Position numbers and translations under genes: made by a program
Assembly (NCBI GenBank): GCA_013368315.1
Contig: JAACJM010000103.1
Span: 124,001 to 188,000, forward strand
Source of the DNA: Tetrapyrgos nigripes
Lineage: Eukaryota > Basidiomycota > Agaricomycetes > Agaricales > Campanellaceae
Direction: 5' to 3'
DNA: 64,000 nt
In this document: piece by piece, positions 1 through 64,000 of the stretch
How positions within the stretch are numbered: the stretch's first letter is position 1
Layout: every line of letters starts with the position of its first letter
The notes under the pieces: generated by a model
What the model was told of the DNA's origin: nothing
What the model saw: the letters and a program-made list of their open reading frames with translations, nothing else
The model's database searches: none

Positions 1-1
1 G

Positions 2-2595
2 AATAAAAGAAGGAGATGAGTGGAAAGTGGCATTCAAGACAAATAGAGGACTTTTTGAGCCAACAGTGATGTTTTTTGGTCTTATGAACTCTCCTGCGAC
101 GTTCCAAGCAATGATGAATACTCTTTTTCAGGATCTTATTGATTCTGGAAAAGTGGTAATCTACATGGATGACATCTTGATCTTCATGGAAACCCTAGAA
201 GAACATCAACATATGGTCAAACAAGTGCTTGCGCAGCTTCAAGAGAACGATCTTTACGCTAAGCCAGAGAAATGTACCTTCAAAACCAGTTCGGTAGAAT
301 TCCTAGGTCTCATTGTCTCCCACAATACATTGGCTATGGACCCAGTCAAAGTTGAAGGTGTTACTAAATGGCCAACGCCACGAAGTATCAAGGACGTTCA
401 ATCATTTTTAGGGTTCAGAAACTTCTACTGTTGTTTCATACATGACTTTTCTAAAGTTGCCTGACCACTCTTCAATCTTATGAAGAAGGATGAACCATGG
501 AAATGGTCAGATGAAACAGAAAGAGCCTTTCAGGCACTCAAAGATGCGTTCACGTCTTCACCAGTTCTCTTAATGCCTGATCATTCTAAACCATACCAAG
601 TAGAGGTCGATGCTTCTGATTATGCCACAGGAGGTATTTTACAACAAAAAGGACCTGATGACAAATGGCACCCAGTTGCTTATCTATTGAAATCTTTATC
701 TGAAACCGAACATAACTACGACATTCATGATAAAGAATTGTTGGCAATTATACGTGGATTAGAAGCTTGGCGACACTACCTCGAAGGGGGTCCACATACT
801 ATCAAAATCCTCACTGATCACGAGAACTTGAAATACTTCACTACTGCTCAGGAACTTAGCTGACAACAAGCAAGGATGGCCCTATTTCTGACCAGATTCG
901 ACTTCACGTTAACCCATAAACCCAGAAGTCTCAATTGAAGTGACCCCCTTTCTCGACAACCAGATCATAAGGAGGGGGTCAACAACAACAACAAGGACAG
1001 AGTATTGCTCGACCCCAAATTCTTCAGAATTCGAGCCATGAGACCAGGGACAGTAGTTGCAATAGGGGATGTTGAACTGAGAAGACATATTAAGGAATGC
1101 CCAAAGAAAGACATCGAAGTCGTGAGTGCCTTACAGGTCATCTTAAATAATGGTCCACGCTCGCTGGTCAAGAACTTGGAGGAATGGAACTATGAAGATG
1201 GGATTATATTATTCCGAGGGAAGATCTATGTCCCAAACGACCAGCAACTATGAAGAGACATAGTCAAAATGCACCACGATAGTCTCACTACAGGACACCC
1301 AGGCTGGTTTAAGACCTATGAACTGATGAGTAGAGAGTTCTGGTGGCCTGGTATGTCAGTATTCGTCTGTGATTATGTTGAAGGATGTGCTACTTGCCAA
1401 TTGACCAAGGCACAAAATCATCTGTCACATGTACCATTAATTCTAACGAAACACCAGAGAGACCTTTTGGTACCATCACAACCGACTTCATCACGGACCT
1501 TCCAGAATGTGAAGGTTTCAATGCAATCCACATAACAGTAGACCGATCGACCAAAACTGTAGTGATTTCACCATGTCAGAAGGATATCGACAGTGACAGG
1601 ATAATTGACGTGCTATTTAACAACACTTGGTGACGTTATGGTCTTTGGGATAAGATGATATCAGATAGAGGACCTCAATTCGCAAGTCAGGTTATGAAGG
1701 GAATATACGCTAGGTATTACCTCAGCACTTAGTACAGCTTATCACCCACAAACAAATGGAGATACTGAAAGGTTCAACCAAGAGCTCGAACAGTATCTGC
1801 AAACCTTTTGCAACTATTGACAAGACAATTGGGTCAAATATCTGCCTTACGCAGAGTTTTGCCATAACACTCGAGTGCACTCTGCTACCAGAAAGTCACC
1901 CTTCGAATTACTCCATGGATACCTTCCTCAACTCTTTCCTTCAATCAACCCTACCTCACACGTCCCAAAAGTCGAAGAACGCCTTCAGAACTTAGAAGCA
2001 CTACGGGAATAATTGAAAGCAAGTCTGACGACCGCTGTGGAGTTGATGAAGAGACAACATATGGATCACATAAACAAAAGGGGTAAAATTCAAAGTGGGA
2101 GATAAGGTACTACTGGATGGAAAAAACTTAAAGACCATGAGACCAAAAGCTAAGTTGGCAAACCGCTGTCATGGCCCATTCGAGATCACTGATGTAATCA
2201 GTGCAGTTAATTACCGTCTCAAACTGCTGAACACCTGGCGGATCCATCCAGTCTTTCATGCTTCGCTTCTATCACCATACAAAGAAACTGAAGCCCATGG
2301 CATAAACTACCCAGGAGAACCAGCCGAATTGCTACCAGAAGACAACGAATATGATGTCGAAGCAATCTTGGATTCGAAACCAACAAGAAATCAGCGGGGA
2401 GTACAATATTTGGTCAAATGGTTAGACTATGCGGACTCAGAAAATTCATGGGAACCAGCATCCAGGTTGACAAAGTTCATCAACAACATCCAGATGCATA
2501 TTGTCCACCAAACCTCATATGATTGGGATCGACAGTACGGTCAATGGGAATTAGTTTTGCAGATATTTGGAAAAGTACACATGTGCTCCAGGTGA
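2..2595 (+). pseudogene. Ty3/gypsy pol relic: RT, RNase H, integrase, chromodomain
   Basis: The 3' half of a chromodomain Ty3/gypsy polyprotein; the 5' half lies outside the window. Reading enters inside the reverse transcriptase; the catalytic motif YMDD is near position 165-180. RNase H follows (about 480-860), then the H2C2 zinc region of integrase (1,269-1,420), the integrase core (about 1,440-1,800) and a C-terminal chromodomain (about 2,340-2,500). The frame is broken by TGA codons at 462, 861, 936, 1,251 and 1,632 and by frameshifts near 1,415 and 1,700. In this family Arg is expected at most of the TGA positions, so CGA-to-TGA decay is the likely cause. It cannot encode a working polyprotein. 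Confidence 0.93.
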
Positions 2596-2619
2596 AAGCA
2601 CAGCTTAAAGAGGGGGTAA

Positions 2620-3122
2620 TGTCATGAACTGCTACAGTTCTTTGCCCTCCTTCCTCTTCTACTCTATTATCAAACCCTTTCTCTGATCATTCATCCATTG
2701 CATTTCCTCGATAAACCCTTCAACCTTATACCTCTGACTTTGAACTTTATAAAACCTGTCAAACTCTATAATAACTGTCGATCAATCTTCCCATCTTTCT
2801 TATCTGGTATCCATGCTTCCTATCTTTAACTTGACTGATCTGATCTTCCTATCTTTCTCAACCATATGGTATTATTCTATTTTTATTCACTATTCCCATC
2901 CCTTCGCATTTCTCATATATACTTGAGATCTCTTGTAACTGATTCCCCAGTTCGTTCACTTTGTCTCCGCTCCATACTACTACTACACAGTGTAGAGCTT
3001 AGTCAGCTTACTCGTCTTTCTTTCTCTCTACTTCTCATTTATATCTCTCAATCTATCTATCTGTATCTGCTCTCTTAGTGTGCGACTTGGGTGGTTATTT
3101 GAGTGTATCGACAACTTTGACA
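2620..3122 (+). repeat. 3' LTR of the gypsy relic (503 bp)
   Basis: It starts TGTCATGAAC directly after a purine-rich tract (aaagagggggtaa, the likely polypurine primer site) and ends TTGACA, giving the TG...CA ends of an LTR. A related copy is the solo LTR at 13,053-13,773, which shares the start, the end and most of the middle. The matching 5' LTR is outside the window, so no target duplication can be tested. Confidence 0.88.
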
Positions 3123-3438
3123 GTAGGTTGACTACAGAAGATCTTTCACAGGAGCTCTAGTCACTAAAACTTTGCCACATTGGTATTCTGGACTACTATT
3201 GGGGCAAAGGGCTTTATTAATGCATCAAAGTCATGTTTTTCTCCAGATATGTACTACTTGTACACATATGTGAGCATATTTGTCAGTATTTGAGGTGACA
3301 CAGAAGTGGTATGAGGAGTATAGAGGACTCAGCACTGTGCAAGCCCCACAGAAAAGGTCACGTGTAGGTCACTTGGTCCAGGAACTTGGTGGGTGAATAG
3401 CATTTAGTTTCTCTAAGGTCCTGAAGTGCAGGTGTTAC
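3123..3438. other. No gene seen; start of PalI-pseudogene homology at its end
   Basis: No open frame of note. The last about 30 bp (from 3,410, ctctaaggtcctgaagtgca) match the sequence at about 28,068-28,100 that ends the PalI-family fragment there. This stretch is therefore probably the edge of an older copy of that fragment, split by later insertions between 3,441 and about 5,635. Confidence 0.5.
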
Positions 3439-3732
3439 ATGGTTAACCTGTTGACCCTCCAACTTGGGACCAAAGGAAGCAAATCTTGTATATTGTATGG
3501 ATGTGATATGAAGTTCTCACTCAGGCAAGGGAAGTATGGTATATCAGACAAGATGTACTTTGATATAGCCAACATCAACTGGTACAATATGGTGATTGGT
3601 TGCTACTTCATGTGCAAGTATGGCATTTCCATGGATCTCAACACTGACACTATTGGCATTAGAGGCATAGCCATTGAAATGATACCTGTCAAGGAAGAGA
3701 AAAGTGAAATCATACCCTGCCCCTCAAAGTGA
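3439..3732 (+). pseudogene. Retrotransposon aspartic-protease-region relic
   Basis: The 97-codon frame has the layout that follows the protease active site in basidiomycete Ty3/gypsy polyproteins: a segment reading YFDIANINWYNMVIG followed by FMCKYGISMDL, comparable to the 'YFDV-N-D-YD-ILGTPF' stretch of the family. The DTG/DSG active-site motif is absent and nothing downstream continues on this strand. It is read as an isolated fragment; assignment rests on pattern similarity only. Confidence 0.55.
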
Positions 3733-3849
3733 ATCTGTGAAGAAGTCAAAGTCATCCATGAATATGACATTTCGACATTTGGGGAGGAAGACTATGGACA
3801 CCTCATGGCTGGATCAACCAACATGCCAACAATGCACCAACAGGAATGA

Positions 3850-4441
3850 CTGCCTTTGGAGCCCACCAGCCTGCTCAGGTATACAAATCAATCTTTTCCT
3901 TGAGTAATCCACGCAAGGAATCTGGGCAATGAGGCAAGTAGTAATTGTACTTCTTGTTATCATCAACAAGAGGAATGTTGTGGTTGATTTCCTGCCATGG
4001 TGGGAGTTTCTCAGGTACTCCATTCAGGATGTCCTTACATGACTCCAGCTACTGTTTATGCAATCTCGGAATATTGGCTTCAGTTAAATGTGTCTTGGAT
4101 AGGGTAGATGCATGGAAATGTTCAGCCACTTGTTGTAAAGCTGTATGTACAAGTGGTCAGGTTATGGGGTTGTGATTTTCATTATTTATAGTATACCTCA
4201 TTGATATATTGAATTTGTCTATAGCTTGTTGTACTTCTTTGAGGCAGGGGTTTAGGCTTGGGTCAGAAAGTTGTCCAGAGATGACTTTATCCACCATGTC
4301 TTCAAAATCATCAACAGTAAGCTTGTCATCTAGGTCCAACAGTACTGGTAGTTGTCGGTTGAGTGGATTCAGAGTCTTTGAGCCCTCTGAGTCAGGAATA
4401 TCCATAAGTTTTGGTTTCCAAGGTACCTGGTGATATGCCAT
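3850..4441 (-). pseudogene. Retrotransposon pol N-terminal relic
   Basis: Reading from 4,441 down, the sequence gives an acidic spacer followed by NNENHNPIT, then after stops AEHFHASTLSKTH and EINHNIPLVD, then YNYYLPHCPDSL. These segments occur in this order in a common Agaricomycete retrotransposon polyprotein, just upstream of the reverse transcriptase. Several stop codons interrupt it. It lies back to back with the plus-strand protease relic at 3,439-3,732, so two elements, or one rearranged element, are mixed here. Confidence 0.6.
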
Positions 4442-4850
4442 ACAAAATTTGCATATAGAAACGTTAATTGGCGGTTAGAAAGCTGGTTCACCACTTCAAT
4501 TGGAATATAAAGGACTAGAGTGAGTCCCAAACTGCTAGCTAAAGCACTAGTGGACTAAGTGTACATGCCAGTACAATAAAGCTAAGTACTTATGAATAGG
4601 ATATGCTTATTCTAAGTCCTATGGTTGATGTGTACAGTGCTTCAGTTATAGTAGCAGATCCACCTCATATACTATACAAAGTTCTATAAAGACTTTGTAA
4701 CAAATTCCTACTATAACGCACTTAGTACCACCAGTGTGACTCAAGGGAAAGTAAAGCCCCTATTCACAGGCAAGGCATGTGTCAGCTATACAACCCAGAC
4801 TCTAGCACTAAACAATCACTGGTTGAGAATTGTGCCATAATCAGAGAAAT
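4442..4850. other. AT-rich spacer, no gene seen
   Basis: No convincing open frame, repeat or RNA gene is visible between the pol relic and the solo LTR. Confidence 0.5.
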
Positions 4851-5236
4851 TGTAAGGGGACAGTTTCCTTTTTCCTTCCCTTCTCCTTTAGGACTTGTTT
4901 GTTCTTGTTTCATCTGGTCTCCATTGACTTGTTTATCCCTGTTTCATTGTTTCATCATCCATCATTCATCATTCATCATTTGATCTTTCATCATTCCACC
5001 TTTCTATTACTTCGTTTCAACTGTACAGTTTTGTAGACCCTTTCCCAGGCCTTCATACATACGAGTATATATACCCCTTCCCTACAGGTGAGTATCCTTG
5101 AGTTTTTCTCTTTGGATCTCCTCCTGCAGGTGCGTAGTATGTTAGCCTTGTACCTTCTAGTTCTGATTTATATATCTTTGGATCTCCTCCTGCAGTTGTT
5201 GAGTGAGTGCCTCACATGTCAGGAGTCACCCTTACA
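4851..5236 (+). repeat. Solo LTR, family TGTAAGGG (386 bp)
   Basis: It begins TGTAAGGGGACAG and ends GAGTCACCCTTACA, and is the reverse complement of the copy at 7,127-7,508. Flanks are gaaat (4,846-4,850) and gaagt (5,237-5,241), a 5-bp target duplication with one mismatch. No internal retroelement sequence is attached, so it is a solo LTR left by recombination. Confidence 0.85.
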
Positions 5237-5302
5237 GAAGTCAGAGGAAAACCCTAATGACCAACTATGTCTGAACTAGTGGTATAGTAATCAATACCTC
5301 AC

Positions 5303-5650
5303 TTATAAGCAAAACAGAAGGAATAGCCTTTTGAAAGACAGCAAGAATAGATAAGTAGGACAAAGTAAAACCTCAAATGCATGAATTGGGTGCTTCCAAG
5401 TCTTGGCACCCTTGTTTTGGTGGGTTCCATCGTGGACGCAAAACATCCAGCTTCTCCCAGCATTTCTTCCATCTTGGATGATGAAACAACTGTACTCCAA
5501 TGTCTCTTTGTCATGAGATGCATAGCCTTTGCTTTTGTCTTCCCAGGTGTCTGAGAGTGAATTGAGTACTTGATTAGTGTGGATTGTCTCATCCATTTTG
5601 TCATCAGACTTTGCATCATAGTATTCACAATCTCCTGGTGCAGTGAGAGA
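5303..5650 (-). pseudogene. Unrecognised coding-like fragment
   Basis: An open stretch of about 110 codons on the minus strand, read just downstream of the PalI-family remnant and continuous with it in one frame. It contains runs such as DKMDETIHTNQVLNSLSD and GRSWMFCVHDGTHQNKGAK. I do not recognise the family. The copy of the PalI fragment at 28 kb lacks this segment, so it came in with the insertion that split the locus between about 3,441 and 5,635, probably as part of a mobile element. Confidence 0.3.
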
Positions 5651-5651
5651 A

Positions 5652-6880
5652 GAGCTAGACAGCCAGCAATGAGATGAAGTGTGAGGGTGTATGTGAGCCA
5701 TCATACAGCAATTTAAGGGATTTGGAAATGCAGGTCGTGGTTCCCAATGAGCTGGTGAATCTCTGCCTGATGAATGGACAAGGATTGTCATCAAACTGAT
5801 GTCCAATGTGAAAAAGGCAGCATGCACCCAACTGATACCCAATCTGAGGTTTTGAATACATAGTCCTGTTTACAATGTAGCAGGGCTTTGAGCCCTACTC
5901 ATAGACATTCGTTTTCTCTTTCTTTCTCTCATAATCTCTTTCCTTTTCGTCTGTCTTGAACGTTCCCACTCTATGTCCAAAAAGACCTACTTCTTCCTTC
6001 CCCTATCCATCTCTTTTCAACTTCTTTGATCGACTTCTTTCCGATGCCTTATCTAAGCCCGAAATGTTCGACCCCTCCCTCGCACCACACCTTGAGCAAG
6101 AGTGTAGGGTCTGGGGTCCCCTCTTTGCGTTGAACAGTCGTCTGATGGAGTTCTGACACTGACGGTGGAGGACGAGGCATTGGAGGATTAGATCCATTTA
6201 TTCTAACATGGGCAGTGTAGCTACTCGAGTTCCGGACTCTACTTTTCCGATTCTTTTCTTCTTCTTCTTATTTACAATGTCGATTAATCATTACTTGCTT
6301 CTGCATTCATACCTTACTCTTTCCTATATTGACACACTCGACTCACTAGAACTCTATCTTTTATTCCTGTACTCCATTTAGTTATATTTCGTACCTACTA
6401 CAGGCACCAGGGCGCGCAGTATTTAGATACGACGTTTAGTTTGTAATGACTATCTCTCTCTCTGCCCAACTTTGAACCCCACTTTCTGAGCCTGAGCCTT
6501 CACTTGCTTTCTGAGCCCTTTCCCTTGAATCCTTGAGCCTTGATCTACTCTGAGCCCTTTACTTGAGCCCATTTTTCCTTCTCTTCACATCTTCCATGTA
6601 CATACTTAAGCCAATGTGCTTTCGTTGTCACGTGGTTGCTGTCTTTCTCGCTTACATCCTGTCATCAATACTCGACTGTTAACTCCTGTGTCTTCCGCTA
6701 GACTTGCATCTCCCCTATAACAAGCTCAACACAAAACCCCAAAGTACCAAATGTTATCGTGCCATTTTCTCTGTGAGTGAAATGCTGCTCAGATTTGAAG
6801 TAGGGAATGCAGATGGAGACTATTCCAAGGAGAGCTGCAGCCACTAGAGTTGCTAGAAGGCCAGGGATTGCAGACCGCAT
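5652..6880 (-). pseudogene. PalI/SUR7-family pseudogene, copy A (split by insertion)
   Basis: Exon 1 starts at the ATG at 6,880 and encodes MRSAIPGLLATLVAAALLG, the first membrane segment of a PalI-type protein. It is cut at about 6,723 by an 844 bp insertion and resumes at 5,871 with YSKPQIGYQLG, an intron-like stretch, and a degraded second part ending in a stop near 5,652. The related intact gene is at 58,054-59,247 and a second broken copy lies at 28,070-28,518. The first exon contains the family's NGTITFGTLG segment, also present in the intact gene. Confidence 0.75.
5876..6719. mobile_element. 844 bp insertion, probable solo LTR
   Basis: It interrupts the PalI pseudogene. Compared with the uninterrupted copy at about 28,365, the extra sequence begins TGTAGCAGGG and ends about CCCCTATA, with acaa repeated on both sides (5,872-5,875 and 6,720-6,723). 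There is no coding region, only pyrimidine-rich runs and repeated 'tgagccc' words. TG start, size and short direct repeat suggest a solo LTR; the exact 3' end is uncertain by a few bases. Confidence 0.6.
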
Positions 6881-7126
6881 GATGGGAAAAAAGCCAAAAA
6901 AGAGAAAGAGAAAATGGTGAACTAGGACAAGCCTAAGCTTGGAGACTGACCATGCCTATAGTGAAGGGTTTCATGAGTAATAGTAGTTACAGCATGAAGC
7001 TACAGATATCATCCCATAGAAACTTGTCTAATGATCAAAGCATGCATTTAGTCCTGAGCTGCAACTGGTACTGTCACCTTCACAGGTGCAAAAGAAGTTG
7101 GGAAAGCATATACAACACAGTGACAC

Positions 7127-7508
7127 TGTAAGGGTGACTCCTGACACATGAGGCACTCACTCAACAACTGCAGGAGGAGATCCAAAGATATATAAATCAG
7201 AACTAGAAGATACAAGGCTAACATACTACGCACCTGCAGGAGGAGATCCAAAGAGAAAAACTCAAGAATACTCACCTGCAGGGAAGGGGTATATATACTG
7301 GTATGAAGGCCTGGGAAAAAATCTACAAAACTATACAGTCGAAACAAAGTAATAGAAAGGTGGAATGATGAAAGATCAAATGATAAATGATGAATGATGG
7401 ATGATGAAACAATGAAACAGGGATAAACAAGTCAATGGAGTCCAGATGAAACAAGAACAAACAAGTCCTAAAGGAGAAGGGAAGGAAAAAGGAAACTGTC
7501 CCCTTACA
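7127..7508 (-). repeat. Solo LTR, family TGTAAGGG (382 bp), perfect target duplication
   Basis: Second member of the family seen at 4,851-5,236, in opposite orientation. It is bounded by TGTAAGGGTGAC and CCCCTTACA and flanked by a perfect 5-bp duplication, gacac, at 7,122-7,126 and 7,509-7,513. The uninterrupted target can be seen at about 28,765. Confidence 0.92.
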
Positions 7509-7513
7509 GACAC

Positions 7514-9054
7514 CTCTTGAATATCCCTGCTTGCTTTGCAAATGTTCACAGGATACAAATCTACTTCTTCATCCCATAATCTAGGGATCACTATTTTTTT
7601 CACAGCTGGCCAGATCTCACCTTGGGCAGCAATGCATATTTGGAAAGATCTTTTGAGCAAACATAAATGACAAATTTATGCTTGGCACCAGAGCTACTCC
7701 ATATGGCTGTTTGGCCTCAAATTGGTCCCATATGGAGTATACCCAGGCAAGCAAAGATGGCACCTAAAAATCTGAAATTTAAGTCTGCACAGAGATCTTT
7801 GGAAATATGCAACACCGCCCAAGGTGTCTAGAGACTTGGTTGAATGTGAGGGCCTTGATATTGGACTTAAATGATGTGAGACAAGGCTTAGAAACAGGAA
7901 TTACAAACCAGAGGGTCAATGGGACAAAGTTCCAAACATATGAGTTCTGGTACCAAGGTATCTGCCATGACCTCACTGCTGATGACAATACTGCTCTCCA
8001 CCTTCTCCAACCTCATCCAATTACTTTCCAATGAACCCATAATGTAGAATGAGAATATTGTTTATTGCCTATGGTAAAGAAAGACATGGGAAACGTAGTC
8101 CTGCCCTGAAATCTGTGTCCTACCTCACTCCCTGAACTCAGCACCTTCAGATTTCCAACAATCCTCACTGTGAACCAAAAATATGACCAGAGAACTCAAC
8201 ACTTGCTGCCACCATTCCTCAGGATATGGACACAGATGCCTTCCAAGAACTAAATGAGCTTGAGGACAATTTGCATAAGGAATATGAACCAAACTTGAGG
8301 TGCTTTGATGAGGACTTGAGGCAGTTGATCAGTGAGGTTTGAGGCCTTGAGGGCCATAGATGGTTGATGTGTCAGTTCTTTGCAACATTTGAGTTCTTGA
8401 GGACTTCAAAACTTCGAAAACCAGAAAGCAACTGTGAACATGATGAAACGTGACTTTACTTTTGATGGGCTATGATGCAGACATCCACTGATAGTCTGCA
8501 AGCACAACTTGAGCACAACGGTGAAGGAAGGTTGGTGGTGGAGAAAAGGCAACATGCAGTAAACATGGACAAAGGTCTGGTGTCATTCCTGATGCAGATA
8601 ACAGCAGAACCAAGGGGAGTCCAAGCCATGGTTCCGTAACATGTGGTCAGTTGATTGGTCCTTTAAAAAAATTTTAGGTTCTTTTTTTTTAGTGTATTCC
8701 AGCCTCCAGCTGGTCAGTTTGAAGCATTCTGAGTCATTTTTCACAAGCATCATTGAAGGTAAGGTTGTAGAGTACCCCTGTACCTTATAATTGGGATGAG
8801 TGTGCACATTTTTTGGCTATGATTTGGGCCTTCTTCAGTGCTTGTGTCCTCAACAATGACAAGGTTTTGATAAAGACTCATATACTGAGGCTTTTGACAA
8901 TGGAATGTTCTAGGCAGGGGTCTACTTATACTCTTTTACTACTTATTTGAAGTTATAGCAGAGATCCAACTTACACTAAAATCCTGGATTAAGTGAGTGG
9001 CTGCCAAGACTGTCGTTGTACTGGAAATGCCAATAGATGTGAAACAGCATCTGA
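7514..9054. other. Degraded DNA, no confident gene
   Basis: The first 75 bp still match the PalI-fragment flank at 28,770-28,855. Beyond that only short interrupted frames occur, for example 7,807-8,034 on the plus strand (75 codons) and 8,225-8,340 (reading DTDAFQELNELEDNLHKEY). Neither matches a family I know. Old transposon material is the likeliest content. Confidence 0.4.
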
Positions 9055-9356
9055 AGCAAAACCACAAAGGTGTAGCAAGGGTGGAGCAAGGGGGTACTAC
9101 TAGCTACACTCAGGTGTAGCACTACAGTTTTTGGTGCCACAGGAACACCTGAGTGTAGCTACTACACACACCGCTACACAGCCTTTCTGCAAGAACATCA
9201 TTTCATTTGCTACACCTCCTACACGTAGCCTCCACACACTGCTACACTGTCATTACTGCATCAGATTCATTCAAATCACCAGATTATAGCAACATTGTAG
9301 TATATATAATAATGAAGTACTTACTATATACAGAATCAAAAAAGCATTAGAAAATG

Positions 9357-9631
9357 ACGGTACTGTATCATTTCAATCAATTCATCTGGTCACAGGTCAC
9401 AGGCCTAAAAATTGACAAAATTTTTGGGCCAGTCACAGGTCACAAAGGCCATTGACAAATTGTCTAGGCAGTGACCCCTGGATTTATGCCCAAAAAAGAA
9501 AGTTTTTTGTTGCCTTCAGCAAAAAATCTGTAGTGGTCACAGGTCCCACCAGCGATTGATGAAAATTTTATTTCATTTGTGCAGTCATGGTCACACCCCC
9601 TTGATGAATTGATCAAAGTGGTACAGTAGTG
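9357..9631. mobile_element. MITE-like element, 275 bp
   Basis: The ends form an imperfect terminal inverted repeat of about 28 bp: left cggtactgtatcatttcaat, right gatcaaagtggtacagtagt (reverse complement closely similar, sharing TACTGTA and ATCAATTCATC). The interior repeats the word gtcacaggtc several times and has a palindrome around aaaaattgacaaaattttt. It has no coding capacity, and no target duplication was identified. Confidence 0.6.
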
Positions 9632-9699
9632 TATGTAAATTTAAGGGCATCTAGATGACTATGACAGATGCAGGACATCAGAAGAGACCAAAGCAAAAG

Positions 9700-12029
9700 A
9701 CACATAAGACAGCTCACCTGAAAATGTTTAGTCTGAGTCCTCATCCAACATTGGTAGTGCCCCAATTTCCTCAACTACCTCGGCTCATCACCACTTGTGT
9801 CCTCAGGTTTGTCATCAAGCTCCTTGAGACCAATACCTGTGATATCAATTCATCCCACTTCGCATCCTTGATCTTGAGGATCCTGACATGATACACTTGA
9901 GTCTGGTGAATTTGTTCAGCTTGATAAGTTTGCCCATCTTCCAAGCCTCAAGAGCGTGGCGAAGCTACAGCATTGGTTAGTGAAACAACAAAAAACAATG
10001 ATAGTTGTGAAATGCTTGCCACAGTTGCATAGTATGCAAGCATCCCAACTGGCTTGCCATAATCCTCATCAGCACTGCAAGTCCAGTGTAGATGATATGC
10101 AAAAAGCCTGACAATCAGGAAACCATACCAAGACCCAACAGGGCCACCCTGACCAGCACATGTATGAGGTTGAGAGATAAGAACTTTCATAATAGAGCAA
10201 AAATATACCTCAGCCCATGGATCCTCATACATGAAAGCACTGTCCTCCAGCAAATCTTTCACATATCATGCCCACTGGTCCTCAGCCTTGGTGTCCTTCA
10301 AAAACTCCTCCTTCTAAGCTTCTGTGTTGGCGAATAGTGTTATTTGGCTGTAAAAACAAATGAAAAAGTGAGATAAGACAGAATAGGGATAGCCATATGA
10401 CGTTGAGCACTGCTGGGTGCTTTTTCCATAGTTGTTTCCATTTGGTATCAAGGTAGGAATTGAGAGCTGGAAAGGTTTTGTCAAAAGCTTGGAAAATAAT
10501 GCCATTGAGATTGTAATGGGTGTTGATACTGAATTGGTTGTCAAGAGTCACTGCCCAAGCAAGGACAGCACTATTAACCTTTGCCCTGAAAAGGTCTTGG
10601 TCAGATTTGGTTGGCGGAGGGAGGTGTTTGACATTGTAGTCGATCTTCTTCAAGGCTTTCCCTTGCTCCTTGCAGTCAACCTTCTTGATGCTGACTGGCA
10701 CAAGAGTGACATCCAGCTCTTTCTGCAGCACCACATCAGCATCACACCACATGGGAGCAGTTGCCATACCTTTTCAACAGTCATTTTCCTCACTTTCTTT
10801 TCTCTCTTCACTGCCTCCAGAACTGCAGGAGAATCTTCAACTTCAAGCTCACCAATACTGTCTGCTTCCATCTCAGCAGCAGTAATCTGCAATGGAATAA
10901 CAGTGGACTGCTTCTTGACCTTTTGCTGCCATTTGGGTACCAGGCCACTGATTCAGTCATTCTTAGACTGTTTGGTCTCGACTCTAGCACAGTAAGTTAG
11001 CACCATTAACAGAGACAAGGTGTACACTTATGGTTTGTCTTCTACCACAGATAGCTTTCACTTGGGTTTAGGGATGGTAGCTTGGGTCTTTGAAGGTGCT
11101 GTGGAAGCTGGGATTTTAGGCACTACAGTCATCATTTTCAGTTTGAGAGGTGCAGAGACTTTTGCAGGCTGAGTATGTGTTTCTTGTCTTTCACAATCCT
11201 GTCAAGGTATCAAGTTGTTAGTTCTGACACTGATATTGCCTCTAGAAGCTGTACCTCAGCAGCAATGTTTCGATGCGAAGATTTGCTTTTCTTCACAGCT
11301 TTTTCTTCTGCAACCAGCTGGCATATCTGGGCCTCAATGTCTGCTTTGGTCTCTGACACCTCATCATTCAATGCCATGAACTCGTCTGAGTCCTCTCCAC
11401 TCCCCTGGTCATCAACATCAGCTACTCTGACCCTGTTTTCACTGGCTGCATTTGCATCAACACTGTCCTTGTCAGAGTCCACCAATATCATTTCTGAGGG
11501 CAGTGCATATTCATTAGCAAGCCTGACATTGTTTTCAACATTGTTGATGTTATCCTCATTTTCATTGTTGTGCTGCTTGTCACCAAAGTCAGAGACTGGT
11601 CCTTCAGAGTCAGTGCCGATGGCTGTAGCTGGTGGCACTTCCACATCAGAGAAGTCCCCCATAGCTTTGTCTTCCTTGCCTTCAAAGGCCTGAAGAGTCA
11701 GTGACTCCAGAACAGGAGTGAAAACATGAGCAGGGGCTGGAGAAGATTTTTTGCTGGGCTGAGGTAAGTTCTGCTGTGCCAGCTCAATGTCAGGATTGAT
11801 TGAGTAAAGAATTTCATCTTTTTCAGCCTGCAATGATAGCAGCTGGACTACCTCATTGTCTGTTTTTGGCCTTCTTTGCAGTTTTTACTGCCTCCTTCTG
11901 CTCTCATTTTTCTTGGGACATCTGTTTTATCTTGTTGCAGGTCCTCTTGATCTCATTTTCAGGAATGGCAATGTGATGGTGACAAGTTGTCAGTGGTGGT
12001 GGAAGGGGAGGTTTTTGCTTTGGAGGCAT
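9700..12029 (-). pseudogene. Transposon-associated protein of unknown function, decayed
   Basis: A start (MPPKQKPPLPPPLTT) at 12,029 is followed by a lysine-rich coil with two in-frame TGA codons. A long acidic, serine-rich segment follows (11,833-11,210), then TAAEMEADSIGELEVEDSPA (about 10,892), then a folded-looking region (10,767-10,390) containing NSAVLAWAVTLDNQFSINTH. Further down (10,200-9,960) the frame reads GPVGSWYGFLIVRLFAYHLH. Splice-like joins separate the parts. The layout resembles hypothetical proteins that recur beside basidiomycete transposons, but I cannot name the family. Its divergent position next to the Plavaka transposase suggests it is the element's second gene. Confidence 0.5.
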
Positions 12030-13052
12030 GGCTGGAAGAGAGTGTAGTGGTTGTGGTGATGTTGGTCATTACTAGGAAGTGTAAATTTGTGGGCTAGTAA
12101 GCGTAAATTTGTGGGTGTCACTTCAGCAAATTGTAAGTTTCTGGGGCAGACTTAGTAAGCTGGTTCATTTCTTGTTCTTTGCCTTCAATGTCAGACTCCT
12201 CTTGGAAAGGATGGCCATCCACAATGTTGTGTGTCCATATCCTGAACTCGGCTCTCAGAAACAGTTCTCCCAACAATCTGACTGTACCAACCACATCAAA
12301 AGGACCCACTGGCCCATTTTTCATAATCTCCCTAATCTCAAGGAGTGCAATCTCCTGAGCTGGAACCATTCGACAATGCTGACTGGCATCATTCCCCTGG
12401 TCCTTCCTTGCACCACTCATCTCCCAGCATTGAACCCAACAATGTAGTACATTGTGGAGACCACACCCACACATATCATCCATACCTTACAGGTATGTTT
12501 TATTGCTTGAATTAATTGACCACAGTCTAAAGTGTTTTGAAAGGGATCAAGTGTGATGCAAATGGCAGTCCTGTCAGTCCTGGTGCTCTGCCTCCTCCTG
12601 TCCCACCTATTGATAATGTTTCAGCTCTGTTTGAAGATGAGGTCCAGTTTCAGCTTTCTGACTTTCTTTACTGCAAGGTAGAGATGTCTCAGAGTGATAT
12701 TGACTACCTCATGGAGATATGGACCCTTTCAGCTTCATGGTATGGTGGAGAGTCACCTTTTGCTGACCACAATGAGGTGTATAAGGCTCTGGACAACATA
12801 CATGTCAGTGGAGTTGCCTGGGAGTGTTTGGAGAGTGTTGTACCTGACCTGAATGGCTTCACTGACCTTACCAGGTTTGGTATCATAATTTGGTATCATA
12901 ATGCTGATGCTGTCATCAGTGAGATGCTGGCAAACCCAGACTTTGCACAAGATTTCGATATCAGTGCATTTGTAGAGCATGACAGTGGTGGCCACTGTTG
13001 CTGGTCAGACTTCATGTCAGGTAATTATGCCTTTAACCATTCTGTGAGTGTT

Positions 13053-13773
13053 TGTCACAAACTGCTACAGTTCTTTGTCCTCCTTCTTCCTTTACTTTGT
13101 CATTAAACCCGGAATTCCTTCATCATTCGTCCATTGCTTTTCCTCATTGATTTATACTCAGATTTGTTGTAGAAATAGGGGCAGCAGGTAAGGGCTGGAC
13201 AGACCTACACAAGCTGCTCTGTGATATGATGAATCCAAGGAAGGGTATCAAAGGACTGACTTGATAACACACAAGGAGATGGGGAGAAACTTGGGTTACA
13301 ATCACATAGTGTACTGAATACAAATGTGCAGTATATAAGTAGCTATGAAATATCATATAATTCAGAACTGGTAGATATAGCCAATGATCCAGTGGAGCTT
13401 GATCCAATAATTCTCAGCAAACCCTATAACTTCTGCCAAACCCTATAATAACTGTCAATCATTCTTCTATGATTTGGTACCTATATCTATCCATATTTGA
13501 TCTATTGTTCTTGTCTTTGATACATCATATGGCCATTGTTCTATTTTCATCAACCCTTTCTCATCCCTTAGACTTTCTCATATATACTTGTGATCCTTTG
13601 TAACTGATTCTCCAGTTCATTCACTTCGTCTCCACTCTGTACAACTGTCTACACAGTGTTGAGCCTAGCCAGCCTGCTCATTCTCTCTTATTTCTATCTC
13701 AATCTATTGTCTTATTCTTGTCTCTATCTTGTGTGACTTGGGTGGTTATTTGAGTGTATTGACAACCTTGACA
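13053..13773 (+). repeat. Solo LTR in the Plavaka transposase, TSD GTGTT
   Basis: The ends TGTCA...TTGACA match the gypsy LTR at 2,620-3,122. A perfect 5-bp duplication, gtgtt, flanks it (13,048-13,052 and 13,774-13,778). Relative to the 503 bp LTR it contains about 250 extra bases at roughly 13,155-13,410, apparently a secondary insertion of unknown type. It splits the transposase between DFMSGNYAF and the IPIILGS segment. Confidence 0.93.
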
Positions 13774-15901
13774 GTGTTAACTTTACTTTTCCAGTAACAG
13801 AGCTCAACTCCCCTTTCTAATCCCACATATTTGCTGAAAACCTGTCAATGGAAGGCTCCATGTACATTCCCATCATACTTGGCAGCAATAAGACAACTGT
13901 CTCTGTTGCTACTGGAAATGTGGAATATCACCCAGTCTATCAATCTATTGGAAATATTTGCAATTCTACTCAGAGAGCTCATCATGGTGGTGTCACTCCA
14001 TTTGCCTTTCTAGCTATACCAAAGTGTAAGTCTTTAACATATTGTTATGATCTGCTTTCTCTGATAGTTCCTTTCAACAGCTGATCATAAATATGACAAT
14101 GAACCTGCCTTTCGTTTATTCAAGAAGAAACTTTACCACAATTCACTGGCCACTATCCTTCACTCCTTGACCCCACACATGACCAATCCTGTGCTGTGCT
14201 GCTGTCCTGACAGATACTATCGCTGGGTTGTCTATGACCTTGGTGCATTCATAGCTGATTACCCAGAGCAAGTCCTACTCTCATGCATTGTCCAAGGCTG
14301 GTGTCCCAAGTATGTTTTCCTTACACTTCATCATTTCTTTTCTATTACTCACTGTCATCTAGATGTATGGCCAAGCATGAAAACCTTGATGGAGGGGACC
14401 CCTCATGTACTTGTGATGATGACCAGAGGTTGCGAAGGGAGCTTCGAGAGCATACTGGCATCCTATGGGAGGACCATGGTATAGACGGTGATGTTGTAGT
14501 ACATCCAGTCCCATCTCTACTCCCATTTCTTTTCCTTTACACTTACCTCTCTCAAATAGCCCTTCACTGAGCATTTTCCAAGGGCCACTATCTATGAAAT
14601 GCTCTTGCCAGATCTATTACACCAAATTATCAAAGGAACCTTTAATGACCATCTTGTTGAATGGTCATGGGAGTACTTAGTAGTAAAAGAGGGTGAAGCT
14701 CATGCAAAGGAAATCATGGATGATATTGACCATCATTAACTCACTCTATTTAGGTTGGTTGTAATACATCGCTTCAAGCAGTGGACAGGCAATGACTCCA
14801 AAGCCCTCATGAAGGTATGATTTGTTTTTTCATAGCAAGGTCCATACAACTGACTCTGTTCTGCAGATATACCTCACTGCTGTTGCAGACTATTTCCACT
14901 ATCCATCATGAAGTGCTTGGCTGTGAACTTCTGCTATTTGGTTTGGTGAAACAATTTGGATGAGCCAGCCATGGTAGAGATTAAAACAGCAATTAATCAT
15001 TTTCACCATTTCCACGAAGCATACCGAATGGCTGGGGTCTGCAACAGGTTCTCTCTACCTCGTCAACACTCGATCTCACATTATATTTTAACATTATCCA
15101 GTTTGGTGCACCCAACAGCCTATGCTCCTCAATTACAGAGTCCAGGCACATCACTGCCATCAAGAAGCCATGGCGACAGTCAAACCATTATAATGCCCTC
15201 AGTCAAATGCTGTTAATCAACCAGAGACTTGACAAGCTGGCCGCTCTTCAGTCAGACCTCGTCCAGTGTGGTTTTCTTGCACCACTACATGGTAGCCAAG
15301 TGGATCCATTTGACGCAGATGATGAAGACAACAGCGCTGTTGACGTTGACCATTCGGAGATGGGGATTGTCCTGGGAAAAACATATGGTTAGTTATACTA
15401 TCTTTGTCTTTATTTCCTATACTCATTGTTTTATTAGAACATGGATATCCTACCAATATATTTGACCTCACTGAGGCTCTTGAGCAACCTCAGCTTCCAG
15501 CCCTCATTCATTCTTCCCTCAATGACCAACTTGGAACAAGCTCAATAGATCTACCAACAGACATTATTTTCCAAGTTTATTCCTCTGCTGGTATCTGGGG
15601 CATGCATAGGGAACATGTCCAAGCAACACCATCTTGGAGAGGCAGCCCTGCTTTGACTGTGCTTTAGTCACTGATGGTAGCAGCATTGAAGGGTTTAAGG
15701 GCTTGCAGGTGGCTCAGGTTCTTTCATTCATTGGTTTTTGGTATGAGGGGATGGACTACTCTTGTGCCCTAGTCCAAACATTCAAGAGGTATGGCCAAAG
15801 CTGGGATGAGAAGACTGGTATGTGGATAGTGTGCCCTGAGCTCTGTGGTCAGGACCAGAAGGTTGCTGTGGTATCTCTTGGTGATTTTCTTCATGGCATA
15901 C

Positions 15902-16083
15902 TGAGAACCTGCTATACAAGCAGGAACACAGAGACGAGCGAGAGGAGGATCAAACGAAAGATAATCTGTAACACGTCGTGATTCGAAGAATGAAGTAAAA
16001 AGCTAAGATACATGTGTGATGTGACTAGGTAAATATAGTGCTGTAATGATCATGTGATCGTGTAACGTAACAGTACGTTTACA
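15902..16083 (-). repeat. 3' LTR of the gypsy element
   Basis: 182 bp, in plus orientation starting TGAGAACCTG and ending GTACGTTTACA. It differs from the LTR at 22,252-22,433 at three positions, each a CG in that copy that has become CA or TG here. Confidence 0.95.
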
Positions 16084-16184
16084 CTCCTCCCCGTTCTGAA
16101 GCAAAATGTAGTGTGTAATGACCAATGAAGCACGAAATGAAGAATGAACTCGAAAAAATTTTCTTGGAACTAAGAGGATATAAG

Positions 16185-19100
16185 TTAATTAGTAGGTCGA
16201 GGAATATCGCTGTTGAACATTTCGTCAGGTCCGTCTCCTCCTTGTTTGGCCCATTCATCTATACATTCACAGTCGCGTATCGAAGAGAACGGAACCCATT
16301 CATCACCTTCAGGGCCTTCGCCTACCCACCTAACCAGGAATTGCCAGCCCTGGCCATGCCTTCACGCGTCGATAACGCGGTCGATAAAGTGTTCAGCCTT
16401 GCCATTAACTAGCACAGGATCAGGAGCTGGTATCCAAGCACGGCTAGGGAACTCGTTGTCGTCATTTGCAATGTAGGGCTTCAGTTGCGCAACGTAGAAC
16501 ATGGGGAAAACCTTCGGCATGTTATGTAGGTCCAGGGTATACGAGTCAGTTTCCGGATGGGCTTTAACAATTTTATATGGGCCGTCAAATCTGGGGAAGA
16601 ACTTGGCTACTCGGTTCTGGCCCGCCTGGGCATACTGACGTCTGTGATTCGCTGTAGACAGCATCACCATGTCACCTTCCTTGTATTTGGGTGGTGAACC
16701 TCTGTTTTTATCCGCCTGGAAGGCCTGTTGTGTCTTAGCAGCAAACAAGGCATCACGGGCGTCCTGCTCAATAGTGAACATTCGGTCAAGGAATTCACAC
16801 ACATCCAAGTCTTCTTTGCATCCCAGTTCGGTCAGAGGTGTCAACGGCGGTAGTATGCGCAGGGATCGACCCGTCTTTAATTGGAACATCGACATCCCAA
16901 TGCTCGAATTCTCCACATTCATGATGTCAAACCGGACCTTTGGTAGCGCTTTGACCCAACCCTTTTGCTGTCGTGATACGTAGTACCTCAAGGCCTGGTT
17001 AATGGTTTTATTAGACTGTTCTGATGAACCATCAGTCTCTGGGTGGAATGCGGAAGACATTTTCAACTTAACACCAGTTAAAGTGGTGAAGGCCTCCCAA
17101 AACCTTGAGATAAACAACTTATCCCTGTCGGAAACCAATTCCAGGGGTAAACCATTCTCACAGTACCACTCATTGAAGAACACTACCACGCATTGTTCCG
17201 CAGTTATATTGGTGCGAGTAGGTGCTATTCGAAGATCTGCACCCAGCCTGTCAGTCATAGATAAAATGCAATTGAACCCATCATCCTCGGGAAGAGGACC
17301 AATGAAGTCCAGTGCCACACTGTCGAGGCGGCTCTCGGGGACTCGTAATGGATGCAGAGGCCCTTTTGGATTCTTGGCCGTCGCTCCTTTGTTACGCTGG
17401 CAATCTTGACACGACGGAACGTAAGAACCAATCAAATTCTTGTGCATGTTCAGCCAATAGTACGAATCGCGTAGAAACGCGTAGCACTTGTCACCACCAA
17501 AATGCCCAGTGCTATCATGAGCCAAACAGTACAGAGTCTCTCTCAGATTCCCAGTTGCTGGAATTACCAATCTGTTTGCGACGAACCATAGACCATTACG
17601 CTTCTCAATACCTGCTGGTAACGCAAGAAGCTCTGTGAGCTTCTTGACAAAGTCATCTGTCAGGTAGCCTCTCTTTATAGAGTCCAAAAAATCAGATTCC
17701 ACAGTCAGGGACGATACCGGTGCACATGCGCGTCGCCAGAGGTCTGAAGTGCAATGAGGACGGCTCGAGGGGGATTCTCCAGGCAAGGAACCCGGTGCGA
17801 TCCGGGATAAGGCATCTGCGCCAGTGTTCTCGTCACCAGGCAGGTATGAAATGTCAAGGTCGTATTGGCTCAAAAACTCTTGCCAACGAATCTGGCGGGT
17901 ACTAAGGTCCTTCTGCCCATGAAAGTTGGTCAATGTTCGGTGATCCGTGAGCACATGGACCTTCATCCCGATGCAGTCAGCTCTCCACTTTTTCAAGGCT
18001 CGAATAATTGCAAGCAACTCCTTTTCATGTACCGGGTAGTTTAGCTCAGCACCCGACAGCTGAGCTGAGTCGAAGCCAACCGGCTTCGCAGATTTGAGGT
18101 CAGTACCCCAAGCCAGAATTGCGCCAGTGCGCCAATTACTAGTGTCACAAATCAGAAAGATCTTGTTATCTCTGGGGTTGACATGGTCAATCATCGTCAA
18201 AGCCGCACGTTCGACTACTAGCTCTTTGATTCGTACAAAAGCTTTTTCGTGGTCTGAGGACCACTCAGGGAAAACCTTGTTGCATTCTTTCCTCGTCAAG
18301 GGAGTGAGTATGCGCGTGTAATCTGCCAAGTTATCCAGGTAACCCGCGATGAATCTAACCATTCCTAGGAATCGTCGTACCGCAGCAGCTGAGTGGGGCC
18401 TTGGAAAATGTAGCACTGCGTCGCATTTGCCTGATTGCGCTTCCACACCTCTACGTGAGATGTGATGCCCCAAGAAGTCAATTTCTAACTGGAAAAACTT
18501 GCACTTTTTTGGATTACAGTATAATTTGTTCTCCTTTAGGGCGGCAAGGATCAATTCGACGTGACGAGCATGTTCATCCTCATCCTTGGACCAAATAATA
18601 ATGTTATCAAGGTATACATGGCAGAATTTGCCGATATACTCTCGCAAGGCAGACGCAACCCGACGTTGGTGTATGGCAGGCACGTTTCTAATCCCCATGG
18701 GCATCACTACCCATTCATACAAGCCCAGGGGAGTATTCACCGCCGTTAAGGGAATTGAAGCTTCATCCAATCTCGTTTGAAAAAAGGAATCCGTCATGTC
18801 CATTTTTCCCCAAATACATCCCTTGGCGCAGTCCGCTAGGATATCCTCAATTCTAGGTAACGGATGTCTGTCCGGCACAGTGTTGGCATTCAACACGCGG
18901 TAGTCATTAACCCATCGTGGAAGAGCGGACAGATCTGCCTTAGGAATTAGGAACGCTGGCGATGTCGTAGCCGAAGCCGACGGTCTGATACGACCCGAGT
19001 CTAGATGAGCCTGGATCAATGTCGACCAAGCCTCCTTATATTTACGAGGGGACGAGTAAGCTCTAGCAGAGAACGTCTTATTCGCTTCTTTCAACTTGAT

Positions 19101-19343
19101 GGAGCATAGGATGTTGGTTGGGAGCTCAGAGACGTGAGGGATCTTCTCAAATACTGAAGAGAACTTTTCTTTGATAATGTTGGAACGCTTCTCCAGGTCA
19201 CTCAAGCTTTCCAATTCCTCGAGTCTAGCCTTAACTGCAGCAGCGACGTTTAGAGGGTTCACCTCATCAGACTCATGGAGACGCGGGTTTCTGTCATGGA
19301 ATGACTTTACACTGCTGTCCTTCGGAGTACCAGCAAAAACTAA
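16185..19343 (-). CDS. Pol of the gypsy element (RT-RNase H-integrase-chromodomain), damaged
   Basis: The pol frame is open from 19,343, in the +1 frame relative to gag, and has no ATG near its start. Domains in order: RT with FLDxN-type variation at the active site (YLDN where YLDD is normal, about 18,590); RNase H (CDTSNWRTGA, HEKELLAI, TDHRTL); integrase zinc region and core (DFIGPLP, SDRDKLF, ETDGSSEQSN); and a chromodomain. A TGA at 16,364-16,362 falls inside the chromodomain exactly where Arg is expected. The same frame then continues through WQFLVRWVG to TAA at 16,187-16,185. The D-to-N change and the TGA predict loss of activity. A frameshift or a lost base would be needed to make Gag-Pol. 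Confidence 0.9.
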
Positions 19344-21708
19344 TTAGTTTGAACTCACGGACAATGGCAATATGTAATTTACAAATGTCAATACGCTTCT
19401 GTCTTGGACTACGGACATCAGGAGACGGTTTTGGGGACAATACACGGGCTGCAGCTGCCTTGGCATCTAAGATATCTATACCAGTTACAGTGTCAATACA
19501 AGTGCGATCCGCACAGTTGATTGCGAGATTATTATGAGCTAAGAACGGGAGACCTAGGATCATTGGAGAACACAGAGACGGTGCGATAATGGCCTGGACA
19601 GTTCGAGAAGTCCAAGTATTAGAGGAGTCGGATATACGGAGTTTAACAAACTCATGTAATGCAATCGTGCGAGAGGAAGAAGAAGAGTCGGTAGTTGCAA
19701 CGCCAATCAATTCGGGGCGTGGTAGACGGAAACGACGGAGGCCAAGAGTCACGACAAGATCATCCCTAATCAGAACAATGTGTGAGCCTGAGTCAAGAAG
19801 CAAGGAAACAACCAAGGGAGACGTAGTAGTCAGTCCCTCAAGGGCAGCATTCAAGTTTAAATGAGGAAGTCGCAAGGGGGCTTCACTCACTACAGTGTTA
19901 CGCAGTCCAGCAGCAGGCTTCTGGCCCTTCGGGGTTGTAGGACCATCATTCTCAACCCAGTCTGCATCTTCCTCATCATCCACATCATTCAAGGCTGCTA
20001 CTGGAGACGCTCGAGACGGCGAGTACGAGGGAGAGCAGTGACGACGACGAGGAGAAGGACTATAGCGACGACGACGGTTATCAGGGGATGGGGAATTCGC
20101 ATAATCATCATAGTGATCAGAGCGACGGCCACGACGACCGGGGACATGCATAGGGGAGGGCCAGGAAGAGGAGCGACGATGAACATGAGCGTTGGAGTAT
20201 AGATCTGTGTCGGAGACGTTGCGAGCAGTAGGGAAAACTGCGGACACGGGGTGGGCACGACCACGCGCATCCTCCAGGAAGGCATCCAAGTCGTCGATGA
20301 CACCAGACGACATGCCAACAGCAGCGACAGCAGGAGCAGCTCTACGCTTGAGAATGGCATTGAGCGAGATCGGTTTCTTGTGTTCTCTCCAAATTTGGGA
20401 GACGTAATCGGCATCCGCTTGAGTCAGAGGGACAGTGAGAGGAGGGTTAACTGCTTTGGTAGGACAGTCAGAACCCTTGTGGTCAGCATTTGCCACACGA
20501 CAGCTGAAGCACATGTGCATCGCCTTGTACAGTTCTATCTGACCTGCCAACGCCCGCACCTCCGACATGTAAGGAGCACGGTCGGTTGGGAAAACGGCAG
20601 CGACAGTAGGAGCAGGAGCAGGCGAGGGACGATGATCACGAGAGTTTGATGACGCATTGGTAGAGGAAGACGAAGACGACGGCTGATTGGAGTACGAAGC
20701 AGCTCTGAGAGCTCTTTCCAAATGCTCAAGACGGTCACATTCCGGCTTCTTGAACTTGCGGTACTCAGCATCGTGAACGGTGATGACGGCGACCCAGCTC
20801 TTCAAGTCTTGTCCGGCAGCGACGTCGAAAACCTTCTTTTCCTCCAGATAATCTCTCAACCCAGCACCTGGAGCCCTCTCAATAGCCGTGCGGAGAGCGA
20901 CAAGGAGACTACTGTCACTCATGTGGCGAGAGGTCCCTTCAAGCAGTTTGTTGTAAGCCATCAGCGTGTTGAACATAAGGCTGAAATCCTCGTCTCTGAA
21001 CTTGGCTAAGTTCGCGCCAGTGATGAGACGTTCCGTGTTTTCCTTCCACTTGACGCCCAGGACGTGTGAGCAGACAATGTTCTCGAAGTCGGCTGCGCAA
21101 CCCTCATGTAGTTCGTCTCTCTTTACCGAGAAGAAGTTCATTGAATCCTCATGCGTGAAGCACTCGGCCAACAAATCGCGAGCCTCCTTGGGTTCAAAAC
21201 TGGTAAGAGGGACTTTTCGAGAGGCAGCGTAGCGCAGGAAGGACGTGCGGATGTTCGAGTATTGTTGGGTGGTCAAGTCTCTCACGAAAACTTTTGGAGG
21301 CTTGCCCAGGCCACCATTGACCCAGGCATCAGAAGAGCTATTGGCGTTTGAAGACATGCAGACGGATGATGCGGAGGAGGAAGACGATGACAATGACTAG
21401 GAAGAGCGAGAATGGCGTTTCTGATTCGTAGTGGACGTGGTGGAAGATTTCGGGGTGGAGGACTTTTGGGTGGTGGATGTGGAGGCCTTAGAAGGGGACT
21501 GTTCTTCGTCTGAGGACTCGGGCAGCTCAGGCAGACCAGTAGGAATAGCTCCGTCAACTGATTCGGGGAGCTCAGATAGTGCAGAGGAGGGAGTCGACAA
21601 CTGTCCTGCTTCTTCGGTGAGAACGGGGTCAACGACGCTGTCAGCTTCTTCTTCAGCGAGTTTTCTAGCGCAAGCCCTGGTCCTGTTATTAGATGTAGAG
21701 TCAGCCAT
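19294..21708 (-). CDS. Gag-protease of the gypsy element, with an in-frame TAG
   Basis: The ATG at 21,708 opens a Ser/Thr-rich N-terminal segment of 103 codons that ends at TAG (21,399-21,397). The same frame then continues without an ATG (first codons TCA TTG) for about 699 codons; the next ATG is at 21,357. The second part contains the structural Gag region, a zinc knuckle CFSCRVANADHKGSDC (CX2CX6HX4C, longer than the usual CX2CX4HX4C), Arg/Ser-rich linkers and, near the C-terminus, an aspartic protease with the active-site motif LLLDSGSH. Either the TAG is a decayed codon, or translation starts at 21,357 or reads through. The frame ends at 19,296-19,294, overlapping the pol frame by 50 bp. 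Confidence 0.85.
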
Positions 21709-22013
21709 ATTGCAAGATGGTAGAGAGTCAAATGATTATAGGCGGAAAGACGGTTATGAACAGTGGTAAGACGGATATCAAGACGCAATACTAGAAGACG
21801 CAATACTAGAAGACAATTATCGATACGCAGTTCTCGATACGCGATTCTTAGAGAAGACAGGTACGCGTTTTTCGAGAAGACAGATAACAGACAATTGTCG
21901 CGATATAAAGAGAACGAGTAGCTCTCAAATTAAACGAAAGGCGATTGCGTATCGATACCAAGACGAGAAAGGAAGGAAAAGGAAGAAAGAAGGAGAATGA
22001 TAGAGGCGGGGAG

Positions 22014-22190
22014 AATGAAAAAGGCGGGGAACGTAGAGAAACGAAAGGGGAGGAAAGGCGAGTTTCTGATATATCAAGTAGGATGCAGCACTCACGCAGG
22101 AGGATGAAAAAGGCGGGGAACATAGAGAAACGAAAGGGGAGGAAAGGCGGGTTTCTGATATATCAAGTAGGATGCAGCACTCACGCAATG
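22014..22190. repeat. Two-copy 89 bp tandem repeat in the gypsy leader
   Basis: The segment from gaaaaaggcggggaac to ggatgcagcactcacgca occurs twice with an 89 bp period and only a few differences. It lies between the 5' LTR and gag, so it belongs to the untranslated leader of the element. Confidence 0.85.
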
Positions 22191-22251
22191 ATTCCTGCAA
22201 ACGACGTGTGCATCGCCTTGCGGCTCTACGCACAGGAAGATTAAAAAAAAG

Positions 22252-22433
22252 TGAGAACCTGCTATACAAGCAGGAACACGGAGACGAGCGAGAGGAGGAT
22301 CAAACGAAAGATAATCTGTAACACGTCGTGATTCGAAGAATGAAGTAAAAAGCTAAGATACATGTGTGATGTGACTAGGTAAATATAGTGCTGTAACGAT
22401 CATGTGATCGTGTAACGTAACGGTACGTTTACA
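22252..22433 (-). repeat. 5' LTR of the gypsy element
   Basis: 182 bp partner of 15,902-16,083, followed directly by the catac target duplication. It would hold the promoter for the minus-strand element. Confidence 0.95.
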
Positions 22434-22657
22434 CATACATCTCTTACCTGTTTATGGTACTCAGCATAGCTCTATGTCTTTGGACTTGTATGGAGCCTTT
22501 TATGTCAATAGATATGCCAACCATCATATGCATGAAATTATTGATTAGATTTGTTTACTACGCACCACAGCTTATGAACATTATTGTATCTAGTGTAGTA
22601 CTAGAAAGAAATTAGATTTTCGGGTGTAGCTAATTCTATTGGTGTAGTAAAGGTGTA

Positions 22658-23107
22658 TGTAAAGGATTAGGTCAGCCTGCGATGAGACCCAACCTCCAAC
22701 TGGACCAAAAGGCCACAATATTTGGTACGTATGAATACCGTCGCAGGCACTATATATGGAGTAAGGGGCGTGACCCTTACATTACCTCCCCTTCAAGGCA
22801 ATCTCCTTCCAGGTTCTCCAAGTCCAGAAGAATGTCCTTATATAGCAGACCCCAAATTGTTTCTGGTTTCCCATGCCAGTCTCGATCCTCAGCCACTGGT
22901 TCCGTGAAGGGCGAAATCCCGAGGCCCTATGAAAAGGGGAGTTCCTTGAGGATCGAACCAGTGACCGTTTGTACCGAATATTCTGTAAAGGATTAGGTCA
23001 GCCTGCAATGAGACCCAACCTCCAACTGGACCAAAAGGCCACAATATTCAGTACATGTGAATACCGTCACAGGCTCTATATATGGAGTAAGGGACATGAC
23101 CCTTACA
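22658..23107 (-). mobile_element. TRIM-like miniature LTR element (450 bp), TSD GTGTA
   Basis: Two 124 bp direct repeats (22,658-22,781 and 22,984-23,107) start TGTAAAGGATTAGG and end GACCCTTACA, and enclose about 200 bp of non-coding DNA. A perfect 5-bp duplication, gtgta, flanks the whole (22,653-22,657 and 23,108-23,112). A purine tract reading aaggggaggtaa on the minus strand lies beside the left repeat, which suggests minus orientation. The interior on that strand holds ggttcgatcc, resembling a Pol III B box or tRNA T-arm. It sits in the right end of the Plavaka element. Confidence 0.9.
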
Positions 23108-23223
23108 GTGTAGTAGATACATGATGAATTAAACAAAGAAGACTTGTATGTAGGAGGTTTGGAATCCGAACTGTCTACACTCCTACACCTCCTACAACCC
23201 TGCTACATGATTGCGGTTTTGCT

Positions 23224-23865
23224 GATGAGGCTATGTAAGTATATCTTCATTGCTACCTCAGTAAATAAGATACTTACCTGAATGCATAGTACCATCTAGT
23301 ATGCACTAGTTTTTCCAAGCATGTAAGTAATTGGGGTTGCGAAGCCTGCAGAGCCTGACAAAGTGCAAGCCAAACACACCTAGGTATCAATATGATATAT
23401 ATTACAATATACATACATACCTAGATTTTACATGGAAGTCATATAGAACAATATATCTTACTTATATGATGCTACTCCGAGTCTCCGAAGCATTTGGGTA
23501 TATATGCATTGACAGTCATGGTGGTTCAAATAATGACACGCCACTAGCGCGTGTGAATTACTAAATTTGGTGATTTACATAAGTGGTCGGTATGTCAGCC
23601 AGCCAGGCCTTTAAAAAAAATCGACCCTATGTCTTTAAGAAAAAACCTGGGCCCTCCTTGGGTGGAACTTTCTCAGAAACTTGACCCAGGTGTTTCGTGA
23701 GGCGAGTTGGATGGACTAGGTACAAGGGAAAATAGAGTACTTTGCGTTTTCACTGGGATTTGGTACCTAGGCTAAATGATTTCCACCCCAGCTCAAAATA
23801 ATATTTTATCCGAAACCTAACCTCACGAAATCCATACGAACGTCTGGCCGTGATAGATTTAATCG
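23224..23865. other. Intergenic DNA with a small hairpin-forming repeat
   Basis: No gene seen. Positions 23,692-23,829 have inverted arms (tttcgtgagg ... cctcacgaaa, and inside them ctaggtac ... gtacctag), about 135 bp in all, suggestive of a tiny fold-back element. The remainder is AT-rich. Confidence 0.4.
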
Positions 23866-23984
23866 ATTACGCTCTAAGGTGCCAAACTTGAAGGCAGCTC
23901 GTAGTAAAGCAGAAACAACTTTCCATTGAAACTTTGAAAACAGTGTACATAACATAAGGCGGAAAGAGAAAAACCCAAGTAACT

Positions 23985-24375
23985 TCAGAAGTAAAAGACC
24001 AGCACAAGTACGTAGAAGTACAGCGACCCGTGCTTTGGGTTACATTGCGAACAGATTGCGATTTGTCCAAAATTCAAATATAATCCGATAGAGTTCCAGA
24101 AATTTAGGGGTTGAAACTTGATAATGACGGGAACACAACCAACAGCGATGAGACCCTTCTGCGATGAACGAATCAGCATATGCGCTTCCGAGTCTCAAGT
24201 AGCAGCAAGAACTTACAAAGGTGTTATCCTTACAGCAAACTGGAGTAGCCGAGCAAGAGTCCCCACCAACACCAATGACGCTGATAGGAGAGCAGGTGAC
24301 ACCGACAAGAACGTTGAGATCCTGAATGACGACGCCCAAAAGGCCGAGGATGGGAGAGACGGCTGAAGAGCCAGC
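23985..24375 (-). pseudogene. Hydrophobin pseudogene, 5'-truncated
   Basis: It contains exon 3 (24,375-24,217, 159 bp as in the intact copy), intron 3 and the start of exon 4 of a class I hydrophobin, including [13 protein letters not shown] and the CC pair. Exons 1 and 2 are missing: homology stops inside intron 2 at about 24,428, where the downstream end of the next copy begins. The C-terminus differs as well, because the stop after VPVII is lost and the frame runs on to 23,985. Without signal peptide and the first three cysteines it cannot be functional. Confidence 0.85.
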
Positions 24376-24649
24376 CTGGTAAGAGAAAGGAAGTTAATTA
24401 GCCTGAGCTGCGAGGAAGGTAGGTTCATCTAGGGATCACTAGACTTAATGGAGCACGCTCTAAGGTGCCAAACTTGAAGGCAGGTCGTAGTAAATAAGAA
24501 ACAATTTTCCATTGAAACTCTGAAAACACTGTATACAACATAAGAAGTAAGAAGTAAGAAAACCCAAGTAACTTCAGAAAATTTTAGCATAGAGGTACAA
24601 CGGCCCGTGCTTTGGGGTACATTGCGAACAGATTGCGATTCGTCCAAAT

Positions 24650-25208
24650 TTAGAGGCTGACGGGAACACAACCAATAGCGATGAGACCCTTCTGCGATAA
24701 ACAAATCAGCATATGCGTTTCCGAGTCTCAAGTAGCAGCAAGAACTTACAAAGTTGTTATTCTCACAGCAAACTGGATGAGCCGAGCAAGAGTCTCCACC
24801 AACACCAATGACGCTGATAGGAGAGCAGGTGACACCGACAAGAACGTTGAGATCCTGAATGACTACGCCCAAAAGACCGAGGAGGGGAGTGACGGCTGAA
24901 GAGCCAGCCTGGTAAGAGAAAGGAAGTTAATTAGCTTGAGCTGCGAGGAAGGTAGGTTCTCTTTACTGACCTTGTCAACGCTGTTGCAGCATTGGATAGG
25001 ACCAGTGTTGCACTGGCTGGCTGGCTCAGTGACGGTAGTTGGTGGCTGTCAAAATCATGTCAGCTCGCTTTTATCAACATCGACCGCGACGAATGCTCAC
25101 AGCAGTCACCGTGATGGTCGTGGTCGCTGGTTCATTCCATTGATCTGTGGCACCCGCAAGGTTGGCGGCGATAACAGCAAAGAAGAGAGTAGAGATGCGA
25201 GAGAACAT
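24650..25208 (-). CDS. Class I hydrophobin
   Basis: A small secreted amphipathic protein that coats hyphae and fruit bodies. Exons on the minus strand: 25,208-25,101, 25,045-24,971, 24,908-24,750 and 24,691-24,650, giving 127 residues. Introns are 55, 62 and 58 bp with GT-AG ends and branch-like ctgac or ctaat. [20 protein letters not shown] looks like a signal peptide. All eight cysteines are present in the hydrophobin order: QC, CC, TC, SC, VCC, GC. The long loop between the third and fourth cysteines fits class I. A TATAAAA sequence lies about 65-71 bp upstream of the ATG. Damaged relatives are at 23,985-24,375 and 29,134-29,696. Confidence 0.95.
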
Positions 25209-25272
25209 GTTGTAGAGCGACTTCAGAGGAGTTGTGAGGAACTGTCTGTGTTGGTTTGGGGAATGGCAGAGG

Positions 25273-25279
25273 TTTTATA
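25273..25279 (-). promoter_or_regulatory. TATA box of the intact hydrophobin
   Basis: Minus-strand TATAAAA, about 65-71 bp before the start codon at 25,208. The duplicate copy has the same sequence at 29,774-29,780. Confidence 0.65.
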
Positions 25280-26120
25280 GCATTCTTGATTAACTGGTCT
25301 GTGCGAGAAAAAATTCTATTCCTAGGCACGGGTCATAGACGAATTTTTTGGCGTATTAGTATGCGTCATAAAGCAGAGAACGAGGACCTGATGAGATCAT
25401 AACAGAGACAGGAACGCCCATTGCCAGTTACTATGCGTCATAGAGCAGAGAAAGAGAAAGAGAGCTCGAAAACATCAAAGACAGATGTCCCTCGGAGTTT
25501 CAACGATGAATGAACACCGAGTTGCATGCAACGCCCGAAGGGTAGATCCAGGAGAACATGACGTTGAGGAATTCGTTTCCTTCAGTTGCTGCTTGAGAAG
25601 CCAAGTCCAAAGGTTGGCACTAGCTCTGATGTGAGCCGTCGTGTTTTACATTTGAGGACGGAATAGACGTCGGTTCTCGAAAGCACAGTGCGGTCCTGGA
25701 GATGTTGGAGACGAGAACCTCTCGCCGAGAGAGGCTTCATAGTCTTTCAGAGCATTGCAGTAGACAAGTTGTAGAATACACTTCGGTTCCGGCGTGTCTG
25801 AGAAACTCATGGTTTGCACAAGTTGCAGTCTTTGCAATTACTTTCACAACCACCGGCATAAGGTACCAGGCAGTGACAGACTTCTACAAGAAACCGCGAG
25901 TCAGTGATGGCTGAGGGCCAGAAATGGATTAATTAGTGTTGACCATTATTCACTGAAATGCGGACGTACGTCGCCTCAGGGAAAACTGAACTGTGCATGT
26001 GTCCCCGGCATTGGAACCTGAAACCCTCCTGTTGACGTCGAAGACATAATTACCATCATAGGGAGAAACTACACCCGCACTAGAATTGCATTAACATTAC
26101 GTCCCTGTGTCCGACTGACG
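25280..26120. other. Intergenic region between hydrophobin and REX4 copy 1
   Basis: About 840 bp, duplicated at 29,781-30,634. Open frames in the two copies are not conserved with each other, so no protein is supported. It likely carries the hydrophobin upstream promoter and the REX4 3' end. Confidence 0.55.
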
Positions 26121-28027
26121 CTACAGCCTAAGAGAAAACTTTGATCCCTTTGCACTTGTACCCCCCGAGCCCGAGTCCGAGCCTCCCAACTCCTTCCACC
26201 ACGGATCTTTCACACCAGAGTTTTTCTGCGATGGACCAGGACCAGGACCAGCGGTACCTCCCCTCGCTTTCCCTCTGTCACTCTCCGCTTTTCCCTTCCG
26301 CCGCACAACCGTAGACAGCCCAGAACTCACACCTTTCCTTCCACCTCCCGGGAATTCCTTCTGTTTCTTGGGCTTCTTCGACGACTTCGACGACAGTCCT
26401 GAAGAAAGGCCACGACCGTCTGCGTTTTCGTCGTTTTCGTCGTCATCGTCTTCCTCGTCTGCTGGCGCTTTTCTCCTTTTCTCTTTATATTTATATTTAT
26501 CTTTCTTCTTCGTCTTTTCATTGTTTCTGCCATCCCGTTCGCCGTCTCCAGCAGGCTCAGGGGTCTTTCCTTTCGCAGCCGCGTTTGGTGGTAGTAGAGT
26601 AGCCGCCTGAATCCCAAGACTACTCTTCTCCCATTCTTTTCGATGTAGGCGGTAGACAGCCATGGTTGCGCGTGCATCGGTCAACTAAAATGATGAAGGA
26701 CGTCAATGAGATGATTGATAAGAGGATAGACGAACGGATGGACGAGTACTGGCAAAAAAAAAAAAAAAAAGAAGGAAAGAGAAAAAAGAGAAAAAAAGGT
26801 ACATACACTCGAATGTTCTCCCTGCTGAATGGAGACACCCAACTCTTGCTTTACTAGATTCCTTAGTGCGACGTATTTGCTTTTGACGACTTTGTATTTC
26901 CCAGCGAAGTACTGGGTATCGCGGATGAGGGGACGTGGGTGAGATAAGAGCAGCACCTGTCAAAGTGAAAGACAAAGAGGCAAGCATCAACCGCATGTCT
27001 GTGTAGAGATGATTGAGAAATAAGGGACCTATAGACGTACCTTGAGGTCGTTATAGATAGCATGGCCAATCAATATCCTGTCTTTTATCAAATTCGCAAC
27101 TTGTTTTTGTATCTCGTCGAATGATTTCGCTGTACGCATTAAAAGCGACTGTAGTCAGCACAAATTCCTCGTCTGGCACACAGGCGAAATGCAATACAAG
27201 ATCCAAGGAAGAAAGGTAAAAATAAGGAAAAAAAAAACAAACACACCTTTAACCATATCACTCTCACGAACCCCACTCCACTGCGTCCGATAGTCCACCA
27301 TTCTTTCTCTTTTTTTGACGAATTCGTCTAAGATGACGGCGCCATGAAAATTGACAAGGGAGACTCTTGCTAAAGAAGACTCGGATCTATCAATTCCTAC
27401 ACCAACCATTTCGCAGTCGAAGGCGAGGTACTTTCCAGGGCTAATGAAGTTGAAGGAGAAGAGGCATTCCAAGTGAAGGCCATGGTCGGAAAGGAGAAGC
27501 GGAAAGCAGCGAAAAGTGAAAAAAAAAAAGGCACTGTTGAGACAAAACCTTCACTCGTGCGGAAAAGAGTACGTACTCACAGCTTCTGTGCTTCCGTGTA
27601 TTCCATCCTGCCAGCAATCATATCTCAATCCTGCTAGTGACTCTCCATTTTTTCTGTCCTTCGCAGATGCATTCTCCGATTGCGAAACGCTTCCTTCTGC
27701 GTGAAACCGGTGCGCAGTAGACGATCCAGAACACTTGAAGATCCACTTCCACGAGCGAATTGGTGTTCCGAGTCTTGCGAGAAGCTCAATTTGGAGGTAG
27801 AATTGTCCGTAACTTTTCGCTTTTTACGAGCAGGACCTTGACCATGTCCTTGCCATGTCCATCGCGGTCTGATGTGGACTTTTTTGACGCTTTAGAGATT
27901 TTCTGCATCGCGAAATATTTAATTGACTAAACATAGCGAGGAAATCCTTTCTGACCTTCTGTAAAGCAAGCCAGTTTGAGGACGCAAAGGATGTACCGGA
28001 CTTATTGACGACGACTTTCGAGGACAT
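26121..28027 (-). pseudogene. REX4-like 3'-5' exonuclease, frameshifted duplicate
   Basis: Duplicate of the gene at 30,635-32,555 with the same exon layout: start at 28,027, exon 1 to 27,956, exon 2 from 27,902. In exon 2 an extra 11 bp (caaggacatgg, a local duplication) shifts the frame and reaches a stop after about 62 codons. About 100 bp further on, a 2-bp deletion (agtgttctgg against agtgttgctgg) would restore the frame. The downstream exonuclease exons ([21 protein letters not shown]) are still open. Only about 40 bp of the original upstream region is left before the PalI fragment, so the promoter may be missing too. Splicing around the lesion is not excluded. Confidence 0.82.
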
Positions 28028-28069
28028 GGATTAAGGAGCCGTGGGAATGTCCAACGCGACTGCGAGGTT

Positions 28070-28518
28070 TCTCAAAGGTCCTGAAGTGCAGGTTGTTGCA
28101 TGGTGCAGCGAGCAACCCGAAACCTGCTGAGAGAAGGGCCAGACAGCCGGCGACGAGATGAAGCGCGAGGGCGTATGTGAGCCATTGTACAGCGATTTAA
28201 GGGATTTGGAAATGCGGGTTGTGGTTCCCGACGAGCTGTTTAACCTCTGCCTGATGAATGGACAAGGATCGTCGTCAAACTGATGTCCAATGTGAAAAAG
28301 GTAGCACGCACCCAACTGATACCCAATCCGAGGTTTTTTGAACACATAGTCCCGTTTACAAGCTCAACACAAAACCCCAAAGTACCAAACGTTATCGTGC
28401 CATTTTCTCCGTGAGTGAAAGGCCGCTCGGATTTGAAGTAGGGAACGCAGAAGGAGACTATTCCAAGGAGAGTTGCAGCCGCTAGAGTTGCTAGAAGGCC
28501 AGGGATTGCAGACCGCAT
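28070..28518 (-). pseudogene. PalI/SUR7-family pseudogene, copy B
   Basis: The ATG at 28,518 begins MRSAIPGLLATLAAATLLG, then NGTITFGTLGFCVELVNGT, closely related to the intact gene at 58,054. A two-base expansion of an A run (about 28,340) shifts the frame relative to copy A. A second-exon remnant (WLTYALALHLVAGCLALLS, about 28,180) ends abruptly at the edge of the hydrophobin-REX4 duplication near 28,070. The third and fourth membrane segments are absent. Confidence 0.78.
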
Positions 28519-28852
28519 GATGGGAAAAAAAGCCGAAAAAGAGAAAGAGAAAGTGGTGAACTAGGACAAGCCTAAGCCTGGAGACTGACCATGCTATAGC
28601 GAAGGTTTCATAAGTACTAGTAGTTACAGCATGAAGATGCAGATATCATCCCATGGAAACTCGTCTAATGATCAACGCACGCATTTAATCTTGAGCTGCG
28701 ACTGGTACTGTCACCTTCGCAGGTGCAAAAGAAGTTGGGCAAGCATATACAACGCGGCGACGCCTCTTGTTGAATATCCCTGCTTGCTTTCCAAACGTTC
28801 GCGGAATACAAATCTACTTCTTCAGCCTAGTCCATACCCATAATCTAGGGAT
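28519..28852. other. 5' flank of PalI copy B, no gene
   Basis: Homologous to 6,881-7,126 plus 7,509-7,585, which is the same flank interrupted there by a solo LTR. No coding signal. Confidence 0.55.
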
Positions 28853-29133
28853 CACTATAGACTTAATCGAGTACGCTCTAAGGTGCCAAACTTGAAGGCA
28901 GCTCGTAGTAAAGCAGAAACAACTTTCCATTGAAACTTTGAAAACAGTGTACATAACATAAGAAGGAAAGAGAAAAACCCAAGTAACTTCAGAAAAATTT
29001 AGCATATTCAAATGAAGTAAAAGACCAGCACAAGTACGTAGAGGTACAGCGACTCGTGCTTTGGGTTACATTGCGAACAGATCGATGTCCAAAACAAGAT
29101 TCCAGCCGTATAATCCGATAGAGTTCCGGAAAT

Positions 29134-29696
29134 TTAGAGGTTGATAATGACGGGAACACAACCAACAGCGATGAGACCGTTCTGCGATGAACGAATCAGC
29201 ATATGCGCTTCCGAGTCTCAAGTATCAGCAAGAACTTACAAAGGTGTTATTCTCACAGCAAACTGGAGTAGCCGAGCAAGAGTCCCCACCAACACCAATG
29301 ACGCTGATAGGAGAGCAGTTGATACCGACAAGAACGTTGAGATCCTGAATGACGACGCCCAAAAGACCGAGGATGGGAGAGACGGCTGAAGAGCCAGCCT
29401 GGTAAGAGAAAGGAAGTTAATTAGCCTGGGCTGCGAGGAGGGTAGGTTCTCTTTACTGACCTTGTCAACGCTGTCGCAGCATTGGATAGGACCAGTGTTG
29501 CACTGGCTGGCTGGCTCAGTGACGGTAGTTGGTGGCTGTCAAAATCATGTCAGCTCGCTTTTATCAACATCGACCGCGACGAGTGCTCACAGCAGTCACC
29601 GTGATGGTCGTGGTCACTGGTGGATTCCTGTGGCGACCGCAAGGTTGGCGGCGAAGAGAGATACAGCAAGAAGAGAGTAGAGATGCGAGAGAACAT
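29134..29696 (-). pseudogene. Hydrophobin duplicate with a frameshifted signal-peptide exon
   Basis: Exons 2 (29,535-29,461), 3 (29,398-29,240) and 4 (29,181-29,134) are open, in phase with each other and keep all eight cysteines. Exon 1 (29,696-29,591) is 106 bp instead of the 108 bp of the intact copy. Small indels after MFSRISTLF put the signal peptide out of frame with exon 2, and the frame that would match AANLAVA meets a stop. Using the standard splice sites, the mature protein would not be made. A different start or splice site could rescue it, but I could not find one. The TATA-like element at 29,774-29,780 is preserved. Confidence 0.7.
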
Positions 29697-29780
29697 GTTG
29701 TAGAGCGACTTCAGAGGAGTTGTGAGGAACTGTCTGCGTTGGTCTGGGGAAAGGCAGAGGACGGATGGGTAGGTTTTATA

Positions 29781-30634
29781 GCATTCTTGATTAAATGGTC
29801 TACTGCGCGAAAAATATCTATTACTAGGCACGGGACATAGACGAAGAACGAGGACCTGATGAGATCATAACAGAGGCAGGAACGCCCATTGCAAGTTAGT
29901 ATGCGTCATAGAGCAGAGAAAGTGAATGAGAACTCGAAAACATCAAAGACAGATGTCCCTCGGAGTTTCAACAATGAGTGAACACCGAGTCGCATGCAAC
30001 GCCCGAAGGGTAGATCCAGGAGAACATGACGTCGAGGAATTCTTTTCCTCCAGTTGCTGTTTGAGAAGCCAAGTCCAAAGGTTGGCACTAGCTCTGATGC
30101 GATCCGTCGCGTTTTACATTGGAGGACGGGATAGACGTCAGTTCTCGAGTGCGGTCCTGGAGGAAGACATGTTAGAGACGAGGACCTCTCGCGATCGATG
30201 AGAGAGCCTTCATAGTCTTCCAGAGCATTGTTGTAGAAGTTGTAGAATAAACTTCGGTTCCGGCATGTCTGAGAACTCATGGTTTGCACAAATTGTAGTC
30301 AGGAAGAGTCTATCCCTTCTTTGCAATTACTTTCCACAACCACCGTCGTCATAAGGTACCAGGCAGTGACAAACCTATACAGAGACCGTGAGTCAGTGGT
30401 GGCTGAGGGCCAGAAAGAGATATAATTGGTGTTGACCATTGTTCATTGAAATGCGGACGTACGTCGCCTCGGGAAAAACTGAACGGTGCATGTGTCCCCC
30501 GCATTGGAACCTGAAACCCTCCTGTTGACGTCGAGGACAATCATACGGAGAAACTACACTCGCTGGTATCACTATTAGAATCATAATTTTGTCGGAATTG
30601 CATTAACATTACGTGCCTGTGTCAGCCACTGACG
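29781..30634. other. Intergenic region between hydrophobin copy and REX4
   Basis: Duplicate of 25,280-26,120. A 127-codon minus-strand frame (30,289-29,906) is not conserved in the other copy and is not considered a gene. Confidence 0.55.
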
Positions 30635-32555
30635 CTACAGCCTAAGAGAAAACTTTGATCCCTTTGCACCTCCCGAGCCCGAGCCCGAGCCTCTCAACTC
30701 TTTCCACCACTGGTCTTTCACACCAGAGTTTTTCTGCGATGCACCTGAACCAGCACCAGCGGTACCTCCCCTCGCTTTCCCTCTGTCACTCTCTGCTTTT
30801 CCCTTCTGCCGAACAATCGTAGACAACCCAGAACTCACGCCTTTCCTTCCACCTCCCGGGAATTCCTTCTGTTTCTTGGGCTTCTTCGACGACTTCGACG
30901 ACACTCCCGAAGAAAGGCCACGACCTTCTTCATCGTCTGCGTTTTCATCGTCATCCTCGTCCTCGTCCTCTTCCTCGTCTGCTGGCACTTTTCTCTTTTT
31001 CTCTTTTTCTTTATCTTTCTTCTTCGTCTTTTCCTTGTCTCTACCATCCCGTTCGCCGTCTCCAGCAGGCTCAGGGGTCTTTCCTTTCGCAGCTGTGTTT
31101 GCGGATAGTAGAATAGCCGCCTGAACCCCAAGACTACTCTTCTCCCATTCTTTTCGATGTAGGCGGTAGACAGCCATGGTGGCACGTGCATCGATCAACT
31201 AGAAAGATGAAGGACGTCAATGAGATGATTGATAAGAGGATAGACGGACGGATGGACTGGCGGAAAAAGAAGGAAAAAGAAAAAAGGAAAAAGGAAAAAA
31301 AAAAAAAAAGGAAAAAGGAAAAAAAAAAAAAAAAAGATACATACACTCGAGTGTTCTCCCTGCTGAATGGAAACATCTAACTCCTGCTTTACTAAATTTC
31401 TTAGTGCGACGTATTTGCTTTTGACGACTTTATATTTTCCAGCGAAGTACTGGGTATCGCGGATGAGGGGACGTGGGTGAGATAAGAGCAAAACCTGTCA
31501 AGGAGAAAGACAAAGACGAAAGAGTCAATCATATGCTGGTGTAGAGATGGTGTAGAGATACGGAGGAACCATAGACGTACTTTGAGGTCGTTATAGATAG
31601 CATGGCCAATCAATATCCTGTCTTTTATCAAATTTGCAACTTGTTTCTGTATCTCGTCGAATGGTTTCGCTGTACACATTAAAAGTGACTGTAGTCAGCG
31701 CAAATTCCTCGTCTAGCACACAGGCGAAATGCAATACGCGATCAAGGGAGAAAGGCAAAAATAAGGCAAACACACCTTTAACCATATCACTCTCACGAAC
31801 TCCACTCCACTGCGTCCGATAGTCCACCACTCTTTCTCTTTGTTTGACGAATTCGTCTAAGATGACGACACCATGAAAGTTGACAAGGGAGACTCTTGCT
31901 AAAGAAGACTCGGATCCATCGATTCCTACGCCAACCATTTCGCAGTCAAGGGCGAGGTACTTGCCAGGGCTGATGAGGTTGAAGGAGAAGAGGCATTCCA
32001 AGTGAAGGCCATGGTCGGAAAAAAAACAAGCGGAAAGCAGTGAAAAGTCAAAAAAAAAAAAAAAGTAACTGTTTAAATAAAACCTTCACTTGTGCGGAAA
32101 AGAGTACGTACTCACAGCTTCTGTGCTTCCGTGTATTCCATCCTGCCAGCAATCATATCTCTCAATCCTGCTAGCGACTCTCCATTTTTTCTGTCCTTCG
32201 CAGATGCATTCTCCGAGTGCGAAACGCTTCCTTCTGCGTGAAACCGGTGCGCAGTAGACGGTCCAGCAACACTTGAAGATCCACTTCCACGAGCGAAGTC
32301 GTGTTCTGAGTCTTGCGAAAAACTCAATTTGGTGGTAGAATTGTCCGTAACTTTTCGCTTTTTACGAGCAGGACCTTGACCATGTCCATCGCGGTCTGCT
32401 GTGGACTTTTTTGACGTTTTGTAGATTTTCTGCATCGCGAAAGGTTTAATTGACTAGAACATAGCGAGGAAATTCTTTCCAACCTTCTGTAAAGCAAGCC
32501 AGTTTGAGGACGCAAAGGATGTACCGGACTTATTGACGACGACTTTCGAGGACAT
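30635..32555 (-). CDS. REX4: RNA exonuclease 4 (REX4), DEDDh family
   Basis: 3'-5' exonuclease implicated in pre-rRNA processing. Exons: 32,555-32,484, 32,429-32,116, 31,969-31,776, 31,669-31,581, 31,494-31,345 and 31,198-30,635, which join in frame for 460 residues. The N-terminal region is basic and disordered. The exonuclease domain shows the first motif in [11 protein letters not shown], the second in GHAIYNDLK and the third around [13 protein letters not shown], which supplies the conserved His and Asp. The C-terminal third is Lys/Glu/Asp-rich and low complexity, ending FSLRL. The two 146 bp introns carry poly-A or A/G runs (about 31,265-31,335 and 32,050-32,065). A frameshifted duplicate lies at 26,121-28,027. 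Confidence 0.93.
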
Positions 32556-32603
32556 GGATTAAGGAGCCGTGGGAATGTCCAACGCGACTGTGAGGTTTCT
32601 CAG

Positions 32604-33248
32604 AGCCAAAGGTTCAACAAAGGTTTCTAGTTTTTTTTTTTTTTTTTTTTCGCTACTGCACGGCTTATAATATACATTGACTCAGGTTGTGTACATGGAA
32701 GAGAGGAGCGATACGTTCGGTGTAAGAGTAAGAGCACTCCTATCATTGAAGAGCAAGTTCTCTGTCACCAGGTCTATTGACTTGGTCTAAGTACATAGCG
32801 CAGGCAGTAGTTATCTTCCAAGTCTTTTCTTAAATCAGGTAGTGCAACAGCAAGACCAATACTTTGCTAGTCATGAAGCTCGATAAGCAACCTGGTCTGG
32901 CACAGAGCTGGACAGTCATGATCAGGAAACCAGAGGCCTATGTAGGAAAAACCAGTGGAGAGCTTACAGTGGCCCTACACAGCGAGGTAAGAACAAATGT
33001 GTAGCTGTATGCAGAATCGAGGCTGGTCAAGCGCACGGGGCGGTTGCTCTTCTAGAGGGAAATAGAAAGTCAATCTTAGTTTGTGCTCGTAGAGGCAGAT
33101 GTAACGCACTCACGAGTATAGCCATGACAGCCATCGGCAATAAAGGTTTTAAGAGTACTCTCTCCAGGGCCTGTCGCAGTTTTCCCTTGCAAACGTCTGC
33201 GTCTTGTCCGTCGCCTTCATCAGTGAGACTGCTGCTGCTGAAGCCTTC
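32604..33248. other. Intergenic DNA with a T20 run
   Basis: A run of 20 T lies at 32,631-32,650. No open frame or RNA gene is seen; it contains the 3' flank of LTO1 and the upstream region of REX4. Confidence 0.5.
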
Positions 33249-33810
33249 TCAATAACTTTGGTTAGGCGAAGGATCAAACTCCTTTGGCCGGACGTTAACA
33301 GTAGCGCATAAAGCTTTGTACTTGGAACGAATCTGACGGAAGAGTTTCGGAATATCCGTGATTACTTCTGCATCGTCTTCTCCGGCTGCCGGTGAAGATG
33401 AAGATTCTACGCTTGAGGGATTGACGCGAGGAAACCTGGAGATCAGGTTAAGAAGCTGTTTAGTGTGCTGGAATGCACGTCTACATCCGAAAGAGTTAGA
33501 CGGTCACTATGCACCAAAAAAAAATCAGCGCACCCTTCCTGCTTCCCCTCTCTGAGCAGAATACTCTGCCATAACATCGCAAAGCCTTCATAGAAACCAA
33601 TCTCTTCCCACATCTCGTATCCTTTCTCTCTACCCAGGGCCCGGCCTTCGATGAGGCCATGGATACGACCATGAGCGAAACCGTCTTGGTAGCCATCGTC
33701 GTAAAATCTGATAATAAAGGAGATCAGATATACATACTTCTGTGGAGAGGAATGCTTCAAATGTACGTTTCCTCGAGATGTACAAGTGCTTCAAGGTCAA
33801 AATCGGTCAT
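33249..33810 (-). CDS. LTO1: LTO1 homolog (Yae1-domain protein)
   Basis: Adaptor of the Yae1-Lto1 complex, which in yeast helps load the iron-sulfur cluster on the ribosome-recycling factor Rli1. Exons 33,810-33,767, 33,707-33,534 and 33,480-33,249 give 149 residues; introns are 59 and 53 bp. The start MTDFDLEALVHLEETFYDD is followed by the diagnostic deca-GX3 repeat, in which glycine recurs every fourth residue (DGYQDGFAHGRIHGLIEG, then GREKG). The C-terminus ends in a hydrophilic segment reading NQSY. Length is normal for the family. Confidence 0.93.
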
Positions 33811-34003
33811 CTTGCTGGTGGTACGAAGTCAAGTACAGTAACGCGTGCTCAATTGACTCTTCTATCTATCTATCTATCTCTTGTCCGTCATCTTCATACC
33901 ACTGTCTACCTCTTTTGTTCCACCATGTCTGGAATGGCATCTGACAAGCGAATAGACGTGCCATGGCTAAAGACCAAGAAGAGGCCAGGTACATATCAAC
34001 TCT

Positions 34004-36620
34004 CTACTCTTGACTACCATAAATATACAGAAATACAACTCCTGGAAGTAGGACATAAAAGAGTTTGAGTAGAATAACCTTCAGTAACTGTCTCATCATC
34101 CAGACTCGAGGAAAGAGACCAGAATCTGTATCATCATCTTCGTATAATGAAGATTGGTATCCATGAGCTCGTTCAAAATCACTGTCCTGAATAAGCGAAC
34201 GTAACTCCTGGTAGACTGGTTAACCGAAGTACAGGCTATTCGCAGGGTATAACGCTTACCTGGACCTCTTGCTGTAGATTTGGAACGAGGACCTGCACAG
34301 AACGCAGCCCCTGGTGGACTTGTTAACCAAAGAACAGGCTACGTCCAAGACAGAATGCTTACCTGGACCTCTTGCTGTAAGTTTTGAACGAGGACCTGCA
34401 CAAAAAACAGTCAGTCTTACTGATAATGGGTCCAAATGGCGATTTCATAACTTACTCGCAAATTAGAATCATCGGAGCCTGGAACTGCCTGTTGTGACAA
34501 AGGAGAAGACGACACCACACTGCCAGCTGCAAGTACAGATGCGGGCCTGGGGATAGAATCTTCACCGACGTTGTTGTCCGAGTCATAGCGATATTCCTCA
34601 ACGTAATGCGATGAGTGAGAATTGGGACCTTGGGTTGACGCTGGCAAATGGGGACCATGCGGTAGTTGTCGGTCCACCGTTTCTTGTTCATGAGGCGCAG
34701 GCCGCAAAGTAGCTGAGCTGTCGCCCTCGATGTCCAATGTTGCATGGGTTTGACGAAGTCTGCCCAATTCACGTTCCAGCAACTACAACCAAGCTGTAAG
34801 TGTATGCCTTATCGGAATCGGAAACATAACCAGACCTGGTTGAGCAGGAGGTCGACGAGAGCCGTCGCATGGGTTTGACGAAGAGTGTCCGTAAGCGGAG
34901 AATCATTGGGCATAGTTTGGTGTGGTCGAGAATTGTGATCATAGGATTCATTGTTCCGAGGTTGAGCATGACAACGAGGACGAGTACTCGCTTGAGCAGA
35001 ACGATTTGACGCATAATTTTGCCAATATCGGTGGCGGTTCAGGTTCAAACTGGCCGCCTCGGAGTGTAATGCCAAGAAGTCTGCTGCGAATTCTCAATTC
35101 CACCCTCAACGCCTGGAATTTTTACTCAGATTGGATCACAACTACAGATCCCGTGTATCACTAACTCACCTGGAACTCACGCAGAGCACTATAGAGAGCC
35201 GTCTCTTTCCTATGGTTAAAGAAGGAATCAGACTATATCACTTCAAACCCAGCAATCCATAGACGCACCCTGCGAAGCTCCCGATTTTCTCTTTCCAACT
35301 GTTGTATCCTGAAATCTAGCCCTTGCGAGGAGCGCGAGTCACCTAACGGATTTGAAAGGTTTCCAACGTATGATTGACCGTATTGTATGTACTGTTGGCA
35401 CGACACCGATGTGGACCCCTCATTAAAATGAATGTACGGGCACCTTCAAAAGGCTGATTGACATGACAACAGCAGATCGGCGATATAACGAAGAAGGGAA
35501 GAGTCCAAGCTTTTGTGATTGGTTGATTGGCTTCTGTTAGGGCGATGTGACTGAAACCATCCCGCTCGCAGGCCATGGGAAATTTGCTTTAGTCGCTTAT
35601 ATCGAGGATAGGGGCGTATTACCAGCCTCTCGTATAACTTGGGTGGGTCCGGGGCATTTGTAACGCCAGGCTGTTGCAACCACTTTGTTGGCCAGGAGAG
35701 CTACTGCAAAGAACACTCTGCGGTGGCGACGATACGGGTTGGAATGAAGAAATCAGTGGTGAAGACTCTGGCCAATTCCATTCCTGACGGCAGGCAGCGG
35801 GATGCAATCGTTTGTTGAGGGCGTTGGTTTTGGAAGGACTATGGGAGTTATGAGCTCGTCCAGATCCCAAACTTGCCAAATAAGCTCCTCGTTGGAATTT
35901 ACGCCGCACCTGCTTCCTGAGAGCCATTTCCGTGGAGACAAAATGACTGCATTGTCACCGGTACCATGATGTGATGACCGGACAGCTAGCCGTCGCGGAT
36001 CTATGGCACATATTCCAATATGGGGCGCCCAATACTTCCTTGTGTAACAACCTTCAGAGGCCTCTAGTTGAGGCCGACATAGCGGTCGTGAGGAAGGCGT
36101 GATGCTGCTGACTTTCGCAGGGAGTGAATTGCGAAGGACGCTGTAAAGGGCTTTCATGTTGAAACCTGTATCTGGCAAATGGAAGAAAGCATGCGACTGG
36201 ACGCTGGTCTGGGACTCCTTGGGAGTGATGCCGTCCCAGATGAGCAGTATGCTTGTGGGCGCCCAGGATTCTTTGGCTGAACCAATAGACAGGATTGGTT
36301 TGAGGAGTGCAAAAGCATGGCGTATGGCCTCCCCGTCAACCTTCATAAAGCCCATGACATAGTCAGAAGAGGACCATGAACCAAAACCAAGATTGTCCAT
36401 GCTTATCAATTTTGACTTGAAAGGAAGCTTGGTCGAAACGTCCGTAAGCAGCTCGGGAGATAGGACGTGGTCTGAGACCCAAGAGTCTATTGCTGGTTTG
36501 GGTGCGTCCCCACCAGCAGGAGATGAAAAAAAGTAGCGTTCTGACTTGGGACCTCTGAAAACTGCAGGGCTTCTCGGAAAGCTGAGCACTTCCATATCGC
36601 TCGGTTCCAGCCAAATCGGT
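34004..36620 (-). pseudogene. Decayed C-terminal module downstream of the C2H2 gene
   Basis: Continues the C2H2 gene with sequence homologous to the tails of the F-box chimera and the WOPR gene. It keeps WVSDHVLSPELLTD, LLIWDGITPKESQ, IQQLERENREL, introns at matching places and the final hydrophobic segment ending LYIYGSQE at a TAG (34,006-34,004). Compared with the F-box locus, a base is lost at about 36,617, and further shifts occur near 35,810 and 35,690, so three reading frames are needed to follow it. It is therefore probably 3' untranslated sequence of the C2H2 gene. Confidence 0.75.
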
Positions 36621-38450
36621 GCACAATCTCCCTCCGGTATCCTGCTCTTTTTCTTCCAACTCGTCCACGACCATTTCCACATCTACTTCTACGTCTAGTG
36701 CAGCAACGTCCAGAGTGGCACTGCCCGGGCAGCCAGTCGACTCGAGTTCAAAATTGGTCAGACCATCGTAGTTGCTGACGCTAATCGTAGGCACATTGGG
36801 ATGACGATCCTGAATGGAATCACAATATACCGATGACCGTGAAACGATAGATGGATTGGGAGATGGCGGCGTCATTTGCAAAGCGGGAGGCATGGGCGTG
36901 ATACCAATGGAGATGGAAGGTTCCGCCATAACATGGTCCGACGAAACACTAGTATCCAGCGCCAAAGTTGGAACAACAAATCCAGGTCCAGGATCTTGAT
37001 CATGAAGTTCATGATCGTGTCGTGAAAAACTCGAGTCAGAGGCTGAGCTACCAAAGGAACCCGCCCGAGAACGGCTATGACCAAACTTACGAGTACTGTG
37101 ACCCGGTTCATTCTGTCCATGAATCCCACCGCCAGCACCACCAGCTCCATCACCACTGTGACGAATGCGAGTATGATGGGCATTGCCATGCCCTCTTTCA
37201 GACCCGGTTTGTGCAGTTTCGGCAGGAGGCTGCAGTGCGTATGGCGGTGGTGGTTGATCGTCGTACTCGAAGAGCTGGTACTTATTCTGTAGTTCCGCGG
37301 GTAGGGGGGATAGTAAGGATCTCGGATGGGACGGTTGAGAAGAACAAGAGTCTTCTAGAGCGATGGTATCCATCCCGTATCCCATCTGCGAGGTAGGTTG
37401 AGTCTGGAGAGGAGGAAGAGATGATATGGAAGGTAATGGTGGCAACGAAGGCGGCGAGGACAGAGAAGGTGCTTGTTCCCTACTCGCAGAACCCGAATCA
37501 GTGCCAAATCCAGGCAAAGGCGTGAACAAGGGCGAATTCTGGGGAAGACGATCGTATTGGGAGTAGGACGAATATGATGAGGATGGTGACGAATACGATG
37601 AGAATGAGGAAGAAGATTCCGAAAGACTCTGGCGGTAATGGTGGTGATGATGAGGAGGGAGGTGGTGGTAGGTGGGTTGAGTGGGTTGGGAAGGCAGAGA
37701 GGAGATGTAGTCGTTGCCGAGACTGGAACGAGTCGAGGAATAGCCCCACTGAGAATGCCTATAGTCGACATCGGAGAGATCATCATCGAGGTAGCTGGCT
37801 ACCATAGATTGGTAGAGGTCATCTTCTGAATGGAGAGAACTCATACTGGTGCGTCTAGAGAGATTGGCTTGACCAGCGGCAATGACGGCTTCTTGCTCCT
37901 TCTTTTGCTTGCGCCACTGCTTTCGTATTTCCTTGAATTCTGGGGAGAATGAGAAAAGGAAAAAAGGCGAGATGGAAAACGCACCATTGGGAGAACGCTT
38001 TTGGCCGTGCTTTTGCATGGTGACATGTGCATTAAGATGGTTGAGAGTGCCGTATGCCTTTGTGCAATCTGGCCACGAGCACTGGTAGAGACGTTCGATT
38101 TCGTCATAGCGCCTGCGCGGACGCTTTTTGACGGCATTGCCTGGGAGTGCCACGAAGGAATAAGTTTTAGAGTTGTTTGTGGGACTGCGAGCGTCTGTGG
38201 AAGACGCGTCTGCTGAATTGGAAGAGGTAGAAATTGCGGTACCTGGAGGCGAGGGCCCATACGAGTCGGTGTACGCGTTGTTGTTGTCGATGGCAAAGTT
38301 AGAGGAGTAGGGCAAGAGCGATGGAGAGGACGGGTAGTAGATAGAGGAGTTTTGTACGTCAATGAGAGAGTCGTTTTTGGACCAGCAGGGCGGATCAGAA
38401 CCGAAGTGGGGGGTGGGGTAGTCGTCGACGTCTGGCGGGAAGGTCAACAT
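36363..38450 (-). CDS. C2H2 zinc-finger transcription factor with truncated tail
   Basis: Exon 1 is 38,450-37,985 and exon 2 is 37,939-36,363, with a 45 bp intron that is also in frame if retained. Spliced length is 680 residues. One C2H2 finger at about residues 124-148 (CSWPDCTKAYGTLNHLNAHV, spacing CX4CX12HX5H) is followed by a basic coil EFKEIRKQWRKQKKEQE. This combination is common in Agaricomycete nuclear proteins of otherwise unknown role. The rest is Ser/Pro/His-rich. From about residue 560 it shares the module of the neighbouring loci (LQNKYQLFEYDDQPPPPYAL; DELEEKEQDTGG), but a frameshift near 36,617 replaces the remainder with about 80 unrelated residues and a stop. Confidence 0.85.
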   Translation of the reverse strand: MLTFPPDVDDYPTPHFGSDPPCWSKNDSLIDVQNSSIYYPSSPSLLPYSSNFAIDNNNAYTDSYGPSPPGTAISTSSNSADASSTDARSPTNNSKTYSFVALPGNAVKKRPRRRYDEIERLYQCSWPDCTKAYGTLNHLNAHVTMQKHGQKRSPNGAFSISPFFLFSFSPEFKEIRKQWRKQKKEQEAVIAAGQANLSRRTSMSSLHSEDDLYQSMVASYLDDDLSDVDYRHSQWGYSSTRSSLGNDYISSLPSQPTQPTYHHLPPHHHHHYRQSLSESSSSFSSYSSPSSSYSSYSQYDRLPQNSPLFTPLPGFGTDSGSASREQAPSLSSPPSLPPLPSISSLPPLQTQPTSQMGYGMDTIALEDSCSSQPSHPRSLLSPLPAELQNKYQLFEYDDQPPPPYALQPPAETAQTGSERGHGNAHHTRIRHSGDGAGGAGGGIHGQNEPGHSTRKFGHSRSRAGSFGSSASDSSFSRHDHELHDQDPGPGFVVPTLALDTSVSSDHVMAEPSISIGITPMPPALQMTPPSPNPSIVSRSSVYCDSIQDRHPNVPTISVSNYDGLTNFELESTGCPGSATLDVAALDVEVDVEMVVDELEEKEQDTGGRLCTDLAGTERYGSAQLSEKPCSFQRSQVRTLLFFISCWWGRTQTSNRLLGLRPRPISRAAYGRFDQASFQVKIDKHGQSWFWFMVLF

Positions 38451-40832
38451 CGCTATGGCTAATGGTCTGCTTCTTGCGAGCTTCTTGTACTATTTATCAT
38501 CTAAGTAGAAGTGAACTACGGAATGTCGTTGGAGAAAAACTTTCGCATTTTTTGTGTCGACGGCGACACAACTTCGTCGATGCACTCTTGATAACCTAAA
38601 TCTTGAATCTACCAAGTTTCAGGTTTTTCTAGGGAGGATAAGTAGGATGCTAGAGTCTCCTTCGATTAAGCGGGGAAGTGAACTACGAGCGTCGAGGATT
38701 AGACGCCACGCGGCGTCGGAGTTTGAAAACTCTCTCAACAGCTTATACACCTACTCCTCCTCGACTTCCACTCAATAAGTAGCTTGAACAACCCTTTATC
38801 CCCGATTTCTGTTACTTATATCCTTCATGGTGATTTCCTGCATATGTCGCGTGAAATTCTCGATGGACTATTTACTACACATCCTAAATGATAGCGGACT
38901 TCAAGTGTCACGCCCAAACTGGCAGCATCGATATCGTTTTTCGACACGGAATTGGTGTGCCATTTTTTCATCGTCCCGGAACACAATTCTGATTAGACAG
39001 TCGTTTATATAATGCATAATACTATCTTTTTTGAAAATTGTGAAGGCAGTCGACAATTATTGCCGAACCTTTAGGTTTGGCTCCTTACAAGTTACAGGAA
39101 TCTCTCCAGCTCTCCAAAGAAGAATTGGGAGCCGCGAGAGGCGAGGTAATCACCTCAATGAACGGTTTCTCTTCAGGAGGACGGGCTTGCTCGTTCCGAT
39201 GACTGAGACTTCGCTTTAGTTTTAACGGTTATATTCGTAACGATTACCTTCGTTTCCTGTTCGAGTCCACACGCAGTGCGTAAAGGCATTTCCCTGGAGA
39301 CAACCTATGATTATGCTTATGATTATATGTGAAGTATGTACTATCGAGCGAGTTTAGATCCTCGCCCCCGACGCGGGCCTGAGCTAACGACCCTCATGAG
39401 GGTGCCTTGTCGTATAGCAAATGCCACTCCAAACGCTCCTCCAAAAAAAAAAAAAAAAAAAAAAAGAATCTCTCCAGCGATGTTTTTTCCAGACCATTCT
39501 CACGCTACCGTATATAGATATGTACTACTGCCAGACTCGTTCCTACTATGAGTACTATTTTGACGGGCGCCCATCTCCTCCTATCTGCTCTCAACCTCTC
39601 GACGCCCCCGCACATCTCTCTGTTGTCTTTGTCCCTCTGCTACTCTCTCTGCTATTGCGTTCGCCGTCTTATTTGGCTTCTGAAACTCCAACCTCAATAA
39701 GTAATACTTAACCCTTTTGCCTTGTCTTCTGGTGTATCACTGCTGAACTCTATGATGCCTGCTACTAGTGAATGTGGTCTCAAATTCCATGTATGCTGTT
39801 TCTGAAACATAGTACAGAATTCTACTACAGGTTCCTTTCAGCTTGGATTGCCCACTTCTGTCAGTTCCTTTCTGTCTGTGTCTTCTTAGGTGCGTGCTAC
39901 CTTCTTTCCTTTATTACTCAAGGTTAAGTAATGGTGTTAACTCCTGGAAACCAGTGGTGGACTTTGCGAGGAATTTCAAAGACGTGTGTACCCAATGCTG
40001 TTTGATTCGGCGTGAACTTGCCAGAGGGTGGCAGTAGTGCTGGCTTGATTAATATGCCTGCTCTGCTTGAAAATGATTTCTATGCTGTGGTCAGCGTGTT
40101 AAGACTGAGAAATGCTGCATACGTTGTCGACAACGGGCGCTCGAAAACGCAAAGGATCAGATCGCGATGCCTCCAGGCGGCCAGCCAAGAATCAAAAACA
40201 TTTCACAAAGATACAACTGACCTCAGTTCTGACACATGCTCTAACGCCAACTGGCTAGAAATCCTATCATGGGACGAGAAAGGAAATATCATGCACGAAT
40301 GCTACTTATGATGCTGCCAGTGGTAGTAATGCTTCTATCAAACAGTTTGAATGCTCGTTCTGTGGTGTGCTCCAACAAACTCATGAGATTACTGTAGTCC
40401 TTGCCATTTCCTTACTTGAAGTTGTTGTACAGAAGCTCGAAAAGTTGGTGAAAAAATCAATCTATTCTACAGCTCAATTCCAAGACACTTTCCAAATTTT
40501 GTGAAAACTTATTGTATCCCCCTCTCTGTACTGCGCGAACTTGGCACGAACGGACGAGACATCAAAAGGTTCGGCCCTCGCTGCTCGCGGCCATCCCCCC
40601 CACTGCAGTCATCCGAAAGAGATACAAAAAGATTACGGAGTGTAGTTCACTTCTACTAGTACTAGGTCCTTGCCCGAACTGCAGCTCAATCATCTTCCTT
40701 TTTGGGAACAGACCTGCGTACCGCTGTCTGTGTCTTTTGTTCCGCCATATAATCATTCTGGAATGGCAACTGACAAGTGAATGGACGTGCCATGGCTAAA
40801 GACCAAGAAGAGGCCAGGTGCATATTAACTCT
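38451..40832. other. Intergenic DNA, low-complexity runs, no confident gene
   Basis: It contains the C2H2 promoter side, a run of 23 A at about 39,443-39,465 and pyrimidine-rich stretches. Short plus-strand frames such as 39,421-39,711 and 40,012-40,311 have no recognisable domain and no matching splice pattern. A stretch around 40,130 reads KRKGSDRDASRRPAKNQK but is not extended by a convincing gene. The last about 90 bp match the 3' ends of the neighbouring module-bearing loci. Confidence 0.4.
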
Positions 40833-43800
40833 CTACTTTTGACTACCATAAATATACAGAAATACACTTCCTGGAAGTAGGACATAGATGAGTTTGAGTA
40901 GAATAATCTTCAGTAACTGTCTCATCATCCAGACTCTAATAGAAAGACCAGAATCTGTATCATCTTCAGCTTCGTAAAATGAAGATCGGTATCCACGAGC
41001 TAGTCGTTCAGAATCACTGTCCTGAATAAGCGAACGTAACTCCTGCCAGTGGTAGACTTGTTAACCAAAATACAGGCTACATGCAAGACAGATTGCTTAC
41101 CTGGACCTCTTGCTGTAGATTTTGAACAAGGACCTGCACAAAATGCAGTCAGTCTTAATAATATTGGGTCCAAATGGCGATTTCATGACTTACTCGCATA
41201 TCAAAATCATTGGAGCCTGGAACTGCTTGTTGTGGCAAAGGAGAAGACAACACCCCACTGCCAGCTGCGGGTGCAGAGGCGGGCCTGGGGATAGAACCGT
41301 CACTGACATTGTTGTCCGAATCATAGCGATATTCCTCGACATGGGCATGTCGATAGTAACGTGTTGAGTGGGACTGGGGACTGTGGGTTGACGCTGGTAA
41401 ATGCGGACTGTGCGGTGGAAGTTGCCTGTCCCCTGCTTCTTGTTCATGAGGCGCAGGCTGCAAAGTAGCTGAGCTGTCGTCCTCGATGTCCCGTGTCGGG
41501 TGGATTTGACGAAGTCTGTCCAATTCAAGTTCCAGCAACTACATTCAAACTGTGAGTGTATGCCTTATCAGAATCGGAGACATGACCAGACCTGGTTCCT
41601 GAGCTGGAGAGCCTGGTTCTTGAGCTGGAGAGCCTGGTTTGTTCTCTGAAGACGAGAATGAGCAACCAAAGAGGACCACTGAGATATGTGTATCATTCAC
41701 CTGGAGAGCCAAATTTTCTAGTTCTTCTATCTTCAGCTGGAGCATATCCGGAGATAATTGAGTATGATTTGCATGAAGAGTGTCCGTAAGCGGAGAATCA
41801 TTGGGCATAGTTTGGTGTGGTTGAGAATCATGATGATAGGATTCACTGTTTTGAAAACGAGGATGAGAACGAGGAGGAGTACTGGCATTGGGGGGACGAT
41901 TTGACGCATAATCTGTCCCGCTAGCTCGCGATCCCAATACTGGTGGCGGTTCAGGTTCAACATCTGGCCGCCTCGGAGTGTAATGCCAAGAAGTCTGCTG
42001 CGAATTCTCGAATTCCACCCTCGGCGCCTGCAATTTTCACTCAGTTGGACTACAACTACAGATCCCATGTGTCAACTCACCTGGAACTCACGCTGAGCAG
42101 TATATGCAGCCTCTCTTTCCTGTGGATAAAGAATAATCAGATTATATCACTTCAAACCCAGGTAATCCATATACGCACCCTGTGAAGCTCCCTATTTTCT
42201 CTTTCCAACTGTTGTATCCTGAATTCTAGCCCCTGCGAGGAGCGCGAGTCACCTAACAGATTTGAAGGGTCTCCAACATCTGATTGACCATACTGTGTGA
42301 ACTGGTTACAGGTAACAAAAGTAGACCCCCTGTCGAAACGAACGTTATGGGCTTTTTGAAAAGCTTCTGAACATGACGACAGCAGATCGGCGATATAACG
42401 GAGAAGGGAAGAGTCCAGCTTTTGTGATTGGGTTAATTGCGTCCTATTAGGGCGATGTAACTGGTAGTGAAACCATCCCGCTCGCAGGCCATGGAAGACC
42501 TCCTTTGGTTGCTTATATCGAGGATAGAGGCGTACTACCAGCCTCTCGGGTAACTTCAACTTGGGCGGGTCTGGGGCATTCGTAACAGCCAGGCCGTTGC
42601 AACCACTTTGTTGGTCAGGTGAGCCACTGCAAAGAACATCCTGCGGTGGGGACGATACAAGTTGGGATGAAGAAATCAGTGGTGAAGACTCTGACCAGTT
42701 CCATTCCCGCCGACAAGGAATGGGTATGCAATCGTTTGTTGAGGGTATTGGTTTTGGAAGGACTATGGGGTTTATGAGCTCGTCCAGATCCCGAACTTGC
42801 CGAATAAGCTTAGCATTGGAGCTGACGCCAGAGCCACTCTCGAAGAGCCATTTCCGTGTAGACACGACAGCTGTGTTGTCACCGTGATGCGATGACCAGA
42901 CAACTAGGCTTTTGAGGGACGTCATACGAAGAAACAATAGATATCCTATATTGCAGATTGTGCCATGGATCTGGGAAGACTCCAACTGAGGCCAACATAG
43001 CGGTCGAGAGGATGCACACATCGCGAGGGAGGAAGAGGGTGCTGTGCTGCCGACTTTGGTGGAGGGCGGATCGCGAAGGACGCTGTAATGAGCTTTCATG
43101 TGGGCACCTGTATCTTGCGAAAGGAAGAAGGCAAGCGACTGGACCATAGGCTGGAACTTCTTGGGAGTGATGCCATCCCAGATGAGCAGTGGACTTGTGG
43201 GCGCCCAAGACCCTTTAACTGAACCAATAGACGGGATGGGTTCAAGGAGTGCAAAAGCAGTGTTTACTCCTCCCTCGTCGGGTTTCAGAAACCCGACGAC
43301 GAAGTCAAAACAGGGCCATGAACCAAAAACAAGCCCGTCGTCCAAGCCTTTCAATTTTGACTTGAGAGGAAGCTTGTCGGTAAGCAGTTCTGGAGATAGA
43401 ATGTGGTCTGAGACCCAAGGGTCTGTTGCTGGTTTCAGTGTGTCGACACCAGCAGAAGATGAAAAAAGGAAGTGACCTGATTTGGGATCGTAGAAATCTG
43501 CAGGGCTTCTCGGAATGCTGAGCATTCCCGTATCGCTCGGTCTGCAGCCAAAATCGGGGCACGTTACCCCTCCGGTATTCTCCTCTTTTTCTTCCAACTC
43601 GTCCACAACCTCTTCCACGTCTACCTCTGCGTCTTTTGCAGTAGTCTCATGTATGACATTGCCAGGGCACCCAGTCGGTTCGAGTTCAGAATTGGTAAGG
43701 ACATTGTAGTCACTAGTGCTAATAATAGGCACTCCATCCTTCAACTGGTTTCCCGACTGTCCTTGAGAGGTGGTTTCAGTAGGACGAAGGGCCGGGTTGG

Positions 43801-46800
43801 GGTTTGGTGTTGATCGAGTCGAGTGCAGCGTGTACTCGTCCTTGGTTGGTCTGCTCACAGAGTAGCTTTGAGATTTCTCCTCTTTTTCTTCCAACTTGTC
43901 CACGACCTCTTCCACGTCTACCTCTGCGTCTTTTGCAGCAGTCTCATGTATGACATTGTCAGGGCACCCAGTCGGTTCGAGTTCAGAATTGGTAAGGACA
44001 TTGTAGTCACTAGTGCTAATAATAGGCACTCCATCCTTCAACTGGTTTCCCGACTGTCCTTGAGAGGTGGTTTCAGTAGGACGAAGGGCCGGGTTGGGGT
44101 TTGGTGTTGATCGAGTCGAGTGCAGCGTGTACTCGTCCTTGGTTGGTCTGCTCACAGAGTAGCTTTGAGATTTCTCCTCTTTTTCTTCCAACTCGTCCAC
44201 GACCTCTTCCGCGTCTACCTCTGCGTCTTTTGCAGCAGTCTCATGTGTGACATTGCCAGGGCACCCAGTCGGTTCGAGTTCAGAATTGGTAAGGACATCG
44301 TAGTCACTGGTGCTAATAATAGGCACTCCATACTGCGACTGGTTTCCCGACCGTCCTTGAGAGGTGGTTTCAGTGGGACGAAGGGCTAGGTTGGGGTTTG
44401 GTGTTGATCGAGTCGGGTGCAGCGTGTACTTGGCCTCGGTTGGTCTGCTCGCAAAGTAGCTTTGAGATTCGATGGGAAGGACGTGGTTCAACTTGAGTGA
44501 AAGACTGAATGCACCCTCCCATGCTGGAAGCTCTGAGTCTTCATTAACAACTCTCCAATTGCCAATGAAGTTTTGACCGCCGACAACTGAGCCGTAGAAG
44601 AAGAGGTTACGGTGGCGAGGATTGCGCTGTAGGTTAGTCAATAATAGACAAGCATGAGGGTGAAGGCATGCGAGAAGCGAAGTATTTCCGTGTCACAGAT
44701 GGAGACGGTGTTGTGAGAGATGAGAGTAGTTGGAAGACACGGGCACAAGAACGTGATAATGGGTTCACATATGCCGGCGACAAAATATGAATAAGGAGCG
44801 GGGAAGACAAGAATAGACGGTCGTATTGGCGGTCACGAAGGAGCCCACGTTCAAAAGAAAGTGATCAGAGTTTGAAGTAGTTTCAAATCAACATACGTTA
44901 GGTATGTCAAATTGGAGGGTGGAATGACAGAAGCAGCCACCAGAACGGTTTTGTCGTGAGAGATGATGGATGGCGAGACGTAAACACGTATTCGAAGCGA
45001 TTGAAGGAAGACGATCATTGCAGACGTCGAGAATGTCAAAGATAGTGATAAAGTAAACGAGAAAAAGAGAGCATGTCGTCAGCGATGAGCGAATATCGTA
45101 GAGCAAAGACTACACGTACAGGAGTCCTCAGAATGCCAACCATTCCATCATACTTTCTTACTCGGCCATGGAATGAGAAATGATTCCAAGCTTGACCGTG
45201 GCGTTCGTCAGTCTCGCCGATAACGATGATGTCCTGAATGCCATCACATTCCAAAATTTTCCGAGGGTCATGAAAGTCTTGATGCTCGTATTCAGACTCT
45301 TCGTCGTCATCTTCTTCTCCGTCCTCTTCGTTGTCAGACACTTTGAGAGTGGGTTCCTGCTCTTCGAGTTCAACCTTCCTGAGAGCATCTTTCCTTGCCT
45401 TGCATCCAGGACAATTATCGGTATCATGGAAGCGGCCAGGCTGTGGCTCTGGGTCTGGGCCCTCCCCGTCTCTTCGTGCCGTCCTGTGCAGACTCTGATA
45501 AACGTACTCCTCCACCTGCCCGCTGCTCGAGTGTTCAGCGGGAACGATCACTCTCAGGCCATCGCCATCTGGTGTGGGCTTGAACTCTGTCCCTTCTGGG
45601 AAATACCCATTTTGCATGCCTTGGCCGTACTGTGCACCAGTCTTACCGGGCGCTCCGCTCCTAGGGCCCCCACTTGGTACCACCTCCCGGGAGCATAAGA
45701 GACATACTCCCTAAGCCGCATATAGACTGGGACAGTTAGAGGCCCGAGATGCTCCTCATTGAAATGAATGGGAATTGAAACGGGAGCAGCAGGTTCTGGA
45801 GGGAGTAAGAGTGCCTCTAAACGTTGCTGGGACGGAATCTACAGGATAGTCCGTTAGAGTTGATCGAAACCATGAACACGATGTGCAATCGTGACTTTGA
45901 CTTACCAGCATACGCCCGGCCCAAAGACCAGTAAGAGAACCTGGTTCATAAACTCTTCCCTTCTTTGGAAAGCCAGCCATCATTGTGGGAGCTTCATGGG
46001 CATCCAAGCAGCTGTGGCACTGCCTGACTCGCCACCAATCGTTATCCCATCGACGGCTAGCACACCCAGATTCATCAATTTCAATAAATTCGCCGTCTTC
46101 TGCCTGTCTGTAAGGCGCGGGTTGGACTAGAGCAGCACCACCGCCTTTGCCATAGCGACTGACAAGATCCTGCTGAACGAGTTCACCACCCAGTAGGCTA
46201 GCATTCAGTTCTACAATGTCCTCTTGAGTTGGACCTGTTTCCTGAGAGACTCGGCGTTCAATTTCGGTAGGAGAGGGGCCCTTAGTGCCTAAATGGGCAG
46301 TATCGTCGACTATTCTTTGTCTGGTACGGTTGTTAAACTCTTCACGGGTGGTAGGGAGAGGCGGAATGGCAAGAAGAGTGGTTTCGCGACGGGAAAAGTA
46401 GAGTAGCTTGGCCGACTCGGTGGCGAGTGGAATTACCAGCGGGGTGAGGTGATCGTAGTGATAGGAACGCCATGTGCGGTTATGATTGATGTAGATAGGA
46501 TAGTCACCATGAGAAGTAGGGATAGTGTAGGTGTGTGTGTTTCGAGGCATATCGTGAGCTGAGGAGGCACCGAGAGGAAGATGGAAGTGGTTGGGTGGTG
46601 CAAACGCAGACGGATAATGGAAAGGAACGGTAACAAATGGCAGCACAAAATTAATCAGCTCATCGCGAGCAAGGTCATCCTCCGCAAGAAGACGAGCTAG
46701 AAACAGAGTTGGATTGCGTAAGAGGCGGTTATGACAAGGGTGCTCACCTTTGCTCGTCAAGAACCACATAATCCACATGGCACAGGAATTGCGAGGGTTG

Positions 46801-47279
46801 TCAATGGGCCAGCCATGCTCTGTTTCGGCGTAGAGCTGAGTACGAACGTAACGCTCTACCCACTGGTAGACACCAGCACATTCCATCTGCATACGATTGC
46901 AGCCATCGTCATCGATACACATAAACCACAGAGTGAGAAAGATGTCGTCGAGAGGAAGAAGCCTGCGGTCTGATTGTTCTGCAAAGGGGTGGGGAGAAAG
47001 CAGACGGTGCTTGACTTCTCGAAGGGCCTCGCAGGATCTTCTGAGCTGAAAGGCGATCTCGGAGTATTTTGGGGTGTATTCGCGGCGATGAATGGCAGAG
47101 AAGGAGAACTTGTAGCTAAAAATGCGGGCAAAGAGGGCATGGGAGTTTGCGAGCTTGTGTGTGAGGATGGAATGGGTCAAGAGGAGAGGAGTGATGGATT
47201 CAGGGAGACCATGGAGGACAGGACAGGCGAGGTAGAAAGCGATGTGGTCAAGAAGTTCTTGGGGAAGACGGAGAAGCAT
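40833..47279 (-). CDS. Giant F-box chimera: F-box protein fused to coiled-coil/hydrophobic tail module
   Basis: Exons: 47,279-45,906, 45,838-45,708, 45,660-45,120, 44,626-42,179, 42,119-42,081, 42,027-41,701, 41,645-41,592, 41,538-41,194, 41,133-41,101 and 41,042-40,833. All join in frame for 1,833 residues. The first four exons carry a common Agaricomycete F-box protein: LPQELLDHIAFYLACPVLHG at the start, PGSLTGLWAGRML, DERHGQAWNHFSFHGRV and FYGSVVGGQNFIGNWRVV. That protein normally ends soon after AWEGAF. Here it runs on without a stop into three 99-residue repeats, the shared module, a coiled coil (LERENRELHR; TNQALQLKNQALQLKNQ; LLELELDRLRQ) and a hydrophobic C-terminus (LLKIILLKLIYVLLPGSVFL). 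The 492 bp intron before exon 4 is unusually long and may hide an exon. F-box proteins usually link substrates to an SCF ubiquitin ligase; the fused tail's role is unknown. Confidence 0.75.
43578..44470 (-). repeat. Three 297 bp (99-codon) tandem repeats in the F-box chimera
   Basis: Period 297 bp, in frame. Each unit runs from SQSY(S/F)xSRPT through NPALRPTETTSQGQSGNQ and SELEPTGCPGN to DELEEKEE. The two units nearest the C-terminus are almost identical and the N-terminal one is more diverged, so the array grew recently. Confidence 0.92.
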
Positions 47280-47505
47280 CGCAGACTTGTATCCATACCC
47301 CGCCCGGGGGAACGGACCATTGAGAAACGGTTGAGGAAAGAAAGAAAGAGTGTGCTAGCCTTCTCTGATCAGTAACAGAAGTACAAAAACGCGGCGAGCC
47401 AGTGGCTGTGTCTTTGGTATCCGCCATATAATTATTCTGGAACGGCAACTGACATGGCTAAAGACCAAGAAGAGGCCAGGTACATATTAACTCTCTACTT
47501 TCAAT

Positions 47506-50500
47506 CTACCTTTGACTACCATAAATATACAGAAATACACTTCCTGGAAGTAGGACATAGATGAGTTTGAGTAGAATAATCTTCAGTAACTGTCTCATCA
47601 TCCAGACTCTAATAGAAAGACCAGAATCTGTATCATCTTCAGCTTCGTAAAATGAAGATCGGTATCCACGAGCTAGTCGTTCAGAATCACTGTCCTGAAT
47701 AAGCGAACGTAACTCCTGCCAGTGGTAGACTTGTTAACCAAAGTACAGGCTGCGTGCAAGACAGATTGCTTACCTGGACCTCTTGCTGTAGATTTTGAAC
47801 AAGGACCTGCACACAATACAGTCAGTCTTAATAATATTGGGTCCAAATGGCGATTTCATGACTTACTCGCATATCAGAATCATCGGAGCCTGGAACTGCC
47901 TGTTGTGACAAAAGAGAAGACGACACCCCACTGCCAGCTGCGGGTACAGACGCCGGCCTGGCCATGGGATAGGATCGTCACCGACATTGTTGTCCGAATC
48001 ATAGCGATATTCCTCGACGTGGGCATGTCGATAGTAATGCGATGTGTGAGACTGGGGACTGTGGGTTGACGCTGATAAATGCAGACTGTGCGGTGGAAGT
48101 TGCCTGTCCCCTGCTTCTTGTTCATGAGGCGCAGGCCGCAAAGTAGCTGAGCTGTCGTCCTCGATGTCACATGTCGTGTGGATTTGACGAAGTCCGCCCA
48201 ATTCAAGTTCCAGCAACTGCAATCAAACTGTGAGTGTATGCCTCATCAGAATCGGAGACATAACCAGACCTGGTTCCTGAGCTGGAGGTCGACAAGAGCC
48301 TGGTTTGTTCTCTGAAGATGAGAATGAGCAACCAAAGAGGACCACTGAGATATGTGTATCATTTACCTTGAGAGCCAAATTTTCTCTCTCTAGTTCTTCT
48401 ATCTTCAGCTGGAGCATATCCGGAGATAATTGAGTATGATTTGCATGAAGAGTGTCCGTAAGCGGAGAATCATTGGGTATAGTTTGGTGTGGTCGAGAAT
48501 CGCGATGATAGGATTCATCGTTTTGGGAACGAGACTGAGAACGACGACGAGAACTGACATGAACGGGACGACCTGGCGTATAATCTGTCCCGCTAGCTCG
48601 GAATTCCAATACTGGTGGCGGTTCAGGTTCAACATCTGGCCGCCTCGGAGTGTAATGCCAAGAAGTCTGCTGCGAATTCTCAAACTCCACCCTCGACGCC
48701 TGGAATTTTTACTCAGCTAGGCCACAACTACAGATCCCATGTGTCAACTCACCTGGAACTCACGCTGAGCAGTATATGCAGCCTCTCTTTCCTGTGGATA
48801 AAGAATAATCAGATTATATCACTTCAAACCCAGGTAATCCATACACGCACCCTGTGAAGCTCCCTATTTTCTCTTTCCAACTGTTGTATCCTGAATTCTA
48901 GCCCCTGCGAGTCACCTAACGGATTTGAAGGATCTACAAGATCTGATTGACCATGCTGTATGTACTGTTGGCACGTAACAAAAGTAGACCCCCTGTCGAA
49001 ACGAATATTACGGGCATCTTGAAAGGCTTCTTGCCATGACGACAGCAGATCGGCGATATAACGAAGAAGGGAAGAGTCCAGCTTTTGTGATTGCGTTGAT
49101 TGCGTCCTATTAGGGCGATGTAACTGGTAGTGAAACCATCCCGTTCGCAGGCCATGCTTTGGTCGCTTACATCGAGGATAGGGGCGTATTACCAGCTTCT
49201 CGTATAACTTGGGTGGGTCTGGGGCATTGGTAACAGCCGGGCCGTTGCAACCACTTTGTTGGCCAGGAGAGCTACTGCAAAGAATATCCTGCGGTGGCGA
49301 CGATACAAGTTGGGATGAAGAAATCAGTGGTGAAGACTCTGGCCAATTCCATTCCTGCAGACAAGGGATGGTTATGCAATCGTTTGTTAAGGGCGTTGGT
49401 TTTGGAAAGACTATGGGAGTTATGAGCTGGTCCAGATCCCAAACTTGCCGAATAAGCTCTTCGTTGAAATTTACGCCGCACCCGCTTTCTGAGAGCCATT
49501 TCCGTGGAGACAAAATGACTGCGTTGCCACCGGTACCATGATGTGATGACCAGACGGATAGGCCTTTGAAGGTTGTCATACGAGATGTTGGGTATCCCAT
49601 ATTGCAATTCGTCACCTGGACCTGGGAAGACTTCCATTGAGGATGGCAGGGTGAAGGTGACGAAGCACGCATCGTGAGGAAGGAACAAGAGGCTGCGCTG
49701 CTGACTTTTGCAGAGGAAGTATTGCGAAGGACGCTGTAAAGGGCTTTGCATGTGGGCGCCTGTATCTGGCAAAGGGAAGAAGGCAGGGGACTGGACAATA
49801 GGGTGGGACTCCTTGGGGATGATACCATCCCAGATGAGCAGTACACTCGTGGGCGCCGAAGACCCTTTAGACAGGATAGGTCCAAAGAGTGCAAAAGCAG
49901 TTTTTACTGCTCCCTCGTCGGCTTTCAGAAATCCCACGACGAAGTCAAAACAGGACCATGAGCCAAAAACAAGCCCGTCCAAGCCTTTCAATTTTGACTT
50001 GAGAGGAAGCTTGTCCGTTAGCAGCTCTGGAGATAGAATGTGGTCTGAGACACAAGGGTCTGTTGCTGTTTTGAGTGGGTCCCCACCAGCGAGAGATGAA
50101 AAAAGGAAGCGGTCTGGCTTGGGATCGTAGGAATCTGCAGGGCTTCTCGGAATGCTGAGCATTTCCATATCGTTCGGGCTGCAGCCAAAATCGGGGCACG
50201 TTACCCCTCCGGTATTCTCCTCTTTTTTTTCCAACTCGTCCACGACCTCCTCCACGTCTACCTCTGCGTCTTTTGCAGCAGTCTCATGTGTGGCATTGCC
50301 AGGGCAGTCAGTCGGCCTGAATTCAGATACATCGTAGTCACTGACGCTAATAATAGGCACACTGGGATGACGATCCTGAATGAAATTACAATATATCGAT
50401 GGCCGTGAAACGATAGATGGATTGGGAGACGGCGGCGTCATTTGAGTAGCGGGAGGCATGGGAATGATACCAATGGAGATGGAAGGTCCCGCCATAGCAT

Positions 50501-51773
50501 GATCCGACGAAACAATATCCAGCGCCAAAGTTGGAACAATAGATCCGGATCCAGGGTCTTGGGCATCAAGCTCAAGATCATGATTGTGGCGTGAAAAACT
50601 CGAGTCAGAGGCTGAGCCACCAAAGGAACCCGCTCGAGAACGGCCACGACCAAAATTACGAGTACTGTGACCCGGTCCATTCTGTCTGTGAAACCCACCC
50701 CCAGCACCACTGTGACTGCGGGCCCGTATATGTCTTGGCTGCTGCAGGAAACCGGGAACAGTCAAGTGCGTTGATTGACTGCGAGTATGATGGGCATTGC
50801 CATGCCTTCTTTCAGACGTAGCTTGTGGAGTTTCGGCAGGCGGCTGCAGGAGGGGTGGCGGTGGTGATTGATCGTCGTACTCGAAGAGCTGGCACTGATC
50901 CCGTAGTTCCACGGGCAGGGGCATAGTAAGGATTCCGGAGAGGATTGTTGAGAAGAGCAAGAGTCTTCTGAAGACCAGCTCGGTGACGAGGGAGTAGAAT
51001 TGGTGTAGTGAGGGGAAAGAAAGCTACTATCCTGAAACAGCGAGTGTCGAGGACGCTCCTTGGGAGGCGATCCTTCACATGTCCAGATTCCAGCGTCTGT
51101 GAACGAGGCATGGCCTGAAGATGGCGGACGACCTAAATCTGCCACACGACATGTTGGTAGCCTGTTCTCAGCATCTTCAAGCGCTGGATCGACAGAGGAC
51201 ATGTATTTCAACAGAGATGGGTCAATGGGGGACTGTGATCGAGATGAAGGAGAGCATAAAGTTGAGGATGATTCCCAAGTTGACGATGCGTCATCATCTG
51301 AGCCCCCGTAATCGGAAAAAGCTGTTGAAACACCATCATGAGAACCTGACATAGACCTCAGCGAAAGGAATGACTTCACCATCACAACCAGAACACGACG
51401 ACGATGAAGACCACCAGTGAGAAAAATCCCCTGTCGAAGGAGGAGGAGGAGTAACCCGACCGCGAGAGTCGCACAGTAGCGGCGAAAGCTGGTCATGGCT
51501 AAAATTGGCTGTACGACCTCCAAGTTGCACTTCGGGTGAGGTCAGAGGTAAATTCCTTGATGAGCACAGCCCTCGTTCCGAAAAATTGAGAAGGGTATCA
51601 TGCTCGGAATGGTATGCTGTAGGACTCAGAATACCAGCTACGCTATCTTCTTTTGGTGGTTCTATCTTAATCTGGATGAAGTCGCCGTTCGAAATATCCA
51701 TCATCTAGAAAGATAGGAACGTTAGGCAATATGACGAAATGCGAGGACCGAAAAACCTCACAGAAAGATGCAT
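47506..51773 (-). pseudogene. Third module-bearing locus, frameshifted
   Basis: A possible start MHLS at 51,773 is spliced over a 57 bp intron to MMDISNGDFIQIKIEPPKED (from 51,704). This N-terminus matches no family I know. The module follows: EDSCSSQQSSPESL, QLFEYDDQSPPPP, DELEKKEENTGG, LLIWDGIIPKESH, IQQLERENREL, coiled-coil exons, and a hydrophobic end stopping at 47,508-47,506. Frame changes are needed near 51,380, 50,930 (one base lost against the WOPR locus) and 49,740, so the full protein is not made unless unusual splicing occurs. Its promoter and 5' flank are copied from the WOPR-NOG1 intergenic region. Confidence 0.65.
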
Positions 51774-51865
51774 GTACAATGAAGGATGTCCTAGATGTTT
51801 GTAGAGGAAGACATAGAACAGTAGACCAGCTACTAGCAGAGGATGAAGAGGTGAAACTGGCCCGT

Positions 51866-52415
51866 GGTTTATAATGCTCTGGCAACGACGGCGTGACTTG
51901 AACTTTCCAAAGCCAAAATCAGCTAAGATTAGCAATCAAATTCTTGCAACATGGTGCTATCTGCCGATTGATTGTTTCCCGCTGTCTTCTTTTGCGAGAT
52001 GAATGGGACTGCACGGAGGGAACATACGATCGGTGCTACTATAAGTACAATCAGATTCCTTGATATGAGAAAAAAGCTTAAGCTGACTCACAAGATCATC
52101 CCATAATACTTGTCACTCGTACCATTCTTTCTTGTGTGGTCCCTTAAGACCCCTCTCAACAGAGATCTGAGTATTTTCAGCAGTGGACGTTTCGAACAAA
52201 TTCGCGACTCGCGTCGGCCGTCGGAAAGATTTTCGAGCACGTGGATCGTGAGAAACAATGTACTAAAATAAATTACCTGCTTCCTTTACCTCGAATCTCG
52301 ACGTCCATCATGTTGACAAGCGGTTTCAAGGTGATCGCGTCCGTGCCTACGGCGGCGGACTTCTTAGATATTGTACTCCAAGACCCAGTGCAAGACACCT
52401 GTTGTGCTCAAGCCC
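51866..52415 (+). pseudogene. Duplicated NOG1 promoter and first-exon fragment
   Basis: Matches about 54,512-55,135. It includes the upstream region shared with the WOPR gene (cattataaaccacggg on the minus strand) and a copy of NOG1 exon 1 from the ATG at 52,310: [19 protein letters not shown] against [20 protein letters not shown] small deletion shifts the frame after IVL, and the GTPase exons are absent. On the other strand it supplies the 5' end of the third module-bearing locus. Confidence 0.88.
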
Positions 52416-52590
52416 GTTATCTTTCTTATCAACCTGCGTGCAGCTGCCCGCTTCAAGTTCTTTTCCTCCACCATAGCCAATGATCACCAAATGAGGTACT
52501 CGCCAAGAACCGGTCTACAAAGACAGCTTACAAGTGACTAGACATGCTATGGCTCAAGACCCAGAGGAAGCGGCCCGGTACATTAGCTCT

Positions 52591-54305
52591 CTACTTTTGA
52601 CTACCATAAATATACAGAAATACACCTAGGACACAGATGAGTTGGAGCAGAACGATCTTCAGCAACTCTCGAATCATCCATACTCTCGAATCATCACTGA
52701 CAGCATCCGTGTCATCGTCATCTTCGTATTGGTATCCACGAACTCCTTTTTCACTGTCCTCAATACGCGAACGCAGCTTCTGGTGGATTTATTAACCAAA
52801 GAACAGGCTATGTGCAAGACAGAATGCTTACCTGGACTTGTGTGCTATCATTCACGTTAAGAGCCAAAATTTCTCTCTCTTGTTCTTCCGACTTCAGCCG
52901 GAGTATATCCTTGGATAATTGAGTATGATTTGCATGAAGAATGTCCGTAAGCGGAGAATCATTGAGCATAGTTTGGTGTGGTCGAGAATTATGATGATAG
53001 GATTCATTGTTTTGAAAACAAGGACTGTAACCCGATTCATTCTGTCCATGAAACCCACCACCAGCACCACCAGCCTCACCATCACTGTGACAACTGAGAG
53101 TACGATGGGCATTACCATGCCCTCTTTCAGACCCAGATTGCGCAGTTTCAGCCGGAGGCTGCCACAGTAGGTATGGCGGTGGTGTTTGATCGTCGTACTC
53201 GAAGAGCTGGCACTTATTCTGTAGTCCCACGGGAAAGGGGAATACTAAGGACTCCGGAGAGGATTGTTGAGAAGAACAAGAGTCTTCTGAGGGAGTAGAA
53301 TTGGTGGAGTGAGGGGAAAGAGAGCCACTGTCCTGAAACAGCGAGTGTCGAGGACTTTCAGGAGACGACCGAGATCTGTTGTTAGTAGACCTCGGATCAT
53401 TGGTTGGTGATTCTCGGTGATAGTCTGGTGGCGAACCAGTGAGTAATGGAATTGTCAGTGAGTTAGGGTTGGTTTGAGTATATGCAGTGTAGGACACTTG
53501 TGGCGAGACGCCGGTCCAAGGGTTGACTTGGAATGGATCGTAAGAATCTCGAGGGCGTCGCCTGGCAGAGCGTGTATTTTTGTATTTACCAGGGGGGACG
53601 TGCAAATTGGCGAGACCTGGAATGTCGTGGATTGTTTTAAGGTACGGCAAGGAGTTTTGGGTAAAATATGCGACTAGAGAATGAAGAGATGAGGGAGCGG
53701 AACGGGTAGCAACGAGTGAAAAGACATACTGAGGTGCCATTTACTACGTCCTCTTCGAGTGTCCACGAAAACAGAATAGGTTTGTTTGACGAGATTCTCT
53801 CTGTATAATCCTCGGCTGTATGTGTGAGGGGATGCGCTATGCAACGAATATATGACGGAATATTGGGAAAACTCACGTTTCATCCGAATCAGATACTGCC
53901 AGCTCAATCTCAGTGGGTTCGCGCTCTTTTTCGTGATAAAACAGAAATTCCTAGACTCCAGTCAGATAAAGAAAGACCGAGATAAACCCCGGATACTCAC
54001 GTCCTTTACACGACTTGGGCCCCAGCGTTTCGAGTCTGTCCACCGTACAATTCCAAGCTATTAAAAGCGTAGATGGTTATGACAGATAGCATCGACGATG
54101 GAAAGGTAGTACTTACTCCGGTAGCTTCAGCATTTGAACCACTCTCTTTCCAAACGAACACACAACCAGAAGTGATATGTTGACGTTCTTCAGTGTCAAG
54201 TCGCCGAGAGACAATGGGCAAGAGGTTGAGAGAGACAGCATGGAGGATGACCTGGGCTTCCGCGGTCGAACGTACGCGGAGCATAGTACAAGTGGATCTC
54301 TGCAT
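52591..54305 (-). CDS. Gti1/Pac2 (WOPR) regulator with coiled-coil/hydrophobic C-terminal tail
   Basis: Exons: 54,305-54,117, 54,057-54,001, 53,950-53,877, 53,815-53,730, 53,673-52,832 and 52,779-52,591, in frame for 478 residues. The N-terminal WOPR DNA-binding region is complete: LRVRSTAEAQVILHAVSLNL, VSRRLDTEERQHITSGCVFV, GIVRWTDSKRWGPSRV, EFLFYHEKE, VKQTYSVFVDTRRGRSKWHL, YFTQNSLPYLKTIHDIPGL. Proteins of this family (Pac2, Gti1, Wor1) control morphogenesis, conjugation or virulence programmes. After it comes the module shared with the three neighbouring loci, in shortened form, ending in LLKIVLLQLICVLGVFLYIY followed by GSQK. That is a strong candidate membrane segment and is unexpected for this family. 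A TATA-like sequence lies about 90 bp upstream; NOG1 is divergent, 733 bp away. Confidence 0.88.
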
Positions 54306-55037
54306 GGAGGGCTGGGCTGAGAAAGGATAAGATGGGGAAGTGCGTGGGGAGAAATGAGCGAGGAGACTCCACTGCGCTCAAAGATGCTGTATTATATACC
54401 TGCAGGTAGGCCTGTGACTTAGGCCCTTCTTTCTGAGTTATCGAAGTTGATCAAAAGCTTCTGTCATCAAACCTCGATAATTAAATCAGAGGGACCTTAT
54501 CCCACCCGTGGTTTATAATGTTCTGGCAACGGCGGCGTGACTTGAACTTCCCAAAGCGTCGGGCAACGCGTCATCAGCTAAGATGAACAGTCAGTCACAA
54601 TTCTTGCAACATACCTTACTAGTCTATTTCTTCGGCGGAGACGAATATCATCTTGTAAACGTTGTAAACACAGTGCTAGTTGACGATTGATTGTCTCCCG
54701 TTGTCTTCTTTTGCGAGACGAATGGGACTACACGAACGATTCGGTGCTAAGTAGTAAGTACAATGAGATCGATATCCCTTGGTATAAGAAAAAACTTAAA
54801 CTGACTCACAAGTTCCAGAAGATCTGCCCAGAGTACTTGTCACTCGTATCATTCTTTTTTGTGTGGTCCCTAAAGAACCATCTCAACAGAGATCTGAGTA
54901 TTTTCAGCAATGAACGTTTCGAACAAATTTGCGACTCGCGTCGGCCGATGGGAAGCACGTGGATCGTGAGAAACAATATACTAAAAAATTGCCTGCCTTC
55001 CTTTACCTCCACACCGACCTCGAGCTCGACGTCCATC
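54306..55037. promoter_or_regulatory. Divergent promoter region between the WOPR gene and NOG1
   Basis: 732 bp between the two start codons. On the minus strand there are TATA-like sequences at about 54,391-54,399 and 54,512-54,517. Most of the region from 54,512 onwards is duplicated at 51,866-52,310. Confidence 0.6.
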
Positions 55038-57453
55038 ATGTCGACAAGCGGTCTCAAGGCTATCGCGCCCGTCCCTACGGCGGCGGATTTCTTGGATATT
55101 GTACTGTCCAAGACCCAGCGCAAGACCCCTACTGTTCGTTGATCAACTCCTTCAAAAACATTTGTGAATAAAAAAGATCGCTGATTCCGTCCTACATACT
55201 TCAGGTCATCCATAAAAACTTCAAAATCAGCCGTATTCGCAACTTTTACATGCGAAAAGTAAAATTCACTCAAGACTCTTTTGACGAGAAACTTGGTGCT
55301 ATTCTTAATGACTTTCCTATCCTTGATGTACGTCTGTCTGTACGATCTCTACCAGAAACCCAAACTCAAATTTGACTACAGGATCTCCACCCCTTTCTTT
55401 CCTCTCTCATGAACGTTCTTTACGACAAAAACCACTACAAACTTGCCCTGGGTCAACTCCGTACAGCCCGTCACCTTATCGACCAAGTCTCCAAAGACTA
55501 CGTCCGTCTCTTAAAATTCGGTGACTCCCTCTACCGCTGCAAACAACTCAAACGCGCTGCCCTTGGTCGTATGGCCACCATCATGCGTCGTCAAAAGGAC
55601 CCTCTTGCCTACCTTGAACAAGTCCGTCAACACATCTCTCGTCTCCCAGCTATAGATCCCAACACCCGTACTCTCCTCATCTGTGGATACCCCAACGTCG
55701 GAAAATCATCTTTCATCAATAAAGTCACTCGTGCGGATGTCGATGTCCAACCTTATGCGTTCACAACCAAGTCTCTCTTTGTTGGACATTTGGATTACAA
55801 GTATTTGAGATGGCAGGTTATTGATACTCCTGGCGTTTTGGACCATCCGTTGGAAGATATGAATACGATTGAGATGCAGAGTATTACGGCTCTGGCTCAT
55901 TTGAAGAGTTGTATCTTGTATTTCATGGATTTGAGTGAACAGTGTGGGTATACTGTTGAAGCTCAGGTGTGTGTTTTCTCGTCTTAGGCCCTTTTTTTTG
56001 ACTTAATACCTAACAAATCCCCATCTAGTGCAAACTCTTCCATTCCATAAAACCCCTCTTCTCTGGAAAACCCACCATGCTCGTCATGAACAAATCCGAT
56101 ATTGCCCAGCTTTCCTCCCTCCCCGAATCTACTCAAGCCCTCATCTCCGAAATCACCTCCTCAACAGACCACCCCGTTACACCCCTCCAAATCTCTTGTT
56201 ACTCCGAGGAAGGAGTGATGGAGCTGAAAAACAAGGCATGCGAGTTACTCCTTGCTGCGAGGGTAGAGAACAAGATGAAGGGATCCAAGATTAACACGAT
56301 TGTCAATAGGATACATGTGGCGACGCCTAAACCTAGGGATGATGTGAAGAGGGAGCCGTTTATACCCGAGAAGGTTAAGGAGGCGAGAGAGAAGGGTCAG
56401 AAGATATACGATAAGGAGGATCCAGAGAGGAAGAAGTTGTTGAGAGATATCGAGGCGGAGGAGGGTGGTGCTGGTGTTTTCAATATCAATATGAGGAGTA
56501 CGTGTTTTTTCTTCTTTTCTTCAACGGTCGCTTATGCTTTTCACAGAGGACTACATCCTCAAAAATCCCGAATGGAAACAAGACATCATCCCCGAAATCA
56601 TGGATGGCAAAAACATCGCAGACTTTATCGATCCCGATATCGCTGAAAAACTCGAGGCTCTGGAGCGTGAAGAAGAGCGTCTCGAAGCTGAAGGGTTCTA
56701 CGATAGCGATATGGAAGGCGATGATGACGAATTCGGTGATTTGGACGAAATAGACGAAGCAGCTTTATCTTCCAAACTCACTTCCCAAGCTATCAAAAAA
56801 TCCAATCGAAATCATGCCAGACTTCCTCGTACAGCGGGTTTGAAAACGCTTTCAGAGTTGACGACTTCGTTAACTCAAGCTGGGCTTGACCCCAGTCGGA
56901 TTCGGGAGAGAGCAGAGATGATTGCAAAGGTGAGAGGTGCGAAGAGGAAGAGGGATGGGGATGATATGGATGTTGATATGGAGGGTGACGAGGATGGTGA
57001 AGGCGAAGGAGCAGATGGATGGATGGATGTTGATGAAGATGGTGACGAAGCACCTAGGTTGAAGAGAGCCAAAGGGAACTCTGGAGCGGTTATGGCTGCG
57101 GGTAAACATGTGCCTAGATCGAATAGGCAGCTTGCTGGGATGAGAGATGAAGGGGTGAGTTACTCGTTTCTCTGCGTAGTTTTCTTCGTTTCGTGTTGCT
57201 AATTGGTTTTTCTCTCTTCTTTTCGCCTTACAGCAAGCTTCAAAAGCCATCAAACTGCGCAACTTGGGTCAACGACCTCGGAACATGCTGGCCAAAGCTG
57301 GAGAGTCGGACAGGGCGATCAAGGTCAAAATGGTGGGTCTCTCTTTTGGTTTTTCTTGTTTGCTGTATGGTTGAGTAATCTGGGTCTTCTTTTTTCCAGC
57401 CCAAACACCTGTTCGCAGGAAAACGAAAAGCTGGCAAGACGAACAGGCGGTAA
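55038..57453 (+). CDS. NOG1: NOG1, nucleolar GTPase of 60S ribosome assembly
   Basis: GTPase bound to pre-60S particles in the nucleolus and needed for large-subunit maturation. Exons: 55,038-55,133, 55,205-55,327, 55,382-55,966, 56,029-56,497, 56,547-57,154, 57,234-57,332 and 57,400-57,453, giving 677 residues, close to the usual size. The start [20 protein letters not shown] and the helical N-terminal segment [17 protein letters not shown] are typical. GTP-binding motifs: GYPNVGKSS (G1), DTPG (G3) and NKSD (G4). Further conserved segments are [20 protein letters not shown], the acidic stretch around [15 protein letters not shown] and a basic C-terminus [14 protein letters not shown]. All introns are 49-79 bp. 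Exon 1 has a copy at 52,310. Confidence 0.97.
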
Positions 57454-58053
57454 ACATGAGGTCGTATATTTATCTTATTGCTGCGGTGGTTTGCTGTGTT
57501 GTAGAGGCGTAGTCGAAGTAATCGCCGTTGCGCGGGTCGCCAAGCTCTGCTGTCTGCTTCTGCAGTTCCGTGGCAGGAACTTTGGAGACCACTTTGAGTG
57601 TATCCAGTACATGTACTTGTGAAGATTTATATGTACTCTATATACTGGAGCTCGTATTCTTGGAGTTGTCCGGTGAACTGATTTTTCCTGAGAATCAAAG
57701 CTGTAGAAGAAGCTATCCGTTTATGTTGGGTATTACGGTCTTTTATGGCGATGTGAGACTGCCGCCCATATGCCGCCTCTCGGACGCGCACAGCCTGTGG
57801 AGTTGACTGCGCGCTTGGCGACGGACTGATCTCCTTCTCAACCATTTAAAATCTCCCTCTTCCTTTCGTTTTTCCCTCTCTTTCCCTCTGTATTTCTTGC
57901 GTGTAAAGGGGCAGAAAGACTTACGACTTTGAGCGCTCACATATCGCTCACCGGAACCGGGATACCTGTATTCCATACCCCTACCAGCAACCACACGACA
58001 CGAACTAAAGGACTACAAACTAGTGATACCAAGCCATCCACAGATTCCTATCA
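57454..58053. other. Intergenic, NOG1 3' end and PalI-family gene promoter
   Basis: No gene seen. A pyrimidine-rich stretch (57,848-57,900) lies in the likely promoter of the next gene. Confidence 0.5.
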
Positions 58054-59247
58054 ATGGTACAACTCATAGGCCCTGCAACACCAGGTTTCTTAACGACCTT
58101 GGTTGCTACTATCCTCTTAGGAATAGTATCCTTCTGCGTTCCCTACGTCAAATCCGTATACTTCCTCGAGGCTGCGTTTTCAGTCGGCGGTCAAAACGGG
58201 ACGATCACGTTCGGAACGTTGGGATATTGTCTGCATCTCAATAACGGAACGACCTGTTCAGACCCCAAGGTTGGATATGAACTCGGTGGGTTACATTCTT
58301 ACGAGAGGAAGCGCCTTTTTTGCTTACTGGCCTCCTCGTAATTTAACACAGACATCAACACTCTCATCGGTAACGAAACTAGAATCGATATCCCAGACGT
58401 CGTCGTCAAATGGATAACCAGCGCTCTAGTCCTCCACATCGTCGCATTAGTCCTTGCTGGTGGATCCACCGTGTTCGGTCTCCTCGCCCACGTCTGCCAA
58501 ATCGTCGGAACATGCTGTAGCACCTGTGTCTCAGGCTTCTCCGCCACTGTCGCTCTCCTCGCATTCATTTTCGACATCGTCTTGTTCACAATAGTGAAAA
58601 AGAGAATCAATGATGTAGGCTCTGCAACGACGGGGAATGCTATGTGGTTAACCCTAGCCGCATTCCTTCTGTTGTTGTTCACGGGATGCTTCTACGCGTT
58701 TGGAAGCTGCTGTATACCCAGTGGAGGTGGAAGTTCGGGTCGGAGGAAAAGTAGGAATGACGTGGAAGCTGGGTCTTATCCGAATAGCAGTCTGCAGAGA
58801 AAGTCTGAGGATTTGCGACACGATCAGATTCGGATGCAGGCTGTTAGGGCAGAAGCTGATAGACAAGCTGCACTTGCCGACCGCGAGGCTGAAGCAGCGC
58901 ATCTCAGTCATGCTGCCAGAGCTGCTACGGGATATACGCCTTACCAGGACCCTTACCAACAAAACCAATATCAGCATCAACAGCAACATTCTCAGCAACC
59001 TTCCAACACGAGTTATCTGCATACGCAGTACTCGAATGATAGTGGGTTTATTGGGCAGCATCAGCCGTATAGTGACGATCCTACCCATGGACAAGGACAT
59101 GGACATGAGTATGGAGCTGCGTCGGAGTATTATAATAGTAGTCCCAACTACACTGCTGCGCCTCCTCCTGGACCTGCAGGATATGATGGACCTCCTGGGT
59201 ATGACGGGCATGGGTACGCTGGTGGATATAAGAAGATTGACTCTTGA
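58054..59247 (+). CDS. PalI/SUR7-family membrane protein
   Basis: Exons 58,054-58,285 and 58,352-59,247, separated by a 66 bp intron, encode 375 residues. There are four predicted membrane helices: FLTTLVATILLGIVSFCVPY, then an extracellular loop with NGTITFGTLGYC and a second NGT glycosylation-type site, then ALVLHIVALVLAG, FSATVALLAFIFDIVLFTIV and MWLTLAAFLLLLFTGCFYAF. The cytoplasmic tail is Gln/His/Tyr/Pro-rich. The topology matches the PalI/Rim9 family, which assists alkaline pH sensing at the plasma membrane; assignment to Rim9 itself rather than another SUR7-like protein is not certain. Two broken relatives lie at 5,652-6,880 and 28,070-28,518. Confidence 0.88.
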
Positions 59248-59842
59248 TCAGAGTTTGGAGTATTCAAAGTCAGTGTCTAGCCCTTGCATCAGGCTTTGGA
59301 GTGTTTGTGGACCTGGTTGATAGGTCGGACTATTTCGTTTTCGTTATCTCCTAGTGATATGTGCTAGGTACTTCAGCTTGTATATGTATGTAGCCGTCAG
59401 ATGTAGCTGTCGTTGCTGTATCTATTCGCCAAAATGATAGATTATTGTTCTGAGTCTGGAGTGTTGTCTGAGGCTCGAGTTCCGGTTGAACGCGTCGAGC
59501 GCGATTAGTCAATTGAATCACTCTCACTCTTGATCACTTGTTGGCGGTCATCTACTCGCTTCGCTTTCCGTCTCTCCTGCAAGTCCTTGGGTGAAGACCG
59601 AAGTGATACCAGAATCTGAGTACTGCTGGCATTTGGCCGAGCAGGAACCCAGCGGTACCTCATTATCCATAATTCCCGAAAGTACTCTCACTGCCAGTGA
59701 CAGTGACTTTGGTAGCCCAACTGAGACTTGCTGCCTAAGAAAGGGAGAGGTCTGTCCGCAGGAGTCCACATAAAGTGCGTGGTCATATATAGTATGTTTC
59801 ACTTGTAGAACCTACTAATACCACCAACCAGTTCCTTGGATA
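59248..59842. other. Intergenic region
   Basis: No conserved open frame. It holds the 3' end of the PalI-family gene and the upstream region of the F-box gene. Confidence 0.5.
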
Positions 59843-61707
59843 ATGAACACACAAATGTCTGCCTTGACGAACTCTGGACCAAATGAATCACTATTCCAAC
59901 CTCTATTCAACACCAACTACTCTGCATCTGATGTACTCGAGATCGAAGAGATAAGGACAATTATCCACGCACACGAGCAGGAGCTAGCTCTCGTAGATGA
60001 CGAAATAACTCGCCAAGAGTCTATTCTCAACGAACTCAAATGTCGTCGGGACCTACTATCACGTTCCATAAACAACCACCGAATCCTCTTATCCCCAATC
60101 CGTCGACTCTTTCCCGAGCTACTCGCCGAAATATTCATTCACTGTCTTCCTTCAAACCATCTCCCTACGCGAAGCTCTGCCGAAGCTCCGTTGTTGTTAC
60201 TCCGCATATGCAAGCGATGGAGAGACATTGCGTTGAAAACACCACGTTTATGGTGTGGTATTCATATTCATGTGCCAAACCATCCTCTGTCAAATCCTAT
60301 CATGACGAGAAGGGTAGAGGGGATAAAGCAGTGGTTGGAAAGATCAGGAAGTGAACTACCCATCTCTATTTCCATATACTGCCCAAGGAGATTGAGGCAT
60401 TTCGTCAACCTCAGCGAGGAAGCTATCACTGGACGAAATATGCCTCCTGGTATAGCAACCTTTGTCCATGATCTCGCCGACACGTATTCTCGTCGATGGA
60501 AGAGCCTCGAGGTGATGTTACCTCTGGATGCCATGTCTATCATAACATCTTTACGAACTCGAGATATACCCATCCTGCAACACCTCTCCGTTGCTCATTC
60601 CAGCTTCCACTCTTTCGACACCAACACTCTTTTCAATTTCATCGCTCGGATTCCGTCTCTTCACACCCTCCGTCTCAATCATGACTTTGTGTTGGAAAAA
60701 CTACCAGATTTCGTCAAATCTCTTAGTTCAACCAACACATTGTCCAGTCTTACGGAACTATCTCTGAAGCCTACCCTTCCGGCATGTATGCCAACGAACA
60801 AGGCCTTGGATATCCTTACACAAACACCCAACCTGCGTTCGTGTACCATGCATCTACTCGTACCTTCCAGTATGCTTTTACTGGAAACGCGCTCATATCA
60901 CGTCGTTCTTCCCCACCTGCACACCCTAGACCTTTTCCTCGGACACGATTTTCACGAAGCAATGTCTGGCTCCTTGCTCTTACCAATCTTCCGACAACTC
61001 TCTCTTCCAAGTTTAGAATCTCTATACCTCCACGCACCAAACATCATCGTGAAGGAAACATATATCCCCTTTCTCGACTTTCTCACCGACCGGATGAAGC
61101 ATCTTTTACTCGAAATCCAGATGACTGCGAAAGCATGGATAGAATGTCTTCGTCGGGTTCCAAATCTCGTATCGCTGGAGGGAAAATGTTGTGAATCGGA
61201 TTATGTCCCTATGAAGGTGCATACGAATAAGTGGGAAGGGGTGTTGAGGTTGCTTGGTGATGACAACGGAAGGGATTCACAAGTTTTATGTCCTGGATTG
61301 AAGATCATAAACTTTTCGCTTGTACAGGACTTTGGGGTGAGACAGTTGTTGGAGATGGCTGTTGCGAGATTGAGACTGCCCTCGGAGGAAGAGGAGATGG
61401 AGATGGAGATGGGCAAGGGAAAGCCAAACTCAACTCTATCGCTGCGCAATTCATTGCCTATGAGAAGCTAACAGAAGAGGACTGGGATTTGATTTCTCAA
61501 TTGAGGGAAGGAGGGACGGATGTTTACCTGAGGTTACCACCGAATCCGCAACCTATTGATTCGCCGTGGTATAGGATTCCAAAGACGAGTTTGTTGGATG
61601 GAAGGGAGATTATGTGGGATTGGCAGGATGAGCATTCTTTGGATTATGAAGGTTGGACGTGCGTCTATTCGACCGGGAAGGAGCTGGTCACTAGGGTTGG
61701 GACGTAA
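59843..61707 (+). CDS. F-box/LRR-like protein, frame broken near the 3' end
   Basis: A single long exon from the ATG at 59,843. An N-terminal coiled coil (about residues 30-75) precedes the F-box (LSPIRRLFPELLAEIFIHCL, then LLLRICKRWRDIALKTPRLW), and a leucine-rich region of about 400 residues follows with segments such as IPILQHLSV, IPSLHTLRLN and LPSLESLYL. This is a standard architecture of the expanded Agaricomycete F-box family, which selects targets for SCF ubiquitin ligases. The first frame stops at 61,471. A second frame, offset by one base at about 61,420, stays open to 61,707 and reads as a plausible C-terminus (EKLTEEDWDLISQLREGG). A one-base indel is the likely cause; an intron with proper ends was not found. 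Function of the product is uncertain. Confidence 0.75.
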
Positions 61708-61784
61708 GGACATTGGTCGGCTCATTACTTATGTTGGATCGGACTGAATGGACTGAATGGACTGAGTACCATGGAACATCCTCA

Positions 61785-62361
61785 GCCCCGTTCTGTAACT
61801 GGATAGGATAAGAAAAAACAATATAAAAAATGATGCGATTTTTTGATATTTCGTCCGACAAGCATTGGACAACGAAACAATAAATTTATTCCATTCCTCC
61901 ACAGTAGCTTACGTTTCGATTCCCGCGCGAGTGCACTGCCACTGTCTCAGTGTTTTTTCTTCAAGACTTCGAACGTATAGACAGGCCTCACCGTGCACAA
62001 AGTCGTGTTTCTGAAGCGAAAAAGTACAGGTGATATTTAAAAGTGTAAAACCAAAGTATTCTAGGAAAAAAATCAAGCAATGTGTCTCAAAATGAGGAAC
62101 TGCTGTGGGATTGTCAGCAGCAACAATTTTCATCGTTTTGGCGTCGACTTTGTGACGGTGCACACGCGCGGGAATCAAAACGTAAGCAGACCTGCCAAAT
62201 ATAGGACATTGGTAAGCTACTATTTTTTACGGTTGTCCAATCTGACGTTTGCCGAACGCGCGAGCATGCGATAGCAACGATAAATCAATTTTTTCGCTTA
62301 TCCTATCCTACGGAATATTTTTGGCTGGGAACGGCTTATCCTATCCGGTTTGCAGAACGGG
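61785..62361. mobile_element. Fold-back/MITE-like DNA element, TSD CCTCA
   Basis: Outer arms are gccccgttctg...ggataggataag on the left and cttatcctatcc...cagaacggg on the right. A second pair of arms inside is also inverted (gcttacgtttcgattcccgc at about 61,908; its complement at about 62,165-62,185), as are cattggacaac and gttgtccaatc. The whole 577 bp could fold into one long imperfect hairpin. Direct repeats cctca lie at 61,780-61,784 and 62,362-62,366. No protein is encoded. Confidence 0.72.
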
Positions 62362-62717
62362 CCTCACTACTTCATGTTTACCAGAACCGCTTGCATAACT
62401 AATTGTACTGGTATGGATACTATAAAGTAAGAAAACTCTTCTGCAAATAGAAATATAATATTGATACATACATAAGTCGCATATATACCTACGACCGCTA
62501 AAGGGCACTGACTATTAATACTAGGGAGGACTATACACTAGATAGCTTTATGGACATTTAGACCACATTGTTCAAAATCATCAACAGGAGAATAAGAAAA
62601 GATGGAAGGGATAAGCGTCAATACATATTAGACAGGTCCAGCGCAATCCCAAATCCAAGAAATATGTCATCGTCAAACAGACGGACAGATTCTGCTACCG
62701 TCTCGTCCCAATAACGG
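62362..62717. other. Intergenic DNA
   Basis: No gene recognised in this AT-rich stretch between the fold-back element and the next gene. Confidence 0.45.
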
Positions 62718-63842
62718 TTAAGTCCCAGGTACATCATCATTTTTGTACAACCACTGCCCAGCAGGGAGCCTCGGCACGTTAATCGGTTGCAGTCGCTCGC
62801 CCATAAAGAGTACGTGTGGCGAGGTGGTTTCCGGCTTCTTCAAATTGCTTCCGCCTTCGCGCCTATCATTGCGGTATGTAAACACATAAGCCAGGGGTAG
62901 GTGGGGTATGTGCGATACCGGTTTGACACATGTTGCGCGTGGAAGGCTCTATGCAAGCCCCGTTTGTGCGATATGTTGACGTATAATGGCTTCTCCAACT
63001 AGAATGTCAATGTGATATGTTCCGTCAGTTCACCAGAGTCCCGGGCAAGAGGATAAGGAGAGATGGCCGAAAGAAGCATCATGAGAGACAATGAGGACTA
63101 GTACTCACCATTCACAATGATGCTCTGTGTCGCTTTGATATCCTACAGAACCGAAACAGAAATTAGTACCAGTGCTAACCTTATCCCCCTGCAACGAAGC
63201 ACGTACAAGCATAGACGTGAAATGCTGTTCACAATCACATTCATTCATAGTCAGCTTCATCACCTTTCAAAAATTTCAAGCAGCAAGAACCACATACCAC
63301 ATATAACGCCCTGTTCGACACGTCTTTACGTTTATGGATCTGTTTCACGGAAATCAATCACTCTGGTCTTCTCTGGCTACCAACAATGAATGCTGCGGGC
63401 AGCCTTTTGAACGTGAAGAGACAGCGGGAAGGGAAGTAGGGTAGGTGTTCTGACTGATAGCCCTTCCCTTCTTTCCACGTCCAAATCACAACCTTGTTGA
63501 AAATGGGGCTCACCTGGATGAAGTGCGCCCTAAAATAGCTGGAAATATCTTCATACTTGTTCGGTCGTTTCCCGTAGCTGGTGATACTGTAAAAACAACC
63601 AAGTTAGTACGATACGACCGTCGGGGAAAATAGTGAAATAGTGAAGGTCAGGAGGCATGAAACATGACCAGGCGAGAGCGAGCGTAATATCCATCTATCA
63701 AAAGCACGGCTCCGCAACAACGCTGCCGTGAACAAGTTTCGCGAGGATATGTGTTAGGAGGGAAAGTACTGCTCCACACCATACACCAATCGCAGTCAAA
63801 GAAGACAGACGACCGGCAATTTCAAGGAGAATGAAGAACATC
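62718..63842 (-). CDS. 3' part of an unrecognised multi-exon gene
   Basis: Several exons with good splice sites can be followed on the minus strand. One starting at 63,842 encodes a hydrophobic segment (MFFILLEIAGRLSSLTAIGV). Exon 63,586-63,514 contains ITSYGKRPNKYEDISSYFRA; 63,224-63,180 contains HFTSMLVRASLQGDK; 63,142-63,109 contains DIKATQSIIVN; and 62,998-62,949 ends GEAIIRQHIAQTGLA and stop. The last four join in phase. A further open piece, 62,837-62,718, reads FMGERLQPINVPRLPAGQWL and stops at 62,718; it may be an alternative last exon. I do not recognise the protein, and the 5' end may lie beyond 64,000. Confidence 0.45.
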
Positions 63843-64000
63843 TGTCAAAAAGACGCCACCGAAAGTTTTTTCTGTCTTCCTCTCGTGCCACAAAATCATT
63901 CATGAATCACAGACAGAAATGGAACAAAGCCACAGAGCAGCTGGGCACGGCAAGGCGGAAATAGAAGGAAGATCAAAGACGAAATAAAAATAGCAATGTC

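What the first reader, a model, noticed from the sequence alone, without database searches (positions are those of the whole stretch)
34004..54305. Four neighbouring genes with unrelated N-termini share one C-terminal module
Seen: the C2H2 locus, the F-box locus, the third locus and the WOPR locus, all on the minus strand, carry homologous 3' parts. These comprise the QLFEYDDQ region, the LLIWDGITPK region, coiled-coil exons with the same intron positions, a hydrophobic last exon ending YIYGSQK or a near variant, and a matching 3' flank. The WOPR copy is a shortened version. Inference: a 3' gene segment spread by local duplication and was captured by different upstream genes, giving a small family of transcription-factor and F-box proteins with a common tail. 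I know of no described family with this tail.
Basis: partly seen in the sequence, partly recalled or inferred. Interest (0 to 1): 0.88.

Follow-up and report, generated by a model that had tools for sequence, protein, structure and literature searches.

The report
Mushroom gene array collecting foreign heads
In one 20-kilobase stretch of a mushroom genome, near-complete copies of three unrelated regulatory genes from elsewhere in the genome have been joined, in frame, onto copies of one otherwise unknown gene ending, which leaves a readable record of how mosaic genes arise.

Summary
Observation confirmed. Four minus-strand loci of Tetrapyrgos nigripes share one tail at DNA level (introns, hydrophobic last exon, 3' flank). 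The interpretation must be turned round: the tail was not captured by resident genes. Three heads are ectopic DNA copies, introns included, of genes present without the tail on other contigs (C2H2 on C76, WOPR on C56, F-box on C108). Each copy starts 10-136 bp before the ATG, ends 9-31 codons before the donor's stop, and joins the tail at its own breakpoint. The F-box unit also carries 175 bp from a PH/kinase gene on C76. All four junctions keep frame. The third head has no second copy and may be native. No relative of the tail was found outside this contig among 5.8 billion proteins (length- and candidate-limited search). Only the WOPR fusion (annotated, 478 aa) is open throughout; the others have frame breaks, real or assembly errors. 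The tail kept its frame (10 of 12 indels are multiples of three) but hardly its amino acids; the WOPR head changed about five times faster than its donor. Best reading: a tandem array of a fast-evolving, probably membrane-anchored orphan gene that repeatedly acquired heads. Expression and function are untested; neutral decay is the main rival.

The parts
54505..55130 (-). 5' flank of the WOPR unit: NOG1 start codon side and promoter (NOG1 runs on the + strand from an ATG at 55038); duplicated at 51861-52400
53356..54407 (-). WOPR (Gti1/Pac2) head, ectopic copy of C56:281290-282351 (L028 2791-3852), 90.6%, introns kept
52513..53355 (-). Shortened tail of the WOPR unit; joins the head at 53355/53356 in frame
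52591..54305 (-). Complete WOPR fusion gene, 6 exons, 478 aa, no frame break (public model D9758_011505)
51861..52400 (-). 5' flank of the third unit, about 80% copy of the NOG1/WOPR flank
51055..51860 (-). Head of the third unit; no second copy in the genome; candidate native head
47403..51054 (-). Long tail of the third unit (public model D9758_011504 covers part); at least three frame breaks
44502..47289 (-). F-box-type head, ectopic copy of C108 (L042 3315-6194), 91.9%, introns kept; one frame break near 45.69 kb
44327..44501 (-). Linker, 85% copy of C76:143184-143352, open in the same frame in a PH/kinase gene
43578..44469 (-). Three tandem 297-bp units spanning the linker/tail junction
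40719..43732 (-). Long tail of the F-box unit, seven tail exons counted from 44626, open reading frame to 40833
40666..40707 (-). Outlying 5' piece of the C2H2 head copy (43 bp, 93%), directly after the F-box tail's 3' flank
38504..40657 (.). Later insertion into the C2H2 head copy, perfect 16-bp terminal inverted repeats
37367..38489 (-). C2H2 zinc-finger head, ectopic copy of C76 (L027 2745-3908), 83.7%, intron kept
33897..37356 (-). Long tail of the C2H2 unit; in frame with the head for about 239 codons, then frame breaks (public model D9758_011502 covers part)

Best explanation
A tandem array of one orphan gene (disordered part, coiled coils, hydrophobic C-terminal helix) beside NOG1 has repeatedly received near-complete 5' gene bodies copied as DNA from unlinked genes, giving in-frame chimeras. 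SHOWN: head copies with introns; donors without the tail on other contigs; three different breakpoints in the tail; a second donor piece in the F-box unit; four of four junctions in frame; WOPR fusion open throughout. INFERRED: copying by repair- or replication-type template switching at short homologies; retention of the early fusions because an open protein with a near-full head was useful or at least tolerated; the WOPR product is a head displayed on a tail-anchored coiled-coil membrane protein that no longer acts as its donor does and may interfere with it or serve as bait. The C2H2, F-box and third copies are partly or wholly decayed, if their frame breaks are real.
For: Tail homology and tandem order. 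Tail-free counterparts of three heads on C76, C56 and C108 with abrupt ends and kept introns. Linker from C76:143 kb. Direction for WOPR: the replaced C-terminus is conserved in the donor and 7 relatives aligned; 22 of 28 head differences lie on the fusion branch, 4 on the donor branch, 2 ambiguous. Frame kept in the tail: 10 of 12 exon indels F-box/third are multiples of three, P 0.0005; 4 of 4 in WOPR/F-box last exon; no stop in 518 codons. C-terminal helix predicted at residues 445-477 of P0003, pLDDT 87-96 in its blocks; hydropathy 2.25-2.57 over 19 residues in all four. The 8.7 kb on the other side of NOG1 showed no ectopic head-type copy.
Against: No transcripts or protein tested. Tail substitutions show no codon-position signal (p 0.13 and 0.18) and dN/dS is 0.57-0.66, so amino-acid constraint is weak. 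Three of four units carry frame breaks. The F-box donor on C108 itself has two frame breaks. Eight of the 22 fusion-branch changes in the WOPR head hit residues shared by all nine relatives, which fits decay as well as a new role. Direction for C2H2 and F-box rests on anatomy only.
Confidence: 0.6

Rival explanations
1. Neutral debris: the contig is prone to duplication, the fusions are chance by-products that are decaying, and the open WOPR frame is simply not yet broken.
For: Frame breaks in three of four units; no codon-position signal in tail substitutions; fast change of the WOPR fusion head; large duplications left of the array.
Against: Four of four junctions in frame; near-complete heads in three of three cases; 10 of 12 tail indels F-box/third are multiples of three; on the WOPR fusion branch 22-24 amino-acid changes against about 41 expected if neutral, P 0.002, but P 0.06 if only 40% of synonymous change fell on that branch.
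Confidence: 0.33
2. One reading: a 3' segment spread by duplication and was captured by different resident upstream genes.
For: Tails share 3' flanks and lie in tandem.
Against: Three heads have tail-free counterparts on other contigs; the WOPR donor keeps the conserved C-terminus; third and WOPR units share DNA on both sides of unlike heads.
Confidence: 0.04
3. A transposon that captures genes (Helitron-like or Pack-TIR-like) carried the heads.
For: Multiple unrelated host pieces in one place, as transposons do; Helitrons with captured genes are described in Pleurotus ostreatus (PMC4289320, passages). A TIR-bearing insertion sits in one unit.
Against: The tail and flank units are not dispersed: DNA matches only within this locus. 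The TIR insertion interrupts the C2H2 copy and so is later. Helitron end structures were looked at by eye only and not systematically tested.
Confidence: 0.02
4. Assembly artefact joining unrelated sequences.
For: The assembly probably holds parts of two nuclei (PMC7368018, passages).
Against: Heads differ from donors by 8-16% at DNA level, so they are separate sequences; four units agree on tail structure; the WOPR fusion is an annotated gene of the same length as my model.
Confidence: 0.01

Closest known systems
Primate core duplicons such as LCR16a/NPIP (PMC7419210, passages; PMC6920530, abstract and section list)
   Same: One core segment present in every unit; flanking donor segments of varied origin, often parts of genes; fusion transcripts; fast evolution.
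   Different: Here the core is a gene tail in one 20-kb array, not spread over a chromosome; donor pieces are near-complete reading frames joined in frame; the primate fusions seldom keep an open frame according to the passage seen.
Chimeric genes from tandem duplication and exon shuffling (Drosophila yakuba, PMC5460883; search listing and start of abstract only)
   Same: New genes from 5' parts of one gene and 3' parts of another.
   Different: Here several distant donors feed one repeated tail.
Helitron captured genes in Pleurotus ostreatus (PMC4289320, passages)
   Same: Basidiomycete host-like genes collected in one genetic unit.
   Different: No dispersed copies here; helicase and terminal structures not found by eye, not systematically tested.
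Gti1/Pac2 (WOPR) regulators
   Same: WOPR fusion head matches PF09729; donor is a typical member with 732 proteins found.
   Different: Fusion lacks the conserved C-terminus and changes residues shared by all nine relatives compared.
Tail-anchored regulators such as lettuce NAC069 (PMC9545932; search listing and start of abstract only)
   Same: Regulator head with a C-terminal membrane anchor, by prediction here.
   Different: Unrelated sequences; membrane insertion not tested here.

Membership tests
Core-duplicon-like mosaic | One core segment shared by all units | tested here: met
   parts of the same tail in four of four units
Core-duplicon-like mosaic | Juxtaposed donor segments from unlinked loci | tested here: met
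   donors on C56, C76 (two places) and C108
Core-duplicon-like mosaic | Interspersed spread of the core through the genome | tested here: not met
   DNA matches only on this contig
Core-duplicon-like mosaic | Positive selection | tested here: inconclusive
   tail dN/dS 0.57-0.66 overall, locally above 1 in one block; no codon-position signal
Core-duplicon-like mosaic | Fusion transcripts | not testable with these tools
   no RNA data
Retrocopies | Introns lost in the copy | tested here: not met
   donor introns retained in three of three heads
Helitron capture | Terminal hairpin with CTRR end, RepHel helicase | not tested
   looked at by eye only; no systematic scan
Gti1/Pac2 (WOPR) | WOPR domain | tested here: met
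   PF09729, E 6.1e-25, above cut-off
Gti1/Pac2 (WOPR) | Conserved C-terminal stretch of the Agaricomycete members | tested here: not met
   present in donor and 7 relatives aligned, replaced by the tail in the fusion
F-box proteins | F-box domain | tested here: inconclusive
C2H2 zinc-finger regulators | Zinc finger of C2H2 type | tested here: inconclusive
   Zap1_zf1 E 0.0006-0.001 but below Pfam cut-off; the CX4C...HX5H pattern is read by eye
Tail-anchored membrane proteins | Single hydrophobic helix at the extreme C-terminus | tested here: met
   prediction only
Tail-anchored membrane proteins | Post-translational membrane insertion | not testable with these tools
   needs experiment

The most novel reading that the evidence does not exclude
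The array is a head-swapping gene nursery: a selected, lineage-restricted family of membrane-anchored mosaic proteins that repeatedly takes on near-complete heads of the organism's own regulators (two transcription factors, an F-box-type protein, a piece of a kinase gene) as baits or dominant interferers, much as some plant immune receptors carry integrated copies of host targets (comparison recalled, not tested).
Probability: 0.17. Interest if true: 0.87.

Novelty: new variant of a known kind. Interest (0 to 1): 0.6.

Why it matters
Chimeric genes made by ectopic duplication are known, usually studied one at a time. Here one small locus holds three head acquisitions at different breakpoints on the same orphan tail, with donors identified and borders known nearly to the base. 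The steps of new-gene formation can be read side by side: capture, in-frame joining, junction amplification, deletion and decay. It would also allow a direct test of whether a regulator can be turned into a membrane-anchored interferer by gaining one tail.

Tried and rejected
Known family for the tail: Pfam on the annotated and modelled proteins, PDB sequences with P0001 and Rfam on the window at gathering thresholds gave nothing for the tail. The large protein search found only two models of this contig; it considers proteins of about 470-1494 aa and scored only the 7,992 candidates with most shared words, so short or low-complexity relatives may be missed. The third head was searched with the same kind of limit (about 277-880 aa, 7,989 candidates scored).

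Structure: models of P0003 and P0001 are mostly low-confidence (mean pLDDT 53.2 and 41.0); only coiled-coil-like helices and a C-terminal helix were usable, so no fold search was run.

Retroposition was rejected because donor introns are kept. Alleles were considered because the genome paper says potential alleles were removed for this species (PMC7368018, passages); rejected as the source of the heads because head matches end abruptly inside otherwise unlike DNA and the NOG1 stretch 55300-58000 had no second copy.

I took exons at 27.2 and 31.6 kb for an exonuclease by motif (recalled); Pfam did not confirm, so it is not claimed.

Unexplained: the block 43100-42800 is far more diverged between F-box and third tails (dS 0.70) than the rest, while the last two exons show no synonymous difference over 81 codons; conversion between copies is a likely but untested reason. 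The sequence of about 114 bp between the third unit's 3' flank and the F-box head has no second copy.

Full report
Where it is. The window lies in a 296,374-bp contig (C100) of Tetrapyrgos nigripes (Agaricales, Campanellaceae). Three public models belong to the loci: D9758_011502 (C2H2), D9758_011504 (third) and D9758_011505 (WOPR), on a contig of the same length. The genome held has 98.5 Mb in 587 contigs. A paper that appears to describe the assembly says potential alleles were removed for this species (PMC7368018, passages), so parts of both nuclei may be present.

The observation. DNA comparison shows four homologous 3' parts on the minus strand. Long copies: third (51054-47403), F-box (43732-40719), C2H2 (37356-33897). 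The WOPR copy (53355-52513) lacks large internal parts; one deletion has fused a former intron donor into coding sequence, so the long form is the older one. The WOPR unit gives a six-exon, 478-aa frame from a PF09729 head to FLYIYGSQK, the length of public model P0003.

Heads come from elsewhere. Searches of the own genome found counterparts of three heads: C2H2 on C76:113236-114368, WOPR on C56:281389-282350, F-box on C108:174807-177683. Aligned DNA spans 38489-37367 (83.7%), 54407-53356 (90.6%) and 47289-44502 (91.9%), introns included. The copies begin 10 bp (F-box), 102 bp (WOPR) and about 136 bp (C2H2, counting the piece 40707-40666 beyond a later insertion) before the ATG, and end about 9 (F-box), 20 (C2H2) and 31 (WOPR) codons before the donor stop. 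The tail follows at once (WOPR) or after about 10 bp (C2H2). The F-box unit has a 175-bp linker, 85% identical to C76:143184-143352 and open there in the same frame, beside PH and kinase exons; whether the donor piece is exon or intron is not settled. The linker/tail junction is tandemly tripled in 297-bp units. In third-unit coordinates the tail begins at 51054 (WOPR), 50969 (C2H2) and 50360 (F-box), so the fusions are separate events. Four of four junctions (WOPR-tail, C2H2-tail, F-box-linker, linker-tail) keep the frame; chance alone would give that once in 81, judged after the fact.

The third unit. Its head has no second copy in the genome and no relative outside this contig in a limited protein search. 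Third and WOPR units share DNA on both sides of unlike heads, including the start of NOG1 and its promoter, found only at these two places. I infer that the third head is native and that the WOPR head replaced it in a duplicate; a lost donor is not excluded.

Direction. The WOPR donor finds 732 proteins at E <= 0.001 (best 120 listed). In the donor and the 7 relatives aligned the C-terminal stretch that the fusion lost is conserved. Of 28 head differences between fusion and donor, 22 fall on the fusion branch, 4 on the donor branch, 2 are ambiguous (nine relatives chosen from the 120 listed, Stygiomarasmius and Dendrothele for polarity; two-sided binomial 0.0005). Eight of the 22 hit residues shared by all nine relatives. 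For C2H2 and F-box the direction rests on anatomy; no protein search was left.

Selection. Head against donor, both branches pooled: dN/dS 0.33 (WOPR), 0.40 (C2H2), 0.35 and 0.40 (F-box, two parts). Tails: 0.64 F-box/third, 0.57 F-box/C2H2, 0.66 third/C2H2. Tail substitutions show no codon-position signal (p 0.13 and 0.18), and introns between F-box and third differ less (5.3%) than exons. Yet exon indels F-box/third are multiples of three in 10 of 12 cases (P 0.0005 against one third), WOPR/F-box last exon in 4 of 4, and the unique part of the F-box long exon has no stop in 518 codons against 18 in each other sense frame. F-box/C2H2: 13 of 25 (P 0.04). So a frame was kept, its amino acids hardly, and the C2H2 tail is decaying. 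On the WOPR fusion branch 22-24 amino-acid changes compare with about 41 expected if neutral at an equal share of synonymous change (P 0.002); at a 40% share P is 0.06. That suggests some constraint and does not prove it.

What it may do. Hydropathy and the P0003 model give a C-terminal helix (445-477) after coiled-coil-like helices (376-405, 412-426); the P0001 model has long helices at 626-675 and 755-808 in otherwise disordered sequence. I infer a tail-anchored protein that displays its head on a membrane. For WOPR, the lost C-terminus and changes at shared residues argue against a normal regulator. Interference or a bait role are possible; nothing here tests them.

How special. A search with window 55300-64000 found no ectopic copy of NOG1; it found weak SUR7-region paralogues (67-74%) and a multi-copy repeat of about 580 bp. 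The left side has large tandem and inter-contig duplications. So the contig is duplication-prone; whether such fusions occur elsewhere in the genome was not surveyed.

In print. Searches showed no paper on this locus among the titles and abstract starts listed; the library holds open-licence papers only.

Verdict. This is a fungal mosaic array with identified donors, a new variant of a known kind, with one open product whose expression and use are untested.

Noticed in passing
15902-22434: LTR retrotransposon: 183-bp direct repeats 98.4% alike at both ends, reverse transcriptase, RNase H and integrase in ORF 16362-19262 and a protease-like match in 19294-21393.
   Followed up: partly
24427-32605: 85% tandem duplication of about 3.8 kb with 93-95% further copies on the same contig (113215-117005, 78767-81888) and 70-77% copies on C60.
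   Followed up: partly
61785-62361: Repeat of about 580 bp, 97-99% identical to stretches on seven other contigs, five of them full length.
   Followed up: no
38504-40657: Insertion of about 2.15 kb with perfect 16-bp terminal inverted repeats inside the upstream part of the C2H2 copy.
   Followed up: partly
34197-34402: 103-bp tandem duplication of a mini-exon and intron in the C2H2 tail.
   Followed up: no
L042 (C108:171500-181000): The F-box donor has two frame breaks of its own relative to the array copy, while the array copy has one elsewhere; decay or assembly error.
   Followed up: no
L027 and L057 (C76): Two donor places, the C2H2 gene and the linker's PH/kinase gene, lie about 29 kb apart on one contig.
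   Followed up: no
33446-33790: A YAE1-type gene (PF09811, E 2.8e-10) flanks the array on the low side, NOG1 on the high side.
   Followed up: no
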